Source of the DNA: Thermoanaerobacter kivui
GTDB taxonomy: Bacteria > Bacillota > Thermoanaerobacteria > Thermoanaerobacterales > Thermoanaerobacteraceae
DNA length: 64,000 nucleotides
Assembly (NCBI RefSeq): GCF_000763575.1
Contig: NZ_CP009170.1
Location: 955,501-1,019,500 of the forward strand
Reading direction: 5' to 3'
Under the pieces are notes generated by a model. It was not told the DNA's origin, ran no database searches, and saw nothing but the letters and a program-made list of their open reading frames with translations. The position numbers and the translations under genes are program-made. Each line of letters opens with the position of its first letter. The first letter of the stretch is position 1. Below are positions 1 to 64,000 of this stretch, in pieces.

Positions 1-113
<113 letters not shown>

Positions 114-116
114 TCA

Positions 117-145
117 TTGACACATATTGGTTTTAGGAGTATAAT
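117..145 (+). promoter_or_regulatory. Sigma-A promoter of rpsU-yqeY
   Basis: A TTGACA box (117-122) is followed after 17 bases by TATAAT (140-145). It is a near-consensus housekeeping promoter placed between the HIT stop codon and rpsU, with a leader of roughly 70 bases. Confidence 0.8.
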
Positions 146-224
146 AGAATAAGAATTCCCAGCAAGACGACGCAGCACTATACGGAGCTTAGACCAAGCA
201 GTTTATCTGGAGGGAGGGAGAGTA

Positions 225-410
225 GTGTCTGAAGTAAGAGTTGGCGAAAACGAATCGTTGGACAATGCCTTAAGAAGATTTAGGCGCCAGTGTTCCAAAG
301 CCGGAGTATTGTCAGAACTTCGGAAAAGAGAACATTACGAAAGTCCCAGCGTAAAGCGCAAAAAGAAATCAGAAGCAGCAAGAAAAAGAAAATATAAATA
401 TGATAGATAA
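225..410 (+). CDS. rpsU: 30S ribosomal protein S21
   Basis: This 61-residue basic protein has the S21 pattern: a [17 protein letters not shown] segment near the N-terminus and a Lys/Arg-rich tail. It belongs to the small ribosomal subunit, where the family helps in translation initiation. The start is GTG at 225, preceded by a strong GGAGGGAGAG ribosome-binding site. yqeY follows after 14 bases, and both appear to be read from the promoter at 117-145. Confidence 0.97.
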
Positions 411-424
411 AGGAAGTGCTTGCT

Positions 425-868
425 ATGACCCTAAAAGAGCGCATATACAAAGATATGGTAGAAGCCATGAAAAACAAAGACAGCTTTAAAAAGAATATAT
501 TGAGCATGGTAAGGTCTGCTATACTTCAAGTAGAAAAGGACACGCAAAAGGAGTTAGATGATGCAGGGGTCATCAATGTAATTTCTAAAGAGATTAAGCA
601 ACGCAAAGAAGTCTTGCCAGATTATGAAAGAAATGGAAGACAAGATTTGGTGGAAAAAGCTAAAAAAGAGATTGAAATCATGCTTACCTATTTACCTGAG
701 CAGCTAACGGAAGAAGAGATAGAACAAATAGTCAAGAAAGTGATAGAAGAGACAGGGGCAGCGAATAAAAGCGATATAGGCAAAGTTATGGCAAAAGTGA
801 TGCCAATGGTAAAAGGAAGAGCAGATGGCAATTTGGTAAAAACTATAGTAAGTCGGTATTTACAGTAA
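425..868 (+). CDS. yqeY: GatB/YqeY domain protein
   Basis: The product is a 147-residue helical protein of the GatB/YqeY family, which shares its fold with the tRNA-binding tail domain of the amidotransferase subunit GatB. Family features visible are the N-terminal MTLKERIYKDM segment, the central EIKQRKEVLPDYERNGR region and a C-terminal GRADGNLV segment. I take ATG 425, six to eight bases after AGGAAG, over GTG 416, which would add three residues and overlap the ribosome-binding site. The rpsU-yqeY pairing is common in Firmicutes. Its exact role is not established; a link to tRNA handling is inferred from the domain. Confidence 0.9.
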   Translation: MTLKERIYKDMVEAMKNKDSFKKNILSMVRSAILQVEKDTQKELDDAGVINVISKEIKQRKEVLPDYERNGRQDLVEKAKKEIEIMLTYLPEQLTEEEIEQIVKKVIEETGAANKSDIGKVMAKVMPMVKGRADGNLVKTIVSRYLQ

Positions 869-900
869 AAAGGAAGAGGGAGATTAACCCTCTCCTTTTT
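867..900 (+). terminator. Rho-independent terminator after yqeY
   Basis: The arms AAAAGGAAGAGGG and CCCTCTCCTTTT flank a short AGATTAA loop and run into a T tract immediately after the yqeY stop. The same hairpin can serve the minus-strand asparaginase remnant that ends at 899. Confidence 0.8.
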
Positions 901-1329
901 AGCTTTCGAATAATTTTTTTATTTTGTTATAGTCTTGTGTGTATTCTAATGCTGCCATAAGTTTTATTCGGGCTTTTTGACCTAAGAGGTACCCTCCTAA
1001 AATTACTCCCATCGATTGCAAGTGTCTACCTCCACCTTCGTAACCATAGGAAGCATATTGATAGCCTTTTCAGAAGAAGCAGTAACTATGGATTCAATTA
1101 AATTGCTGGGACCATCGTATCCTGTTTCAGAAGAGTTTTTCATTGCTCCTGTGAGCACAATTGGCTTTTGAAAATTCAATGTCAAGTCTAAAAAATATGC
1201 TTAAGAACATGCAAAAATTGAGATTATTCAATTTGGAAACTACCCAAGCCCTCACATGACAGCCGATTCTAATATTTCATTTCCAGACAAAGCTGGTATT
1301 GCAGCATTTAACTTTGGGTCAAGTTTCAT
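899..1329 (-). pseudogene. Decayed L-asparaginase gene with an internal inversion
   Basis: Minus-strand fragments match type I asparaginases in several frames. An N-terminal piece (about 1261-1329) reads IPALSGNEILES. A middle piece (about 1003-1201) contains KPIVLTGAM and SETGYDGPSNLIES. A C-terminal piece reads YGYEGGGRHLQ then GQKARIKLMAALE and stops at 899. The glycine-rich catalytic start (GGTIA) and roughly 150 central residues are missing, and frames shift between pieces. A further conserved block, KIEIIQFGNYPSPHMT, that should lie between the first two pieces is encoded on the plus strand at about 1204-1260, so that segment has been flipped. The gene cannot give a working enzyme. Confidence 0.75.
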
Positions 1330-1415
1330 AGATAGTCAAAAGGTGTCACGTTTTAAAAGGAATAGAATTTTTTTTATGTCTATCTCATAAAATTTTAAAG
1401 AAGGGAGGTTGCAGT

Positions 1416-1688
1416 ATGAAATCCGATGTAATAAAAGGCGGAGTTATAAATATCATAGACTTTCCTAAAGACGTACTGCTAAATCTCCCTAAAATTACTT
1501 TGATAGGGAAAACTCAGCTTACTATAGAAAATCACAGAGGAATTATTGAGTACATTCCAGAGAGAGTGAGAATAAACACTACAATCGGGGTTGTGAGAAT
1601 AACTGGCAAGAACATGGTTATAAACTCGATAATGACAGAAATCATCACAATTAGCGGCGAAATAACAAATATAAAAATAATAGTATAG
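1416..1688 (+). CDS. yqfC: Sporulation protein YqfC
   Basis: This 90-residue protein belongs to the YabP/YqfC family. It has an N-terminal DFPKDVLLNLPKITLIG segment and alternating beta strands ending in a GEITNIKI tail. YqfC is a small mother-cell (sigma-E regulon) sporulation protein in Bacillus, and here it begins the conserved yqfC-yqfD-phoH-pgpH-ybeY-dgkA-era run. A GGGAGGTTGC ribosome-binding site precedes ATG 1416. It supports a spore-forming host. Confidence 0.92.
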   Translation: MKSDVIKGGVINIIDFPKDVLLNLPKITLIGKTQLTIENHRGIIEYIPERVRINTTIGVVRITGKNMVINSIMTEIITISGEITNIKIIV

Positions 1689-1699
1689 GGGGAGTATTT

Positions 1700-2893
1700 T
1701 TGCTTGCGATAAAATTATGGAATTTTTTTAGAGGATATGCTATTATTAAAGTGGAAGGGCTCGCAATTGAAAAATTTTTAAACCTCATAATGGCTAATGA
1801 TATTTACATTTGGGATGTTGAAAGAAAAAGCTATACAACTATCGTTGCAAAGGTAAGCCTTAGAGGATTTAAAGAGATACTCCCTTATGCTAGAAAAACC
1901 AATTGCCGAGTTTTTGTACTTTCCAAAAAGGGATTTCCTTTTTTGGCTTTGCATCTAAAAAGGCGAAAAATGCTGGTTTTTGGAGCATTGTTGTGTTTTG
2001 TATTGATTTATATTTTTTCTACTTTTATATGGAGAATTGAAGTAGAGGCAGTAAATAATGTGGATAAAGAGGTAGTAATAGAAAAACTTTCAAAATTAGG
2101 TTTAAAGCCCGGCATATCAAAGTTTGCAATAGATATTGATAAGTTAGAAACTCAATTTTTGATAGAAAATGATAATGTATCGTGGATAGGGATAAACGTA
2201 AAAGGCACTAATGCTTTTGTAAAAGTTATAGGTAAGGTAAAGCCAAAAGAAGTATTGTCAAAAGACGAACCATGCAATATAATAGCTAAAAGAGACGGAA
2301 TAATCTATAAGATGACAGTATTAGAAGGAGAAGCAGTAAAAAAAGTAGGGGATACAGTAAAAGCAGGAGACATAATTGTTACAGGTATAATTGAAAAACC
2401 GGGGCTTGAGACAAGATTTGTTCACGCAAATGCGGAAGTTATTGCAAGGACGTGGTATGAAGTTTATGCAGATGTGGAGCTTAAAAAACAGGTTTTTGAA
2501 AGAACTAATAACAGTATAACTATTACGAAAATAATTTTAGGCAATAACACTATCACAATTTCACCTAAAAAAGTGGATTTTAAAACTTTTGACAAAGAAG
2601 AAAAAAGTATTACACCACCTAATTTTCCTGTTAAAATTGTAAAAGAGGTTTACCATGAGACAAAAGCAAAGACTTTAGTTGTATCCTATAGCGAAGCACA
2701 AAATATAGCTTTTCAAAAAGCACTGGAAAATCTCAAAAATGTGTTAAGCAAAGATAGCAAAATCGTCGGTAAAAAAGAAAATGCCACAGTTATACAAAAT
2801 AGAATTTTAAGAGCAAATCTCATAGTAGAAGTGTTAGAAAATATTGGTATAGAAGAAAAAATATCTTATATACAGGAGGGAAACATTGATTAA
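1700..2893 (+). CDS. yqfD: Sporulation protein YqfD
   Basis: The 397-residue protein has a cytoplasmic N-terminal domain of about 90 residues, one strong transmembrane segment near residues 92-112, and a large extracytoplasmic region, as expected for the sporulation protein YqfD. The start is TTG 1700 behind GGGGGAG. It lies 11 bases after yqfC, and its end overlaps the start of the PhoH gene by eight bases, which indicates translational coupling. Family knowledge places it in the sigma-E sporulation regulon; the molecular activity is unknown. Confidence 0.93.
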   Translation: MLAIKLWNFFRGYAIIKVEGLAIEKFLNLIMANDIYIWDVERKSYTTIVAKVSLRGFKEILPYARKTNCRVFVLSKKGFPFLALHLKRRKMLVFGALLCFVLIYIFSTFIWRIEVEAVNNVDKEVVIEKLSKLGLKPGISKFAIDIDKLETQFLIENDNVSWIGINVKGTNAFVKVIGKVKPKEVLSKDEPCNIIAKRDGIIYKMTVLEGEAVKKVGDTVKAGDIIVTGIIEKPGLETRFVHANAEVIARTWYEVYADVELKKQVFERTNNSITITKIILGNNTITISPKKVDFKTFDKEEKSITPPNFPVKIVKEVYHETKAKTLVVSYSEAQNIAFQKALENLKNVLSKDSKIVGKKENATVIQNRILRANLIVEVLENIGIEEKISYIQEGNID

Positions 2894-3872
2894 GGAGTTA
2901 GCTATTAATATCGATGACCTTGAACAGGCAGCCAATTTGTTTGGCAAGTTTGATGAAAATATTAAATTAATAGAGGATGGTTTGGATGTAAAAATTGTAA
3001 TAAGGGGAGGAAGTATTAAAATAACGGGGGAAGAAAAAAACGTGGAATCTGCAAACAAACTTTTCAATAAGTTGATGGGAATGATTGAAAAAGGTGATGT
3101 GATTACTACTCAAAATGTATTGTACACTATGAGCATGATTGATGCCGGTGAAGAGGAAAAACTAAAGTCATTATTGTCTGATATTGTGTGTATAACTGCA
3201 AGAGGCAAGCAGATAAGGTGTAAAACTTATGGGCAAATGCGGTATGTAGAAGCGATAAAAAGAAATCAAATTGTGTTTGGCATAGGTCCTGCTGGTACAG
3301 GTAAGACTTATCTGGCTATGGCGATGGCTATCACTGCGATGAAAAACAAAGAAATAGGAAGGATTATTTTGACAAGACCGGCTGTAGAGGCGGGAGAAAA
3401 GTTAGGCTTTTTGCCCGGGGATTTGCAAGAAAAAGTTGACCCTTATTTGAGACCTTTGTATGATGCACTATATGATATTTTAGGGGTAGAGGTCTTTCAA
3501 AAATACATGGAAAAAGGCTTAATTGAAGTAGCACCATTGGCTTATATGAGAGGCAGAACGTTGGATGATTCTTTTATAATACTTGATGAAGCGCAAAATA
3601 CCACTCCTGAACAAATGAAAATGTTTTTGACAAGAATAGGTTTTGGTTCTAAAGCAGTGATAACGGGTGACATCACACAAATAGATTTGCCAAGAGGTAA
3701 AAAATCTGGTTTAAAAGAAGTTATGGAAATACTAAAAGGAATTGAAGGTATAGAATTTGTTATGTTGACTGAACAAGATGTCATAAGGCATCCTCTTGTC
3801 GCAAAAATCATAAAAGCTTATGAAATTTACGAAAGAAATATGAGGGAAAGCGAAACTGAAAAGCCAGACTGA
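2886..3872 (+). CDS. phoH: PhoH-like ATPase
   Basis: This 328-residue cytoplasmic protein has an N-terminal KH-like portion of about 110 residues and a PhoH ATPase domain. The Walker A motif GPAGTGKT is at residues 134-141, and a Walker B-type segment FIILDEAQNTTPEQMK follows. PhoH proteins are P-loop ATPases, often beside ybeY, with suspected roles in RNA metabolism. The start is TTG 2886, overlapping the yqfD end, behind AGGAGGG. Length and motif order are normal. Confidence 0.95.
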   Translation: MIKELAINIDDLEQAANLFGKFDENIKLIEDGLDVKIVIRGGSIKITGEEKNVESANKLFNKLMGMIEKGDVITTQNVLYTMSMIDAGEEEKLKSLLSDIVCITARGKQIRCKTYGQMRYVEAIKRNQIVFGIGPAGTGKTYLAMAMAITAMKNKEIGRIILTRPAVEAGEKLGFLPGDLQEKVDPYLRPLYDALYDILGVEVFQKYMEKGLIEVAPLAYMRGRTLDDSFIILDEAQNTTPEQMKMFLTRIGFGSKAVITGDITQIDLPRGKKSGLKEVMEILKGIEGIEFVMLTEQDVIRHPLVAKIIKAYEIYERNMRESETEKPD

Positions 3873-3884
3873 GGGGGCTAATCC

Positions 3885-5951
3885 ATGAAAAAATTGGACA
3901 AACCCATAAAAGAAATAATAAAAAGCGAAAAAGTGATAATCATTTTTTTTGTCATTTTGAATTTTGTTTCTTCTTATGCATTAATTTATACAACTGTAAC
4001 CCCTCCTAAATTTGACCTTAAAGCAGGAGATGTGGCAACACAGGACATAAGAGCACCTAAAGATGTCATAGACACAATAGCCACTCAGAAAAAAATTCAA
4101 GAAGCGGTAAATGCGGTAAATCCTAAATACGATTACAATGAGAATATAGCTAAAGAGTCTTATCTTAAGCTTATTGAGTTTTTTAATAAATTGAGGGAAG
4201 TTCGCAAGTCTTCTGAAGCAGAGGACAAAAAGCTTCAGGATTTTAAAGCTGTTACCTCTATCATTTTAGAAGAGAATGACATAAAAGTGCTTTTAAAAAT
4301 AGATGACAATGCGCTTATCAACATGGAGTCAATGGTATTGTCAACAGAAAAAGCGATTATGGCGAGGCAGATTACAGACGATGCACTGCCTACTGTTTTA
4401 AATGATGCGAAAAGCATTATTGAAAACTCAGATATTGCTGGGGAGTTAAAACCAGTAGCTACGAAGATTTTGTCTTCTGTCATCGTTCCTAATATGATAT
4501 ACAATGCTTACGAGACAAATCTTGCCAAGAAAGAGGCGGAAGAAAAAGTACAGCCGGTAATGTACAAAAAAGGCCAAAACATTGTGGTAAGTGGAGAAGT
4601 AGTTACGCAACAACAAATTGAAATTTTAAAGTCGTTGGGGCTTTTAAAAAGTAGTAGCAAAATTGATTATGGCATGATAATAGGCTTATTTCTCTTTCTG
4701 GCTTTGTCACTTTTTTTGTCAATCTATTATATCATAAGGTTGGATAAAAAGATAACCACAAAAAAGATATATATTGAACTTTTGTGCTTGACAGGGATTT
4801 TTTACCTGATATTGGTAATGACATTTAGAAGTATAAATCCTCTTTTAATACCTTCTGCCACACTACCTATGCTCATTTCAGTTCTTATTGACCCTTATGT
4901 TGCTATTATGATTGACATAATTTATTCTCTGTTGGTAGGCTTAATGGTAGGCTTTAACCAGACCTTTATAGTTATGTCATTGTTTGGAGGACTGATTGGT
5001 GCAATTAGGCTTTCACATGCCAAGCAAAGATTAGATTTTGTTAAAGCAGGGTTATATGTGAGCGGCGTAAACCTTGTAAGTATTGTTGGAATAGGATTTT
5101 TAAACAGCAATGATATAATTTCTGTGTTAAAAAGTAGCTTATGGGGAATTGTTAATGGTGCTTTTAGTATAATTTTGGTTATAGGGACTTTGCCTTTTTG
5201 GGAGGCGGCTTTTGATATTTTGACTCCTTTAAAACTTTTGGAATTGTCAAACCCTAACAATCCTCTTCTCAAAAAGCTTATGATGGATACACCGGGAACT
5301 TATCATCACAGTATAGTTGTAGCAAATCTTGCCGAGGCTGCTTCTGATGCTATAGGCGCTAACAGTTTGCTGGTGAGAGTAGGTTCTTATTATCACGATA
5401 TAGGTAAAATTAAAAGACCGTATTTTTTTAAGGAAAATCAGTTATCGGGAGAAAACTTACACGACAAAATTTCTCCGGATTTGAGTACCCTTGTTATAAT
5501 ATCCCACGTAAAAGATGGGGTAGAATTAGCTAAAAAATATAGACTTCCACAAGCTATAATTGATTTGATAAAGCAGCATCATGGCACTTCTTTAGTAAAA
5601 TATTTTTACAATAAAGCTTCGCAAAATGAAACGGAGACTTGTGAAGAAGAGGCCTTTAGATACCCTGGGCCTAAGCCTTCTACCAAAGAAGCAGCAATAC
5701 TTATGTTGGCAGATTCTGTTGAGGCTTCAGTAAGGTCTATTCCAGACCCTACAGAGGAAAACATAGAAAATATGGTAAATAAAATTATAACTGACAGGTT
5801 AAATGACGGGCAATTAGATGACAGCGATTTGACGTTAAAAGATATTAAAACTATAAAAAACGCATTTTTGACAGCGTTAAACGGTATGTTTCATCGAAGA
5901 ATTGAGTATCCTGATATTGAAACCAGTAAGGACAAAGAGGTGTTAGAATGA
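3885..5951 (+). CDS. pgpH: Membrane HD-domain phosphodiesterase (PgpH/YqfF family)
   Basis: The 688-residue protein has the architecture of PgpH: an N-terminal membrane anchor, an extracytoplasmic 7TMR-HDED domain of about 220 residues, seven closely spaced membrane segments (about residues 260-460), and a cytoplasmic HD domain. The HD signature includes GTYHHSIVVANLAE and HDIGK, with the His-Asp pair at residues 504-505. PgpH enzymes degrade cyclic di-AMP; this specificity comes from the family. The gene sits 12 bases after phoH and overlaps ybeY by four bases, so it is part of one operon. Confidence 0.94.
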   Translation: MKKLDKPIKEIIKSEKVIIIFFVILNFVSSYALIYTTVTPPKFDLKAGDVATQDIRAPKDVIDTIATQKKIQEAVNAVNPKYDYNENIAKESYLKLIEFFNKLREVRKSSEAEDKKLQDFKAVTSIILEENDIKVLLKIDDNALINMESMVLSTEKAIMARQITDDALPTVLNDAKSIIENSDIAGELKPVATKILSSVIVPNMIYNAYETNLAKKEAEEKVQPVMYKKGQNIVVSGEVVTQQQIEILKSLGLLKSSSKIDYGMIIGLFLFLALSLFLSIYYIIRLDKKITTKKIYIELLCLTGIFYLILVMTFRSINPLLIPSATLPMLISVLIDPYVAIMIDIIYSLLVGLMVGFNQTFIVMSLFGGLIGAIRLSHAKQRLDFVKAGLYVSGVNLVSIVGIGFLNSNDIISVLKSSLWGIVNGAFSIILVIGTLPFWEAAFDILTPLKLLELSNPNNPLLKKLMMDTPGTYHHSIVVANLAEAASDAIGANSLLVRVGSYYHDIGKIKRPYFFKENQLSGENLHDKISPDLSTLVIISHVKDGVELAKKYRLPQAIIDLIKQHHGTSLVKYFYNKASQNETETCEEEAFRYPGPKPSTKEAAILMLADSVEASVRSIPDPTEENIENMVNKIITDRLNDGQLDDSDLTLKDIKTIKNAFLTALNGMFHRRIEYPDIETSKDKEVLE

Positions 5952-6424
5952 ATATTTTAATAGATGACAGGCAGGATAAAATAAATTCAGAGAATTTAAA
6001 GGAATTGGTAGAGCGAGTCATACAAACTGTGTTGGAAATAGAAGAGGTTGTTGACAATGTGGAAGTGAGTGTGTCCTTTGTAGACAATGAAGAGATTCAA
6101 AAACTCAACAAATATTATAGAGGCATTGACAGTCCAACAGATGTTTTGTCTTTTCCTCTTGTGGAGTTTGAAGAAATATATTCTGACATAGAAGAGGAAG
6201 AAGAAATAGAAAAGGTCCATCCGATAGGAGATATAGTCATTTCTTTAGAAAAAGCTATGGAACAGTCTCTTGAATACGGACACTCTTTCGAAAGAGAAGT
6301 GGCCTATTTGACAGCCCACAGCATGTTGCATCTTTTAGGCTATGACCATGAAACTGAAGAGGACAAAAAGATTATGAGGCAAAAAGAGGAAGAAGTCATG
6401 GCAAAACTAAACATTGGACGGTGA
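5948..6424 (+). CDS. ybeY: Endoribonuclease YbeY
   Basis: This 158-residue protein carries the zinc-binding signature HSMLHLLGYDH with His124, His128 and His134, which is diagnostic of YbeY. It also has the upstream NKYYRGIDSPTDVLSFPL segment. YbeY is a single-strand endoribonuclease used in 16S rRNA 3' maturation and ribosome quality control. An ATGA overlap couples it to pgpH upstream, and the next gene begins within a few bases of its stop. Confidence 0.97.
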   Translation: MNILIDDRQDKINSENLKELVERVIQTVLEIEEVVDNVEVSVSFVDNEEIQKLNKYYRGIDSPTDVLSFPLVEFEEIYSDIEEEEEIEKVHPIGDIVISLEKAMEQSLEYGHSFEREVAYLTAHSMLHLLGYDHETEEDKKIMRQKEEEVMAKLNIGR

Positions 6425-6428
6425 TTTT

Positions 6429-7127
6429 GTGAGGTCCAGGAATTTAATTGACAGTTTTAATTATGCAATAGAGGGAATTTTACATGCATTTAAGACTCAA
6501 AGAAACATGAAAATACATTTTATTATAGCAATATTTGTTTTGGCTTTTTGCCTTTTTTTTAATCTTTCACGGGTGGAATTTGTAGTAATTTTGCTTACCA
6601 TTTCACTGGTACTCGTCTCTGAAATGATAAATACTGCCATTGAGACGACAGTGGATATTATTGTAAAAGGATATAATCCATTGGCAAAAATTGCAAAAAA
6701 TGTAGCTGCAGGAGCTGTTCTCGTATCTTCTGTCAATGCAGTTATTGTAGCTTATTTAATATTTTTTGACAGAATAAATCCATGGACAAAAATAATTTTA
6801 CTAAGACTTAGAGAGTCTCCCATTCATATTACAGTTATAAGCCTCATAGTTGTCATATTTTTATCTATAATTTTAAAGGTACATTTTGGGGAAGGAACTC
6901 CTATGAGAGGAGGAATGCCTAGCGCTCACAGCGCTATTGCTTTTTCTATAGCAACAGCTATAACTTTTATGACTGCGAATGCCTTTATTGCAACATTGGG
7001 TTTTCTTCTTGCACTCATGGTGGCGGAAAGCAGAATTGAAGGCAAAATCCACTCTTTTTCTCAGGTGTTGTTTGGTGCTTTTATTGGCATACTAATTACA
7101 GTTTTATTTTTTCAAATAATTAGGTGA
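6429..7127 (+). CDS. dgkA: Lipid kinase DgkA fused to a PAP2-type phosphatase domain
   Basis: The 232-residue membrane protein begins with a DgkA domain (residues 1-115): an amphipathic start, [19 protein letters not shown], and the catalytic segment [13 protein letters not shown]. It continues with membrane segments holding PAP2 phosphatase-like motifs, GGMPSAHSA and a later [11 protein letters not shown]. DgkA in Gram-positives phosphorylates undecaprenol, and PAP2 domains dephosphorylate lipid phosphates, so both reactions may sit in one chain. GTG 6429 is chosen because homologues start at this point; TTG 6414 would overlap ybeY and add five residues. Whether the PAP2 half is catalytic is not certain. 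Confidence 0.88.
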
Positions 7128-7138
7128 GAGGTGATGTT

Positions 7139-8041
7139 ATGGGCTATAAAGCGGGATTTGTTGCTTTAATCGGGAGAACTAATGTTGGCAAGTCTACTCT
7201 TTTAAACGCTATAATGCAAGAAAAAATTGTAATTACTTCTCCTAAACCTCAAACGACGCGAAACACAATTCGAGGAATCTTGACGACAGATGAGTATCAA
7301 ATCGTATTTGTGGATACTCCTGGTGTCCATAAACCAAAATCAAAATTGGGTGAGTTTATGATTGAAGTAGCTAAAAGGACTTTAAAAGAGGTAGACCTCA
7401 TTTTGTACATGATAGAACCAGACAATGTAGTAGGACCGGGAGACAAGTATATAATCGAGCATTTAAAAGAAGTGGATACTCCTGTAATCCTTGTAATTAA
7501 CAAAATAGACTTAGTACCTAAGGAAAGAGTGGAAGAAACGATAAGAATTTTTAAGGCAGAATACGACTTTAAAGATGTTGTGCCTATTTCCGCCATTGAG
7601 AGTAAAAACATTGACTTACTAAAGGAAAAAATTGTTTCAATGCTGCCGGAAGGACCTAAATATTATCTTGATGACTACATAACAGACCAGCCGGAAAAAT
7701 TGATAGTGGCGGAGATAATCCGCGAAAAAATGCTTCATTATTTAGAAGAAGAAGTGCCTCATGGTGTTTACGTAGAAGTTGAATCTATAAAGCAAAGAGA
7801 AGACAAGGACATAATAGATATTGAAGCTTATATTTATTGTGAAAAAGAGTCCCACAAAGGGATTATTATAGGGAAAAATGGGCAAATGCTTAAAAAAATA
7901 GGTCAAAGTGCTCGACTGGATTTAGAAGAATTTTATGGTCAGCAAGTTTTTCTTGATTTATGGGTAAAAACCAGAAAAGGGTGGAGGGACAATACTACTC
8001 TGCTTAAAAAGCTGGGGTATGCCATTGACAAAAAGAGCTAA
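7139..8041 (+). CDS. era: GTPase Era
   Basis: This 300-residue protein has an N-terminal GTPase domain and a C-terminal KH domain. Motifs seen are G1 GRTNVGKS, the G2 region around [11 protein letters not shown]3 DTPGVHKP, G4 NKID, and the KH motif [14 protein letters not shown]. Era binds 16S rRNA and supports 30S assembly. ATG 7139 after GAGAGGTGATG is preferred over GTG 7124, which overlaps the previous stop. It closes the yqfC-to-era operon; a transposon remnant lies directly downstream. Confidence 0.97.
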
Positions 8042-8149
8042 TAAATAGTAAAGTATTTATTGAAAAACAAGAGGAGGTATCAACAGTTGAAATAAAAAGT
8101 AAAAAATGGTATAGTTTTAATTAAGTGAAAGGCAAAGGGGCCAAAAAAC

Positions 8150-9222
8150 ATGATAGTAATACAGGCTAAACTTATTTTCCTAACTCAAGAAGATAAACAA
8201 ATAGTATTAGACTTAATGAGAAGATGGTCATCCTGCATGAGATTTGCATACAAGAGACTTTTAGAGGGTTATGATAGAAACACACTAAAAAGAGACCTTC
8301 AGGGAACATTTGATTTAAACTCAAGATATGTAGATGATGCAATAATGAAAGCAAGAAATACATTAGAATCTGCCAGGGAATTAGGTAAGAGTCCAAGAAA
8401 AGTCATCTTTGGTGGGAAAAAGCTGTTTAAAAAACTACAAAAACGCTATATAAACGGGAAAGCATATAAAAAATTAAAAATCAGGTGGCAGGAGAAGAGA
8501 AAAGGAAATCTTTATTCAAGAGGAGATAAAAGCAAAAAAGGAAATCTCAACACAAGAATAGAGATAAATGAAAATGGTACTTTCTTAAGGATAAATGTAG
8601 GAGAAAGAAAGTACGTATATGCGAAGATACAGGCGGGATGGAAGAAGAAAAAAACAGAGAAGAGATACTTCAGGAAATCTCCAAATCCAATATGCCAGGG
8701 CATAACTTTAGCTACAAATCACTTTTAAAAAAGATAAAAGTTTTAGCAAAACGAGAAGAGATAGAAGTTATAGAGGTTAATCCTTCTTACACATCAATAA
8801 TAGGCATGTTAAAATATGCACCGCAATATATGATAACAAAAGATGTAGCAGCAGCCTATGTAATAGCAAGAAGAGGGTTGGGACTGCAAGAAAATATACC
8901 AGATAATTATATAAAGTTTCTCAACGTATTGACTGTAGAAGAATTAGAAGAATTAAAAGAGTACGTAAAGAAAACAGTTAGAAACAAGCATTTAAGAGAG
9001 AAACATATAAAGGAGATAAAGAAAGCAATAAAATTTATACAAAGCCTTGGAAGTGAGTCAGAAAGGGTGCTAAGACCTCTGGATGGAACAAGTTTTAGTA
9101 TCCATAATTTCTGGCGAGTTCTCAAGGTAGCGGTGGTGACACCACTCTCCCCTGAGAAAGTACCAAGAGACTTCTCTGTCCTGAAAGAATTATTAATCCA
9201 GGGCAAGTGGGGAGGCTTGTAA
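8150..9222 (+). pseudogene. TnpB (IS605 OrfB-type) gene with an internal deletion
   Basis: Two frames carry opposite ends of one TnpB protein. 8150-8640 gives the N-terminal part, which is basic, RNA-binding-like and contains RDLQGTFDLNSRYVDDAI. The second frame from about 8638 to 9222 gives the RuvC-II/III part with IEVIEVNPSYTSIIG (catalytic Glu) and KDVAAAYVIARRGLG. The RuvC-I block with its catalytic Asp and about 150 residues between are missing, so the RNA-guided nuclease is dead. No TnpA-type transposase is next to it. AAAGGGG precedes ATG 8150. The element separates era from deoC. Confidence 0.75.
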
Positions 9223-9327
9223 AAGCGCAAGTTCCTGCTTCTTGGGGCAGGGGCTATGACTTTCCCAAAAACCGCCTGCTGGGGCTGGGAAAGTCTGAAG
9301 GGCGGACTACAAATACCCCAGCTGCCT
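9223..9327 (+). ncRNA. Candidate omega RNA scaffold 3' of the TnpB remnant
   Basis: Directly after the tnpB stop lies a GC-rich, structured tract in an otherwise AT-rich area. It holds a CCTGC/GCAGG hairpin (9234-9251) and a perfect nine-base stem GACTTTCCC / GGGAAAGTC (9258-9266 with 9287-9295). TnpB elements encode their guide RNA over the gene's 3' end and right flank, so the position fits an omega RNA. No covariance check was possible, and the effector is broken. Confidence 0.45.
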
Positions 9328-9351
9328 AAACTGTACATTTTTGTACAGTTT
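9328..9351 (+). repeat. Perfect 10-bp palindrome at the element/deoC junction
   Basis: AAACTGTACA and TGTACAGTTT flank a four-T loop. It lies 20 bases before deoC and just after the TnpB-element tail. It may be a transposon-end hairpin, a terminator lacking a T tract, or an operator for deoC. Confidence 0.6.
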
Positions 9352-9370
9352 GGGTAACCAGGTTGTATTT

Positions 9371-10027
9371 ATGAACATAGCTAAAATGATTGACCACACA
9401 TTGTTAAAACCAAACGCTCAAAAAAGTGAAATAGAAAAACTCTGCAATGAAGCAAAGGAGTATAGCTTTGCTTCAGTTTGTGTAAATCCTTGCTTTGTTG
9501 ACCTTGCCTACAGCATGTTAAAAGATACCGATGTCAAAGTTTGTACAGTTGTAGGTTTTCCTTTGGGTGCAAACACCATTGAAAGCAAGGTTTATGAAGC
9601 AGTAGATGCCGCAAAAAGAGGAGCTACAGAAGTTGACATGGTATTAAATATCAGCATGTTAAAGAGCGGAGATTATGACTATGTAAAAAGGGAAATTGAG
9701 GAAGTTGTAAAGGCTGTAAAGGCTCATGGCGTTATAATAGTTAAAGTAATACTTGAAACTTGCTACCTTACTGACGAAGAAAAAGTAAAAGCTTGCCAGC
9801 TTGCTGTAGAAGCAGGAGCTGACTTTGTAAAGACTTCTACTGGCTTTGGAACAGGAGGCGCTACTGTTGAAGATGTAAAATTAATGAGACAGACTGTAGG
9901 TAAAGATTTTGGAGTAAAAGCCTCTGGTGGAATAAGAACAGCAGAGGATGCCAAAGCCATGATTGAAGCGGGAGCTAACCGAATTGGAGCAAGCGCAGGA
10001 GTAAAGATTGTAGAGGGTTGGAAATAA
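9371..10027 (+). CDS. deoC: Deoxyribose-phosphate aldolase
   Basis: This 218-residue TIM-barrel enzyme has the class I aldolase motifs [28 protein letters not shown] (the Schiff-base Lys region) and [14 protein letters not shown]. It splits 2-deoxyribose 5-phosphate into glyceraldehyde 3-phosphate and acetaldehyde in deoxynucleoside catabolism. ATG 9371 gives the usual [14 protein letters not shown] start; a longer reading would run into the hairpin upstream. The ribosome-binding site is weak. Size and motifs are complete. Confidence 0.96.
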
Positions 10028-10048
10028 ATTATAAATGAGTTGGTAAAA

Positions 10049-10795
10049 ATGCGTCTATTTAAGACAGAGGCAATAGTACTAAAAAGCAATTTGATAAGCG
10101 AAACTAATAAAATTGCTACTCTTTTTACAAAAACTCATGGCAAAATTCAAGCTGTAGCTAAAGGGGCGAGGCGTTCAAAAAGCCGATTTATAAACGCTAT
10201 AAGGCCATTTGTAGTTGGCAACTATCTTCTTTTTGAAGGGCAAAATTACTACTATATTGACCAATGGGATTTGATTGAACTTCATCCTAACATAGAAACA
10301 GATTTAATTAAATTTTCTGTAGCCTCCTATTTTGTAGAGACAATGAATAAAATTTTAGAGGAACATGAAAAAAGCGACAACTTATATTTACTTTTAAAAA
10401 CTTCATTAAAGGATGTTGACCAATTTCAAATTGACCCATTGGTTTTTATTTCATCCTACAATCTAAAATTGATGGCTTTGTTAGGCTATATGCCTCAGCT
10501 TAACAATTGTGTTGTTTGCGGCAGGAGTGAAAATTTAAAGTATTTTTCCTCCTCTTGTGGAGGAACTTTATGTACTACCTGTAAAGATAAATGCCGTGAT
10601 GGAGTGCCTATTAATGAAACCAGCTTAAAAGTTATGTGGTATTTATTAAGAGTCAATTTTGAAAGTCTTCAAAACATCAAAATTTCGAGTGTTATTAAAA
10701 AAGAGGTGGATAAAATAATAACAGACTACATGAAAGAGCATTTAGGTTTAGAGTTCGCATCAAAAAGTTTTATTGATAAGTTGAAAAATATTTAA
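10049..10795 (+). CDS. recO: DNA repair protein RecO
   Basis: The 248-residue product has an N-terminal OB-fold ([23 protein letters not shown]) and a C-terminal helical domain with a four-cysteine zinc site, [10 protein letters not shown] and CTTCKDKC. RecO works with RecR to load RecA during gap repair. ATG 10049 matches the usual family N-terminus; TTG 10040 is possible. It is 21 bases after deoC and 14 before the UBA-domain gene, forming a small operon. Confidence 0.94.
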
Positions 10796-10809
10796 AAGGA
10801 GAGATTTCT

Positions 10810-11220
10810 ATGTTGGATGAAGAATTGGAAAAGATAGATATGATAGTTGAGAGAATGGGTGTAAGCTATAAAGAGGCCAAAGAAGCCTTAGAAAAGTCAG
10901 GGGGCAGTGTTGTAGATGCCTTGATATACTTGGAGGAAAATAAAAAGAGCTGGACAGAAAGTTTTACTGTGGCAAGCTCTGAAGTAATGGATAAAATAAA
11001 AGAAATAATCAAAAAGGGAAATGTCACGAAAATCAGAATCAAAAAGGACAACAAAGTGCTTTTAGAAATTCCTGTGACTGCCGGCGCTGTTTCGGCAGTA
11101 ATAATTCCACAATTGACGTTGGTAGGAGCAGCAGTAGCTCTTCTGGCTAACTGTACTATTGAAGTGGAAAAATACGATAAAAGTGTGACAGTACTAAAAG
11201 AAGAGAAGAAAAAAGATTGA
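10810..11220 (+). CDS. UBA/TS-N domain protein with DUF4342
   Basis: This 136-residue protein has an N-terminal three-helix UBA/TS-N-like domain (MIVERMGVSYKEAKEALEKSGG) and a C-terminal DUF4342 part with one hydrophobic segment around residues 90-118. The function is unknown. A GGAGAG ribosome-binding site precedes ATG 10810, and it follows recO by 14 bases. The UBA-like module resembles the N-terminal domain of EF-Ts and nascent-chain-associated proteins; a role in protein interaction is only an inference. Confidence 0.85.
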   Translation: MLDEELEKIDMIVERMGVSYKEAKEALEKSGGSVVDALIYLEENKKSWTESFTVASSEVMDKIKEIIKKGNVTKIRIKKDNKVLLEIPVTAGAVSAVIIPQLTLVGAAVALLANCTIEVEKYDKSVTVLKEEKKKD

Positions 11221-11260
11221 CATAAGTTTATCTGTTTGATATTCTTAAATAAGTAGCAGT

Positions 11261-11296
11261 AAAACCTTTCTTCCCAAATTGGGATGAAGGGTTTTT
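11261..11296 (+). terminator. Terminator before glyS
   Basis: AAAACCTTTCTTCCCAA pairs with TTGGGATGAAGGGTTTT, followed by T residues. It separates the deoC-recO operon from the glycyl-tRNA synthetase gene. Confidence 0.75.
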
Positions 11297-11326
11297 GTAT
11301 AATTGCAAGTAGGAGGAGTGTTATTG

Positions 11327-12715
11327 ATGCCACAACAGGTAACGATGGACAAAATAGTTGCTCTTGCTAAAAATAGAGGTTTTGTTTTTCCAGGGTCTGA
11401 AATCTATGGAGGACTTGCCAATACCTGGGATTATGGACCTTTAGGAGTAGAGTTTAAAAACAACATAAAAAAGATGTGGTGGAAAAAGTTCATTCAAGAA
11501 AGCCCGTATAATGTAGGGATAGACTGTGCCATACTCATGAATCCAGAAGTTTGGGTTGCTTCCGGTCATGTCAGCAGTTTTAGCGACCCTTTGATGGATT
11601 GCAAAGAATGTAAATCAAGATTTAGAGCTGACCAGTTAATTGAAGATTACGTAAAAGAAAAAGGGCTTAACATTTCTATTGAAGGTTGGACAAATGAGCA
11701 GATGATGGAGTTTATAAAAGAACATAAAGTCCCCTGTCCTAAATGCGGTGCTCATAATTTTACAGATATTAGAAAATTTAATCTCATGTTCAAGACGCAT
11801 CAAGGGGTTACAGAAGATTCTAAGTCGGAGGTCTATTTAAGGCCAGAGACAGCGCAAGGAATTTTTGTAAATTTTAAAAATGTTCAAAGAACAACGAGAA
11901 AAAAAATACCTTTTGGAATAGGACAAATAGGAAAGTCCTTTAGAAATGAAATTACCCCGGGAAACTTTATATTCAGAACGAGAGAGTTTGAACAAATGGA
12001 GTTAGAATTCTTCTGCAAACCAGGAGAAGATATGGAATGGTTCAATTATTGGAGAAATTGCTGCATGGATTGGCTTTTAGAATTGGGGCTTAGGAAAGAG
12101 AATTTAAGATTTAGAGACCACAAAAAAGAAGAACTATCCCATTACAGTGCCGCTACCACAGATATAGAATATTTTTTCCCGTTTGGTTGGGGAGAACTTT
12201 GGGGAATAGCTGATAGAACCGATTTTGATTTAAAACAGCACATGGAACATTCTGGTGTTGATATGTCATACATGGACCCTGTAACAGGAGAAAAGTACAT
12301 ACCTTATTGTATTGAGCCTTCTGTAGGGGTAGATAGGTTAATGCTAGCGTTTTTAATAGATGCATACAATGAAGAGGAATTGGAAGATGGCGAGACGCGA
12401 GTAGTTCTTAAACTTCATCCTGCTCTTGCTCCTGTCAAGGCAGCGGTGCTTCCATTATCTAAGAAATTATCAGAAAATGCCTATAACCTCTATGACCAGT
12501 TGAGAAAGAAATTTGTAGTAGATTACGATGAGACAGGAAGCATAGGCAAAAGATACAGAAGGCAAGACGAAATAGGGACACCTTTTTGCATTACTTATGA
12601 CTTTGAGTCTGAAAATGACCATTCTGTAACTATAAGGGATAGAGATACCATGGGGCAAATACGAATAAAAATTGAAGATGTGGAGAAATACCTTGAGGAA
12701 AAATTAAATTTTTGA
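11327..12715 (+). CDS. glyS: Glycyl-tRNA synthetase (homodimeric, GlyQS type)
   Basis: The 462-residue class II synthetase is of the single-chain alpha2 type. It has the N-terminal segment [21 protein letters not shown], motif 2 around [21 protein letters not shown], motif 3 [11 protein letters not shown], and a C-terminal anticodon-binding domain. Two CxxC pairs (DCKECKSRF and CPKCGAHNF) suggest a zinc-binding insert. It charges tRNA-Gly. ATG 11327 follows AGGAGGAG at good spacing. A terminator lies on either side, so it is a single-gene unit. Confidence 0.97.
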
Positions 12716-12720
12716 GGAAG

Positions 12721-12745
12721 TCAGGCTTTTGCCTGATTTTTTTTT
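12721..12745 (+). terminator. Terminator after glyS
   Basis: TCAGGC and GCCTGA flank a TTTT loop, followed by a run of nine T. It lies six bases after the glyS stop. Confidence 0.85.
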
Positions 12746-12896
12746 AGCTTTTGTGGTATAATATGTGGTAAATAAAAAGGTGAAGTTGGTTATATTTCAA
12801 AACTTGTGATATAATTATATTAAAGTGGTAAAATGATAGAAAACGTTTATGAGTTACCGATAACAATGAAAAGAAGAGGTTAAAAACTTTAAAGGG

Positions 12897-13538
12897 GTGA
12901 TAAAGATTCAACTGACAAACCGCCAGCATATAATTATTGACATTGTTAAAAAACATCAACCCATTACAGGAGAGCAAATAGCGGAAAAGTTAAATGTAAC
13001 AAGAGCTACACTAAGGCCAGATTTAGCAATTTTGACTATGTCAGGGATCCTTGAGGCAAGACCTAAGGTGGGATATTTTTATACAGGAAAATCACCCCTC
13101 AATTTAGTAGAAGACTATATAAAAAGCATAAAGGTAAAAGATGTAAAATCCTTACCGGTAGTAGTTGAAGAGAACACATCAGTGTATGATGCTATTGTAA
13201 CGCTTTTTTTAAAAGACGTCGGGACGATTTTTGTACAGGATAAGGGATTTTTAACTGGTGCCGTTTCCAGAAAAGACTTTTTGAAAATCGCTATAGGCAA
13301 TACCGATATCTATAAAGTTCCAGTGGGAATAATTATGACCCGTATGCCTAATATAGTTACAACTTACGACGATGAACCGGTATACAATGCGGCAGTTAAA
13401 ATAATTGAGCATGAAGTGGATAGCCTTCCTGTAGTAGAACCTGTAATGGGGAGTAATGGAAAACAAGGGTACAAAGTGACGGGAAGGATTTCTAAGACCA
13501 ACATCACTAAATTATTTGTGAAGCTTGGGGAAGGTTAG
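12897..13538 (+). CDS. ccpN: CcpN-type transcriptional repressor (HTH plus CBS pair)
   Basis: This 213-residue regulator has an N-terminal winged-helix domain (residues 1-60, RATLRPDLAILTMSGILEAR) followed by two CBS domains. It matches CcpN/YqzB, which represses gluconeogenic genes in Bacillus. It lies directly before ppsR and ppdK, which fits control of the pyruvate/PEP node. The start is uncertain: AAAGGGG runs straight into GTG 12897, which is too close for normal spacing, so initiation may use a nearby non-standard codon such as ATT 12906. Several TATAAT-like boxes lie upstream (12750-12840). Confidence 0.9.
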   Translation: MIKIQLTNRQHIIIDIVKKHQPITGEQIAEKLNVTRATLRPDLAILTMSGILEARPKVGYFYTGKSPLNLVEDYIKSIKVKDVKSLPVVVEENTSVYDAIVTLFLKDVGTIFVQDKGFLTGAVSRKDFLKIAIGNTDIYKVPVGIIMTRMPNIVTTYDDEPVYNAAVKIIEHEVDSLPVVEPVMGSNGKQGYKVTGRISKTNITKLFVKLGEG

Positions 13539-13550
13539 GGGGGCTTTTTG

Positions 13551-14363
13551 ATGGAAGAAGGAGTATCAATATATCTAGTTTCTGATTCTAATTTGGATAC
13601 AGCAGAAAACATTGCAAGCATTGCAGCTGCTCATTTTGATACCTTTATTGGAAAAATAAAAAAATACCCTTACGTTGGAGATAAAAATCAGATAGAAGAA
13701 ATTGTGATAGAGGCATCTAACGATGCTAATAGTATTATAATTCACACTATGGTGGTTTCTGAGCTTAAAGATTATCTCCAGAAAAAGGCTGAGAAATTTG
13801 GAATAAAGATAGTTGATGTGATGAGACCGGTGATGGACGCCATTGAAGATAGCACTGGTCTTTCTCCACATACAAACCTGATGAAAGATAGTAAAGAAGA
13901 TTATTTAAAAAAGACTGAAGTTATAGAATTTGCTGTAAAATACGATGATGGCAAAGATGCAATGGGGATATTATTGGCAGATGTGGTTGTTATAGGAGTT
14001 TCCCGGACTTCTAAAACTCCTTTGTGCATGTACCTTGCTCATAAATACATAAAAGCTGCTAACTTACCTTTAGTTCCGGAAATTGAACCCCCTCAGGAAT
14101 TATTTGAGATTAATCCTAAAAAAATTTTTGGACTGACTATAGACCCTGATGTATTGGTAAAAATAAGAAAGGAGAGGTTAAAGTCTCTTGGTCTTGATGC
14201 TAACGCAATATACGCTAGTGAAGAAAGGGTTAAAAAAGAGGTCAAATATGCTGAGGGGGTGATGAAAAAATTAGGCTGTACTGTAATTGATGTTACAAAC
14301 AAAGCTGTGGAAGAAACAGCAAATGTAATATTGAATGTACTAAAAGGAGGAGAGACTGTATGA
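13551..14363 (+). CDS. ppsR: PPDK/PPS regulatory kinase-pyrophosphorylase (DUF299)
   Basis: The 270-residue protein has the P-loop GVSRTSKT (about residue 150) and the flanking motifs [29 protein letters not shown] (split here only by function) and GLTIDPDVL. The family phosphorylates a Thr beside the catalytic His of pyruvate phosphate dikinase or PEP synthase with ADP as donor, and reverses it by pyrophosphorylysis. It overlaps ppdK by four bases, so it almost surely regulates that enzyme. ATG 13551 follows AGGGGGG. A broken relative stands before ppsA at 59.4 kb. Confidence 0.94.
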
Positions 14364-16993
14364 GCAAGAAATACGTGTATCTATTTAGTGAAGGCGACGC
14401 TTCCATGAGGGACCTCTTAGGTGGGAAAGGTGCAAACCTTGCTGAAATGACAAGACTGGGATTGCCTGTTCCACCAGGTTTTACAGTTACTACTGAAGCT
14501 TGTACTAGATATTATCAAGATGGAAAAGTTATTGCACAAGAAATTGTAGACCAAATATATGAATATATGACAAAATTAGAGGAAATTACAGGAAAGAAAT
14601 TTGGTAACCCTTCAAATCCTCTGTTGGTATCTGTTAGATCTGGTGCAAGAGTTTCAATGCCAGGGATGATGGATACTATATTAAACCTTGGTTTAAACGA
14701 TGACACAGTTGAAGGCCTTGCTAAAGCTACAAACAATGAGAGATTTGCATATGACAGCTACAGAAGATTTATACAAATGTTTTCTGATGTTGTAATGGGC
14801 ATTGACAAAAATAAATTCGAGGATATATTAGATGAAGTAAAGGAAGAAAATGAAGCAAAATTTGATACAGACTTAACAGCTGAAAATCTCAAAGAAGTAG
14901 TAAGAAGATTCAAAGAGCTTTATAAGAAGGAAATGGGTGAAGACTTCCCACAAGACCCTAAAGTTCAGCTTTTAGAAGCTGTAAAAGCAGTGTTTAGGTC
15001 TTGGGACAATCCAAGAGCTATTGTGTATAGAAGGCTTAATGACATTCCCAGCGATTGGGGTACAGCAGTAAACGTCCAATCAATGGTATTTGGTAACATG
15101 GGAAATGATTCAGGTACAGGTGTTGCATTTACGAGAAATCCTGCGACAGGCGAAAAAGCACTTTTTGGCGAATTCTTGATGAATGCTCAAGGTGAAGATG
15201 TTGTCGCAGGTATTAGAACACCTCAGCCGATTTCGACTTTGAAAGAGACTATGCCAGAAGTATACAACCAATTTGTAGAAATTGCAGAGAAATTAGAAAA
15301 GCACTACAAAGACATGCAGGATATAGAGTTTACCATTGAAAGAGGAAAACTCTATATGCTTCAAACGAGGAACGGAAAGAGAACTGCTCAGGCTGCCTTG
15401 AAAGTTGCAGTGGATTTAGTTGCAGAAGGTTTAATAGATGAAAAGACAGCGGTTTTAAGAGTTGACCCAAAACAGTTAGACCAGTTGCTACATCCAACTT
15501 TTGAGCCTAATGCATTAAAAGTTACTAAACCAGTGGCAAAAGGTTTACCTGCATCGCCTGGTGCTGCTTCAGGTAAAGTATACTTTACAGCTGATGAAGC
15601 AGTAGAAGCTGTAAAATCAAGAGGAGAAAGAGTCATCCTTGTTAGGGCAGAAACTTCTCCCGACGACATTGAAGGTATGTCTGTCGCTGAAGGAATACTC
15701 ACTACTCGCGGCGGTATGACTTCTCACGCAGCTGTTGTTGCAAGAGGAATGGGTACTGCCTGTGTTGTAGGATGCGGTGATGCGAGGATAGATGAACAAG
15801 CAAAAGTGATGAGAATTGGCGATATAGAAGTTCATGAAGGAGACTACATATCAATAGATGGCAGCACAGGTAATGTTTATATTGGCGAGATAAAAACTGT
15901 AACTCCTGAGTTGACAGGTGACTTTGCAACACTTATGAGGTGGGCAGACAAATATAGAAGATTAAAAGTCAAGACCAATGCAGATATACCAAGAGATGCA
16001 AAAGTTGCAGTACAATTTGGCGCTGAAGGAATAGGCCTTTGCAGAACAGAACACATGTTCTTTGATGAAGACAGGATTCCTGCAATGAGAGAGATGATTA
16101 TATCAAAGACTGAAGAGCAAAGAAGAAAAGCTTTAGAGAAACTTCTACCTATGCAGAGGTCTGACTTTGAAGGTTTGTTTGAAGTGATGGGTGAATACCC
16201 TGTTACAATACGCCTTTTAGATCCACCATTGCATGAGTTCTTGCCTCATAAGGATGAAGAAATTGAAGAACTTGCTAAAGATATGGGAGTACCTTTTGAA
16301 GAATTAAAAGCAACTGTAGAAAGCTTGAAAGAGTTTAACCCAATGTTAGGTCACAGAGGTTGTAGGTTAGCTGTGACATATCCCGAAATAGCAGAAATGC
16401 AGACAAGAGCTATTATAGAAGCTGCTATAAATGTGAAGAAGAGAACAGGTCGTGACGTAAAACCGCAAATAATGATACCACTTGTAGGAGAGTTAAAAGA
16501 GCTCAAATATATCAAAGACATAATAGTAAAAGTCGCTGATGAAGTCATAAAAGAAAACAATGTTGAAATAAAATACCTCGTCGGAACGATGATAGAAGTA
16601 CCAAGAGCAGCTCTTACGGCAGATCAAATAGCGAAAGAAGCAGAATTCTTCTCATTTGGTACTAATGACTTGACACAGATGACCTTTGGATTCTCAAGGG
16701 ATGACGCTGGCAAGTTCCTTGAAGTCTATTACGATAAGAAGATATACGAATTTGACCCTTTTGCTAAGCTTGACCAAGAGGGAGTTGGCAAGTTAGTTGA
16801 AATGGGTACAAAGCTTGGCAGACAAACAAGACCTGACCTTGAAGTAGGCATATGTGGTGAGCATGGCGGAGATCCATCCTCTATTGAATTCTGCCACAAA
16901 GTTGGACTTGACTACGTATCCTGTTCACCATTCAGAGTGCCTATTGCAAGATTAGCGGCTGCTCAAGCTGCAATAAAATACGATAACAAATAA
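14360..16993 (+). CDS. ppdK: Pyruvate, phosphate dikinase
   Basis: This 877-residue enzyme has the standard order: ATP-grasp-like nucleotide domain (residues 1-340), a swivelling phosphohistidine domain with [13 protein letters not shown] (catalytic His456, regulatory Thr454), and a C-terminal PEP/pyruvate barrel ending in [10 protein letters not shown] and [15 protein letters not shown]. It interconverts pyruvate, ATP and phosphate with PEP, AMP and pyrophosphate. ATG 14360 overlaps the ppsR stop. It is complete, and a strong terminator follows. Confidence 0.97.
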
Positions 16994-16997
16994 TGAG

Positions 16998-17035
16998 TTT
17001 AAAGGCAGCAAATTAATCATTTTGCTGCCTTTAAA
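16998..17035 (+). terminator. Strong terminator after ppdK
   Basis: A perfect 15-base stem, TTTAAAGGCAGCAAA with TTTGCTGCCTTTAAA, closes the ccpN-ppsR-ppdK unit five bases after the stop. Confidence 0.85.
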
Positions 17036-17119
17036 CGTCATCGAAACTATTTGTTTATTGCCTAAACATGTTATAATATTAAGTAAAATTGGTAACTTTA
17101 ATACTAGGAGGGGTTTTAA

Positions 17120-17671
17120 ATGGATAGAGATGCTGCGTTGGCACTTGTCAAAGAATACGTATCTGATGAAACGCTGATATACCATATGATAGCGACAGGT
17201 GCAATAATGGGAGGATTGGCTGGAAAATTGGGACAAGACGTCGAAAAATGGGTAGTTACAGGCATATTACACGATATTGACTATCAAGAGACAAAAGACA
17301 ATCCAGAACTGCATAGCCTAAGAGGTGGCGAGATTTTAAGAGAACACGGAATTGACGAAGAAATTGTGCATGCAGTGATGGCTCACAATGAAATTCACGG
17401 CATTGAAAGAAAGACTTTGCTTGACAAAGCCCTTTTTGCTGTAGACCCTCTTTCAGGATTAATCACTGCAACAGCATATGTGATGCCTTCTAAAAAACTG
17501 GAAGAGGTTCAATTGAAATCAGTGAAGAAAAAATTTAAAGACAAAACTTTTGCTAAAGGTGCAAATAGAGCTCAAATTAAAACTTGTGAAGAATTTGGGA
17601 TATCATTAGAGGAATTTTTAGAAATTGCGCTTAATGAGATGAAAAAAATTGCACCACAGATAGAATTGTGA
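17120..17671 (+). CDS. HD-domain hydrolase
   Basis: This 183-residue cytoplasmic protein has an HD-type metal site: an early His (LIYHMIATG), the HD doublet in GILHDIDYQE, and later His residues in VMAHNEIHG. Such proteins are phosphohydrolases acting on nucleotides or related phosphates; the substrate is unknown. AGGAGGGG precedes ATG 17120, and rnr follows with a nine-base gap, so both are probably co-transcribed from a promoter near 17050-17090. Confidence 0.9.
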   Translation: MDRDAALALVKEYVSDETLIYHMIATGAIMGGLAGKLGQDVEKWVVTGILHDIDYQETKDNPELHSLRGGEILREHGIDEEIVHAVMAHNEIHGIERKTLLDKALFAVDPLSGLITATAYVMPSKKLEEVQLKSVKKKFKDKTFAKGANRAQIKTCEEFGISLEEFLEIALNEMKKIAPQIEL

Positions 17672-17680
17672 GGAATGGAA

Positions 17681-19810
17681 ATGAACATAAGGGAAAGACT
17701 TTTGGAACTAATGAAAGAAGAAAGCTATAAACCTTCTAAAATAGAAGAAATCATGAAAATTTTAGACATAGACTACAGTCAAAAAAAGATTCTTGAGAGC
17801 ACTCTAAAAAATATGGAAAAAGAAGGTTTGGTTTTTAAAACAAAACATGGGAAATATGCTCTTCCTGAAAGGCTAGATTTGGTAAAAGGGAAAATTGAAT
17901 TTCATTCAAAAGGCTATGGCTTTTTAATACCGGAAAGCAGTGAAATAAAAGATATCTTCATACCTATAAGTGGTATGAACGGTGCAATGCAAGATGATAC
18001 TGTTTTAGTAAGAGTTACAAAAAGAGTAGACGGAAAGAGTGAAGAAGGCGAAGTTGTAAAAATACTTAAAAGAGCAAATACAACTATTGTTGGCACTTAC
18101 GAAAAAAACAAAAATTTTGGTTTTGTAGTGCCTGATAATAAAAAGATTTACCAAGATATATTCATTCCTAAAGGAGAAGATAAAGGCGCAAAAACTGGTA
18201 TGAAAGTTGTAGTCAGAATTACCAAATGGCCGGAAGGAAGAAGAAGTCCTGAAGGAGAAATTATTGAAGTATTAGGGTACAAAGGAGACCCTGGCATAGA
18301 TGTAATGTCTGTGATAAGGTCTTATGATATACCTGAAGTATTTCCTAAAGAGGTTTTAAAAGAGGCGGAAGAAATAGCTGAAGGTATTGACGAAGAAGAA
18401 AGAAAAAGAAGAATAGACTTAACTGATTTAAATTTTGTCACAATAGATGGGGAAGATGCCAAAGACCTTGATGATGCTGTTTGTGTCCAAAGACTCAAAG
18501 ATGGAAATTACCTTTTGTATGTAAGTATTGCGGATGTAAGTCATTACGTTAAAGAGGGTTCGCATCTCGATAAAGAGGCATTGAGGAGAGGATGCAGTGT
18601 ATACTTTATCGACAGAGTGATACCTATGCTACCCCCTAAGTTATCTAATGGGATTTGCAGTTTGAATCCAGATGAAGAGAGGTTAACTCTCACTGTAAAG
18701 ATGAAAATAAACTCTAAAGGTGAAGTTATAGACCATGAGATTTTTGAAAGCATTATAAAAAGCAAAGAAAGAATGACATACACAAATGTTTACAAACTTT
18801 TAGAAGAAGATGATGCACAATTAAAAAACAGATATGGATATTTATTAGAAGATTTTAAATTGATGAAGGAATTAGCACTTATTCTGTTGGAAAAAAGAAA
18901 GCGGAGAGGTAGTGTAGATTTTGATTTTCCTGAAGCTAAAGTAATCGTAGACGAAAAAGGAAAACCTATTGACATTGTAAAAATCGAAAGAAATATAGCC
19001 CATAGAATAATTGAAGAATTCATGTTGGCAGCTAATGAAACGGTTGCAGAACACATGCATTGGCTAAATATCCCTTTTGTGTATAGAATTCACGAACATC
19101 CCGATATGGAAAAGCTGATTGCTTTTAATAAATTCATTCATAATTTGGGATATCACATAAAAGGCATTGGCGGAGAACAGATACATCCTAAATCTTTACA
19201 AGAGTTAATTAAGCAGGTGAGAGGAAAAAGCGAGCAAAGAATTGTGGAAACATTGCTTTTAAGGTCATTGAAAAGAGCCAGATACAGTCCTGATGATGTA
19301 GGTCATTATGCTCTTGCGACGCAATACTATACCCATTTTACTTCTCCAATAAGAAGATATCCTGACCTTATAATTCATAGAATAATAAAAGAGTATATAA
19401 ATGGCAAATTAACAGAAAAAAGACAGCGCCATTACAACAGGATTTTGAACGATATTGCTTTAAAGTCTTCTGAAAGAGAAAGAGCAGCAGAAGTTGCAGA
19501 AAGAGAGATAGAAGAATTAAAGAAAGTAGAGTACATGGCAGATAGAATAGGAAATGTCTATAAAGGGATAATTTCTAACGTGACAAATTACGGATTTTTT
19601 GTAGAGCTTGACAACACTGTGGAAGGGCTAGTAGATGTTGCTTCATTAGAGGATGACTATTATCACTTTAATGCGGAAAGATATATCTTAATTGGTGAAA
19701 GGACCAAGAAAATTTACTCTATAGGAAAAGAAGTTTATGTAAAAGTTGTTCATGTAGATGTAGACAGGAGAGAAATAGATTTTGTATTGGCAGAAGATAA
19801 GACCAGTTGA
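17681..19810 (+). CDS. rnr: Ribonuclease R
   Basis: The 709-residue exoribonuclease has an N-terminal winged-helix region, two cold-shock-like domains (GKIEFHSKGYGFLIPE and NKNFGFVVPDNK), the RNB catalytic domain with DGEDAKDLDDAV holding the metal-binding Asp residues, and a C-terminal S1 domain (YKGIISNVTNYGFFVELD). RNase R degrades structured RNA 3' to 5' and acts with SmpB/tmRNA on non-stop mRNA, which matches the smpB-ssrA neighbours. ATG 17681 has better ribosome-binding-site spacing than ATG 17675. Confidence 0.96.
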   Translation: MNIRERLLELMKEESYKPSKIEEIMKILDIDYSQKKILESTLKNMEKEGLVFKTKHGKYALPERLDLVKGKIEFHSKGYGFLIPESSEIKDIFIPISGMNGAMQDDTVLVRVTKRVDGKSEEGEVVKILKRANTTIVGTYEKNKNFGFVVPDNKKIYQDIFIPKGEDKGAKTGMKVVVRITKWPEGRRSPEGEIIEVLGYKGDPGIDVMSVIRSYDIPEVFPKEVLKEAEEIAEGIDEEERKRRIDLTDLNFVTIDGEDAKDLDDAVCVQRLKDGNYLLYVSIADVSHYVKEGSHLDKEALRRGCSVYFIDRVIPMLPPKLSNGICSLNPDEERLTLTVKMKINSKGEVIDHEIFESIIKSKERMTYTNVYKLLEEDDAQLKNRYGYLLEDFKLMKELALILLEKRKRRGSVDFDFPEAKVIVDEKGKPIDIVKIERNIAHRIIEEFMLAANETVAEHMHWLNIPFVYRIHEHPDMEKLIAFNKFIHNLGYHIKGIGGEQIHPKSLQELIKQVRGKSEQRIVETLLLRSLKRARYSPDDVGHYALATQYYTHFTSPIRRYPDLIIHRIIKEYINGKLTEKRQRHYNRILNDIALKSSERERAAEVAEREIEELKKVEYMADRIGNVYKGIISNVTNYGFFVELDNTVEGLVDVASLEDDYYHFNAERYILIGERTKKIYSIGKEVYVKVVHVDVDRREIDFVLAEDKTS

Positions 19811-19816
19811 CAAATT

Positions 19817-19838
19817 AAAAAATGTGCTTGCATTTTTT
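19817..19838 (+). terminator. AT-rich terminator after rnr
   Basis: AAAAAATG and CATTTTTT flank a six-base loop. It is weak because it is AT-rich, but it is correctly placed six bases after the rnr stop. Confidence 0.55.
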
Positions 19839-19906
19839 AGAGATTGACGACCTTGGAATTGTTCGGGTAGGTAAAGTAATAAACGAAAGATAGGTTTAAA
19901 GGGATA

Positions 19907-19985
19907 TTGACACAGTTTTAAAATGTGCTATAATATAATAGCGACAGCAGTGCCCTATTTGTGACACAACAAGTAGGGCAATTTT
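19907..19985 (+). promoter_or_regulatory. smpB promoter and leader hairpin
   Basis: TTGACA (19907-19912) and TATAAT (19929-19934) are spaced by 16 bases. About 16 bases downstream, TGCCCTATTTGT and ACAAGTAGGGCA form a stem (19951-19980) followed by ATTTT. The hairpin sits in the smpB leader and could act as an attenuator; it lacks a long T tract. Confidence 0.7.
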
Positions 19986-20008
19986 ATCCTAAAGAAGGTG
20001 CTTAAAAT

Positions 20009-20479
20009 TTGGCGAAGGAAGAAATTAAAATAATCGCTCAAAACAAAAAAGCTTACCATGATTACTTCATTGAAGAAACTTATGAAGCAGGAATAGTGCT
20101 CACTGGGACAGAAGTCAAATCTATAAGGATGGGAAAAGTTAATTTAAAAGACAGCTTTGCAAGAGTTGAAAACAACGAAGTTTATCTTTATAATATGCAT
20201 ATAAGTCCTTATGAAAAAGGCAATATATTTAATAAAGACCCCTTAAGAACCAGAAAATTACTTCTCAATAGACATGAGATTAATAAACTAATTGGTTATG
20301 TGACGAGGAAGGGTTACACTTTAATTCCTACAAAGCTTTATTTAAAGCGTGGGCTTGTTAAAGTGGAATTAGCTGTGGCGAGAGGTAAGAAATTGTACGA
20401 TAAAAGAGAAGATATAGCAAGAAGAGATGCAAAAAGAGAATTAGAAAAACATTTTAAAGAAAAGCAGTATGGCATATAA
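20009..20479 (+). CDS. smpB: SsrA-binding protein SmpB
   Basis: This 156-residue protein has the SmpB core: [37 protein letters not shown], and a basic tail [14 protein letters not shown]. SmpB binds the tRNA-like end of tmRNA and takes it to stalled ribosomes. It starts with TTG 20009 behind AAGAAGGTG. The tmRNA gene begins four bases after its stop, an arrangement that suggests co-transcription. Confidence 0.97.
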
Positions 20480-20482
20480 CAT

Positions 20483-20836
20483 GGGGGTGTACTGGTTTCG
20501 ACGGGGGCAGTCGAGGTAAAAGCAGCGAGCCGAGTTGTCCGCCAACTCGTAAAAACGGTGGAAGTAAAAATAAACGCAGACAAAGAATTAGCTTACGCTG
20601 CCTAATTTAAGGTAGCCGTCCAACCTGAAATGCCCACGTTTCAGGATTGGGCGTCAAAACAGTGGGGAACTGGTTTTGCTCAGGCTTCGGGGCAAAACCG
20701 GAACTTATGAAGCTACCGAGGTGGTTATCCTGTCGCTGGGAGAACCGCTGAGGGAATGTTAAAACAGTGACTGCGCTCGGAGAAGCTTTTACTGTGACGC
20801 CTTCGGACCGGGGTTCGACTCCCCGCACCTCCACCA
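20483..20836 (+). ncRNA. ssrA: Transfer-messenger RNA
   Basis: The 5' end GGGGGTG pairs with CACCTCC near the 3' end, which closes with ACCA. The T-arm GGTTCGACTCCCC is intact. The tag reading frame near 20575-20605 encodes Ala-Asp-Lys-Glu-Leu-Ala-Tyr-Ala-Ala and a stop, preceded by the pseudoknot PK1 region and followed by further pseudoknot sequence. It is the standard one-piece tmRNA for rescue of stalled ribosomes and follows smpB directly. Confidence 0.96.
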
Positions 20837-20847
20837 AAAATAAATAT

Positions 20848-20923
20848 GGGGCTGTAGCTCAGTTGGGAGAGCGCCACAATGGCATTGTGGAAGTCGTGGG
20901 TTCAAGTCCCATCAGCTCCACCA
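20848..20923 (+). tRNA. tRNA-Ala (anticodon GGC)
   Basis: A cloverleaf can be drawn: acceptor GGGGCTG with CAGCTCC, D-arm GCTC...GAGC, anticodon stem CCACA/TGTGG around loop ATGGCAT (anticodon GGC), T-arm GTGGG TTCAAGT CCCAT, and an encoded CCA. It lies 11 bases after tmRNA and is likely co-transcribed with it. Confidence 0.95.
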
Positions 20924-20937
20924 GAAAAGAAGAAAAA

Positions 20938-20973
20938 GGATTCTAGGGTGTTAGAACTCTAGAATCTTTTTTT
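20938..20973 (+). terminator. Terminator after tRNA-Ala
   Basis: GATTCTAG and CTAGAATC form a perfect stem around a GGTGTTAGAACT loop, followed by seven T. It ends the smpB-ssrA-tRNA unit and marks the last backbone feature before the island. Confidence 0.85.
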
Positions 20974-21043
20974 ATTGGGTCACCCTTTAAGATTTCCTTT
21001 ACTGCAACTTTTTTGAAAGTTATCAGGTTTAATAAATTTGTAC

Positions 21044-21097
21044 TTGACTCAAGGTTATTATTGTGTTATTATTTTTATGAATGTAACACAATAATAA
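21044..21097 (+). promoter_or_regulatory. Promoter with NikR-like operator at the left edge of the island
   Basis: TTGACT (21044-21049) and TATTAT (21067-21072) with a 17-base spacer form a promoter pointing into the island. A perfect 14-base inverted repeat, TTATTATTGTGTTA (21055-21068) with TAACACAATAATAA (21084-21097), covers the spacer, -10 and start region. Inside it is GTGTTAT-N13-GTAACAC (21063-21089), very close to the GTGTTAC-N13/14-GTAACAC signal predicted for the nickel repressor NikR in other bacteria. The left half-site overlaps the -10 by three bases, in the same register as the site at 44101. No nikR gene is in the window. Confidence 0.6.
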
Positions 21098-21100
21098 AAA

Positions 21101-21210
21101 TTCTCCCTCCTTAAATTGGCCAGGATTAGGGGCGTACCTTGCGGGTATGATACATAACAACCTTGCGGATGCGATAAAAGCTTGACAGGGCATCCGGGGG
21201 TACACCCCTG
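21101..21210 (-). mobile_element. IS110-type element end, left copy of the island-flanking repeat
   Basis: This segment is a direct repeat of 46198-46308, clearly similar along about 110 bases. Shared blocks include TTGGCCAGGATTAGGGG, GTACCTTGCGG and GCGGATGCGATAAAA. In the right copy, an IS110 transposase N-terminus reads away from it on the minus strand, so the repeat is the non-coding upstream end of such an element. Here the transposase is gone and only the ribosome-binding site AAGGAGGGAG (minus strand) remains. It separates the NikR-like promoter from the transporter genes. Confidence 0.7.
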
Positions 21211-21640
21211 GTCTGCTGGCTACTGCAAAGGTCTCACTCTTTTTCGAACAGTCACCAGATTACTGGTCTACAGGAGACGCTAAGAGTAACTTCAGGTCAA
21301 GATTATGAAAAAAGACTTCCAAGTTGTGGATGAAAGATTTGTTTTTCATAGGATTTACGCCTTGAAGCAGATGACCGTTTTTTTAATAAAGATGGAGACA
21401 TGGATTATGAGAATGCAAAGCCGTTATCAGTGATGCTTAAAGAGCATGGAATGGAGTTTATTTATATCTATTATTCTATCCCGCGTGCTTACATATCGGA
21501 GCAACAATCTGTGGTGCACCTAAAAAATCTGCCTTTACCAGCTGCTAAGAAGATTATACACGATTTAAGAGATATTTTCATTCTCTGATGGTGATGCTTC
21601 TTGCATCATGAAAGTTTAAATAGGGGGATATGCTATTATA
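21211..21640 (+). other. Spacer with an unidentified ORF fragment before the transporter genes
   Basis: No recognisable gene is seen. One open frame from about 21352 to 21588 reads through ATG 21400 (63 codons, ends DLRDIFIL) and lacks a clear ribosome-binding site. It could be the tail of a deleted gene. The base composition is AT-rich, like the backbone, and rises sharply after about 21720, inside the first permease gene. GGGGGATATG precedes the permease start. Confidence 0.4.
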
Positions 21641-22579
21641 ATGTGGCGGTATTTGATAAAGCGTTTACTTTATTTAATTCCAGTGATGTTTGGAGTATCC
21701 ATAATTACTTTCGGATTAATTAATCTTGTGCCCGGTGACCCGGCGGAGCTCATCTTGCGCTCCGGTGGAGTAGAGCCGACTAAAGAAGCAATAGAGGCCC
21801 TGCGGGAAGAACTCGGCTTAAACGACCCACTTTACGTCCAGTATGGGCGCTGGCTATGGCGGGTGCTGCACGGAGATTTAGGGAAGTCTTTTCGCACCGG
21901 ACAGCCGGTGGCCGAGGAGATTTTCTCCCGCTTTCCGGCTACCTTGGAACTCACCTGCGCGGCCATGGTCTTCATGGTATGTCTTGCTCCGCTGGCGGGG
22001 ATCCTCTCTGCCCTTTACCGACATACTTTCATCGACCACTTAAGCCGCCTCGGGGCTCTTCTGGGCACTTCGCTTCCCGGCTTCTGGTTGGGGCTCCTAC
22101 TCATCTACTTATTCGCGGTGAAACTTGGACTATTACCGGTAATGGGCCGGGGCGGGCCGGAGCACCTGGTGCTACCGGCGGTAACCTTAGGGTTTGGCCT
22201 GGCTGCCGTCTACGCTCGAATCTTACGTGCCAGCATGCTGGAGGTACTAGGACAAGATTACATCAGGGTGGCCCGGGCTAAAGGGTTAAAGGAAAAGTGG
22301 GTAATCGGGCGCCACGCCTTGAAGAATGCCCTTTTGCCCGCAGTGACGTTACTGGGCATGAGCTTCGGGCACCTTTTGGGGGGAGCGGTAATTGTGGAAA
22401 CCATCTTTGCTTGGCCGGGCGTGGGGAAGTTTGCTGTTGATTCCATCTTCAACCGGGACTACCCGGTGATCCAGGGGTACGCCCTTTTCATGGCCGTGGT
22501 GTTCGTGCTGATAAACTTGCTGGTGGACCTATCCTATGTTTTCCTCGACCCGCGCATCCGCTTAGAAAGGGGGATATAG
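21641..22579 (+). CDS. Dipeptide/nickel-type ABC transporter permease (DppB/NikB family)
   Basis: This 312-residue membrane protein has six predicted transmembrane segments and the DppB/OppB N-terminus MWRYLIKRLLYLIPVMFG. The cytoplasmic EAA loop lies at ARAKGLKEKWVIGRHALKN, and the family C-terminus is DLSYVFLDPRIRL. It should pair with the next permease to form the membrane channel. It opens a tight run of four transporter genes spaced by 4-9 bases. The first about 25 codons are AT-rich and the rest GC-rich, so the join to foreign DNA may lie inside or near the gene. The substrate is not fixed by sequence: peptides, nickel chelates and haem are all known for this family. Confidence 0.93.
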   Translation: MWRYLIKRLLYLIPVMFGVSIITFGLINLVPGDPAELILRSGGVEPTKEAIEALREELGLNDPLYVQYGRWLWRVLHGDLGKSFRTGQPVAEEIFSRFPATLELTCAAMVFMVCLAPLAGILSALYRHTFIDHLSRLGALLGTSLPGFWLGLLLIYLFAVKLGLLPVMGRGGPEHLVLPAVTLGFGLAAVYARILRASMLEVLGQDYIRVARAKGLKEKWVIGRHALKNALLPAVTLLGMSFGHLLGGAVIVETIFAWPGVGKFAVDSIFNRDYPVIQGYALFMAVVFVLINLLVDLSYVFLDPRIRLERGI

Positions 22580-22583
22580 CCCG

Positions 22584-23522
22584 ATGAGTATCTCCAAAAA
22601 TTCCGGTGTTGAGGTTGCCGGTTATCCCGCTACTGCGGAGTCAGCGGGCCACGCGAGGACGGTCTCGCGCGGTGGCTCGGCCGCCGTATTGGAAAGACTC
22701 CTGCAGGACAGGCTGGCTCTTTTGGGACTTGTTATCATCCTGGTTGTGGTGGCTGTAGCGATCTTTGCGCCCTATATTGCTCCCAATGATCCTGTTAAGG
22801 TAGATCTACAGCACCGTTTGGCTCCACCCAGTGCCCAGTACCCCTTGGGTACCGACCATCTGGGGCGTTGTCTTTTGTCCCGGCTGATTTACGGTGCGCG
22901 GGTTTCCCTGAGTACGGCGGTTCTAGCCCTTTCGGCTATCCTGCTCATTGGTCTTCCTGTGGGTATACTGGCGGGTTATTGCGGCGGCTGGGTGGACAAC
23001 CTTTTCATGCGGCTAGTTGATATAATGCTGGCCTTTCCGGGACTTATCCTGGCACTGGTTATTGCTGGGATGCTGGGGCCGGGGCTTTTAAACGTGATGC
23101 TAGCGTTAGCTTTGGTCTGGTGGGTAGGGTACGCGCGGGTAGTCCGGGGGATGGTCCTTTCGGTAAAAGAAAAGGAGTTTATCTTAGCGGCTCGGGCCTG
23201 CGGCACCTCAGAATGTGGCATTATCATCCGGCACATCCTACCCAACATTATTTCTCCTGTGATCGTCCTAACTACACTGGATATGGGCAAGCTCATCCTG
23301 GCCATTTCCGGGCTTTCCTTTCTGGGTCTTGGTGCCCAACCGCCCACGCCGGAATGGGGGGCCATGCTGAACGATGGCCGACCTTACATGCAGGTGGCGC
23401 CGCAACTCATGATTTACCCGGGTCTTTGTATTATGACGGTGGTGCTGGCCTTCAACCTGCTGGGCGATGGGCTCAGGGACGTTCTTGACTCGCGCATCAC
23501 TACTGGCGTTAAGGAGGTATAG
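22584..23522 (+). CDS. Dipeptide/nickel-type ABC transporter permease (DppC/NikC family), copy 1
   Basis: The 312-residue protein has a 35-residue polar N-terminal extension, then the OppC_N domain and a BPD-type permease domain with six membrane segments. Visible family segments are YPLGTDHLGRCLLSRLIYG, the EAA-loop part ARACGTSECGIIIRHILPN and LSFLGLGAQPPTPEWGAML. It is a close paralogue of the product at 37625-38524 except at the N-terminus. GGGATATAGCCCG precedes ATG 22584, four bases after the partner permease stop. Confidence 0.93.
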   Translation: MSISKNSGVEVAGYPATAESAGHARTVSRGGSAAVLERLLQDRLALLGLVIILVVVAVAIFAPYIAPNDPVKVDLQHRLAPPSAQYPLGTDHLGRCLLSRLIYGARVSLSTAVLALSAILLIGLPVGILAGYCGGWVDNLFMRLVDIMLAFPGLILALVIAGMLGPGLLNVMLALALVWWVGYARVVRGMVLSVKEKEFILAARACGTSECGIIIRHILPNIISPVIVLTTLDMGKLILAISGLSFLGLGAQPPTPEWGAMLNDGRPYMQVAPQLMIYPGLCIMTVVLAFNLLGDGLRDVLDSRITTGVKEV

Positions 23523-23528
23523 CAAAAT

Positions 23529-24503
23529 ATGTCAACGATTTCCGTTCTGAAAGTAAAGAACCTTTCTACATACTTTTATACACAGCGAGGAACCGTCCGG
23601 TCAGTTAACGGGATAAGCTTCACGGTGGCGGCCGGGAGAACCTTGTGTTTGGTGGGGGAGAGTGGCTGCGGCAAGAGCGTCACTGCTCTCTCGCTTCTAC
23701 GCTTGATCGAGCCGCCGGGAAAGATTGTCTCCGGAGAGGTTTGGCTTGACGGACGCAACCTGCTCGAACTCCCTCTTCTGGAGCTACGGCGGGTGCGGGG
23801 CAAGGAAATATCGCTTGTTTTCCAGGATCCGCTGACTTCCCTGAACCCGGTTTTAACCATCGGTACGCAGCTTGCGGAAACCATTGTCTCTCATGAAGAG
23901 ATATCCTGGGCTGAAGCGCGGCGGCGGGCGGTGGAGCTTCTTTTGCGCCTGGGCCTGCCCGACCCGGAAAGGCTCATGCGCCTGTACCCTTTTCAGCTTT
24001 CCGGGGGCATGCGCCAGCGGGTGATGATGGCCATGGCGCTCTCGATGCGCCCGAAGGTTTTGATTGCCGATGAGCCCACCACCGCCCTGGACGTTACCGT
24101 CCAGGCCCAGATTCTGGCGGAGCTGAAGCGGCTGCAGGAAGAGCTGGGGATGGCCGTCGTCCTCATCACCCACGACCTGGGGGTGGTGGCGGCCGTGGCC
24201 GACGAAGTGGCGGTGATGTACGCCGGATCGATCGTGGAGCGCGGCCCGGTGGCAGAAGTGTTTGACCGTCCCGCCCACCCCTACACCCGGGCTTTGCTCC
24301 GCTCCGTGCCGCGCCTGGATAGAGATGAACTGGTGCCTGTTGAGGGGCAGCCGCCGTCGCTTCTAAATCTCCCGGCCCATTGCCCCTTTCTCCCCCGCTG
24401 CCCGCAGGCGGGCGCGGCGTGCTGGGGGGAGAAGCCGAAACTGCGAGAGATCGGGCCGGGCCATGCAGCGGCTTGCCACCGTTTGTTTAACCATGCCAGC
24501 TGA
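23529..24503 (+). CDS. Oligopeptide/nickel-type ABC transporter ATPase (DppD/NikD family)
   Basis: The 324-residue ATPase has Walker A GESGCGKS at residues 43-50, the signature LSGGMRQ at 157-163, Walker [10 protein letters not shown] and the switch His in LITHDLG. The C-terminal oligo_HPY extension carries cysteines ([16 protein letters not shown]) that in this family can bind an Fe-S cluster. It powers the upstream permeases together with the next ATPase. The nucleotide sequence is strikingly similar to the first half of the fused gene at 38544-40508, showing a recent duplication. Confidence 0.94.
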
Positions 24504-24512
24504 GGGGGAGGG

Positions 24513-25478
24513 ATGCGGGTGAGCCTCCTGGAGGTAAGGGATCTGATTAAGCACTACCCGGGAAAAGGAGGGATTCTGGCAGTCCGCCGGGAAAAGGTAC
24601 GCGCTGTTGATGGGGTTTCTTTTTCCATCGCCCGGGGAGAAACCTTGGGTCTCGTGGGGGAAAGCGGCTGCGGCAAGAGCACCCTGGGGCGGCTTGTGGT
24701 GCGGCTGGAAGAACCCACGGCTGGAAAAATTCTTTTTGCCGGCGAGGATATCACCGGCTGGAAGGGGAGAAAGCTGCGGGAGATGCGCCGCCGCTTCCAA
24801 ATCATCTTCCAGGACTCTTCTTCCTCCCTCAACCCGCGCCGTACGGTGGGAGCGACCATAGAGGAACCTCTGGCCAACTTCGGCGTGGCAAAAGAGGAGC
24901 GGCGGGAGCGGGTGGCCGAACTATTAACGCTTGTCGGCCTGGAACCTAGGGATGCGTCGAAATACCCGCACGAATTCAGCGGGGGTCAGCGCCAGCGCAT
25001 CAATATTGCTCGGGCCCTGGCCTTGCAGCCGGAACTGGTGGTCTGCGACGAGCCCGTTTCCAGCCTGGACGTTTCCATCCGGGCGCAAGTATTAAACCTT
25101 TTGCGGGAGCTAAAAAAGCGGCTGGGCTTATCCTACCTCTTCATCTCCCACGACCTGGCGGCAGTGAACTACCTGGCCGACCGGGTGGCGGTAATGTACC
25201 TGGGCAAGATCGTGGAGATCCTGCCGGCAGAAGGCCTTGTCTCACAGGCCCGCCACCCCTACACCCGGGCGCTCCTGCAGGCGGTACCGGAACCCGACCC
25301 GCGGCAGAAGATCAGCCAGAAACCAGTGGTGCGGGGCGAGCCGCCCGACCCAGCCAATCCTCCTGCAGGCTGCCGCTTTCATCCCCGCTGCCCTGAAGCC
25401 CGCGAAGCTTGCCGGCAGGAGGAGCCCGTCTTGAAGGAGGTGGGGGATGGGCATTGGGTGAGGTGCCATTTGAGCTAG
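24513..25478 (+). CDS. Oligopeptide/nickel-type ABC transporter ATPase (DppF/NikE family)
   Basis: This 321-residue ATPase has Walker [10 protein letters not shown] at residues 49-57, the signature [15 protein letters not shown], Walker [12 protein letters not shown] and a C-terminal Cys-containing tail ([15 protein letters not shown]). It is the second ATPase of the first transporter set and begins nine bases after the first behind GAGGGGGAGGG. The matching region of the second set is fused to its partner ATPase. It is complete, GC-rich and almost certainly acquired with its neighbours. Confidence 0.94.
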
Positions 25479-25540
25479 AGTACCTTTCGTAACTATCCGG
25501 AGGTACAAAGGGCGATAACCGGAGAAAGGGGTGTAGAAAC

Positions 25541-25726
25541 GTGAAATATTTAAGGCAAATATTGTCTTTCTTGGTCATCATAATATTATTTGCTGGATTG
25601 GCGGGTTGTGGTAGTCAACAAAGAGAAGGACAGGCAAGCAAAAAGGAATTAGTTGTGGGCGTTGGAGCCGATGGTTATAGCCAAAGGGACAGCGAGTTAG
25701 GAATTTATCCGCAGGGGGCTTTTTAA
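25541..25726 (+). pseudogene. Truncated substrate-binding lipoprotein (N-terminus only)
   Basis: The 61-codon frame encodes a lipoprotein signal peptide with Cys23 (LAGC), a short linker, and the first strand of a family-5 solute-binding protein (KKELVVGVGADGYS). It then stops, where intact relatives continue for about 450 residues. The ribosome-binding site and position right after the ATPase gene fit the original binding protein of this transporter. The lost body was probably replaced by the SBP genes at 26774, 32267, 40562 or 42466. Confidence 0.75.
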
Positions 25727-25743
25727 AAAGGAGGGTTTCTAAA

Positions 25744-26781
25744 ATGGACATTGCTGGCTTAACTGACTTTAAACCACCTGTCTCAGGAGAAGTACTGGCA
25801 GAGATGGCCAGATGCTACCAGAAATCTCTGCTCCTGGAACAGGCGTTTAGGTTAGGGATTTTTGAAAATCTTGCGGCCGGTCGAAGTGTTGCGCAATTGG
25901 CCGAGCAAATGGGGGCCCGTCCGGAGCGGTTAGCTCTCGTACTGGATGCGTTAGTGTCTGTTGGGCTTTTGGAGAAAAACGGCGACACTTACACTAACAC
26001 CGTTATGACCAATACCTTTTTGTGTTTACACAGCAAGTTTTACCAGGGCGATCTCCTTAGACTGCAGCTTGCGCCGGAGCGGCGCCGGCAATGGGAACGA
26101 ATTGGGGATTGGCTGAAGGGAGAGACAATAAGGCAACCTGGCAGTACTGGCGAAGTGTTTAATCCTTCCTTTATCCGGGCCATGGCCCAGGCCACGTTGA
26201 GCCACAAGGGTTTTGAGGCTACGTTGGAGCTGGTGGCCAAGCATCCCGGTTTTGGGAAGGCAAAAAAGTTGCTTGATCTTGGCGGCGGCCATGGGCTTTA
26301 TGCTATTGCCTTAAAAAGGCTGCGACCAGAGCTGGAAGCTACAATCTTCGATCTCCCGCACGCGGAAGAGGTAACGCAAGAGTATGCCCGGCAGTACGGG
26401 GCGATGGTAGCTTTTTATGCCGGGGACTTTTACGTGGACGAGCTGCCTAAAGATCAGGACCTCATTTTAGCCTTTGACGTTTTCTACGGCCCCCCTGCGA
26501 AGACGAAAGAAGTGCTCGGCAGGGTTTATCGTTCGCTCAGACCCGGCGGCTACCTCTTCACCAAACACTGGTTCCTAGATGATACCCGCACCCAACCGGA
26601 GCGAGCCGCGCTTTTTGCCCTGATGCTGGCCCTTAGCAATCCAACTGCGCACGTCTGTACCTGCCGGGAAATGGCGGAAATGCTGACAGAGGTGGGATTG
26701 GCCGTTGAAAAGCTGATTCCTATTGGCGATGCGGCATCTACTATGATTATCGCATGGAAGGGGGAAGGGATAAATGGTTAA
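25744..26781 (+). CDS. SAM-dependent O-methyltransferase with dimerisation domain (BchU/ASMT-like family)
   Basis: The 345-residue protein has an N-terminal winged-helix dimerisation domain (residues 20-95, SLLLEQAFRLGIFENLAAG) and a C-terminal class I methyltransferase domain with SAM motif I LLDLGGGHG at 176-184 and the later segment LRPGGYLFTKHWF. The family (Methyltransf_2) methylates small aromatic molecules and includes BchU, which acts on bacteriochlorophyllide. Being inside an operon with CobN/BchH-type proteins makes a tetrapyrrole or metallophore substrate an attractive inference, but no residue proves it. It overlaps the next gene by eight bases; AAGGAGGG precedes ATG 25744. Confidence 0.85.
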   Translation: MDIAGLTDFKPPVSGEVLAEMARCYQKSLLLEQAFRLGIFENLAAGRSVAQLAEQMGARPERLALVLDALVSVGLLEKNGDTYTNTVMTNTFLCLHSKFYQGDLLRLQLAPERRRQWERIGDWLKGETIRQPGSTGEVFNPSFIRAMAQATLSHKGFEATLELVAKHPGFGKAKKLLDLGGGHGLYAIALKRLRPELEATIFDLPHAEEVTQEYARQYGAMVAFYAGDFYVDELPKDQDLILAFDVFYGPPAKTKEVLGRVYRSLRPGGYLFTKHWFLDDTRTQPERAALFALMLALSNPTAHVCTCREMAEMLTEVGLAVEKLIPIGDAASTMIIAWKGEGING

Positions 26782-28363
26782 AAAAAGTTACCTTGGTCGG
26801 ATTTGGTGTTTTCTTTCGCTTGGTTTGTTGCTCATTTTAATGAGCCTTGCCCTTTTGGGCTGCGGTGGGGCTAAAAAAGAGCAGCCCAAGGCTGGTGACA
26901 ATGGTACTACAGTGAAGGTGGGTATCCGCAAGGACATTGCTTCTCTCGATCCGGCTGTCTTTGGGCAGGGTGGTCCCGATCCGCAGCGTTACTTAATCTA
27001 TGAGCCGCTCCTGTATATGGATGAAAGCTTTAATCTTAAAGGCCGGCTGGCGGAGAGCTGGACCGCCGAAGATCAGGGAAGAGTCTGGACGGTGAAACTT
27101 AAAGAGGGTGTGCGCTTTTCCGACGGTACACCTTTCAACGCGGCGGCGGTAAAGTTTTCCCTGGAGTATCTTTTAAAGGCAAAGCGACTCTTTTGGCCGT
27201 TAGAAAGGATAGAAACGCCGGATGATTATACGGTTAAGCTGGTTTTCAAACGCCCTTATGCGGTGCTGCCCTATGATTTGACTACAGCAGAAATTTTTTC
27301 ACCCACTTCCTTTGATCCCGAGGGGAAATTTAAGGCTCCGGTTGGAACAGGTCCCTTCGTTTTTAAGGAATGGAAAAAGGACCAGGAGCTGATTTTTGCC
27401 CGCAATGAGAACTACTGGGGGCCAAAGCCAAAGGTAAACACGGTGATTTTTAAAGTCATTCCCGATCACCAAACGAGGGCCATGGCCTTGCAGAGCGGGG
27501 AGATTGATATTGCTGATTATCTCCCCGTGGCGGCCATACGTGAAATGGAAAGGACAGGTAAGTTCTCCATTTACAAAAAACCAAGTCCCTGCATGAACTG
27601 GATTGCCTTCAATACCTACCGGGAACCCTTCGATGACGTGAGGGTGCGCCAGGCCGTTTGCTACGCGGTGGATGTAGAACGCATCGTAAGTTCGGTGGTT
27701 GGCAGGGAGGTAGCTACGCCTGCATTAAAGGGCCCCCTTTCCTCGCCGGCGCACGATTACATTAGAAAGCCGGACCTGAAGTGGTACAGCTACGATCCTA
27801 CCAGAGCAAGGGAGTTACTTTTGCAGGCCGGGTGGAAGGATGTCGACGGGGATGGCATTTTAGAAAAGAACGGAAAGAAATTCCAAGTAACGCTTATTGC
27901 CTCCACGCTTTATGAAGAAGGCAGAGCCATTGCCGAGGCCGTACAGGCAGACTTGAAGAAAGTTGGTATTGCCGTGGAAGTGCGGGTGCTGGAGTCTGCG
28001 GCTCGTTTTGAGGCTTTAAAGCAGCGCAATTACGACCTCGTTGAACTGGGCGGGATCTGTGCCACCAACGATCCGACACCTTGGTTCAGCTATTATTTTG
28101 GCACCCAACGTCCGGAATACTGCGTGCTAAAAAACCAGGTTGTGCAAGAACTGGTTAGCAGGCTCTATGCTGCGGTTGAGCCCGAGGTGCGACGGGAAAT
28201 CTTCTTTAAGCTCCAGGAGCTACTAAAAGAGCAGGCGCCGGGCATCTTCCTTTACAATCAGGATGCCGTTACGGTGGCCAGGGAAGCAGTTAAAGATTTT
28301 GCCATGGAAGGCGGCATGCCCGGAAGCTATTCCTACCTGCGGGTTATTTCAATAACCAACTAA
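26774..28363 (+). CDS. Family-5 substrate-binding lipoprotein (dipeptide/nickel ABC type)
   Basis: The 529-residue exported lipoprotein has a long signal peptide with lipobox Cys30 (ALLGC) and the SBP_bac_5 domain: FSDGTPFNAAAVKFS, GTGPFVFKEW, ENYWGPKPKVN and ALQSGEIDIAD. It should capture a ligand outside the membrane and pass it to the permeases. Related proteins bind peptides, Ni-(L-His)2-type complexes or haem. Its end is 13 bases from the CobN-like start, with a shared AAGGAGGTG, so binding protein and chelatase are probably translated together. Confidence 0.92.
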   Translation: MVKKSYLGRIWCFLSLGLLLILMSLALLGCGGAKKEQPKAGDNGTTVKVGIRKDIASLDPAVFGQGGPDPQRYLIYEPLLYMDESFNLKGRLAESWTAEDQGRVWTVKLKEGVRFSDGTPFNAAAVKFSLEYLLKAKRLFWPLERIETPDDYTVKLVFKRPYAVLPYDLTTAEIFSPTSFDPEGKFKAPVGTGPFVFKEWKKDQELIFARNENYWGPKPKVNTVIFKVIPDHQTRAMALQSGEIDIADYLPVAAIREMERTGKFSIYKKPSPCMNWIAFNTYREPFDDVRVRQAVCYAVDVERIVSSVVGREVATPALKGPLSSPAHDYIRKPDLKWYSYDPTRARELLLQAGWKDVDGDGILEKNGKKFQVTLIASTLYEEGRAIAEAVQADLKKVGIAVEVRVLESAARFEALKQRNYDLVELGGICATNDPTPWFSYYFGTQRPEYCVLKNQVVQELVSRLYAAVEPEVRREIFFKLQELLKEQAPGIFLYNQDAVTVAREAVKDFAMEGGMPGSYSYLRVISITN

Positions 28364-28376
28364 GGAGGTGCTTTTT

Positions 28377-31300
28377 GTGCTCAAAATTGCTGGTTTTCGC
28401 GTGATTTACGGCCCGAGTACGGTAGGGCGGGTTTACCAGGAGGCTCTGGCCGAGCTTGCAAGCGGGGAATTGGCGGTGGACCTCAGGTACAGCCAGCCGC
28501 CGGCAGCGGGTATGCCTCTGCCGCCCCCGGGCTGGCTTGAGTTTGCGCGGGAGGAGGCGGACGCGGTCTTTTTCAGCTTTCCGCCGGAGTTTAAAGCGTT
28601 AGGAGAGTTTTTCGGCAGGCTAAAAGAGGAACTGCAAAAACCGCTGGTGCCGGTGACCGTCGAGGTGGCGGGGACGGGCAACGTGTCCCCGGAAGCGGCC
28701 CAGCGCGCTATCCATTACCACCTTTTCGGCGGCAAGGAGAACCTGAAAGCCTTCCTCTTGTGGCTGGGCGAGCTGGCCGGGAAGTTGCCGGCCGGGACGG
28801 CGCCCGCTCCGCAGGAACTTCCCTGGGCGGGGATTTATCACCCGCGGGCAAAAGGATATTTTACCCGCCTGGATGATTACCTGGCCTGGTACGGGGAACG
28901 ACAGCCGCTGGTGGGCCTGCTTTTCCCCCGCGTTTTCTGGGTGGAGGAAAACCTGGCGGGGTACGAGGCTATTATCGAAGAAATTGAGCGGCGCGGCGCC
29001 GGAGTAATCCCCGTCTTTAGCGACGGCTGGTTTGGCCAGGTAAAGAACGATGACGTAATCCGGCAGTTTTTCTTCCGGGATGGAAAGCCGGCCATCGAAG
29101 CACTAGTGGCCTACAGCGCCTTTTTCTTGAAGACGCGGCGGGAGGTAGTCGCCCTAAACCGGGAGCCGGCTGATGATGTGCTCGTAGAACTCAACGTGCC
29201 CATCTTAAAGATGATCCACGCTGCGCGGCAGACGGAAGCCCAGTGGCGGGAAGACCCGCAGGGTCTAAATCTGCCGCAGGTGATCATCAGCATCACCTTG
29301 CCGGAATTCGACGGGCTCATCGAGCCCCTTTTGGTCAGCGCGGCGGAGAACGAGGGGGATTTTGCTCGCGGCCGGCCCCTTCTTTCGGAAGTGCGCTACT
29401 TGGTTGACCGGCTCTTCCGTTGGATAGAGCTCCGGCATAAGCCCAATGCCGCAAAGAAAGTGGCCTTTGTCCTTTTAAATTCTCCCTGCAAGAGCGCGGA
29501 GGCTACGGTGGGGACGGCTTTCGGGCTTGACTCCCTGGAGAGCGTGGCCCGCATTTTAAGGCGCATGAAGGAAGAGGGCTACCAGGTGGACTGGGTGCCG
29601 GAAAACGGGCGAGCGCTGGCAGAAGCAATTTTGGGGCGAAAAGCGCTTCCCGACTTCCGCTGGACCACGCTTGACGAGGTAATAACAAAGGGCGGGGCGG
29701 CGGCCATGGTGCCCCTGGAAAAGTACCTTCAGTGGTTTGAAGAACTCCCGCCGCAGGCTAAGGCGAAGGTGGCAGCAGCCTGGGGAGACCCGAGGGAAGC
29801 CGGAGAACTTTCTGGCGTGCAAAAGCTCTCCCTGGGGCTTTATAACGGTCACGTGGTCATCCCCGGAATCGTTACCGGCAATGTGTTTATTGGTGTCCAG
29901 CCAAAGCGGGGTTGCGCCGGCGCCCGGTGTGATGGCGAAGTGTGCAAGATCCTCCACGACCCGGACGTACCGCCGCCCCACCAGTGGATAGCCTGGCACA
30001 GGTGGCTCGAGGAGGAGTTCGGCGCCGACGTGGTGGTGCACGTGGGGACCCACGGGGTGCTGGAGCTTCTGCCCGGCAAGACTACAGCTCTATCTGAATC
30101 CTGTTTCCCCCGCATTTCTCTAGGCAAGGTACCGCACCTTTACATTTACAACCTGGTCAACCCCATGGAGGCGGTAGTGGCCAAGCGGCGCTCGGCTGCG
30201 GTCATCGTGGACCACCTCCCGCCGGTTCTGGCCAGCATGCAGTTAAGTGGGGAACTCGCAGAGCTAGAGGAACTTCTAGAGGACTACCAGAAGGCGATAA
30301 GCCTTAATGAGAAAGGGCGTGCCGAGGTAATCCGGGCGCAGATTGCCGAAAAAGCGCGGGCCGCCAACCTTTTGAGTGGGGAACAAGACCCCGACCCGGC
30401 GGTTTTGCACGAAAAGCTCACCGTATTGCGGGAGAGCCAGTTCCGCGACGGCCTGCATGTACTTGGCGAGGCGCCGGAGGGTGAGGCGCTAGCGGAACTT
30501 CTAAATGCAATCCTGCGGCTCGATCAGCCCGACTGTTCCTCTTTGCGGCGTGCTCTGGCAGAGTGCTTAAAGCTTGATTACGATGCCCTGTTTAAGGAAC
30601 CGCAGGCATTTCACCCTGCAGCCGGGGTGAGCAACGGCAAGCTTCTTGAGGAGCTGGATGTGCTGGGGAAGGAGATCCTGGCTGACCTCCTGGACTTGCC
30701 GGTGGATGCGGTGGGCGAGCCTCTGGCCAGGGCGCAGGAGCACATTTCCCGCTTTGCCCGGCGCCGGGGCCTTACCCTTAATGGCGGTAAAGACTCGCTG
30801 GCCAAAGTGCTGGCCAAAGCCCTGCGCATCATACCCCTGGTGAGGCGCACGACTGATGAGGTAGAAAACCTCCTGCGGGGTTTTGCCGGCAAGTTCATCC
30901 CTCCCGGCGCTTCGGGGGCGCTGGCCCGAGGCAAGGTAGAAGTTCTGCCCACAGGGCGCAACATGTACTCCATCGACCCCTGGCGCATTCCCACCGCTGC
31001 TGCCTGGGAGGTGGGTAAGCGGTTAGCGGAGGAACTCATTGCTCGCTCGAAAAGCGAGGACGGTTCTTACCCGGAAACCATCGGCTTTACCTTGCGGGCG
31101 ATGGATCCCTTCCGGGCTGATGGCGAGCTCATTGCCCAGATCCTCTACACCCTTAGTGTGGAGCCGGTCTGGGTGGCCGGGCGGGTGGTAAACGTTAGGC
31201 CCATCCCGTTGGAAAAGCTTGGCCGGCCACGCATTGACTGTACAGTGAACCTCTCTTCCATTCTACGGGACGGGATGCCGCGGGCCTTTGAACTCGTTGA

Positions 31301-32270
31301 CCAGGCGGTGAAGATGGTGGCGGAGCTGGAGGAGCCGCCGGAACAAAATTTTGTGCGCAAGCACGTGCTGGAAAGGGAGGCCGAGCTCCTGGCAGAGCAC
31401 GGGAAGGAAGAAGCCCGAAGGCTGGCCACCTTACGCGTGTTTTCCTCCGCTCCGGGGACCTACGGCACGGGTGTGGAGCTGGCGGTGGCGGCATCTGCCT
31501 GGAAAGAAGAGCGGGACCTGGCGGAGGTTTATTTCCACTGGACGAGTTACGCCTACGGCGAGGGAGTTTACGCCCGTAAAGCACCTGCCGAGCTGGTGGA
31601 CAGGTGCCGCCGGGTAACTGTGACCTTCGAAAAATTTGACTCGGACGAAATCGACCTTTTGGATTGCTGCCACATCTACGGGGTGCACGGCGGCTTTACT
31701 GTGGCGGCCAAAGTCGCCTCCGGCCAAGAGCCAAAAACCTACTTCGGCGACACGCACGACCCCGAGCGCCCGGTAATCCGCACCCTGCGCGAGGAACTGT
31801 CCCGCATTGCCCACACCCGGCTATTAAACCCGGCCTGGATCGAGGGCAAGAAGCGTCACGGTTACAAGGGGGCCGGGGACATTTCCAGCCGGGTCAACCA
31901 CATGTACGGCTGGCAGGCCACCACCCGCCAGGTGGAAAACTGGGTCTTCGACGGCATTGCCGAAAAGTTCGTCCTGGATGAGGAAAACCGGAAGTTCTTC
32001 CATGAGAACAATCCCTGGGCGCTGGAGGAGATCGCACGCAGGCTCCTTGAGGCGGAGAGCCGGGGACTCTGGCAGGCCGATCCCGAACTCCTGGCCCGGC
32101 TTAAGGAAATTTACTTGGAAATCGAAGGCTGGGTTGAAGAGCGCATGGGGGAGGTGAAAGGTGAGTTTCAGGGCGGGGCGGTGGATGTTCGCGCACTTGG
32201 GGAGATGGAGGGATGGCAGAAGAAATTAGCCGTTGTGCGGCGAGAATTGGAAAGGAGGAAAGCGCAGTGA
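28377..32270 (+). CDS. CobN-like chelatase large subunit, stand-alone
   Basis: This 1297-residue protein is homologous along its length to CobN, the large subunit of aerobic cobaltochelatase. It has the core segment with His555 and His559 (HVGTHGVLELLPGK), then KVPHLYIYNLVNPMEAVVAKRR and a C-terminal part with HTRLLNPAWIEG. A Cys-x4-Cys-x4-Cys insert (Cys513, Cys518, Cys523) sits before the HDPDVPPPHQW block and could bind metal. CobN normally needs AAA+ CobS and CobT; neither is here, nor any corrin gene. GTG 28377 fits the AAGGAGGTG spacing; GTG 28368 lies inside it. It could be a metal-inserting or metal-releasing protein for an imported tetrapyrrole; the substrate is unknown. Confidence 0.9.
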   Translation: MLKIAGFRVIYGPSTVGRVYQEALAELASGELAVDLRYSQPPAAGMPLPPPGWLEFAREEADAVFFSFPPEFKALGEFFGRLKEELQKPLVPVTVEVAGTGNVSPEAAQRAIHYHLFGGKENLKAFLLWLGELAGKLPAGTAPAPQELPWAGIYHPRAKGYFTRLDDYLAWYGERQPLVGLLFPRVFWVEENLAGYEAIIEEIERRGAGVIPVFSDGWFGQVKNDDVIRQFFFRDGKPAIEALVAYSAFFLKTRREVVALNREPADDVLVELNVPILKMIHAARQTEAQWREDPQGLNLPQVIISITLPEFDGLIEPLLVSAAENEGDFARGRPLLSEVRYLVDRLFRWIELRHKPNAAKKVAFVLLNSPCKSAEATVGTAFGLDSLESVARILRRMKEEGYQVDWVPENGRALAEAILGRKALPDFRWTTLDEVITKGGAAAMVPLEKYLQWFEELPPQAKAKVAAAWGDPREAGELSGVQKLSLGLYNGHVVIPGIVTGNVFIGVQPKRGCAGARCDGEVCKILHDPDVPPPHQWIAWHRWLEEEFGADVVVHVGTHGVLELLPGKTTALSESCFPRISLGKVPHLYIYNLVNPMEAVVAKRRSAAVIVDHLPPVLASMQLSGELAELEELLEDYQKAISLNEKGRAEVIRAQIAEKARAANLLSGEQDPDPAVLHEKLTVLRESQFRDGLHVLGEAPEGEALAELLNAILRLDQPDCSSLRRALAECLKLDYDALFKEPQAFHPAAGVSNGKLLEELDVLGKEILADLLDLPVDAVGEPLARAQEHISRFARRRGLTLNGGKDSLAKVLAKALRIIPLVRRTTDEVENLLRGFAGKFIPPGASGALARGKVEVLPTGRNMYSIDPWRIPTAAAWEVGKRLAEELIARSKSEDGSYPETIGFTLRAMDPFRADGELIAQILYTLSVEPVWVAGRVVNVRPIPLEKLGRPRIDCTVNLSSILRDGMPRAFELVDQAVKMVAELEEPPEQNFVRKHVLEREAELLAEHGKEEARRLATLRVFSSAPGTYGTGVELAVAASAWKEERDLAEVYFHWTSYAYGEGVYARKAPAELVDRCRRVTVTFEKFDSDEIDLLDCCHIYGVHGGFTVAAKVASGQEPKTYFGDTHDPERPVIRTLREELSRIAHTRLLNPAWIEGKKRHGYKGAGDISSRVNHMYGWQATTRQVENWVFDGIAEKFVLDEENRKFFHENNPWALEEIARRLLEAESRGLWQADPELLARLKEIYLEIEGWVEERMGEVKGEFQGGAVDVRALGEMEGWQKKLAVVRRELERRKAQ

Positions 32271-33829
32271 AGAAAAAACGCTTGTGGTTTAAGGGACTTT
32301 CTTATGTGGTCCTAGCATTGCTCCTTATGGGGGCGATAACGTTAGCAGGTTGTAACCAAAGGAATGTACCGGCACGAGGGCAGGCGCAGGAGCTTGCCAT
32401 AGCGCTGGGCGAAAAAGAAGTGATCTCCCTTGACCCTTTCGACCCGCATGGTTCCTCCTCTTCCTGGTACATTCAGCCGATGCTTTTTGAAACCCTGGTG
32501 TTCGACACGTTGAAGAGCACGGAACCAATGCTGGCGGAAAGGTGGGAAGTGTCGTCGGACGGGAAAAAATGGACGTTTTACTTGCGGCAGGGGGTAAAGT
32601 TTCATGACGGCAGTTTTCTTACGGCAGAGGCAGTAAAATTTAGCATCGAAAGGTCTCTGGCCAATAAAGTTTCCGGCTTGGGAGCCCGAAAACCTCCGGT
32701 GCCCATAACCAGAGTGGAAGCAGCGGATGAAAGGACAGTTGTCGTTCATCTCGATAAGCCGTACGGGCCTTTCCTTTCCGAAATCGGCAGCGTGAGGATT
32801 GTCAGTCCTGCCTCCTACCAAGGAGATAAGTTTATAAGACCCGTGGGGACCGGTCCCTGGGTGGTTGCTTCTTTTAACCCTCAAGAAATGGTCTTTACGC
32901 CTTTTGAAGATTACTGGCGGGGGAAACCCAAGCTTAGCAAGGTTGCGATAAAGTGCATTCCCGATCCGCAGGCGCGGGTGATGGCCCTGGAGTCTGGCGA
33001 AGTGGATGTAATTGGGGTGGACATGCAGGGAGTGGAGCCGGCGGCAGCCAAGAGCCTTGCGGCTTCCGGGAAGTACCAGGTGATATCTCTCCACCAGGCT
33101 TATTTAGTAGCGCTGTATTTCAACCCGCGCGCCGAACTGCTAAAAGACATCCGGGTGAGGCAGGCCATAAACTATGCGCTGAACCGTGGGGAAATGGTGG
33201 CCAAACTGTTGGAGGGTTACGGCGTTCCCGCCAAAGGACCAGTAGGATTTGACACCTCTATTCCCTGGACCAACCCGCGTATAGAAGGGTATCCTTACGA
33301 CCCGGAAAAGGCCAAAGCGCTTCTTAAAGATGCCGGGTTTGAAGGGGACGCGCCGCTTAAGCTTGCCTACGAAGGCTACCGTGCCTACCACAAGACTCTG
33401 GCCGAACTGATTCAGGCCCAGCTTGGCGCCGTGGGGATTAAGGTCGAGCTTAATTCATACGAGTCAGGGGCTTTCACTCAAATGCTCCAGGCCGGGCAGT
33501 ACGATCTGGCGCTCATTCCGCCCTACGGCAAGCGGGAAGAGGATCCTTACCCCTATCTCGGGATGTTCTTCTTCTCCCAGGGACGATACAAGGTGATGGG
33601 AAGCGCTGAATTTGACCGGCTTTTTATGGCCCAGCTCTTCACTGCGGATCAGAAGGAGCGCGAGAAACTCTACTGGGCGCTGCAGGAGGAAATTATGAAA
33701 AACTGCCCGGCGGCCTTCCTGTTCCACCCCGACCGGATAACGGTGCTTAAGAAAGACATTCAGGGCTGGGAGTCGCATTACGGTTTTAACAGCCTGACCA
33801 CGCTGTGGAAGGTGAGCCGGGGAGAGTAG
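32267..33829 (+). CDS. Family-5 substrate-binding lipoprotein, second
   Basis: The 520-residue lipoprotein has signal peptide Cys29 (TLAGC) and SBP_bac_5 motifs FHDGSFLTAEAVKFS, GTGPWVVASF and ALESGEVDVIG. GTG 32267 is chosen: it follows AAAGGAGG and overlaps the CobN stop, and the longer reading from 32213 would put 18 polar residues before the signal peptide. It is only distantly related to the SBP at 26774, so it probably binds a different ligand or form. A strong terminator follows, ending the first transcription unit. Confidence 0.92.
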   Translation: MKKKRLWFKGLSYVVLALLLMGAITLAGCNQRNVPARGQAQELAIALGEKEVISLDPFDPHGSSSSWYIQPMLFETLVFDTLKSTEPMLAERWEVSSDGKKWTFYLRQGVKFHDGSFLTAEAVKFSIERSLANKVSGLGARKPPVPITRVEAADERTVVVHLDKPYGPFLSEIGSVRIVSPASYQGDKFIRPVGTGPWVVASFNPQEMVFTPFEDYWRGKPKLSKVAIKCIPDPQARVMALESGEVDVIGVDMQGVEPAAAKSLAASGKYQVISLHQAYLVALYFNPRAELLKDIRVRQAINYALNRGEMVAKLLEGYGVPAKGPVGFDTSIPWTNPRIEGYPYDPEKAKALLKDAGFEGDAPLKLAYEGYRAYHKTLAELIQAQLGAVGIKVELNSYESGAFTQMLQAGQYDLALIPPYGKREEDPYPYLGMFFFSQGRYKVMGSAEFDRLFMAQLFTADQKEREKLYWALQEEIMKNCPAAFLFHPDRITVLKKDIQGWESHYGFNSLTTLWKVSRGE

Positions 33830-33841
33830 CTTTTGAAGGCG

Positions 33842-33890
33842 ATTCGCCCCGGCGACACCACGTGCCGGAGCCGGGGCGAATTTGATTTTT
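33842..33890 (+). terminator. GC-rich terminator between the two island operons
   Basis: ATTCGCCCCGGC pairs perfectly with GCCGGGGCGAAT around a 15-base loop and is followed by TTGATTTTT. It lies 12 bases after the second SBP stop. The BchH-like gene downstream therefore needs its own promoter in 33891-33950 or readthrough. Confidence 0.85.
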
Positions 33891-33956
33891 GGCAGTTTAA
33901 GCGTTCCATTGCCTAAGCGACAAGTCAAGCGTCTGACCAGAGAACGGAGGTGAAGC

Positions 33957-36900
33957 ATGGTCAATTTTCTTCTTCTCACCACCATGGACAACACCCGAGA
34001 GCTTAGGGAAGCGCTGGCAGAGATTAGGGCCGACTATGGAGAAATCCTTTCGGTGAAGAAAATCTATTTCTTCGACTGGGAGCGGGGGACGATTGATCCG
34101 GTAGAGGTGGAAGAAGCGGTAAGAAGTTCCCAGGTTATCCTCGTGGACATCCGCGGGCAGACGGAATTCACCGACCGTCTTCGGGAGTTGGTGGCTGGGA
34201 GCGCCGCCACGGTGGTGGTTCTGGTGGGCGGAAGCCGCGACATCCTCTCCCTTACCCGGATGGGATCTTTCTCCGGGGCCGACCTTCCCGCGTGGAGGCG
34301 CTTCGACATCGAGGCCTACCTTAAGGCCAAGAAGTTCATGGAGCTCACCAAAAGATTGGGTTCGGTTTTACCGGTGGGCAAGCTCAAACACCTGCGTAAC
34401 TGGCTGGTAGCTTGCGAATATTACGCTGAGGGCGGCAAAGAGAACCTCAAGAACTTGTTTCTCTTCCTCTTGCGGGAGTACTGCGGAGCCCAGGTTAAGG
34501 TGGGGCCGCCCCAGAAGAGACCCGAATACGGTATTTGGTGGCCTCCGGACCGCTACTATTCGGATCTTCGGGCCTTCAAGTCCGCCGTAGGGTGGCAGGC
34601 GGACAAGCCCGCAGTAGGGGTGTTCTTCTACGGCGGCATGCATCTTGGCGACTGCCTGCCGGTGGTAGAAGCGTTGGCGGAGGAATTGCGCGGCGAGGTG
34701 AACCTCATCCCTGTTTTTTCTAAAGTGGAGTACAACCTGGCGGCTATGCGAGCCTTTTTCTTTGACGAAGGGCATCCGGCGGTTGACCTCGTAGTTAACC
34801 TGCAGTACTTCCGGTTGCACGGTGGGCCTTACGGCGGGACGCCCGAACCAACCTACCAGCTGCTGTCCGAACTCGGCGTTCCGGTGCTGACAGGATTTCG
34901 GTCTTACGCGACGGAAATAAGGGAGTGGCAAAGAGAGAACCGGCTGAATCCGCTAGAAATCACCATCGGTGTTATGTTACCGGAGCTGGACGGCTACATA
35001 GAGCCGATTTACGTGGGGGGGCTCGTGTCCCTCGGGGAAGACGGGTTCTTAGGTGGGGAAGTAAAAGAGGCTAGGGCTCTGCACGAAGGGATAGAGAGGC
35101 TTGCCGGGCGGATCCGCAAGTGGCTTTGCTTGCGGCGCAAGCCCAACGTCGAGAAAAGGCTGGCTATCATCCTATACGACTATCCCCCGGGAGAAGCTAA
35201 CCTGGGCAGCGCCGGTTATCTCGATGTCCTGGAAAGCCTGCGGATCTTTCTCGAAAGGCTTGCGGCTGCCGGATACCGGGTGGAAGTTCCCGCGGGGCAC
35301 TTGGGGGAATTTCTCTTATCCCGGGGGGTGGTGAACACGCCTGAGTGGCCTCTTACCCCTCCTGGCATAGCGGTGGATGTCAACCTCTACCGCCGGTGGT
35401 ACGAGGAGCTCCCGCTGGATTTGCGGGCCGAGATCGAAAGGCACTGGGGAAAACCGCCGGGAACCGTAATGGTCAAACAAGGCCAGATTATGATCCCCGG
35501 CGTGGTGGCAGGCAACGTTTTCATCGGTGTGCAGCCGTCGCGCGGTGTTCACGAAAATCCCGAGAAAGCCTATCACGATAAAGAGTTGCCGCCGCACCAC
35601 CAGTACCTCTGTTTTTACTGGTGGTTGCAAAAAGAATTTCGGGCGGACTGCATCATCCACTGGGGTATGCACGGCACCCTGGAGTTCACCAGGGGCAAGG
35701 AAGCCCCGGTGTCGCGCCGCTGCTTTCCGGACATTCTGATTGGCGACGTTCCCCACCTCTACTATTACTGGGTAGGAAATCCCTCGGAATCCACGATTGC
35801 CAGGCGGAGAAGCTACGCGGTGACGGTTTCCCACGCCTCGCCGCCGGTGATTGCCGCCGGCCTTTACGGCGAGTACTTAGAGCTGGAGGAACTGCTGGCG
35901 GAGTACCGGCAAGCCGAGGGTCGGGACAAGGAGACCCTGGCGGGGGCAATCAAAGAAAAAGCGCAGGCGCTCTCCATGCCTGTCGGGGATCTGGCAGAAC
36001 TGGAAGTCTATCTTTACCGGATGAAGAGGCGGCTTATCCCCAAAGGTTTGCATGTTCTGGACCGGCAGCTTGAGGGAGAAGATTTGGTCAATTACCTGGC
36101 CGCCCTGGTGCGCTTTGACCGGGAAGTGCCCTCCTTTTACCGGATGGTGGCCGAGAGAATGGGCTTTTCCTACGAGAGTCTCGCTCGGGACCCGGAGGTA
36201 TTTGTTGCTGTTGACCGCGAAGTGCACCAGGCGATCGGGCGCTGGCTGGCGGGGGATGAGTCGGCCCTGCCGACGGAAATAGGCCGGTATCTTGCGGGGG
36301 TAAGGGAAAACATTGCCCGCTCGCAGGAAAGCGCGGGGCTTCTTTCGGCACTGGATGGGCGCTACCTTCTTCCCAACCTGGCCGGAGATCCGGTGCGTTC
36401 GCCTGAGGTTTACCCTGTCGGCCGGAATATGTATGAGTTCGACCCGCGGCTCATACCCACACCCCTGGCGCTAAAGCGCGGGGAAGAAGCAGTAAAGGTC
36501 ATTCTGGAGAGATTTTACCACACGCACGGGCGCTACCCCGAAACAGTGGGGATGGTGCTGTGGGGATTTGAGACCTTAAGCACGGGGGGCGAAACCATAG
36601 CCCAGATACTGGCTTATCTCGGCGTGCGCCTGGTGCGGAAGGAAAGCCCCTGGTTCAAGGAACTGGAGCTTATTCCTTTAGAGGAACTCGGTCGGCCCCG
36701 CATTGATGTTCTGGTGACCATCTGCGGCATCTTCCGCGATATATGCGGCCCCCAGATTGAACTAATCAACCAGGCAGTGGAACTGGCGGCCGGTGCCGCG
36801 GAGCAAGAAGAGATGAATTTTGTCCGCAAACACAGCTTGGGAATGGCAGCAGAATATGGCGGTGTCAGCCGGGGACGGGTATTCGGGCCTCATGCTACGG

Positions 36901-37586
36901 AGTACGCCACGTCAATGCGGGCGCTGGTGGAAAGCGGAATCTGGCGGGAGGAAAAGGAGCTTGTAGAAAGTTATGACAGCTCCATGTGTTATTGCTATCA
37001 CCGGGGCAGGGTTGAGGAAAACCATGATCTCTTTACCAGGCTTCTCTCTACCATCGATGTGGTTTCGCAAGTAAGGCACAGCACGGAATATGAATTTACC
37101 GACCTCGACCATTACTACGAGTTTTTTGGCGGGCTTTCCCGGAGCGTGGCGGAAAAGAAAGGAAAAGCTCCCGAACAGTGGGTGGTGGATACCACAGAGG
37201 AGATTACCGAAGTGGCCGATGTGGGCCTGGCCATTGACCGCGCGGTGAGAACGCGCCTCTTCAATCCCCGGTGGATTGACGAGATGCTGAAGCACCAGCA
37301 CCACGGCGCCCAGAAGATAGCCGAGCGGTTGGAATATCTGATCGGCCTCAAGGCCACCACTGGCCGGGTGAGTGAGTGGGTTTTCCGCGAGGCGCTCCAC
37401 CGCTTCCTGCTGGACCAGGACATGCGCCGCCGGTTGGCGGAGAACAACCGCTTTGCCGCCCTGGAAGTAGCCAGGCGTATCGCTGAAGCCATGCGCCGGG
37501 GCTATTTGAACTGCAAAGATGAAGAGTTGACCGAATTCCAGAACGCGGTGCTTGAACTGGAGGGCTGGATTGAAGAGAAGGCTTAA
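33957..37586 (+). CDS. BchH/ChlH-like (CobN family) chelatase large subunit, stand-alone
   Basis: This 1209-residue protein belongs to the CobN/BchH family but is closer to magnesium chelatase H. It has HWGMHGTLEFTRGKEA (His568, His572, Glu576), then NPSESTIARRRSYAVTVSH and GLYGEYLELEELLAEYR, and a C-terminal RTRLFNPRWIDEMLKH region. It lacks the Cys insert of the other copy. Magnesium and cobalt chelatases need ATPase partners (I and D subunits), which are absent. The Bacteroidetes haem-use protein HmuS is also a family member found beside transporters, so release of metal from a tetrapyrrole is as plausible as insertion. ATG 33957 follows GGAGGTGAAGC. Confidence 0.9.
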   Translation: MVNFLLLTTMDNTRELREALAEIRADYGEILSVKKIYFFDWERGTIDPVEVEEAVRSSQVILVDIRGQTEFTDRLRELVAGSAATVVVLVGGSRDILSLTRMGSFSGADLPAWRRFDIEAYLKAKKFMELTKRLGSVLPVGKLKHLRNWLVACEYYAEGGKENLKNLFLFLLREYCGAQVKVGPPQKRPEYGIWWPPDRYYSDLRAFKSAVGWQADKPAVGVFFYGGMHLGDCLPVVEALAEELRGEVNLIPVFSKVEYNLAAMRAFFFDEGHPAVDLVVNLQYFRLHGGPYGGTPEPTYQLLSELGVPVLTGFRSYATEIREWQRENRLNPLEITIGVMLPELDGYIEPIYVGGLVSLGEDGFLGGEVKEARALHEGIERLAGRIRKWLCLRRKPNVEKRLAIILYDYPPGEANLGSAGYLDVLESLRIFLERLAAAGYRVEVPAGHLGEFLLSRGVVNTPEWPLTPPGIAVDVNLYRRWYEELPLDLRAEIERHWGKPPGTVMVKQGQIMIPGVVAGNVFIGVQPSRGVHENPEKAYHDKELPPHHQYLCFYWWLQKEFRADCIIHWGMHGTLEFTRGKEAPVSRRCFPDILIGDVPHLYYYWVGNPSESTIARRRSYAVTVSHASPPVIAAGLYGEYLELEELLAEYRQAEGRDKETLAGAIKEKAQALSMPVGDLAELEVYLYRMKRRLIPKGLHVLDRQLEGEDLVNYLAALVRFDREVPSFYRMVAERMGFSYESLARDPEVFVAVDREVHQAIGRWLAGDESALPTEIGRYLAGVRENIARSQESAGLLSALDGRYLLPNLAGDPVRSPEVYPVGRNMYEFDPRLIPTPLALKRGEEAVKVILERFYHTHGRYPETVGMVLWGFETLSTGGETIAQILAYLGVRLVRKESPWFKELELIPLEELGRPRIDVLVTICGIFRDICGPQIELINQAVELAAGAAEQEEMNFVRKHSLGMAAEYGGVSRGRVFGPHATEYATSMRALVESGIWREEKELVESYDSSMCYCYHRGRVEENHDLFTRLLSTIDVVSQVRHSTEYEFTDLDHYYEFFGGLSRSVAEKKGKAPEQWVVDTTEEITEVADVGLAIDRAVRTRLFNPRWIDEMLKHQHHGAQKIAERLEYLIGLKATTGRVSEWVFREALHRFLLDQDMRRRLAENNRFAALEVARRIAEAMRRGYLNCKDEELTEFQNAVLELEGWIEEKA

Positions 37587-37624
37587 CTCCGGGTTTGCCC
37601 GGAAAAAAAGAAGGAGGCATAAGG

Positions 37625-38524
37625 ATGGCCGACCTTCATGTCGGTGAGGTATTAAGACCGAAGTTTATTACCGGTAGCCGTTCTTTGTTTAGCGGGGCGA
37701 TTGCAAGGCTCTGGCAAGATAAACTGGCTCTTTTGGGGCTGGTGATCATCCTGGCTGTGGTGGCCATGGCCATCTTTGCCCCCTACCTGGCGCCTAATGA
37801 CCCAGTGAAAGTTAACCTGGCGCAGCGTCTTGCACCGCCCGGCGCGCAGTACCCCCTGGGCACCGACCACCTGGGGCGCTGCCTCTTGTCGCGGTTGATC
37901 TATGGCACGAGGGTTTCCCTAGCCACGGCGGCTTTAGCTCTTTCTGCCATCGTGCTCATCAGCATTCCCCTGGGCACCCTGGCGGGCTACTGCGGGGGGC
38001 GGGTGGACAACGCCATCATGCGGGTAGTGGACGTGCTGCTGGCCTTTCCGGGCCTGATCCTGGCGCTGGTCATCGCCGGGACGCTGGGGCCGGGGCTTTT
38101 AAACGTAATGCTGGCGTTATCTTTAGTCTGGTGGGTGGGGTACGCCCGGGTCATCCGGGGGATGGTTCTTTCGGTGAAAGAGAAGGAATTCGTTCTGGCG
38201 ACCCGGGCCTGCGGCACGCGTGAGATGGGCATCATCACGCGGCACATCCTGCCCAACATGCTCTCCCCGGTGATCGTCCTGGCCACGCTGGACATGGGCA
38301 AGCTGATCCTGGCCATCTCCGGGCTTTCCTTCCTGGGTCTCGGCGCCCAGCCGCCCACGCCGGAGTGGGGGGCCATGCTCAACGACGGCCGCCCTTACAT
38401 GCAGGTGGCACCGCAGCTCATGGTCTACCCGGGCCTTTGCATCATGACGGTGGTGCTGGCCTTCAACCTGCTGGGCGACGGCTTAAGGGACGCCCTGGAC
38501 CCGCGGGGGATGACCAGGCTTTAA
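37625..38524 (+). CDS. Dipeptide/nickel-type ABC transporter permease (DppC/NikC family), copy 2
   Basis: The 299-residue permease has the OppC_N and BPD domains, with YPLGTDHLGRCLLSRLIYG, ATRACGTREMGIITRHILPN and LSFLGLGAQPPTPEWGAML. It is near-identical in many stretches to the product at 22584-23522 but has a different N-terminal 30 residues. ATG 37625 follows AAGGAGGCATAAGG; TTG 37595 would put that site inside the gene. No DppB-type partner accompanies it, so it may share the permease at 21641 or be non-functional alone. Confidence 0.92.
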   Translation: MADLHVGEVLRPKFITGSRSLFSGAIARLWQDKLALLGLVIILAVVAMAIFAPYLAPNDPVKVNLAQRLAPPGAQYPLGTDHLGRCLLSRLIYGTRVSLATAALALSAIVLISIPLGTLAGYCGGRVDNAIMRVVDVLLAFPGLILALVIAGTLGPGLLNVMLALSLVWWVGYARVIRGMVLSVKEKEFVLATRACGTREMGIITRHILPNMLSPVIVLATLDMGKLILAISGLSFLGLGAQPPTPEWGAMLNDGRPYMQVAPQLMVYPGLCIMTVVLAFNLLGDGLRDALDPRGMTRL

Positions 38525-38543
38525 AAAATAGGGGGAGAACCGG

Positions 38544-40508
38544 ATGTCCCTTGTTCCTGTTTTAAAGGTGAAAAATCTTTCCACTCACTTTCATACCCGG
38601 CACGGCATCATTAAGGCCGTAGACGGAGTGAGTTTTGAGGTGGCAGCGGGGAAAACCCTGGGGCTGGTAGGGGAAAGCGGCTGCGGCAAGAGCGTCACGG
38701 CCCTGTCCATCCTGCGCCTGATTGAGCCGCCGGGAAGAATTCTCTCCGGGGAAGTCTGGTTAAACGGCTATAACCTGCTTAAGCTCCCTCCAGGGCAGTT
38801 GCGGCAGGTGCGGGGTAAAGAAATAGCGCTGGTTTTCCAGGACCCGCTGACCTCCCTGAACCCGGTTTTAACCATCGGTACGCAGATTACGGAAACCATT
38901 GTCTCTCATGAAGAGGTATCCCGGGCTGAAGCGCGGCGTCGCGCGGTGGAGCTTCTTTTCCGCCTGGGCCTGCCCGACCCGGAAAGGCTCATGCGCTTAT
39001 ACCCTTTTCAGCTTTCCGGGGGCATGCGCCAGCGGGTGATGATGGCCATGGCGATCTCGATGCGCCCGAAAGTTTTGATTGCCGATGAGCCCACCACTGC
39101 CCTGGACGTTACCGTCCAGGCCCAGATCCTGGCGGAGCTGAAGCGGCTGCAGGAAGAGCTGGGAATGGCCATCGTCCTCATCACCCACGACCTGGGGGTA
39201 GTTGCATCCATGGCCGACGAAGTGGCGGTGATGTACGCCGGATCGATTGTGGAGCGCGGCCCGGTAGCAGAAGTGTTTGACCACCCCGCCCACCCCTACA
39301 CCCGGGCTTTGCTCCGCTCCGTGCCGCGCCTTAGCAAGGAAGAACTGGTGCCCATCGGGGGACAGCCGCCGACGCTTCTAAATTTCCCAGCCCATTGCGC
39401 CTTCTTCCCCCGCTGCCCCGAGGCGCACACGGAGTGCCGGGGAAAGAAGCCGGAATTGCGGGAGATCGGGCCGGACCACGCGGCAGCCTGCCACCGCATT
39501 TCCCGGAGTTGCCCAGGGGGGGGCTGGGCGCAGGTGACCCTCTTAGAGGTAAGGGAAGTGGTGAAGCACTACGCCGGGAAAAGGGGGATATTTGCGGGTC
39601 ACCGGGAAAAGGTGCGGGCGGTGGACGGCGTCACATTCGCCTTGGCACGGGGAGAAACCCTGAGCCTGGTGGGAGAAAGCGGTTGCGGCAAGAGCACCCT
39701 GGGGCGGCTTGTGGTGCGGCTGGAAGAACCCACGGCTGGAAAAATTCTTTTTGCCGGCGAGGATATCACCGGCTGGACGGGGAGAAAGCTGCAGGAGCTG
39801 CGCCGCCGCTTCCAGATCATCTTCCAGGACTCTTCTTCCTCCCTCAACCCGCGCCGGACGGTGGGGGCAATCATTGAGGAACCCCTGGCCAATTTCGGCG
39901 TGGCTAAAAGGGAGCGCCAGGAGCGGGTGGCCGAACTATTAACCCTTGTCGGCCTTGAACCCGGAGATGCTTGGAAATACCCGCACGAATTCAGCGGGGG
40001 GCAGCGCCAGCGCATCAACATCGCCCGGGCCCTGGCCCTGCAACCGGAACTGGTGGTCTGCGACGAGCCCGTTTCCAGCCTGGACGTCTCCATCAGGGCG
40101 CAGATCTTGAATCTATTGCGGGAACTAAAAAAGCGGCTGGGCTTATCCTACCTCTTCATCTCCCACGACCTGGCGGCGGTGAATTACCTGGCCGACCGGG
40201 TGGCGGTGATGTACCTGGGCAAGATCGTGGAAATCCTGCCGGCAGAAGGCCTCGGATCACAGGCCCGTCACCCTTACACCCGGGCGCTTTTGCGCGCCGT
40301 GCCGGAGCCCGACCCGCGGCAAAGAACCGACCGAAAAGCGGTGGTACGGGGTGAGCCGCCCGACCCGGCAAATCCTCCCGCGGGTTGCCGCTTTCACCCC
40401 CGCTGTCCCGAGTTTCGTGATATCTGCCGGCGGGAGGAGCCCACCTTAAAGGAGGTGAGGGAGGGTCACCTGGTGGCTTGTCATTTAGGTGAGGCTTGCC
40501 TTAAGTAA
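38544..40508 (+). CDS. Fused DppD-DppF-type ABC transporter ATPase
   Basis: This 654-residue protein joins two complete ATPase domains. The first (residues 1-323) has Walker A GESGCGKS at 43-50 and LSGGMRQ. The second (about 333-654) has Walker [10 protein letters not shown] at 377-385 and FSGGQRQ. Each half keeps its Cys-bearing oligo_HPY tail. The two halves match the separate genes at 23529 and 24513. The junction contains a run of eight G (39516-39523) where the first set has a stop codon and a new start, so the fusion arose by a small indel. Single-chain DF fusions exist in this family, so it may be functional. Confidence 0.9.
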
Positions 40509-40561
40509 AGTAAATGTTAAAACAGTATGGTTTGAGTAATTTCAAAAGGGAGGCATGAACG

Positions 40562-42106
40562 TTGAGACTCAAGAAGTGTTTAATCGTACTGGTAGCATTT
40601 TGTGCACTTTTGCTGCTCCTAGCGGGCTGTACTGCAAAGGTTTCTGAGAAAACGGGAAACAAAGGAGAAACCGAAAATAAAACCTTGGCTATCGGTTTGG
40701 CCCAGTTCCCCGGCAACCTCGACCCTGCCGACCAGTACAACGGCTGGTACGTAGTCAAATTCGGTGTGGGTGAAACTCTTGTAAAAATAGGCAAGGACAT
40801 GAAGGTTGAACCATGGCTTGCGGAAACATGGAAAAAAGTAGACGATTTAACTTGGCAGATAAAGATCAGGGATAATGTTATTTTTCACAACGGAACGAAG
40901 GTTACCGGTGAGGCGGTGAAGGCTTCGCTGGAACGCACAGTCGCAATGAATAAAAGGGCGTCCCAGTTGCTTGATATTGCTTCCATAGAGGTGAATGGCA
41001 ATGAAATAACGGTCAAGAACAATCGTCCGAATCCATCGTTTATACCGACCCTGGCCGATCCTTTCGCGGTGATAGTGGATGTGGCCGCGGCCAGGGCGAT
41101 GGGTGAAGAGTTTGCCAAAAAACCCGTGGCAACCGGGCCTTTTAAAATCAAAGGGTACGCAAAAGATGTTGAAGTAGTGGTTGAAAAGAACGACAATTAT
41201 TGGGGAAGTAAGCCAAAGTTGGATGAGGTGGTCTTTAAATTCATACCAGACAGCAATACACGGGTAATGGCGTTGCAGGCGGGTGAAATTCAGGTTGCGG
41301 ACAACATCCCAGCAGAAAGCGTGGGGTCAATCGTTAAAGCCGGGTCCTATCAAATTTTAAGCGGGTCCTCTCTCCGTACCCACATGCTCATTTTTAACGT
41401 GACGAAACCGGGACTTGATGATGTCAATGTCAGAAAAGCCATTAATATGGCTATTAACAGGGAAGACCTGGCCAACAAAGTGATGAAAGAAAGCGCCATT
41501 CCCGCCACCGGTCCGTTCCCGCACGTGCTACCTTTTGGAGGCGGTGAATTAAAAGGGTATGCTTATCAGCCTGAGGAGGCTAAGAAGCTCCTGGATGCCG
41601 CAGGGTGGAAGCCTGGACCCGACGGTGTCCGCCGGAAGAACGACAGGAAGCTGGAGTTCTCCGTGCTTTGTTATAAAAACCGGCCGGAACTGCCGGTTCT
41701 CCTGGAGGCCATCCAGGCAGAACTGAAGGAGATTGGTGTTAAGATAAACATAATCAATGTGGAAAACATTGGGGAAGCCCTGAAAAAAGATTTTGATGCC
41801 ACCATTTACAGCTTGAATACAGCTCCGTACGGCGATCCGCAATACCTTCTCGAAACCGTTTTTAAAACAGGGGCAGCTTCCAACTTTGGGAAATACAGCA
41901 ATCCCGGGCTGGATTCTTTGATCGACAGTCTTAAGACAGAATTTGATGTCCAGAAGAGAAATTCCATAGCAAGAGAAGCTCAACAGATAGTGCTGGGCGA
42001 TGCTGCTTTTGCCTTCCTAGTTTACCCCAAATGTTTTCTCGCGGTGAGTGATGAGGTCGAGGGCATCCAGGTGTTTCCTTCCGATTTTATCATTTACATT
42101 ATATAA
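40562..42106 (+). CDS. Family-5 substrate-binding lipoprotein, third
   Basis: The 514-residue lipoprotein has signal peptide Cys23 (LLAGC) and SBP_bac_5 segments FHNGTKVTGEAVKAS, ATGPFKIKGY, NDNYWGSKPKLDE and ALQAGEIQVAD. Its base composition is less GC-rich than the preceding genes, so its history may differ. TTG 40562 follows GGGAGGCATG. It directly follows the fused ATPase gene by 53 bases and probably feeds the second transporter set. Confidence 0.91.
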   Translation: MRLKKCLIVLVAFCALLLLLAGCTAKVSEKTGNKGETENKTLAIGLAQFPGNLDPADQYNGWYVVKFGVGETLVKIGKDMKVEPWLAETWKKVDDLTWQIKIRDNVIFHNGTKVTGEAVKASLERTVAMNKRASQLLDIASIEVNGNEITVKNNRPNPSFIPTLADPFAVIVDVAAARAMGEEFAKKPVATGPFKIKGYAKDVEVVVEKNDNYWGSKPKLDEVVFKFIPDSNTRVMALQAGEIQVADNIPAESVGSIVKAGSYQILSGSSLRTHMLIFNVTKPGLDDVNVRKAINMAINREDLANKVMKESAIPATGPFPHVLPFGGGELKGYAYQPEEAKKLLDAAGWKPGPDGVRRKNDRKLEFSVLCYKNRPELPVLLEAIQAELKEIGVKINIINVENIGEALKKDFDATIYSLNTAPYGDPQYLLETVFKTGAASNFGKYSNPGLDSLIDSLKTEFDVQKRNSIAREAQQIVLGDAAFAFLVYPKCFLAVSDEVEGIQVFPSDFIIYII

Positions 42107-42214
42107 AACAACGGGCAACTAACGGAGTTTTCCGGCGAAAGGATAGAGTGCGCTTAGGGATGATCCTGTGGAGAGTGGATGAGAGCTGGAGAGGTGAGAT
42201 AGAGTAATATTTAA

Positions 42215-42424
42215 GGAAGCTGTCGTAAAGAGTTGGTAGAACTGGTGATGATGGTGGGACCGACTTGCTCTTTTTATCCGAAGGTGCTGTTTGAGGCAGG
42301 AGTTGATCTCATAGGTGCCATTTTATTACCAAACGATGAGCGCTTTCTTAACCGTTGGATAAACAGCAGGGGTTACTGGTATAGCGAAAGGGAGTTAAAA
42401 CACCTGCTGATCTCAAAACAATAG
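42215..42424 (+). pseudogene. C-terminal fragment of a DUF364 (heavy-metal chelation) protein
   Basis: An open frame after stop 42212 reads ELVMMVGPTCSFYPKVLFEA then GVDLIGAIL and ends at TAA 42422-42424. It resembles the C-terminal half of DUF364 proteins (PF04016, putative heavy-metal chelation domain), which carry a VGPS-x-PLFDYGVD-type segment. The N-terminal part is missing and there is no good start site, so I call it a remnant. Its presence between two binding-protein genes adds to the metal theme. Confidence 0.5.
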
Positions 42425-42465
42425 ATAATTGAAAGTAAGCCGAATAATGGGAGGGAAAAATAAGG

Positions 42466-44004
42466 ATGTTGAAACATAGAAAAACCATTTTAATTTGGTG
42501 TTTAATTCTTGTCATCCTGGCTGGTTTGCTTTCCGCTTGTAATGGGAGGGAGCAGGTGCAGACCAAGATGCAGGAACTGGTGATTGGTATCGGGCGTGAC
42601 TTTTACGGAGGGGAACAAAGTCCTGGCTTTGCGCATAATAGTACCGGCATTTGGGAAAGTCTAACCGTTCTTAATGAAAACCTGGAGCCTGTACCCCATC
42701 TGGCAGAGAAAATTGTCTCCGATGATACCGGAAAAGTATGGATTGTTTACCTGCGCCCAGGTATTAAATTTCATGATGGCACCCTATTGGATGCTCGGGC
42801 GGTAGTAGAGAGCGTTGAGCGGATAGCAAAACATCCCAAACTCGATGAGTACGGTACCTTCTTAAATTTGGAGAAGGTGGAAGCTATCGGCGAGCGTGAG
42901 GTAAGGTTCACCTTCAGACAGCCCGAGCCGGCTTTTCCGGCCAAGGTAGCCTACCATGGCTGTCCTATTTTCAGCCCCCACAGCTTTGACGCCGAAGGTA
43001 AAATCGTCCACCCTTACGGCACGGGACCTTTTAAATTCGCCGAGTACAAGAAAGGCGAAGCCTTGATCGTGGTTCGCAACGACGACTACTGGCAGGGCAA
43101 ACCCAAGCTGGAAAAGGTAACTTTCAAGGTGATTCCCGATCCCTCTACCCGCTTGGCTGCCCTACAGACGGGCGAAATTCAGGCCGTGGCCGACGTAGGG
43201 GGTATCCTTCCGGAGCAGGCCCAAGTAATTAAAAGTGACCCTAACTTGGTTTTGTTATTCCGGCCGGTCACCACGACCCACTATCTGCTCTTTAACAACA
43301 AAAAGCCACCTTTTAACGATGTACGCTTGCGTCAAGCGGCGAGCTTGGCCATAGACCGTAACCAACTGGTCAAAGAAGTGCTCAGCGGCTACGGCGAGCC
43401 GGCGGACACCCTTTTTACTTCTCTTGCCAGGACATGGGTGGTTAAGGGGCTGTGGACAACGGATATGCAAAAAGCTCGCGAACTGGTCATGCAGGCAAAA
43501 GGTGAAGGGCCGTACAAAGTGGTGCTGGTGGTAAACTCGTCCCTGGCTAATCGCTGGCCATACAAGCCCATAGCAGAAATCTTGCAAGCGGAGCTCAAAG
43601 CGCTGGGCTTTGAGGTCGAACTCAAAATGCTTGAAATGGGCGCCTGGAAAGAAGCGCTCAAAAAAGGCGAGTACGACCTTACCTTAACGCCTTACACGTT
43701 GATGACCGGCGACCCGGATTTCTTCTTCGGCCGCTGGATTCATTCCCGAGGGCAGATGAACGTGCAGCGTGGAGTGGGCTACAACAATCCGAAGGCAGAC
43801 CGTTTGGTGGAAGAGGCTGCTGCCGAGCGAGACCTAGTAAAGAGAAAGGAGCTTTATGTCGACTTGCAACAGTTGGTGGTAAGTGATGTGCCTCTTTGCC
43901 CTCTTTATCACGATGTATGCATTTATGCTGCCAAACAAGAAGTGCAGGATTTAACGCTTGACCCCTTCTTTAAGCCGAGTTTGGAAAAAGCGTGGATAAA
44001 GTAA
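42466..44004 (+). CDS. Family-5 substrate-binding lipoprotein, fourth
   Basis: The 512-residue lipoprotein has signal peptide Cys25 (LLSAC) and SBP_bac_5 motifs FHDGTLLDARAVVES, GTGPFKFAEY, NDDYWQGKPKLEK and ALQTGEIQAVAD. Its mature N-terminus (QELVIGIGRDFYGG) resembles that of the truncated binding protein at 25541. GGGAGGG precedes ATG 42466. It is the last intact gene of the GC-rich block; downstream the sequence turns AT-rich within about 30 bases of its stop. Confidence 0.91.
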   Translation: MLKHRKTILIWCLILVILAGLLSACNGREQVQTKMQELVIGIGRDFYGGEQSPGFAHNSTGIWESLTVLNENLEPVPHLAEKIVSDDTGKVWIVYLRPGIKFHDGTLLDARAVVESVERIAKHPKLDEYGTFLNLEKVEAIGEREVRFTFRQPEPAFPAKVAYHGCPIFSPHSFDAEGKIVHPYGTGPFKFAEYKKGEALIVVRNDDYWQGKPKLEKVTFKVIPDPSTRLAALQTGEIQAVADVGGILPEQAQVIKSDPNLVLLFRPVTTTHYLLFNNKKPPFNDVRLRQAASLAIDRNQLVKEVLSGYGEPADTLFTSLARTWVVKGLWTTDMQKARELVMQAKGEGPYKVVLVVNSSLANRWPYKPIAEILQAELKALGFEVELKMLEMGAWKEALKKGEYDLTLTPYTLMTGDPDFFFGRWIHSRGQMNVQRGVGYNNPKADRLVEEAAAERDLVKRKELYVDLQQLVVSDVPLCPLYHDVCIYAAKQEVQDLTLDPFFKPSLEKAWIK

Positions 44005-44082
44005 AATAAGAGGTAGGAAGTAATATGTGTTTTTATCATTGGGACAGATTTTTTCTCGATTTAACACGAAAATATGTTGATA

Positions 44083-44127
44083 TTGATTTTTTTAATATAA
44101 GTGTTATAATTTTTACAAAAGTAATAC
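44083..44127 (+). promoter_or_regulatory. Promoter with second NikR-like operator, upstream of the CooC-type gene
   Basis: TTGATT (44083-44088) and TATAAT (44105-44110) with a 16-base spacer form a promoter. GTGTTAT (44101-44107) and GTAATAC (44121-44127), separated by 13 bases, form an inverted repeat over the -10 in the same register as the site at 21063-21089. One mismatch per arm pair distinguishes it from that site. It faces the CooC-type gene 440 bases downstream. Confidence 0.55.
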
Positions 44128-44570
44128 CGTGATTATATATACTTATTAATAGATATTTTTTTGTTTGATGATAGTTAAAGAGTAATCCTAAAACAGAAGA
44201 CGATTTTTTTGGAGGTATGGTCAATATGTCGCTAAATTGTTATCGATAATATTTTAATGAAAAGGCGGCCATGTGGGATAGTTTATTATCAGCTGAAACA
44301 GTGGAGCGATTGAAAGACTGTGTAGTTTTTTAAGAGTAGATAACGAAAATTAAAATTTAAGATAAAGAGGTGGTCTTTTGGAAATAGTGAATATCTAAGT
44401 GATTTACAGTCCTTACAGGTAAGTAGATGAGGCGCCGAATCAGGGGTGTTTTTCTGACCAGTCAGTAGATTTGGAAATTTACCCTCAGTTTACTGTATTT
44501 TTCTAAGCTTGACAGTATTTCTGAGGTACGTAATGGACTGATAAAAAAATTTAAGGAGGTTTGGTTAAAG
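44128..44570 (+). other. Leader region with decayed coding fragments
   Basis: No intact gene is seen. From GGAGGTATGGTC (44211) a frame gives a short peptide, a stop, then a 20-residue stretch starting at ATG 44271 (MWDSLLSAETVERLKDCVVF), so it looks like a broken gene start. Near 44440-44500 another frame reads VDLEIYPQF, similar to the N-terminus of the truncated SBP at 25541 (SELGIYPQ). A GGAGG site precedes the CooC gene. These are debris or a long leader. Confidence 0.35.
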
Positions 44571-45341
44571 ATGCCTAAGATTGTTATTAGCGGTCGAGGT
44601 GGCTGCGGGAAAAGCACATTGGTGACTCTGTTGGCACAACGTCTGGGGGAAGAAGGAAAAGTTCTTGTGGTAGACGCCGACGAATCTAATCTGGGATTGA
44701 GTGCAATGTTTGGAGTTGAACCACCTGAAAAAACTCTTATGGATTACTTGGGTGGTAAACCTGTGGTAGGGAAAAAACTCAGGGCTATGATTAAAAGCGA
44801 CGGAAACGAAAAGGTAGAGCTTTTTGCAGAAAAAATGAATTTGGATAGTTTGCCAATGGAATGTGTCAGGAGGAAGGGACCAATAGTTTTGTTGCGGATT
44901 GGAAAGATCGAGCACAGCATGGAGGGTTGTGCCTGTCCTATGGGAGCAGTAGCGCGGAATTTTTTGAACTATCTGACAATTGAAGAAAGACAATGGGTTT
45001 TGGTTGATACCGAAGCTGGAATAGAGCATTTTGGACGTGGAGTTATAGAAGGAGTTGATGCCATTCTGATGGTGGTGGATCCTTCATATGAAGCAATTTT
45101 ACTGGCCGAAAAGGCTGCGAGGTTATCTCAAGAAGTGAAAAAAGACTTTGGAGTAGTATTAAATAAAGTCGATGAGAAAACGGAGCCTATATTAAAAGAA
45201 AAGCTGGCTGAAAAGGGTGTTGTTATCAAGGGTGTTTTGCCTTATTCTGCGGATATAGCCCAGGCAAATCTTTTGGGAGGGGCTTTGAAATTAGGCACTG
45301 TTCGAGAGGAGCTGGACAGGATAGTAAGTGGAATTAAATAG
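44571..45341 (+). CDS. cooC: CooC-type ATPase (nickel-insertion accessory protein family)
   Basis: The 256-residue MinD/NifH-type ATPase has the deviant Walker A GRGGCGKST at residues 8-16, a switch Asp near DADESN, and a Cys-x-Cys pair at 120 and 122 (EGCACPMG). These are the metal-binding features of CooC, which delivers nickel to carbon monoxide dehydrogenase. No CODH or acetyl-CoA synthase gene is in the window. AAGGAGG precedes ATG 44571. It lies under the second NikR-like promoter and directly before a decayed binding-protein gene, so it may have served a nickel-linked transport or cofactor system rather than CODH. Confidence 0.82.
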   Translation: MPKIVISGRGGCGKSTLVTLLAQRLGEEGKVLVVDADESNLGLSAMFGVEPPEKTLMDYLGGKPVVGKKLRAMIKSDGNEKVELFAEKMNLDSLPMECVRRKGPIVLLRIGKIEHSMEGCACPMGAVARNFLNYLTIEERQWVLVDTEAGIEHFGRGVIEGVDAILMVVDPSYEAILLAEKAARLSQEVKKDFGVVLNKVDEKTEPILKEKLAEKGVVIKGVLPYSADIAQANLLGGALKLGTVREELDRIVSGIK

Positions 45342-45349
45342 CATCACAT

Positions 45350-46082
45350 AAATCATCGGCATCCACACCGCAGAAAGTTGTTATTACTGACGTGCTAGGA
45401 CGTCAGATAGAGGTCCCTATCCCAGCAAAGAAAATAGTATCAGTTAATGAGAGTGCACTACGGTTGATTTCTTATTGGACGGATTAGATAAGGTGGTAGC
45501 TAAATGTAGAGGAGATAGCTAAACTTAAACCGGATGTAATTTTTTATGTCCATTATGGAGATATGGATCCAGATAAACTGCAAGCACAAACGCATATCCC
45601 TGTTGTGGCACTGAAGTATGGAGAGAAATGTGCATTTAGCGAAGATGTTTATAAATCTTTACAAATCGTCGTCAGGATTATCGGCAGGATTATAGGTAAA
45701 GAAAAAAGGGTACAAGAAGTGGTTGATTACCTTAAAAGATGTGAACAAGATTTGAACAATAGAACGAAAAATATTTCTGAAGACAAAAAGCCCAAAGTCT
45801 ATGTATGCGGAATAGGTTTCTATGGGATACTCAGTCTCTAAAAGCAGTTAAACAAGGACAGGTTTATACACAGTTAGGTATGTTTGTTACGACATAAACA
45901 TTGAGAATGCTATAGCTGATGCTTATTGGCAGGAAAAGTGATTTTCCCTGAGCAATTTAAAGATATCAACCCCGAACAAAAAGCTGATGAAATTTACAGG
46001 TTTTTTTGCTGGGTAAACCTTTGTATCAAGAGATAATTAAAAATAATGGCGGATTTAAGAAAGTGAATCTTGCTAATCCATA
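45350..46082 (+). pseudogene. Decayed periplasmic binding protein (FepB/BtuF type, PF01497)
   Basis: Fragments in several frames match the type III binding-protein fold: QKVVITDVLGRQIEVPIPA with KKIVSVNESAL, then GLDKVVA, KPDVIFY, VYKSLQIVVRIIGRIIGKEK, KPKVYVCGIGFYG and finally [16 protein letters not shown]. Stops and frame changes occur around 45480, 45840 and 45930. This family binds siderophores, haem, cobalamin or Ni/Co chelates. No permease or ATPase of that class is nearby. It lies eight bases after cooC. Confidence 0.75.
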
Positions 46083-46197
46083 AAAATATCGAATGATATA
46101 AAAAATGATAGTTGAGTACCTTGTTCATCAACACAAACTAGCTCCAGCTTAGAAGCGCTGATATCAATGCTTGCAAAGATAACCTGTGCTAAGCGAG
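46079..46197 (-). pseudogene. IS110-family transposase, N-terminal fragment
   Basis: On the minus strand a frame reads AQVIFASIDISASKLELVCV then DEQGTQLSFFISFD, the RuvC-like DEDD N-terminus of IS110 transposases with the catalytic Asp in SIDIS. The expected start codon is TTA instead of a start, and the sequence ends after about 40 residues at the binding-protein remnant. AAGGAGGGGAG lies just upstream on the same strand. Confidence 0.7.
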
Positions 46198-46308
46198 TCT
46201 CCCCTCCTTGAGTTGGCCAGGATTAGGGGTGTACCTTGCGGTTGTGATATATAACAACCTCGCGGATGCGATAAAAACTTGACAGGATATCTGGGGTGCA
46301 CCCCTATT
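46198..46308 (-). mobile_element. IS110-type element end, right copy of the island-flanking repeat
   Basis: It is a direct repeat of 21101-21210, sharing TTGGCCAGGATTAGGGG, GTACCTTGCGG and GCGGATGCGATAAAA, and it ends at matching GGGTGCACCCC / GGGTACACCCC positions. It is the non-coding region upstream of the minus-strand transposase fragment, the place where IS110 elements encode their bridge RNA. Together the copies bracket about 25 kb. Confidence 0.7.
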
Positions 46309-46467
46309 TAACGAAAAAATGAGTTTTTAAAAGGTAAATGCAGGAGAAGATATTCAGTTTGTTGTAAAAAATATAAATATAATAAATGAAAATTTGATGA
46401 GGCTTTATACAAAATTATCAAATTAGCCGTTATAATGTGTAAAATTTGGTGTAAAAAGAAAAACATT

Positions 46468-46680
46468 ATGCCTATAGTAAGTTCAATTACTTCACAAAAA
46501 CTTGATAAAAGCAAAAAAGATATTCTAAAAAATGAAATTGCAAAGATTTAAAGGATGTTGCAGGAAAAGGGGAAAACTGGCTTACATTAAGACTTTTTGA
46601 AATACCAACGAATTATTAAGGCAAATAACGATGTATGCTACAAGAATATCTGAAATAGGATGAAGACTTTAAGTCGTAAA
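46468..46680 (+). pseudogene. Decayed MIF/tautomerase-like gene
   Basis: ATG 46468 begins MPIVSSITSQKLDKSKKDIL (catalytic Pro2 typical of tautomerases), stops near 46550, and continues in the next frame as KDVAGKGENWLTLRLFEIPT and later ATRISEIG. The order fits a macrophage-migration-inhibitory-factor-like tautomerase with at least two frameshifts. Confidence is limited by its shortness. Confidence 0.5.
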
Positions 46681-46699
46681 AATGTCTATACAAAACTTT

Positions 46700-47160
46700 C
46701 AAAAATCTTTACAAATCTTAAAAAATGTAATATATTCTCTTGTTTCATCTTTGCTCAAACCTTTAAATCATTAATTTAATACTATACGCTGCCGTAATAC
46801 TTCATGTGCCTGTTATAATTGTACGCAAGATTAATCAATCTTATACATGAATATGAAAATTATTTAATTTTACATAATAGATAGGGCTAAATTATTTTAC
46901 ATTTTATGGTGTTGTTTTGGGTGAGATGATTTGCTGTATAACAGATATTGCAGCAAGAAGCCAGCAGATCATGCCTACATTAATTAATCTGATTAAAGCC
47001 ATACAATCACAATGTGATTGCGTTGTGTGATTAAACTGTATTTACGGCAGGTAGTTCCATTGTTAATGCAGTGGGGAGCCTCATCTATAACACTTTGTGT
47101 TTAGATGGGAAGGCTTCACATCTCTATATTATTTTAATACACCCTTATAAGGAAGATGTG
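46700..47160 (+). other. AT-rich intergenic region, no gene seen
   Basis: No coding frame of note is present. A near-palindrome CAATCACAATGTGATTG lies at about 46987-47003. The stretch near 47060-47110 is moderately structured. I find no RNA gene or element I can name. Confidence 0.4.
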
Positions 47161-47171
47161 TATAATACCCT

Positions 47172-48071
47172 TCACTCTTTATAGAATATATCATGGAATT
47201 CCTTTAAGTGTCTTAAAAATTCATTGAAGAGTGGGGAGGGGTATTTGTCTTTGTGATATATTACATTGAATTTTCTTTTAAAATTGATGTCTTCTATTTG
47301 AATTTTTACCAGTTTGTCTTTTTTTAACTCCTCTTTTAAAGCTATACTTGAAATTACAGAAATTCCTATATTTGATTCAACAGCTTTTTTTATGGCTTCT
47401 GTGTTATTTAGCACATGTTTAATTTTATATTTTAAATTGTGCATTGACATGGTTGTTTCAAAAACTTCTCGGGTACCACTTCCCTTTTCACGAATTATTA
47501 AGTCTTCTTTTTCAATTTCTTCAGGTTGTATTACTTTTTTTGCTGCCCATTTGTGATTTTTAGAACAGACAACATATAATTCATCATCTATGAAAGGCTC
47601 TATTACAATTTCCTTGGAATGTAATGGTCCCTCTACAATTCCTATGTCTATTGCGTTATCAAGGATTTGTTTTTCTATAACGGCTGTATTGTCAATCGTG
47701 AAAAATATTTGTATGTCTTTGTACTTCTCACTGAATTTACTTATTATCTCTGGGAGAAGATATGTTCCCACTGTTGTACTTGCCCCAATGCGAAGCTTTC
47801 CTGCTTTTAGATTTGATATATCGAAAAGGGTGCTTTGTGCTTCTTCTACAAGGGCAAGTATTCTTTTGCTATATTTATGCAAAACTTCTCCTCCATATGT
47901 CAATAAAAGTTTTTTGCTCATTCTTTCAAATAATTTGACATTTAGTTCCTGTTCCAATTCAGAGATTGTTTGGCTTATTGAAGGCTGTGTCATATAAAGT
48001 TTTTTTGCTGCTTTTGACATGCTGCCACTTTCGCAAACTGTCAAAAAAATTTTCAGTTGCCTTAAGTTCAT
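47172..48071 (-). CDS. LysR-family transcriptional regulator
   Basis: The 299-residue regulator has an N-terminal winged HTH (MNLRQLKIFLTVCESGSMSK then AAKKLYMTQPSISQTISELE) and a C-terminal LysR substrate domain with LRIGASTTVGTYLLP. It resembles CysL/YeiE-type members. The start at 48071 is the family start; the frame extends further upstream but without sense. It is divergent from the flavin oxidoreductase gene, which is the usual arrangement for a LysR protein and its target. Confidence 0.92.
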   Translation of the reverse strand: MNLRQLKIFLTVCESGSMSKAAKKLYMTQPSISQTISELEQELNVKLFERMSKKLLLTYGGEVLHKYSKRILALVEEAQSTLFDISNLKAGKLRIGASTTVGTYLLPEIISKFSEKYKDIQIFFTIDNTAVIEKQILDNAIDIGIVEGPLHSKEIVIEPFIDDELYVVCSKNHKWAAKKVIQPEEIEKEDLIIREKGSGTREVFETTMSMHNLKYKIKHVLNNTEAIKKAVESNIGISVISSIALKEELKKDKLVKIQIEDINFKRKFNVIYHKDKYPSPLFNEFLRHLKEFHDIFYKE

Positions 48072-48190
48072 ATTAACCCACATCCTTTCGCTTTGCTCAA
48101 GCACAAATTGTAATGAAAGTGTGTTATTGAGCGATATTTTTGATATAATTTCTTTAAAATATATAGATATACTACAAAGCACGGAGGAGG

Positions 48191-48228
48191 GAGTGGAATT
48201 ATTTCTACCACTCATTGGACTCAAGTCC
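48191..48228 (+). promoter_or_regulatory. Two small hairpins in the LysR/oxidoreductase intergenic region
   Basis: GAGTGG/CCACTC (48191-48196 with 48208-48213) and GGACT/AGTCC (48217-48228) stand back to back about 110 bases before the oxidoreductase gene. They follow GGAGGAGGGAG. The function is unknown; they may be a leader structure or the remains of a short gene. Confidence 0.3.
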
Positions 48229-48336
48229 GCACACTAACCACCCTCATAAGTTTTCACTTATATGCTGTATAAAATTATATTATTTTACTTATGTCAATGC
48301 AAGTTTTAAAATATAACTATGAAAGAGGTGGTCAAT

Positions 48337-50158
48337 GTGTTATTAAAAGAAGGGAAAATAGGGAATATTAAGTTAAAAAATAGGATAATTATGTTGCCTA
48401 CTGTTACAAATTTATCAAATGAAGGGTTTGTAAGCGAAAGAGAAGTGGAATATTATAAAAGGAGGTCAAAAGGCGTTTCATTAGTCATTGTGGGTGCAAG
48501 TTACGTAAATAAGCTAGGGAAATTTTTTATAAACCAAATTGGAATAGATGATGACGACAAAATAGAGGGACTTAAAAGATTATCGGAGGCCATACATCAA
48601 AATGGTGCAAAAGCTGGGATTCAACTTGCAATGCACAATCCAAAATACAAGCCATCAGATTTTACAAAAGAACAGATACAAGGCCTTTGTACAAGACTTT
48701 GTAAGTGGAGCAATAAGGGCGAAAAAGGCTGGTTTTGATGCTGTGGAGTTGCACTTTGCTCATGGTTGGTTTGTAAATCAATTTTTATCTCCTGATACAA
48801 ACAAAAGAACTGACGAGTATGGAGGAGATTTTGAAGGAAGGACAAAGTTTGCACTTGATATATTGCGAAAAGTTAAAAAAACTATTCCGGAGATGACAGT
48901 ATTTTGCAGGATTAATGGCAGTGATTTTACAGAGGGGGGCTTTACAATTGAAGAGAGTGTAAGATTCACAAAACTGTTAGAATACCATGGTGCTGATGCT
49001 TTAGATATATCCTCAGGTGTATCTTCCACATCGGAGTATCATATTTCTCCTATGGGGATTGAAGATAAGCCTTTGATTGGAATTGTAAAGAAGATAAAAG
49101 AAAATGTAACTATACCTGTCATAGCGGTTGATAAGCTCGGCAGTGTTTACGATTGGGAAAAAATTTTAGAGGATGGCATAGCTGATTTTATAGGGATAGC
49201 GCGAGGCTTTATAGGAGATCCGGATTTAGTAGAAAAGTTGATAAAAGGACAAGAACAGGATATAAGGTATTGCATTCACTGCAATCAGGCATGTATTGCA
49301 TACATTCAAAAAGGACTTTCTGTTTCTTGCATGATTAATCCAGAGGTAGGGAGAGAAAAAGAATTTGAAATAAAGACCGATAAACCCTTAAATATAGCTG
49401 TAATTGGCGGTGGACCTGCAGGCATGTCTGCAGCTAAATATCTTGCTAAAAAAGGTCATAATGTTACTTTGTTTGAAAAAGAGGATAAACTTGGTGGGCA
49501 GTTAAATGTAGCGAAAGTACCTCCCCACAAAGAAGAGATAGGAAAAGTGACTGAATATCTAGAAAATGAGTTAAAGAAATACAATGTCAAAGTGCATTTA
49601 AATAAAAAAATAAGTTTACAAGAAATAAAAGAAATGCCTTATGATAAAATTGTCATTGCTACAGGCTCAAAGCCAGCTAAAATCAATTTGGATGCGGATA
49701 TAAATCCTTATACGGCTGTTGAGGTGTTAGAAGGAAATATTCCAAAAGGAAAAGATATTGCAATAATTGGTGGAGGTCTTACAGGACTTGAAACAGCTGA
49801 ATATCTTTCCAAAAAAGGGAAAAATGTGACGGTTTTAGAGATGAAAGAGGAAGTTGGAGAGAATATATATCCAATGATAAAAAAATTGCTTTTAAATAGA
49901 CTAAAAGAGCTTAAAGTGAATATAATTACAAATGCATCAATAAAAAAAATATCTGGGGGAAAACTTATGTATACCTCCAATGACACATATAAAGTAGTCA
50001 AAGTGGATGATGTAGTTTTAGCAGTTGGAAATTTACCTGATACTGAATTTGAGGAACTAAAAAATGAGGACAGATATTATTTCATTGGTGACTGCAAAAC
50101 TGTTGCTTCTGCAGTAGAAGCGATAAGGGATGGAGCAGAGCTTTCACTCATTATATAG
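48337..50158 (+). pseudogene. Old-yellow-enzyme/2,4-dienoyl-CoA reductase-type flavoprotein, frameshifted
   Basis: Two overlapping frames encode one protein of about 600 residues. The first (to about 48685) has the FMN-barrel start GKIGNIKLKNRIIMLPTV. The second continues with FDAVELHFAHGWFVNQFLSP, the 4Fe-4S motif CIHCNQAC, and FAD/NAD domains (IAVIGGGPAGMSAAKYLAKK, IAIIGGGLTGLETAEYL). One extra G near 48682 breaks the frame; removing it restores QAFVQDFVSGAIRAKKAG. Members reduce enoates, dienoyl-CoA or similar. It may be a recent null mutation or a sequencing error. GTG 48337 follows AGAGGTGG. Confidence 0.88.
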
Positions 50159-50169
50159 AGGTGATTTAA

Positions 50170-50760
50170 ATGGTTATAAAAGGTGAGTATGTAAATATAA
50201 AAGGCAGTAAAATTTATTATTTAGAAATAGATAAAGAGAGTAGCAAAGATACAGTGATATTATTGCATGGCAAAAGATACAATGCTTATGATTGGATAAA
50301 TTCAGGGATAGCTGAAAGTTTGTCTAATGAAGGATGTAAGGTGATATGTCTCGAATTTCCCGGATATGGTTCTTCTGAAGAGTGTGATTTAGAAAAGGAA
50401 GAGGTTTTATTAGAATTTGCAAAAAGCTTAAATATATCTTCTTTTCATGTTGTAGCTCCTTCTTTTAGCGGGGAGATCTCTATAAGATTTGCTCTCAAAT
50501 ATGGAAATATGCTTAAAAGTTTGACAATTGTAGATAGCATAAATGTAGATAAATACAAAGAAAAATTAAATGAAATATATGTAAAAACATTGATTGTATG
50601 GGGGAGGAAAGATAAAATTGCACCCTATGAATTTGCGGAAATATTGAAAAATAATATTAAAAACAGTACATTGTTTGTGTTTGAAAATTTGGGACATACC
50701 TGCTATTTTGATGATGCAAAAAAGTTCTCTGAGGTGTTGATAAATTTTATAAGAGCATAA
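50170..50760 (+). CDS. Alpha/beta hydrolase
   Basis: The 196-residue hydrolase has the oxyanion segment VILLHGKRYNAYDW, a nucleophile elbow around VVAPSFSGE (Ser in APSFSG), and a C-terminal GHTCYFDD with the probable catalytic His. It is short for the family, having no large cap domain. It begins 11 bases after the oxidoreductase frame, so the two are probably one operon. The substrate is unknown. Confidence 0.88.
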   Translation: MVIKGEYVNIKGSKIYYLEIDKESSKDTVILLHGKRYNAYDWINSGIAESLSNEGCKVICLEFPGYGSSEECDLEKEEVLLEFAKSLNISSFHVVAPSFSGEISIRFALKYGNMLKSLTIVDSINVDKYKEKLNEIYVKTLIVWGRKDKIAPYEFAEILKNNIKNSTLFVFENLGHTCYFDDAKKFSEVLINFIRA

Positions 50761-50797
50761 ATTAAAGGGGCTGTCTTTAAGGTGGCCTTTTTTTATG

Positions 50798-50825
50798 TTG
50801 ACAAATACAAAATTTCGTGTATAAT
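50798..50825 (+). promoter_or_regulatory. Promoter of the ferredoxin-like gene
   Basis: TTGACA (50798-50803) and TATAAT (50820-50825) are separated by 16 bases, 55 bases before the ferredoxin start. A weak stem with a T tract (50765-50793) just upstream probably terminates the hydrolase transcript. Confidence 0.75.
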
Positions 50826-50879
50826 GTATACATGAACATCCCTAAACACAGGGGGAGTATTTTTTGTGGAGGTAGAATT

Positions 50880-51095
50880 ATGAGAGTAGCGAGAATCAAT
50901 GAAGATATATGCGACAGGTCGCCCTTTTGTCCAGCAGCAATGAGCTGTAGATTTAAGGCTTTTAAAGTTACGTTTGGAGGGTCATTTAGGAGAAACATAA
51001 GCATTGATGAAGAAAAGTGCACAGGGTGTGGTGTTTGTACGAGATATTGTGCACCTGGAGCAATTGAAATGGTTGAAAAAGAAAAGGATTCATAA
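50880..51095 (+). CDS. Small 4Fe-4S ferredoxin-like protein
   Basis: The 71-residue protein has one classical 4Fe-4S motif, CTGCGVCTRYCAPGAI, and an N-terminal set of cysteines, CDRSPFCPAAMSC, which may form a second, atypical site. ATG 50880 follows GGAGG; a longer frame would include the promoter. It is probably an electron carrier or a domain-like partner protein; its partner is not evident. Confidence 0.88.
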   Translation: MRVARINEDICDRSPFCPAAMSCRFKAFKVTFGGSFRRNISIDEEKCTGCGVCTRYCAPGAIEMVEKEKDS

Positions 51096-51096
51096 A

Positions 51097-51123
51097 ATAA
51101 GGCACTCAAATAGTGCCTTATTT
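51097..51123. terminator. Bidirectional terminator between ferredoxin and M48 protease genes
   Basis: ATAAGGCACT and AGTGCCTTAT form a stem around CAAAT, with T/A tracts on both sides, between two convergent genes. Confidence 0.85.
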
Positions 51124-52350
51124 TACATTTGCTTTTTGCACCAATTCAATTCTGTGCATTGTAGAGGGGTGTGAATAAGAAAACCATTCGATGAAAGGGG
51201 GAGGGTCTACATCCAATAAGCTTTTTTTGGCAAGCTCAATCTGAAGTTTTATTACAGCATTTTTGTCATGAATATATTTTACTGACAGCAAATCTGCTTG
51301 TTTTTCCATCTGCCTTGATATGTAATTCTGTATGGGGTTTGTGTCAAAATTTATAAGCAGTACAAACAAATATATCATCGCCATGACTGCTGGTGTCATT
51401 CTTTTTCCATAAGTTATTAATACACTTGAGTAAATTAAAATATTAAGTAAGTAAAGCCCAAGTATCAACCCCAATATGCCAATTATCATCCCTTTTAATA
51501 CGTGATTTTCTTTCCAGTGGCCTGCTTCGTGGGCAATAACTGCTTTTATTTCGTCATCAGGGTAATGCTTTAATAATGTGTCATATAACACAATTCTACT
51601 TGTGTTTCCAAATCCATAAAAGTAGGCATTGGCAAGGGTGGTCCTTTTACTGGCGTCCATTTCTTGTATCCTGTCGATTTTTATTCCCGCATTTTTAGAT
51701 ATTTCTTTAACCATGTTTATTATTTTTGGGTCGTGAATGGGAGTAAAATTATTGAAAAGTGGAGCTATAAAAGTAGGATAGACAAAAATTTGCACAAACA
51801 TGATTATGGTTAAAAAAATTGTTGCCTTTATCCACCAGGTTTTAGGCCAGCTGTTTATTGCTACAAAGAAAAGCAATACTCCTACTGCTGAAAATACAAA
51901 ATCTAAAGTTGCACTTTTGAAATAGTCACTCCACCAAGAAGCCATTGTCTGTACAGAAAAGCCCCATTCAACTTGAACAGAATGGCTTAAAAGGCTGAAG
52001 GGCAAAGATATCAATCTTACGATGACCCACAAGGCTATAAAATACAAAAAGACATTTAAATAATATTTACCTGAGGCTGTATTTTCTATATAATGGGAAA
52101 GCTTAAGTGCATTATTCCCAAATACAAACCAAATTAAAAAAGATGCTTTTGTCAGAAAAGAGGTTATGTAAATTAATCTGTTTATCCTGTGATACTTTTG
52201 TGCTTTTGATATTTCTAAAGGGGAAAAGTGTCTATAGACTTCATGAGAAATATTTCCTGGAAATAATGTGTAATAAAGATATAGGGCAGAGAATATTGCG
52301 GCTATTAAGATAAGTACAAACCATAATTTGTTGAATTTGATAAAGGACAT
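51118..52350 (-). CDS. M48-family membrane metalloprotease (Ste24-like)
   Basis: The 410-residue protein has several membrane segments in its N-terminal half and the zinc motif HEAGH in AVIAHEAGHWKENH. It also has the Ste24-type N-terminal M48 domain and a later Glu ligand region (QMEKQADLLSVKYI). It is expected to cleave membrane or CAAX-like peptides at the membrane; the physiological substrate is unknown. Start 52350 follows AAAGGATTGAAAGAC on the minus strand; a longer frame overlaps the divergent gene's upstream region. Confidence 0.92.
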   Translation of the reverse strand: MSFIKFNKLWFVLILIAAIFSALYLYYTLFPGNISHEVYRHFSPLEISKAQKYHRINRLIYITSFLTKASFLIWFVFGNNALKLSHYIENTASGKYYLNVFLYFIALWVIVRLISLPFSLLSHSVQVEWGFSVQTMASWWSDYFKSATLDFVFSAVGVLLFFVAINSWPKTWWIKATIFLTIIMFVQIFVYPTFIAPLFNNFTPIHDPKIINMVKEISKNAGIKIDRIQEMDASKRTTLANAYFYGFGNTSRIVLYDTLLKHYPDDEIKAVIAHEAGHWKENHVLKGMIIGILGLILGLYLLNILIYSSVLITYGKRMTPAVMAMIYLFVLLINFDTNPIQNYISRQMEKQADLLSVKYIHDKNAVIKLQIELAKKSLLDVDPPPFIEWFSYSHPSTMHRIELVQKANVK

Positions 52351-52498
52351 GTCTTTCAATCCTTTCTTAAAATTTTCTCTACCAATATTATATCTCATTT
52401 GGGTAATAAATAGATTTGCAAAACAAAAACTATTTGCTTTTTTGGACAAATACTTATATTATATATTTGTAAAATGCAGTAAAATGCGAGGGATATCT

Positions 52499-54187
52499 AT
52501 GAAAATTCTTCTTGTGGGAATTAATGCTAAATACTATCACACCAATATTGCTATAAGAAATATAAAAAAGTTTTGTCATCCTTATGATATACAAATTTTT
52601 GAAACAACTATAAATGACAGCGCAGATTTTATGTTGGAAAGCATAGTTGAAAGAAACCCTGATGTAGTAGGTATTTCATGTTACATCTGGAATATTGAGA
52701 TAGCATTAAATTTGTCTGAGAATATAAAAAAAATATTGCCTCATGTAATACTGGTTTTGGGGGGACCGGAGGTCTCTTATGATGTGGATAACCTACTTTC
52801 AAAAAGTTTTATAGATTACATTGTGGTAGGAGAAGGAGAAATAGCTTTTAAGGAGTTATTGGAAGCATTAGATGGCAAAAGAGATGTAAAAGATGTTTCT
52901 GGAATTAGTTACAAAGTTGGTGAACAAATATTAATTCAACCGCAAAAAAATTATGTTAACTTAGATGAAGTGCCGATATCTTACGAAGAAGATGAAGACT
53001 TAAGCAATAAGCTTGTGTATTACGAGACTTCAAGAGGATGTCCATTTAAATGCGCTTATTGCCTTTCTTCTATTGACAATAAATTGCGATTTAAAAGCCT
53101 TGAAAAAGTGAGAAAGGATTTAAAATGGTTTGCAGGTAAAGGAGTAAAGATATTAAAGCTTATTGACAGGTCCTTTAATTCAAACAAAAAAAGGGCAAAA
53201 GAAATTTTGCAGATTATGAAGGAAGTTGGAGGAGATATTGTATTTCACTGTGAGATAAATCCAGAGCTTGTGGATGAAGATTTTGTAAAAGAGTTAAAAG
53301 GTCTTGAAAATAAAATACAATTTGAGGTAGGGGTTCAAACTACTAATGTACAAAGTCTAAAGAAAATATCTCGGACAACAGCAGTTGAAAAGACATTAAA
53401 TGGAATAAAGTTGTTGAAAGAGGCTGGAATAAAGCTTCATGTGGATTTAATCGCAGGACTTCCGGAGGATACATTTGGGACTTTTAGCAAGGCTTTTGAT
53501 GATGTGTACAATCTTAAACCTGATGAGATACAGTTGGGATTTTTAAAGGTTTTGAAAGGCACTCCTTTAATGAGAAAAGTGGGGGAGTTTAAAATAGTTT
53601 ATGATAGTAAGCCCCCATATGAGGTATTGTATACAAAGGATATTAGTTATCAAGAGTTAGTCATTTTAAAAGGTATAGCATTCCTTTTGAACAAATACTA
53701 TAATTCTGGAAAATTTAAAAAAACTCTTGAATATTTGGAGAATAACTTTGAAAGGCCATTTGACTTTTATCTTGAATTTTATAAGTACTGGAAAGAAAAC
53801 GAGCTATTATATAAAAATCATTCATTAAAAGCCTTATACGATATTTTATATAAATTTTCTATTGAAATGCTCGATCTCGATGAGGATTTAATAAAAGATA
53901 TTATAAAATTTGATTTTTTGTATTTTAATGCTGCCAAAGATTTACCTGATTGTGTAAAAGAAAAATATGAGAAAGGTCAAGAGATTTTTAAAAGGTATCT
54001 TAAAGATGAAAATTGGTTGAAAAAAAATCTTCCACAAGCTATTGGACTTTCCAGTCTTGAATTGTCAAAGAGAGTGACTTATGAATTTTTTAAACACGAT
54101 GTGACAGCAGATTTTAAAAAAGAAGATTTAATAATAATTTTCCTTCATGAAGAAGAACAAACTTATTATACAAAATTAATTTTGTGA
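52499..54187 (+). CDS. B12-binding domain radical SAM protein (DUF4080 type)
   Basis: The 562-residue enzyme has an N-terminal cobalamin-binding-like domain (MKILLVGINAKYYHTNIAIR, VLGGPEVS), a radical SAM core with cluster motif Cys181-x3-Cys185-x2-Cys188 (CPFKCAYC), and a C-terminal DUF4080 domain. The reaction is unknown; relatives are methylases or oxidoreductases. ATG 52499 gives the family start. It is divergent from the M48 protease gene. Confidence 0.92.
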   Translation: MKILLVGINAKYYHTNIAIRNIKKFCHPYDIQIFETTINDSADFMLESIVERNPDVVGISCYIWNIEIALNLSENIKKILPHVILVLGGPEVSYDVDNLLSKSFIDYIVVGEGEIAFKELLEALDGKRDVKDVSGISYKVGEQILIQPQKNYVNLDEVPISYEEDEDLSNKLVYYETSRGCPFKCAYCLSSIDNKLRFKSLEKVRKDLKWFAGKGVKILKLIDRSFNSNKKRAKEILQIMKEVGGDIVFHCEINPELVDEDFVKELKGLENKIQFEVGVQTTNVQSLKKISRTTAVEKTLNGIKLLKEAGIKLHVDLIAGLPEDTFGTFSKAFDDVYNLKPDEIQLGFLKVLKGTPLMRKVGEFKIVYDSKPPYEVLYTKDISYQELVILKGIAFLLNKYYNSGKFKKTLEYLENNFERPFDFYLEFYKYWKENELLYKNHSLKALYDILYKFSIEMLDLDEDLIKDIIKFDFLYFNAAKDLPDCVKEKYEKGQEIFKRYLKDENWLKKNLPQAIGLSSLELSKRVTYEFFKHDVTADFKKEDLIIIFLHEEEQTYYTKLIL

Positions 54188-54251
54188 ATTTGTTTTTAAA
54201 GGTAAGTGTGATAAAATTTGTATAGTAATTGAAAAATGAGGAGGCATATTT

Positions 54252-54983
54252 ATGAAACCTTTAGTAATCGCCCATAGAGGAGATTCAAGAAATGCTCCAG
54301 AAAACACATTAGCATCTTTTAAAAAGGCTTTAGAAATGGGAGCTGACGGTATTGAATTGGACGTGCAGCTTACTAAAGATGGACAACTAGTAGTGATTCA
54401 CGATGAAAGGGTAGACAGGACTACAGACGGAATTGGCTTTGTTAAAGATTTTACTTTAAAAGAGCTTAAGAGGCTAGATGCTGGAATAAAATTTGACAAG
54501 AAGTTTGCAGGGGAGAGAATACCAACTCTTTATGAGGTTTTTGAACTCATTGGGCATAAAAATTTTATTGTAAATATAGAGATAAAAAGTGGAATTGTAC
54601 TTTATCCAGGAATTGAAGAAAAGCTTATCAAAGCGATAGAGGATTATGACTTTGAGGATAGAGTAGTTATTTCTTCTTTTAACCATTATAGCTTAAGGGA
54701 TGTAAAGAGAATGGCACCGGAGTTTAAAATTGGGCTTCTTTATCAATGTGGGCTTGTAGAACCATGGCACATGGCAATACGAATGAAAGCGTATTCTCTG
54801 CATCCTTTTTATTTTAATATAATACCTGAATTAGTAAAGGGATGTAAAAAGAATAATATAAAATTATTTCCTTGGACTGTTGATAGGAAAGAAGACATGG
54901 AAATGATGATAAAAGCAGGTGTGGATGCGATTATCACTGACGACCCACAAACTTTGATAAATCTTTTAGAGAAGGGAGAATAA
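54252..54983 (+). CDS. Glycerophosphodiester phosphodiesterase
   Basis: The 243-residue TIM-barrel enzyme has the GDPD metal and catalytic motifs IAHRGDSRNAPENT, GIELDVQLTKDG and VIHDERVDRTTDG. It splits glycerophosphodiesters into glycerol 3-phosphate and an alcohol. It is cytoplasmic as there is no signal peptide. GAGGAGGC precedes ATG 54252. The MFS gene begins one base after its stop. Confidence 0.95.
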   Translation: MKPLVIAHRGDSRNAPENTLASFKKALEMGADGIELDVQLTKDGQLVVIHDERVDRTTDGIGFVKDFTLKELKRLDAGIKFDKKFAGERIPTLYEVFELIGHKNFIVNIEIKSGIVLYPGIEEKLIKAIEDYDFEDRVVISSFNHYSLRDVKRMAPEFKIGLLYQCGLVEPWHMAIRMKAYSLHPFYFNIIPELVKGCKKNNIKLFPWTVDRKEDMEMMIKAGVDAIITDDPQTLINLLEKGE

Positions 54984-54984
54984 T

Positions 54985-56190
54985 ATGTCCTCGCGATTGA
55001 ATTATTTGAAGATATTTAATTTAGGCCTTGGTTTTATGGTAATTTCCATGATTTGGGCAGCATATAATGCCTATATGCCCATTTTTCTTGGTAATTTTAC
55101 AAAAAGCAATACTTTAATTGGGTTTGTAATGAGTTGGGACAACATTGCTAACCTTTTTATACTTCCATTTTTTGGGGCTTTAAGCGATAATACGCGAACA
55201 AGAATAGGCAGGCGAATGCCATATATACTTGTAAGCATGCCTCTTGCTGGCGTTTTATATGCTTTGCTTCCACTTCAGACAAAACTTTTATCGCTTCTTG
55301 TTATAGATTTGCTGTTTAACATTGTTGTAGCTACGTATAGGACTCCTATGGTAGCTTTAATGCCAGATATTGTAGAAGAAGAGCACAGAAGCAAAGCTAA
55401 TGGAGTCATAAATTTTATGGGAGGATTAGGTTCATTAATAATATTTTTTATTGGATCTCAGCTTTATAAAATAAACAAAGCATATCCCTTCTTTTTGTCA
55501 GGGATTTTATCATTAATTATACCTATAGTTTTATTTTTAACAATTAAAGAACCTAAAATAGTTTTTAATGAGGAAAAAAAAGAAAAACAGAGTATTTTAA
55601 AGGCCCTTGCAACTGTGGTAAAAGATCAAAATAAAGCACCCTTTTATACTCTCCTGTCAATTTTTATGACAATTGCGGGTTGTGCTGCAGTTGAAACTTT
55701 TTTCACAAGGTATTGCAAAATAGCTTTAGGGATAGACGAAAGTGTTTCTTCTTTTGCAATGGGTTTTTACGCTTTGGCATTTTTAGTTTTTGCTTTACCT
55801 GCTGGATTTATAGCTACAAAAATAGGGAAAAGAAAAACTATGATGATTGGAGCTTTTGGACAAGGAATTTTATTTTTAATATTTATGATAGTACGTGATT
55901 TTAGGACAATCCAAATTTTGATGCCTTTTGCTGGAATGTTTAATGCTTTATTTACAATAAATTCTTATCCTCTTGTAGTGAGCTATACTTCAGCTGAAAA
56001 AATAGGGACATATACAGGACTTTATTATTTCTTTTCATCCCTGGCCGCAATAGTTACTCCTTCCTCTTTTGGAGCTATTATGGATTTTATAGGATTTAAC
56101 AAGTTATTTTTAGCAGCGTCTATATGTTTATTTATATCTTTTGCTTTTCTATGGATAATTGGTGAAAAATATGAAAACACAATGTCGTGA
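54985..56190 (+). CDS. MFS transporter (GPH/SLC45-like)
   Basis: This 401-residue protein has about 12 hydrophobic segments and the loop 2-3 motif GALSDNTRTRIGRRMPYI typical of glycoside-pentoside-hexuronide / SLC45-type sugar carriers. It is translationally coupled to the GDPD gene, so it may import a glycerophosphodiester or sugar; this is inference. Length and topology look complete. Confidence 0.9.
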   Translation: MSSRLNYLKIFNLGLGFMVISMIWAAYNAYMPIFLGNFTKSNTLIGFVMSWDNIANLFILPFFGALSDNTRTRIGRRMPYILVSMPLAGVLYALLPLQTKLLSLLVIDLLFNIVVATYRTPMVALMPDIVEEEHRSKANGVINFMGGLGSLIIFFIGSQLYKINKAYPFFLSGILSLIIPIVLFLTIKEPKIVFNEEKKEKQSILKALATVVKDQNKAPFYTLLSIFMTIAGCAAVETFFTRYCKIALGIDESVSSFAMGFYALAFLVFALPAGFIATKIGKRKTMMIGAFGQGILFLIFMIVRDFRTIQILMPFAGMFNALFTINSYPLVVSYTSAEKIGTYTGLYYFFSSLAAIVTPSSFGAIMDFIGFNKLFLAASICLFISFAFLWIIGEKYENTMS

Positions 56191-56252
56191 AAATATCAGT
56201 TTTTTGTGATATAATTTTAAGCGTAAATAAAAATTAAAATTAGGGTGATGAA

Positions 56253-56778
56253 ATGAAAGAGAGAATAAAATTAATAAAGGGGAATATTGTGGATCAAGAA
56301 GTAGATGCTATTGTAAATGCTGCAAATTCTTCTTTATCTGGAGGTGGTGGGGGTAGACGGAGCTATTCATAGAGCGGGTGGCCCTTCTATCGATGAGGAG
56401 TGCAGAATTATAAGAGAAAAACAAGGAGGATGCCCTACAGGTCATGCGGTTATAACTGGAGCAGGTAATTTAAAGGCTAAATATGTTATTCACGCTGTTG
56501 GGCCTATATGGAGAGGCGGCAATCATAATGAAGATAATTTATTAGCAAGTGCTTACATAGAAAGCCTTAAATTGGCGGATGAATACAATGTAAAAACTAT
56601 AGCTTTTCCCTCTATAAGCACAGGAGCATATGGTTTCCCTGTGGAGAGAGCTGCAAAAATAGCTTTAAGAGTAGTATCTGATTATCTTGAAGGTAGCAAT
56701 ATAAAAGAAGTGAGATTTATACTTTTCAGTGATAAAGATTATGAAGTATATTCAAAAGCTTATGAGGAATTGGAATAA
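56253..56778 (+). pseudogene. Macro-domain protein, frameshifted
   Basis: ATG 56253 begins a macro domain ([29 protein letters not shown]). The frame breaks at a run of five G (56349-56353). The next frame continues with [29 protein letters not shown] and [20 protein letters not shown]. One base too many explains the break. Macro domains of this type remove O-acetyl groups from ADP-ribose or hydrolyse ADP-ribosyl esters. It may be a null allele or a sequencing error. Confidence 0.88.
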
Positions 56779-56789
56779 ATAAAATAAAT

Positions 56790-56826
56790 AAAAAGGATAG
56801 GCCATAAATGGGTCTACCCTTTTTTG
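56790..56826. terminator. Terminator between macro-domain gene and uppP
   Basis: AAAAAGGATAGGCC and GGGTCTACCCTTTTTT pair imperfectly around ATAAAT, between convergent genes. Confidence 0.75.
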
Positions 56827-56832
56827 TTTTTA

Positions 56833-57642
56833 TTATTTAACTATCTTTTCAGATATTAGAAGTAACATAAGTAGTCCTACAATTAGTCTATAATAAGCAA
56901 ATGGTTTTAAAGGATGTTTTGTGAGATAGGACAAAAATTTATCTACTACAAATAAAGCGGTTATGAAGGACATTATGAATCCTACTGTAAGAGCTTCCCA
57001 TTCCAATAAAGACATGGCAGTAAAACTTTTGATAAGTTCAAAGCCTGTTGCTGCCAACATTGTAGGTATAGCTAAAAAGAAAGAAAATTCTGCAGCTGCT
57101 TTAACTGATAAACCTACAAGCATACCTCCCATTATAGTAGAAGCAGACCGTGACATTCCAGGGAAAAGAGACATAACTTGTGCTATACCTATCCAGAAAG
57201 ATTTTTTTGTGTCTACTTTGTCCATGTTGTCAATTTTATATCTTTTTCCGAAAGTATCTTCTATGACTATCATCATTATTGCACCTACAATGAGGGCAAT
57301 TGCTACAGTGAAGGGCGAAAATAAATGCTCTTCAATGTATTTGTGAGTAAATAATCCTATAACTGCTGCTGGTATAAAAGCTATAAAGATTTTGAACCAC
57401 AAATTAAATCCCCAATCTCCAGGTTTTAAATTTTTAAGAGAAGCAAATATTTTTCCCTTGTAATAATATACAACTGCTAAAATAGCTCCCAACTGAATGA
57501 CGATTTCAAACATTGTAGCAAATTTTCCGGTAAAATTAATAAAGCTTCCCACAATGATTAAATGTCCTGTAGAGGAGATGGGGAGAAATTCAGTTAGCCC
57601 TTCCACGATTCCCATTATAAAAGCTTTGATTAACAGTTCCAT
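56833..57642 (-). CDS. uppP: Undecaprenyl-diphosphatase
   Basis: The 269-residue membrane protein has the UppP/BacA motifs GLTEFLPISSTGHL (residues about 15-28) and FPGMSRSASTIMGG, with eight predicted membrane segments. It removes a phosphate from undecaprenyl pyrophosphate to recycle the cell-wall lipid carrier. The second Met (57642) has better spacing from AAAGGGG than the first (57648). Confidence 0.97.
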   Translation of the reverse strand: MELLIKAFIMGIVEGLTEFLPISSTGHLIIVGSFINFTGKFATMFEIVIQLGAILAVVYYYKGKIFASLKNLKPGDWGFNLWFKIFIAFIPAAVIGLFTHKYIEEHLFSPFTVAIALIVGAIMMIVIEDTFGKRYKIDNMDKVDTKKSFWIGIAQVMSLFPGMSRSASTIMGGMLVGLSVKAAAEFSFFLAIPTMLAATGFELIKSFTAMSLLEWEALTVGFIMSFITALFVVDKFLSYLTKHPLKPFAYYRLIVGLLMLLLISEKIVK

Positions 57643-57792
57643 TACCATACCCCTTTGTCTTAAATTTTGTAACCTCTATTATTTTATATGATTAATAAGG
57701 ACTAATCAATCAAAAAAATGTAAATTTAATTTATTTTTAATTTGCAAAATATGATATAATGTAATCAAGATATGAGAGGTGATTACAGGGTG

Positions 57793-58056
57793 ATGGAAGG
57801 GACTTTTTCGTTTATTGTTGCTATTTTAATATTAGTTTTTATTTTATGGCTTTTAGGTAAATCTCTAAGGTTGATGGTAAAGTTTGTATTAAATGCCTTA
57901 GTGGGTTTTGTGATGCTTTTATTTTTTAATTTTTTTGGTGTTCTATTTGGGGTTTACTTGCCTGTCAATATAATTACTTCATTTATTACAGGAGTTTTTG
58001 GAATAGCAGGTATAGCAATTTTGCTGATTCTTAAATATTTATTCCATGTCATATAG
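57793..58056 (+). CDS. bofA: Sigma-K factor processing regulator BofA
   Basis: The 87-residue protein has two hydrophobic stretches and the BofA-type segment LNALVGFVMLLFFNFFGV, ending in a second membrane segment. In Bacillus, BofA inhibits pro-sigma-K processing by SpoIVFB during sporulation. A TATAAT box lies at about 57749-57754 and GAGAGGTG at 57774. The start may be GTG 57790 or ATG 57793. It is further evidence of a spore-former. Confidence 0.88.
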   Translation: MEGTFSFIVAILILVFILWLLGKSLRLMVKFVLNALVGFVMLLFFNFFGVLFGVYLPVNIITSFITGVFGIAGIAILLILKYLFHVI

Positions 58057-58078
58057 GTTCCTTTTAGGAACTTTTTTG
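58057..58078 (+). terminator. Terminator after bofA
   Basis: GTTCC and GGAAC flank a TTTTA loop and are followed by six T. A close copy, GTTCCTTTTTAGGAATTTTTT, stands at about 58391-58412 after the hairpin element. Confidence 0.8.
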
Positions 58079-58110
58079 TTTGTTGACAAACTTTTTATGT
58101 TTTATGTATA

Positions 58111-58368
58111 AATTAAAAGTCTCCAGCTTTTATGCTCGAGTGCAGGCTCACGTATCTAAGTCGTGTCTAAGGCTCGTTTTGGGCAGCTTCCGAATTCGCT
58201 TTCCTCCTTACATGAAAGGCGAGTTTAATTTAAGTTTAGAAAAATTCTTTTTTAGGTAATAAGTATCTAAGAGTTGCTCATGGAAAGCTGCTTTTCCAAA
58301 ACTTCGCCAAGACACACTAAGATACTTCCGCGATGCACTTTACGCATAAAAGCGGAGACTTTTTAATT
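58111..58368. repeat. Long imperfect inverted repeat (MITE-like element)
   Basis: The outer ends AATTAAAAGTCTCC (58111-58124) and GGAGACTTTTTAATT (58354-58368) are inverted copies. The similarity continues inward for about 75-80 bases (GCTTTTATGC, GTATCTAAG/CTAAGATAC, GCAGCTT). No coding capacity is seen. The shape, about 258 bases, fits a miniature inverted-repeat element or a structured RNA. Similar terminator sequences lie on both sides. Confidence 0.6.
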
Positions 58369-58472
58369 TGACTTTGTCTTCAATCTGTAAGTTCCTTTTT
58401 AGGAATTTTTTTGTTTATTATTTTTTATTTTGGGAATTATATTAATTGAATTCTCATAAATGGAGGTATATT

Positions 58473-58673
58473 ATGGACATAAAGAAAGCAGTACTTAATA
58501 ATTTAAAGGGAAGAACAAAAGAAGAAATTAAAGGGTTTATACAGCAAGTGATTGACAGTAAAGAAGAAAATGCAATTCCAGGACTGGGGGTGATTTTTGA
58601 AGCGATGTGGGAGAAAATGACCAATGAAGAAAAAGACAGCATGATGAATTTGATAATGAGGGGGGTATCTTAA
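58473..58673 (+). CDS. sspI: Small acid-soluble spore protein SspI
   Basis: The 66-residue protein has the SspI pattern: a [15 protein letters not shown] start and the conserved [15 protein letters not shown] core. It is a forespore-made DNA- or spore-core-associated small protein. ATG 58473 follows GGAGGTATATT; an upstream in-frame ATG at 58446 has no ribosome-binding site. A strong terminator follows. Confidence 0.9.
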
Positions 58674-58680
58674 AAACAAT

Positions 58681-58704
58681 AGCCGGGGTGTTTAATCCCC
58701 GGCT
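58681..58704 (+). terminator. Terminator after sspI
   Basis: AGCCGGGG and CCCCGGCT form a perfect eight-base stem around TGTTTAAT. It lacks a long T tract but lies eight bases after the stop. Confidence 0.7.
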
Positions 58705-59019
58705 CAGACTGTAGAACAAGAAGGAATTATTTCACCAATATTTGCAAATATATACTTTAATAATTTTGATTGGACTATTGGTAGAATGTATCAAGAGCCG
58801 ATACAGAAATGTGCAAGAATTGATGAGGATAGAGAAAGATTAAAACATATATGAAGCAATATATTCTATAACAAAAGGGCTGCCAAGGATAATAAATAAC
58901 CTGGTAACAGCTTCCCTTCTCTATGCGTACTCTAAAAGGCTAAGAGAAATAGATGAAGAAGTAAAAATAAAGGAATCCCTTTTATTATATGAGATTCCTT
59001 GGACTTTGTCTACAGTCTG
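58705..59019 (+). other. Debris after sspI, possible reverse-transcriptase fragment
   Basis: A short frame from about 58715 reads EGIISPIFANIYFNNFDW, which resembles the QGGIISPILANIYL motif of group II intron reverse transcriptases, and ends within 45 codons. An AT-rich stem AAGGAATC/GATTCCTT at about 58969-58998 may be a terminator. Nothing intact is seen. Confidence 0.35.
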
Positions 59020-59046
59020 AAGGGATAATCGAAGGATTATCCCTTA
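59020..59046. terminator. Palindromic terminator-like hairpin
   Basis: AAGGGATAATC and GATTATCCCTT flank GAAG. It lies just beyond the stop of the minus-strand fragment at 59053 and probably terminated that gene. Confidence 0.65.
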
Positions 59047-59052
59047 ATTGTT

Positions 59053-59217
59053 AACTACCTTTTTAAAATAATTATTGAGAATCGCAATTAATATAATTCC
59101 TGCAATACCGCCGGATATTGCAGTTAAAAGTTGTGGCAGAGTAAATGCTTGGACAATTTTGATTGGAACTTTTATGTTAAACCACCGTAATATGTATTTT
59201 ACAGATGCTATATTTTC
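59053..59217 (-). pseudogene. C-terminal fragment of a membrane protein
   Basis: A minus-strand frame of about 56 residues, opening right after a stop, contains one membrane segment (LLTAISGGIAGIILIAILNN) and ends FKKVVNN. A hairpin follows the stop, so this seems to be the tail of a once-complete gene. The family is not recognised. Confidence 0.4.
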
Positions 59218-59329
59218 TCATTTAAATTACTTACAGTCAAAATTTTTTTATTCTTGAAAATTTTATTGCGAGATGGTATCTTGATGTGCTACAAAAAGTA
59301 TGACCTTTAAAATATAAAAGATATAATAC

Positions 59330-59359
59330 TTGACAGTTAAAATTTAATAAGGCTATAAT
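59330..59359 (+). promoter_or_regulatory. Promoter before the broken PpsR gene and ppsA
   Basis: TTGACA (59330-59335) and TATAAT (59354-59359) are spaced by 18 bases. It is well placed to transcribe the ppsR-like remnant and ppsA. Confidence 0.65.
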
Positions 59360-59419
59360 ATAAATATATAAATGAGTAATGAAAGGCAGAGATAACGATT
59401 GACAACGATATAAAATAAT

Positions 59420-59995
59420 ACACATCCAATTATATATGTTGTGCCTGATTCTATTGGTGAAACAGCTGAACTGGTTACACGAGCAGCAGTAAGCCAGTTT
59501 AATTCCGGAAATGCTGAAATTCGTCGTTTTCCGTTTGTTAAAGATTCTGAAGAAATTGTTGAAATTGTTCAACAAGCAATGCAAAATAATAGCTTTATAA
59601 TTTTTACACTGGTTATGCCTAATCTAAAAGGAATGTTTCTTAGCGAAGCTCAGAAACATTCAGAAACATAATGTAATAGTCGTAGATATACTTGGACCAG
59701 CACTCGATGCTTTAAAGCAAATAACAGGAAGAGAACCTCATTTCGAACCAGGTCTTATGAGAAGAGTAAATGAAGAGTATTTCAAAAGGGTAGAAGCTAT
59801 CGAGTTTGCGGTAAAATACGACGATGGTATAGATCCTAAGGGCATTACGAAGGCAGATATGGTAGTAGTGTATATAAAGAATTGGAGTATGCCTAGGAGG
59901 TGATGAGGAAAATCGTTGATGTTACAAGGAAGGCTGTAGAAGAGACAGCTAATAGGGTTTTAGAAGTTTATTATAAAGAATTATGTAATTGTTAA
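59420..59995 (+). pseudogene. Broken PpsR-type regulatory kinase gene before ppsA
   Basis: Frames give the DUF299 pattern in pieces: YVVPDSIGETAELVTRAAVS (N-terminus), a break near 59665, then VIVVDILGPALDALKQITGR and [13 protein letters not shown], a break near 59870, and finally [15 protein letters not shown] ending at 59995. The P-loop region and about 90 residues after it are missing. The same order, regulator then dikinase/synthase, occurs with intact genes at 13551-16993. PpsR normally phosphorylates PEP synthase, so ppsA here has lost its local regulator. Confidence 0.85.
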
Positions 59996-60014
59996 AAGTG
60001 GGAGGAGATAGATT

Positions 60015-62366
60015 ATGGCATATAAATTTGTTAAATGGTTTAATGAACTGGGGAAAGATGATGTGGAGTTGGTAGGAGGCAAAGGGGCTAATCTTGGAGA
60101 ACTAACCCAAGCTAAGATTTCAGTACCACCGGGTTTTTGTATTACTGCAGAGGCTTATAAATATTTCATTGAAACAACAGGTTTAGCATCAAAAATTAAG
60201 GATATCATTAGCAAAACGGATATTAACAATTTGGAACAATTGAAAAAAAATACGTCAGATGTACGGGATATGATTACAAATACACCTATGCCACCTGAAA
60301 TCGAGAAGGAAATTATTGAAGCTTATAAAGAACTTGGAGGTAACGATGGCCCAGTAAAAGTGGCTGTAAGAAGTTCTGCAACAGCAGAAGATTTGCCTGA
60401 TGCATCTTTTGCCGGTCAGCAGGATACATATCTTAATGTTTGTGGTGAAGAAGATGTACTTGTTCATGTGCGCCGTTGCTGGGCTTCTCTGTGGACTGCC
60501 AGAGCTACCGCTTACCGTCAAGCACAAGGATTCGATCATTTTTCGGTGTATTTATGTGTTGTAGTGCAAAGAATGATTCAATCAGAGATTTCAGGAGTGG
60601 CTTTTACGGCAAATCCGATTTCCGGAAATAGGCAGGAGATAATGATAAACGCCAGCTGGGGTTTAGGGGAAGCTGTTGTTTCAGGTAAGGTAACACCTGA
60701 TGAGTATGTAGTTGATAAAAGCAATTTTAGGATCATAGAAAAAACGATTTCTGACAAAAATCTAATGATTGTTGCTGATCCTGACTCAGAAAGTGGCTCT
60801 GTGGAAATAGAAGTATCCAAATACTTAGGTTCAGAATATGTTAAAAAGCAGTGTCTTTCAGACGAACAGATTTTGGCTTTGTGTCAGCAGCTTATAAAGA
60901 TTGAAGGTCATTATGGTGTACCACAGGATGTTGAGTGGGGATATGAAAAAGGAAATTTCTATATACTTCAATGTCGTCCTATAACAACGTTGGGGAAAGT
61001 ACAAAATGAAGATAAAAAGGTTAATACAACAAGTGAGAAGAAGGTTTTAGTTAGAGGATTGGGAGCATCACCTGGAATGGCTGCAGGCAGGGTTGTTCTT
61101 ATTAATGATTTTGATGATGTTACCAAAATTGAAAAAAACACCGTTCTTGTAACAAAAATGACAAACCCGGATATGGTTCCTGCTATGAAAAAGTCAGCGG
61201 CTATTATAACCGATGAAGGAGGTCGTACCTGCCATGCAGCTATTGTATCCCGTGAGCTTGGTATTCCTTGTATTGTGGGAACAAAAAATGCTACAGAAAT
61301 TTTAAAGGAAGGCATGGAAGTAACTGTTGATGCTTCCCGAGGAGTAGTTTATGAAGGACATATTAGCTTGGATGAAGAGAATACAGAAAAACTAAGCAAA
61401 GAATCAGGTCCATTGATAAATAGGGTACTATGGAAAGAGCTTGCGCCTGTTACTGCCACAAAGATATATATGAATTTGGGAGAACCGGAAGCCATTGCAC
61501 GCTATAAAGATTTACCATTTGATGGGATAGGCCTCATGAGAACAGAATTTATATTTACAGATCATATAGGGGCTCATCCTATGTACCTTTTAAAAACCCA
61601 TCAGGAAAAAATGTTTATTGACAAACTGGCAGAAGGTATTTCAACAGTAGCTCAGGCTGTTTATCCCCGACCAGTAGTTGTACGATTCAGCGATTTCAGG
61701 ACCAATGAATTCCGTGGTTTAAAAGGAGGAGAAAACGAACCTATAGAAAACAATCCAATGATTGGATGGCGTGGTGTTTCTCGTTATATTTCTCCTGAGT
61801 ATGAAGCTGGATTTCGCCTTGAATGTAAAGCGATAAGGAAAGTCAGGAAAGAATTTCAGCTTACAAATGTTTACGTTATGCTTCCATTTGTAAGAACTAC
61901 CTCAGAGGTTCGCCAGGTTTTGAATATAATGGCTGAAGAGGGTCTTTCCTCTGGCTTGGATTTTAAGGTATGGATTATGGCGGAGGTTCCTTCAGTTATC
62001 TTCCTTGCCGAACAATTCTGCACCTTAGTGGATGGTTTCAGTATAGGATCCAATGATCTGACCCAGTTAATACTTGGTGCCGATCGTGATTCTGCCAAGT
62101 TGAGTAATATGGGGTATCTTGATGAGCGTAATGAGGCAGTCATTTGTGCAATTTCCCACCTTATAGAGGTTGCTCGTAAATATGGTAAGACTGTTTCCAT
62201 ATGTGGACAGGGACCTTCGGTTTATCCTGAATTTACCGAATTCCTAGTTCGTAAGGGAATAACCAGTATTAGCGTAAATCCTGATGCCGTTGTTGATACA
62301 CGTCGTCTTGTTGCCAGCGTAGAGCAAAAGATAATTTTAGAAAGTCTTCGCCAGTACAATAAATAA
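60015..62366 (+). CDS. ppsA: Phosphoenolpyruvate synthase
   Basis: The 783-residue enzyme has the PPDK_N nucleotide domain with KVAVRSSATAEDLPDASFAGQ, the mobile domain with GGRTCHAAIVSRE (His407 catalytic, Thr405 regulatory) and the C-terminal PEP-binding barrel with GIGLMRTEFIF, SIGSNDLTQL and ICGQGPS. It converts pyruvate and ATP to PEP, AMP and phosphate. GGAGGAG precedes ATG 60015. It is complete and shorter in its linkers than PPDK at 14360. A perfect terminator follows. Confidence 0.96.
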   Translation: MAYKFVKWFNELGKDDVELVGGKGANLGELTQAKISVPPGFCITAEAYKYFIETTGLASKIKDIISKTDINNLEQLKKNTSDVRDMITNTPMPPEIEKEIIEAYKELGGNDGPVKVAVRSSATAEDLPDASFAGQQDTYLNVCGEEDVLVHVRRCWASLWTARATAYRQAQGFDHFSVYLCVVVQRMIQSEISGVAFTANPISGNRQEIMINASWGLGEAVVSGKVTPDEYVVDKSNFRIIEKTISDKNLMIVADPDSESGSVEIEVSKYLGSEYVKKQCLSDEQILALCQQLIKIEGHYGVPQDVEWGYEKGNFYILQCRPITTLGKVQNEDKKVNTTSEKKVLVRGLGASPGMAAGRVVLINDFDDVTKIEKNTVLVTKMTNPDMVPAMKKSAAIITDEGGRTCHAAIVSRELGIPCIVGTKNATEILKEGMEVTVDASRGVVYEGHISLDEENTEKLSKESGPLINRVLWKELAPVTATKIYMNLGEPEAIARYKDLPFDGIGLMRTEFIFTDHIGAHPMYLLKTHQEKMFIDKLAEGISTVAQAVYPRPVVVRFSDFRTNEFRGLKGGENEPIENNPMIGWRGVSRYISPEYEAGFRLECKAIRKVRKEFQLTNVYVMLPFVRTTSEVRQVLNIMAEEGLSSGLDFKVWIMAEVPSVIFLAEQFCTLVDGFSIGSNDLTQLILGADRDSAKLSNMGYLDERNEAVICAISHLIEVARKYGKTVSICGQGPSVYPEFTEFLVRKGITSISVNPDAVVDTRRLVASVEQKIILESLRQYNK

Positions 62367-62408
62367 AAGAACCAGAAACCTATTTTCATAGGTTTCTGGT
62401 TCTTTTAT
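62366..62408 (+). terminator. Terminator after ppsA
   Basis: AAGAACCAGAAACCTA and TAGGTTTCTGGTTCTT form a perfect 16-base stem around TTTTCA, followed by TTA. Confidence 0.9.
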
Positions 62409-62418
62409 TGTTGCTTTT

Positions 62419-62447
62419 GTGTCACAGGGACGGTTTTTTTGACACAT
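62419..62447. repeat. REP-like palindromic remnant
   Basis: GTGTCACAGGGACGG and TTTGACAC sit within 30 bases. GTGTCA...TGACAC sequences with a GGGACGG core recur in many Clostridia next to REP-associated transposases. No transposase is adjacent here; only one copy was noticed. Confidence 0.35.
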
Positions 62448-62619
62448 TTCATTTACTTTAATTATAAAACAAGCCTATAATATTAATTAACCACTCATGC
62501 TTAATCAAGCACAACCAGAAATGAAAATAAGTTTTCAAGTTACAAAAATTTCGCTTTTTGTTAAACTAAAATTAACAAGGCAAAAGGTTGAATTTTATTT
62601 TGATGGATTAATACCTCGT
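62448..62619 (+). other. AT-rich gap before the IS110 remnant
   Basis: No gene, RNA or clear repeat is seen between the REP-like remnant and the IS110 fragments. Confidence 0.3.
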
Positions 62620-62821
62620 TAATTAATAAGCACCAGAGAGAATTTTTAAAGCTTTTACTCAAGCATTTAGACGAAATGTATGAACACCTGCACGAGATAG
62701 AAGAAAACATCAATTCTGAGCTTACAGATATAAAAGGCAGATTGAACAACTGGATGGTATACCTGGCATAGATGTAACGGCAGCTGCTGCAATAATTGCT
62801 GAAATTACATATTGGCGATGA
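62620..62821 (+). pseudogene. IS110-family transposase remnant
   Basis: One frame reads NKHQREFLKLLLKHLDEMY then EHLHEIEENINSEL. The next frame reads RQIEQLDGIPGIDVTAAAAI then IAEITYWR before a stop. These are the C-terminal coiled and helix-hairpin-helix parts (transposase IS116/IS110/IS902 domain) with a frameshift near 62735. It is on the opposite strand to the 46-kb fragment and is a separate remnant. Confidence 0.75.
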
Positions 62822-62887
62822 GGCAATTTGAACAAAAATATTTTTAAAAATTTACTTAATTTTGACACGGACAAATGTTCACAGCCT

Positions 62888-62940
62888 ATTGACTTTGTGA
62901 GAATAATGTTATAATATAATTTGGAAACCAAAATATTAGG
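62888..62940 (+). promoter_or_regulatory. Promoter and candidate operator of the MarR-type gene
   Basis: TTGACT (62888-62893) and TATAAT (62909-62914) have a 15-base spacer. A near-palindrome, AATATAATTTGG AAA CCAAAATATT, spans about 62912-62937 over the start region and could be the autoregulatory site of the MarR protein. Confidence 0.6.
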
Positions 62941-62951
62941 GAGGCAAATTG

Positions 62952-63392
62952 ATGAAACTAGGTTATATAGACAGTTTAGAAATGTTTTTACGAGAGATAA
63001 ATCACATATTAAATTTATATACTCGAAGCTATCTCAACGAAAAAAATATAACAATGGCAAGATTTTGGGTTATGAATAAGCTGTCGGTTGACAATCCAAT
63101 AACCATGAAAGAATTGCAAAGGAGGCTACTGCTGGCTCCCGGCACTCTGACAGGGCTTGTTGACAATCTTGTAAGTGATGGGCTCGTTGAAAGATGGCGA
63201 GATGAAACTGACAGAAGGCTTGTTTATCTCGTTTTAACACAAGAAGGTGACAAACTATTAAAGGAGATCTTACAATATCGTACATCAATACTTGCAAATA
63301 TTTTGAAAAAGATTGATGGACTTGACGTAGAACGTCTAAACAGTGATTTAAGGTTAATTTGGAATCAATTGAAAGAATGTGAGACTTGCTAA
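62952..63392 (+). CDS. MarR-family transcriptional regulator
   Basis: The 146-residue winged-helix regulator has ITMKELQRRLLLAPGTLTGL (recognition helix) and the wing DETDRRLVYLVLTQEG. MarR proteins are dimeric repressors responding to small molecules. ATG 62952 follows GGGAGGC. The ABC ATPase gene follows after 26 bases, so it probably controls an efflux-type ABC transporter. Confidence 0.92.
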   Translation: MKLGYIDSLEMFLREINHILNLYTRSYLNEKNITMARFWVMNKLSVDNPITMKELQRRLLLAPGTLTGLVDNLVSDGLVERWRDETDRRLVYLVLTQEGDKLLKEILQYRTSILANILKKIDGLDVERLNSDLRLIWNQLKECETC

Positions 63393-63418
63393 ATTTTGAT
63401 TTGGAAGCAGGTGTTTAT

Positions 63419-64000
63419 ATGCCTTTTTCTGTTGAAGTTAAAAATCTAAGGAAGCTTTTTGGAAAGTATGAAGCAGTTGCAGGTATAAGTTTTAACATAA
63501 ACGAAGGAGAAGTTTTTGGCTTATTGGGACCTAATGGAGCAGGAAAAACAACTACAATTCGTATGATAACTACTCTTCTGCCTCCGACATCAGGCGAAAT
63601 CAAAATAGAGGGAATAAATGTTATAAAAAATGGAGGTTATATTCGAAATTTAATAGGATATGTACCACAAGCCTTATCAGCCGATTCAACTTTAACAGGG
63701 TACGAAAATCTTCTCTTTGTTGCAAAATTATTGCGTTTACCTAAAAAAGCAAGAGAAGAAAGGATTAATCATATTCTTGACATATTAAATTTAAGCGAAG
63801 CAGCAAACAGGATTGTCAAAGAGTACTCTGGTGGTATGGTTAGAAAACTGGAAATCGGCCAGGCATTAATACACAGGCCCAAATTATTAATACTTGATGA
63901 ACCGACAGTTGGTCTTGATCCTGTAGCACGACGTAATGTTTGGGAGGTTCTCGAAGCACTTAGAAAAGAAACGGGACTTACAATTTTAATAACGACTCAT
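63419..64000 (+). CDS. ABC transporter ATPase, DrrA-like (partial, runs off window)
   Basis: The 194 visible residues contain Walker A GPNGAGKTTT, the Q-loop region IGYVPQALS, the signature YSGGMVRKLEIGQAL, Walker B LLILDEPTVGLDP and the switch His in LITTH at the window end. It matches ATPases of drug/antibiotic-resistance-type exporters (DrrA/CcmA class). ATG 63419 follows GGAAGCAGGTG. The permease gene is expected beyond the window. Confidence 0.9.
   Translation, partial: MPFSVEVKNLRKLFGKYEAVAGISFNINEGEVFGLLGPNGAGKTTTIRMITTLLPPTSGEIKIEGINVIKNGGYIRNLIGYVPQALSADSTLTGYENLLFVAKLLRLPKKAREERINHILDILNLSEAANRIVKEYSGGMVRKLEIGQALIHRPKLLILDEPTVGLDPVARRNVWEVLEALRKETGLTILITTH

Follow-up and report, generated by a model that had tools for sequence, protein, structure and literature searches.

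Two chelatase-fold proteins in an acquired island of Thermoanaerobacter kivui lie behind a predicted NikR operator

Organization of the island

The window analysed in this work is the 64,000-nucleotide stretch between positions 955,501 and 1,019,500 of the Thermoanaerobacter kivui contig NZ_CP009170.1. Directly after a tRNA-Ala gene it contains a GC-rich island (Table 1), inside which both chelatase genes of the window, 28377 and 33957, are located; genes are named here by their first position. The GC content of the island is ~48-62% versus ~34-35% for the rest of the genome, and in the alignment with four Thermoanaerobacter genomes the homology to the window stops at positions 20937-20947. 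The GC contrast and the homology break just past the tRNA-Ala gene show that the island is foreign, horizontally acquired DNA. A tRNA- or tmRNA-derived direct repeat was sought at the island's right end but not found.

Table 1. Features of the island and its left boundary (window positions).
Feature	Position	Strand	Evidence or remark
tRNA-Ala gene	20848..20923	+	ARAGORN; acquired segment starts ~25 bases or less from its 3' end
Predicted NikR operator GTGTTAT-N13-GTAACAC	21063..21089	.	0 mismatches
Nik/Opp-type ABC permease (NikB-like)	21641..22579	+	PF00528; Opp2B 448 vs 350; Opp1B 394.6 vs 380
Nik/Opp-type ABC permease (NikC-like)	22584..23522	+	ORF and sequence; paralogue of 37595
Nik/Opp-type ABC ATPase (NikD-like)	23529..24503	+	ORF and sequence; near copy of first half of 38544-40508
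Nik/Opp-type ABC ATPase (NikE-like)	24513..25478	+	ORF and sequence; near copy of second half of 38544-40508
SAM-dependent methyltransferase, Methyltransf_2 kind, distantly BchU-like	25744..26781	+	PF00891 66.3 bits, PF08100
Family-5 substrate-binding lipoprotein 1	26774..28363	+	PF00496; NikA 254.7 bits, below cut-off 393
CobN-like chelatase protein, clade E, 1297 aa	28377..32270	+	PF02514, trees, predicted model
Cys513-x4-Cys518-x4-Cys523 codons	29913..29945	+	In the counterpart of Loop I of ChlH/HmuS
Cys1097-Cys1098-His1099 codons	31665..31673	+	Alignment segment of HmuS His1209
Family-5 substrate-binding lipoprotein 2	32213..33829	+	PF00496; longest ORF, real start perhaps further in
BchH-like chelatase protein, clade C, 1209 aa	33957..37586	+	PF02514, TIGR02025, trees, motifs, model
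Second NikC-like permease	37595..38524	+	ORF and sequence
Fused NikD-NikE-type ATPase	38544..40508	+	TIGR02769 NikE 463.5 vs 332.55; TIGR02770 NikD 436.8 vs 318.7
Family-5 substrate-binding lipoprotein 3, most NikA-like	40562..42106	+	PF00496; NF045468 Opp5A_nikA 463.9, below cut-off 600
Family-5 substrate-binding lipoprotein 4	42466..44004	+	PF00496
Second predicted NikR operator GTGTTAT-N13-GTAATAC	44101..44127	.	One mismatch; 444 bp before 44571
CooC-like MinD-type ATPase	44571..45341	+	PF01656 CbiA 49.1 bits

Every gene from 21641 to 44004 is encoded on the same strand, and the two chelatase genes are separated by a binding-protein gene. The assignment of the chelatases to adjacent operons in an earlier sequence-only reading is thus unproven. 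Most of the remaining genes encode transporter components. The 21641 permease stays under the cut-off of the TIGR02789 NikB profile, and the 38544-40508 protein contains two ATPase stretches. Lipoprotein 2 has counterparts with 83-94% identity at the equivalent place in genome G173, whose loci L078/L079 show the order CobN, binding protein, BchH as in the window. A protein 79% identical to lipoprotein 4 is encoded in the cassette of genome G322. This cassette also retains a 25744-type methyltransferase gene next to a 28377-type gene. The 25744 product reaches 50.7 bits with the TIGR02716 BchU profile, far below the cut-off of 276.1; our guess is that it possibly methylates a tetrapyrrole. A gene 73% identical to the CooC-like 44571 is found at the chelatase locus of genome G398. 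Among the ORFs and sequence of the island, no gene for tetrapyrrole biosynthesis or for an exporter was seen.

The two chelatase-fold proteins

Relatives of the 28377 and 33957 products are the enzymes which insert metals into vitamin B12 and chlorophyll. Both products match PF02514 over about the full profile length (1212.9 and 1059.1 bits, respectively; gathering score 24.5) and contain the HxGxHG motif of the superfamily. The H-x3-H-x3-E pattern noticed from the sequence is present in both proteins in the alignment, as HVGTHGVLE (His555, His559, Glu563) in 28377 and as HWGMHGTLE (His568, His572, Glu576) in 33957. No row of the alignment lacks the catalytic histidine motif. The longest ORF of the 28377 gene begins at 28368. 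The sequence AAGGAGGTG, however, lies upstream of the GTG codon at 28377, so the start given in the earlier reading is correct.

The two proteins are 35% identical, and in two trees they fall into separate, strongly supported, deeply split clades. Therefore they are not recent sister copies, a recent duplication of one from the other is ruled out, and the different lineages suggested by the sequence-only reading are borne out. Clade E, which contains 28377, is the sister of the clade holding the Sinorhizobium and Halobaculum CobN proteins (support 100/99 and 100/100, in the other tree 100 and 100). Clade C, which contains 33957, is sister to the photosynthetic BchH/ChlH proteins in both trees and stands outside that group. 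Neither protein belongs to the HmuS clade, whose rows are long-branched and unresolved in the second tree. A simple identity of the pair as CobN and BchH is thus not supported. The 28377 product is placed outside the cobalamin-pathway CobN clade although it passes the NF004646 CobN cut-off (NCBIfam), so that automatic naming would differ from the tree placement. Similarly, 33957 is not a photosynthetic BchH by clade in either tree although it passes TIGR02025 (873.5 bits, cut-off 829). For the single (bacterio)chlorophyll step searched, BchM/ChlM, the genome gave no match over cut-off.

The two genes are also not the only copies: the genome encodes five full-length PF02514 proteins. The nearest copy of 33957 (87% identical) is located 70 kb upstream at genome positions 919324-922956 and is followed by CbiM. 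A further clade E gene is found at 503650, and the paralogue at 1581158 belongs to the CobN clade in the trees. At 510998-513096 the genome also contains a single ChlI-type gene together with a gene for a VWA protein, and a CbiK/CbiX-like chelatase adjoins its cobalamin genes. The expectation that the pair goes beyond simple redundancy is supported: the proteins are of different lineages and both keep the catalytic histidine motif, and they might serve two steps or two substrates, as the sequence-only reading suggested. The pairing of a CobN-type with a BchH-type protein recurs in Alkanophaga (L017/L018), in Archaeoglobus (L031) and in G173, and chelatases of clades C and E adjoin importers in bacteria and archaea.

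The cysteine insert described for 28377 is real and lies just before the conserved HDP; its residues are numbered from the start at 28377 (516/521/526 if counted from 28368). It is present in all 26 sampled clade E rows of the alignment and in no row outside this clade. The earlier account overlooked three further conserved cysteines specific for clade E, namely Cys371, Cys1097 and Cys1098. Cys1097 is kept in 25 and Cys1098 in 24 of the 26 rows, and the third position is a cysteine in 18. The segment corresponding to the axial His1209 and the LDHxxEFxGG motif of HmuS reads LDCCHIYGVHGG in 28377, which thus lacks the HmuS motif. Where CobN has histidine or acidic residues at this second site, clade E has cysteines. 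In contrast, His538, His1209 and Glu1212 of HmuS align with His572, His1052 and Glu1055 of 33957, which contains both axial histidines and the glutamate. The second histidine is also present in most photosynthetic BchH rows.

Predicted models match the solved CobN, ChlH and HmuS structures over about 1000 residues, and neither points to a broken enzyme (mean pLDDT 84 for 28377 and 85 for 33957); confidence is low at the cysteine insert. The best match of 28377 is CobN 7c6o (Z 54.5). ChlH structures are the top matches of 33957 (Z about 50), level with CobN. Matches of both models to HmuS score lower (Z 36-39).

Predicted nickel regulation

The box at 21063, which was overlooked in the earlier reading and follows the published NikR operator consensus (PMC545781), is the only exact match to GTGTTA-N12..16-TAACAC in the 2.4-Mb genome. 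It is situated in AT-rich DNA, 552 bp ahead of the first island gene, and the homology to related species breaks off upstream of it. Six genomic sites have no more than one mismatch, two of them at genome positions 503550 and 919037. Behind the six lie the island, the CooC-like gene, nikR-nikMNQO, a Fec-type transporter and two further chelatase genes, 503650 of clade E and 919324 of clade C; the statistics of this placement are approximate and post hoc. No box was found ahead of the CobN-clade paralogue 1581158. Related species that do not have clade C or E genes carry the same box before nikR-nikM and a Fec-type protein, which provides an independent check of the motif. A clade E gene of G398 likewise has a NikR-type box ahead of it, as does a Methanoliparum operon encoding a Fec-type transporter, a clade C protein and ChlI/D; permuted controls yielded no boxes. 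With two NikR genes in the genome and the predicted operator upstream, the island has the features of a NikR regulon. Its nickel link is well supported, and NikR would probably bind the box. A previous connection between NikR and the PF02514 family was not found in the open-access literature.

For most Bacillota, the box as a general trait of clades C and E is rejected: it is missing from forty further loci of this phylum that encode family members. Few of those genomes match NikR, and a broad co-occurrence of NikR and chelatases in Bacillota is rejected as well. No cobalamin riboswitch (RF00174) was detected at the gathering score in the window, nor up to an E value of 5 in the region 20900-47200. 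A relative of 33957 in G329 stands behind such a riboswitch, and the G173 locus has two; this points to cobalt at those loci, and the metal may thus also be cobalt in the island.

Proposed role in nickel scavenging

The predicted nickel regulation is the best clue to the function of the chelatase pair. We propose, tentatively and with somewhat less than even confidence, that in this thermophile the island is a nickel-starvation module which imports a nickel (or cobalt) chelate and demetallates it in the manner of HmuS. When nickel is scarce, NikR would lose its nickel and transcription past the 21063 box would increase. Judging from their families, the Nik/Opp-type transporters and the several lipoprotein receptors would import a metal chelate, with a nickel tetrapyrrole (for instance F430 or a nickel porphyrin) as the likeliest candidate and a cobalt one as a possibility. 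By analogy with HmuS and heme, the two chelatase-fold proteins would remove the metal from the chelate and not insert it. The 33957 protein retains both of the HmuS axial histidines (His572; His1052 with Glu1055). The 28377 protein retains the first of them (His559), shows Cys-Cys-His at the position of the second and has three extra cysteines in the loop gating the cleft; it may therefore hold an Fe-S cluster, or its thiolates may accept the metal once it is released. The adjoining CooC-like ATPase could hand the nickel to carbon monoxide dehydrogenase, a role in nickel insertion suggested by its likeness to CooC. Several observations point away from scavenging: the boxless Bacillota loci, the cobalamin riboswitches in G329 and G173, the higher scores with CobN and ChlH structures, and a genome that encodes both ChlI and a VWA protein, the partners for ATP-driven insertion. 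A wider reading, to which we give a fairly low probability, is that the heme de-chelatase has a nickel counterpart: in anaerobic bacteria and methane- and alkane-cycling archaea, NikR-controlled importers together with clades C and E, both little studied and one of them cysteine-rich in its active-site region, would remove nickel from F430, petroleum porphyrins and similar tetrapyrroles.

The proteins could instead be H subunits of a cobalt chelatase for cobalamin, working with the genomic ChlI and VWA proteins, with the transporters bringing cobalt; the corrinoid need of an acetogen is high. The NF004646 match of 28377 agrees with this, as do CbiM, a cobalt/nickel transporter part, behind the 919324 copy and the cobalamin riboswitches near relatives of 33957, accompanied in G329 by cob genes. 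We nevertheless consider it unlikely: the island has NikR-type boxes instead of a cobalamin riboswitch, a CbiK/CbiX-like chelatase already adjoins the cobalamin genes, the CobN-clade protein is another gene, and the second site of clade E differs from that of CobN.

Insertion of nickel is another improbable role. The cell would make a nickel tetrapyrrole, or it would recycle a secreted tetrapyrrole nickelophore by loading it outside and, after import, unloading or reloading it; the methyltransferase would modify the ring. The methyltransferase genes of the island and the G322 cassette fit this, ABC-2-type exporters and ChlI/D adjoin several related genes, and CobN-like proteins of methanogens were once proposed as F430 nickel chelatases. 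However, a NikR-repressed inserter would be produced when nickel is lacking, which sits uneasily with this role if no nickelophore takes part, and neither tetrapyrrole biosynthesis nor exporter genes were seen in the island. We know of no tetrapyrrole nickelophore of this kind. F430 biosynthesis as the sole role fits poorly to bacteria presumably devoid of methyl-coenzyme M reductase.

It is quite improbable that the proteins are non-catalytic and serve as soluble receptors or chaperones, binding the metal chelate after import and passing it on; five H-type proteins against a single ChlI-type gene and cysteines suited to metal binding would agree with this, but the catalytic motif in all rows and the whole fold are retained. 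A chance insertion of a foreign chelatase island behind a native NikR-controlled promoter, which the GC contrast, the tRNA insertion and a box in AT-rich DNA 552 bp ahead of the first gene would allow, is very unlikely. Homology to related species is lost already upstream of the box, and 919324 and 503650, which are separate from the island, have boxes of their own, as have counterparts in G398 and an archaeon.

A nickel operator ahead of members of two clades in a culturable bacterium, and of one archaeal operon, makes the scavenging proposal a concrete, testable assignment. If it is true, nickel joins the metals recovered by the chelatase fold, the travel of such genes with chelate importers is explained, and the nickel in F430 of dead methanogens or in oil porphyrins has a route back to living cells. 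The cysteine clade E is a defined target for structure determination and spectroscopy.

Comparison with known systems

The 28377 protein resembles CobN (PDB 7c6o, 9uk9, 9fpc) in profile and structure; it differs in clade and in conserved cysteines absent from CobN, and the island has neither cob genes nor a B12 riboswitch. The 33957 protein shares with BchH/ChlH (PDB 4zhj, 5ewu) the profile match, the structural similarity and the second-site histidine, but it is sister to the photosynthetic group and its genome has no BchM over cut-off. With NikR-regulated nikABCDE and nikMNQO systems the island shares the box and Nik/Opp parts, and the nikR-nikMNQO genes elsewhere in the genome are similarly boxed. 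Unlike the island, the classical systems do not include chelatase-fold proteins, and all four island binding proteins score below the NikA cut-offs.

HmuS, encoded in the hmu operon of Bacteroidota, is a demonstrated heme de-chelatase (PDB 9d26/9p4s) whose essential His538 faces His1209 (PMC12583661). It takes heme, has an N-terminal membrane anchor and is encoded next to a TonB receptor and HmuY, whereas the window has Nik/Opp transporters and a NikR box, its proteins belong to separate clades, and the second axial segment of 28377 has Cys-Cys-His. HmuS nevertheless shares with both window proteins the fold and the HxGxHG motif, and with 33957 the LDHxxEF-GG motif with axial histidine and glutamate; its gene adjoins chelate importers, as the window genes do.

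Two chelatase-family lineages

The CobN-like 28377 and the BchH-like 33957 (named by their window starts) cover the PF02514 profile almost end to end and share 35% identity. By the NCBIfam cut-offs they would be called CobN (NF004646, score 1512.6, cut-off 1468) and BchH (TIGR02025, 873.5, cut-off 829), respectively. Two trees, a quick one of 90 rows and a careful mixture-model one of 39 rows, recover the same groups A–E, with the HmuS-like clade A unresolved in the 39-row tree. Clade B contains photosynthetic BchH. Clade C, which is BchH-like, holds 33957, 919324, and proteins from Desulforudis, Alkanophaga, Methanoregula and others. Clade D includes the CobN of Sinorhizobium and Halobaculum and 1581158, and clade E, the cysteine clade, unites 28377, 503650, and proteins from Alkanophaga, Archaeoglobus and many Bacillota. 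Both trees thus bear out the main claim of the sequence-only reading, that 28377 (clade E) and 33957 (clade C) belong to different lineages; recent sister copies were not found. The names CobN and BchH are nevertheless too specific for them.

The genome encodes five full-length family members, these two and the genes starting at genome positions 919324, 503650 and 1581158. The product of 919324 shares 87% identity with 33957, and CbiM is encoded next downstream. Two copies of a secreted-looking 385-aa protein, alike as far as seen, carry a short CobN-domain piece (profile 725-838).

In HmuS, His538 of the first His motif lies opposite His1209 across the cleft, Glu1212 supports His1209, and the His538Ala exchange abolishes turnover (PMC12583661). 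The first motif is retained in every alignment row, including both chelatases, as had been noted. Clade C keeps both histidines and the glutamate (LDHYYEFFGG and variants). With a few exceptions, clade E has Cys-Cys-Cys in the second-His segment, where the 28377 group shows Cys-Cys-His. The cysteine insert recognized earlier in 28377 and missing from 33957 proved to be a clade character: C-x4-C-x4-C occurs in 26/26 clade E rows and Cys371 in 25/25, and these cysteines are found in no row outside the clade. For Bacteroides finegoldii HmuS, residue numbers agree with those in the publication at both His506 and His538, which places the insert, by alignment, immediately N-terminal of the Loop I histidine predicted to close over the cleft. 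The modelling proposed earlier gave confident structures for both proteins, matching CobN, ChlH and HmuS across about 1000 residues; confidence drops at and near the insert, a pattern that would fit a mobile loop.

The genomic island

The genome of the acetogen Thermoanaerobacter kivui is a single contig of 2,397,824 bases. GC content is 30-42% over most of the window and roughly 48-62% between about 21.6 and 44 kb. Since the rise starts 3′ of tmRNA and tRNA-Ala, and homology to four genomes of the genus stops at 20937-20947, the segment most plausibly represents an acquired island, with a tRNA gene as its entry point. A search for a flanking repeat found none. All island genes lie on the + strand, in the order Nik/Opp permeases and ATPases, SAM methyltransferase, binding lipoprotein, 28377, lipoprotein, 33957, second permease, fused ATPase and two further lipoproteins. 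They are followed by a CooC-like ATPase gene of lower GC content. The repeated NikC-like permease/ATPase set looks like a duplication inside the island.

Coordinates of features in T. kivui and in compared genomes (G, genome; L, locus)
Feature	Coordinates	Remarks
Gene 28377	window 28377-32270	
Gene 33957	window 33957-37586	
NikC-like permease, two ATPases	window 22584-25478	first set
NikC-like permease, two ATPases	window 37595-40508	second set; ATPases fused (654 aa)
TrmO_N-like frame	window 44370-44520	broken remnant between second NikR box and CooC-like gene; intact relatives in G398 and G002 chelatase loci
NADH:flavin oxidoreductase-like gene	window 48319-50158	overlapping frames 48319-48738, 48602-50158; split appears to be a frameshift or sequencing error
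NikR site	window 21063-21089	predicted; precedes island
NikR site		predicted; precedes nikR-nikMNQO operon
NikR site		predicted; 74 bp upstream of 503650
NikR site		predicted; 261 bp upstream of 919324
NikR site		predicted; 444 bp upstream of CooC-like gene
NikR site	genome 1676029-1676055 (L103)	predicted; upstream of Fec-type (PF01497) binding protein, permease, ATPase
385-aa protein, copies 1 and 2	genome 508984-510141 (L010:12985-14142); 1575320-1576477 (L009:9321-10478)	each adjoins protein with copper-amine-oxidase N-terminal and periplasmic-binding domains
Methanoliparum operon	L028:6688-16010	Fec-type importer (binding protein, permease, ATPase), clade C protein, ChlI/D fusion
G398 flavin-reductase genes	L081:12934-13482; L164:844-1455	beside Fec-type binding proteins
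G002 locus	L126 3-19311	HmuS-clade protein, 28377 homologue (90% identity), Nik/Opp-type transporter, TrmO_N-like and FmdE proteins

Predicted NikR sites

The delta-proteobacterial NikR signal is GTGTTAC-N13/14-GTAACAC, with GTGTTAt-N13-GTAACAC given for two Desulfovibrio sites (PMC545781). The box before the island has exactly the latter form and is the sole exact GTGTTA-N12..16-TAACAC match in the genome, which encodes NikR genes. Relaxing the fuller pattern by a single mismatch yields six sites, none of them before the CobN-clade gene 1581158. Six is only mildly unusual against the reversed-pattern mean of 2.1 per genome (P about 0.014); the chance that each of the three clade C/E loci would have one upstream is about 1e-10 by a rough, after-the-fact estimate. 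Other Thermoanaerobacter genomes, which have no clade C/E genes, carry the same kind of box before nikR-nikM and the Fec-type protein, an independent check of the motif. The L103 Fec-type operon with its box is conserved in several related species and possibly encodes a nickel-chelate importer of the genus.

A predicted box also lies upstream of a clade E gene of G398 (same family), and a NikR-like one stands 34 bp upstream of the leading gene in the archaeal Methanoliparum operon; permuted patterns gave zero matches at that stringency. No box was found at 40 other Bacillota loci with family members, and few of their genomes have a NikR match. A cobalamin riboswitch precedes the 33957 relative in G329, and two occur at the G173 locus. 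Depending on the lineage, the metal may therefore be nickel or cobalt.

Proposed function

Clade C, D and E genes recurrently adjoin Fec- or Nik-type importers and ChlI/D. The island's cassette turns up again in G322, where a 28377-type protein is accompanied by NikB, an ATPase, binding proteins and a methyltransferase, and the order in G173 is CobN, binding protein, BchH. The locus of G002, another member of the Bacillota, is possibly a combined metal-chelate locus. The G398 chelatase locus also carries a flavin reductase and a CooC-like ATPase; of the two G398 flavin-reductase genes, one lies in this locus and the other at a predicted NikR box. Flavin reductase would suit reductive metal release as a possible electron source.

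There is a strong, purely computational link between the chelatases and nickel. Provided that NikR represses as in E. coli, nickel starvation would induce the island. Such expression would favour scavenging over insertion, and the neighbouring genes encode importers. Against metal insertion for B12 speaks a CbiK/CbiX-like chelatase that adjoins the cobalamin genes. With HmuS as the model, we prefer the reading that 28377 and 33957 would strip metal from a chelate that the cell imports. For the CobN-like proteins of methanogens, earlier authors proposed nickel insertion into F430; CfbA is now described as the naturally occurring nickel-chelatase. The chelatase pair is a real, conserved feature, and a variant of a known superfamily.
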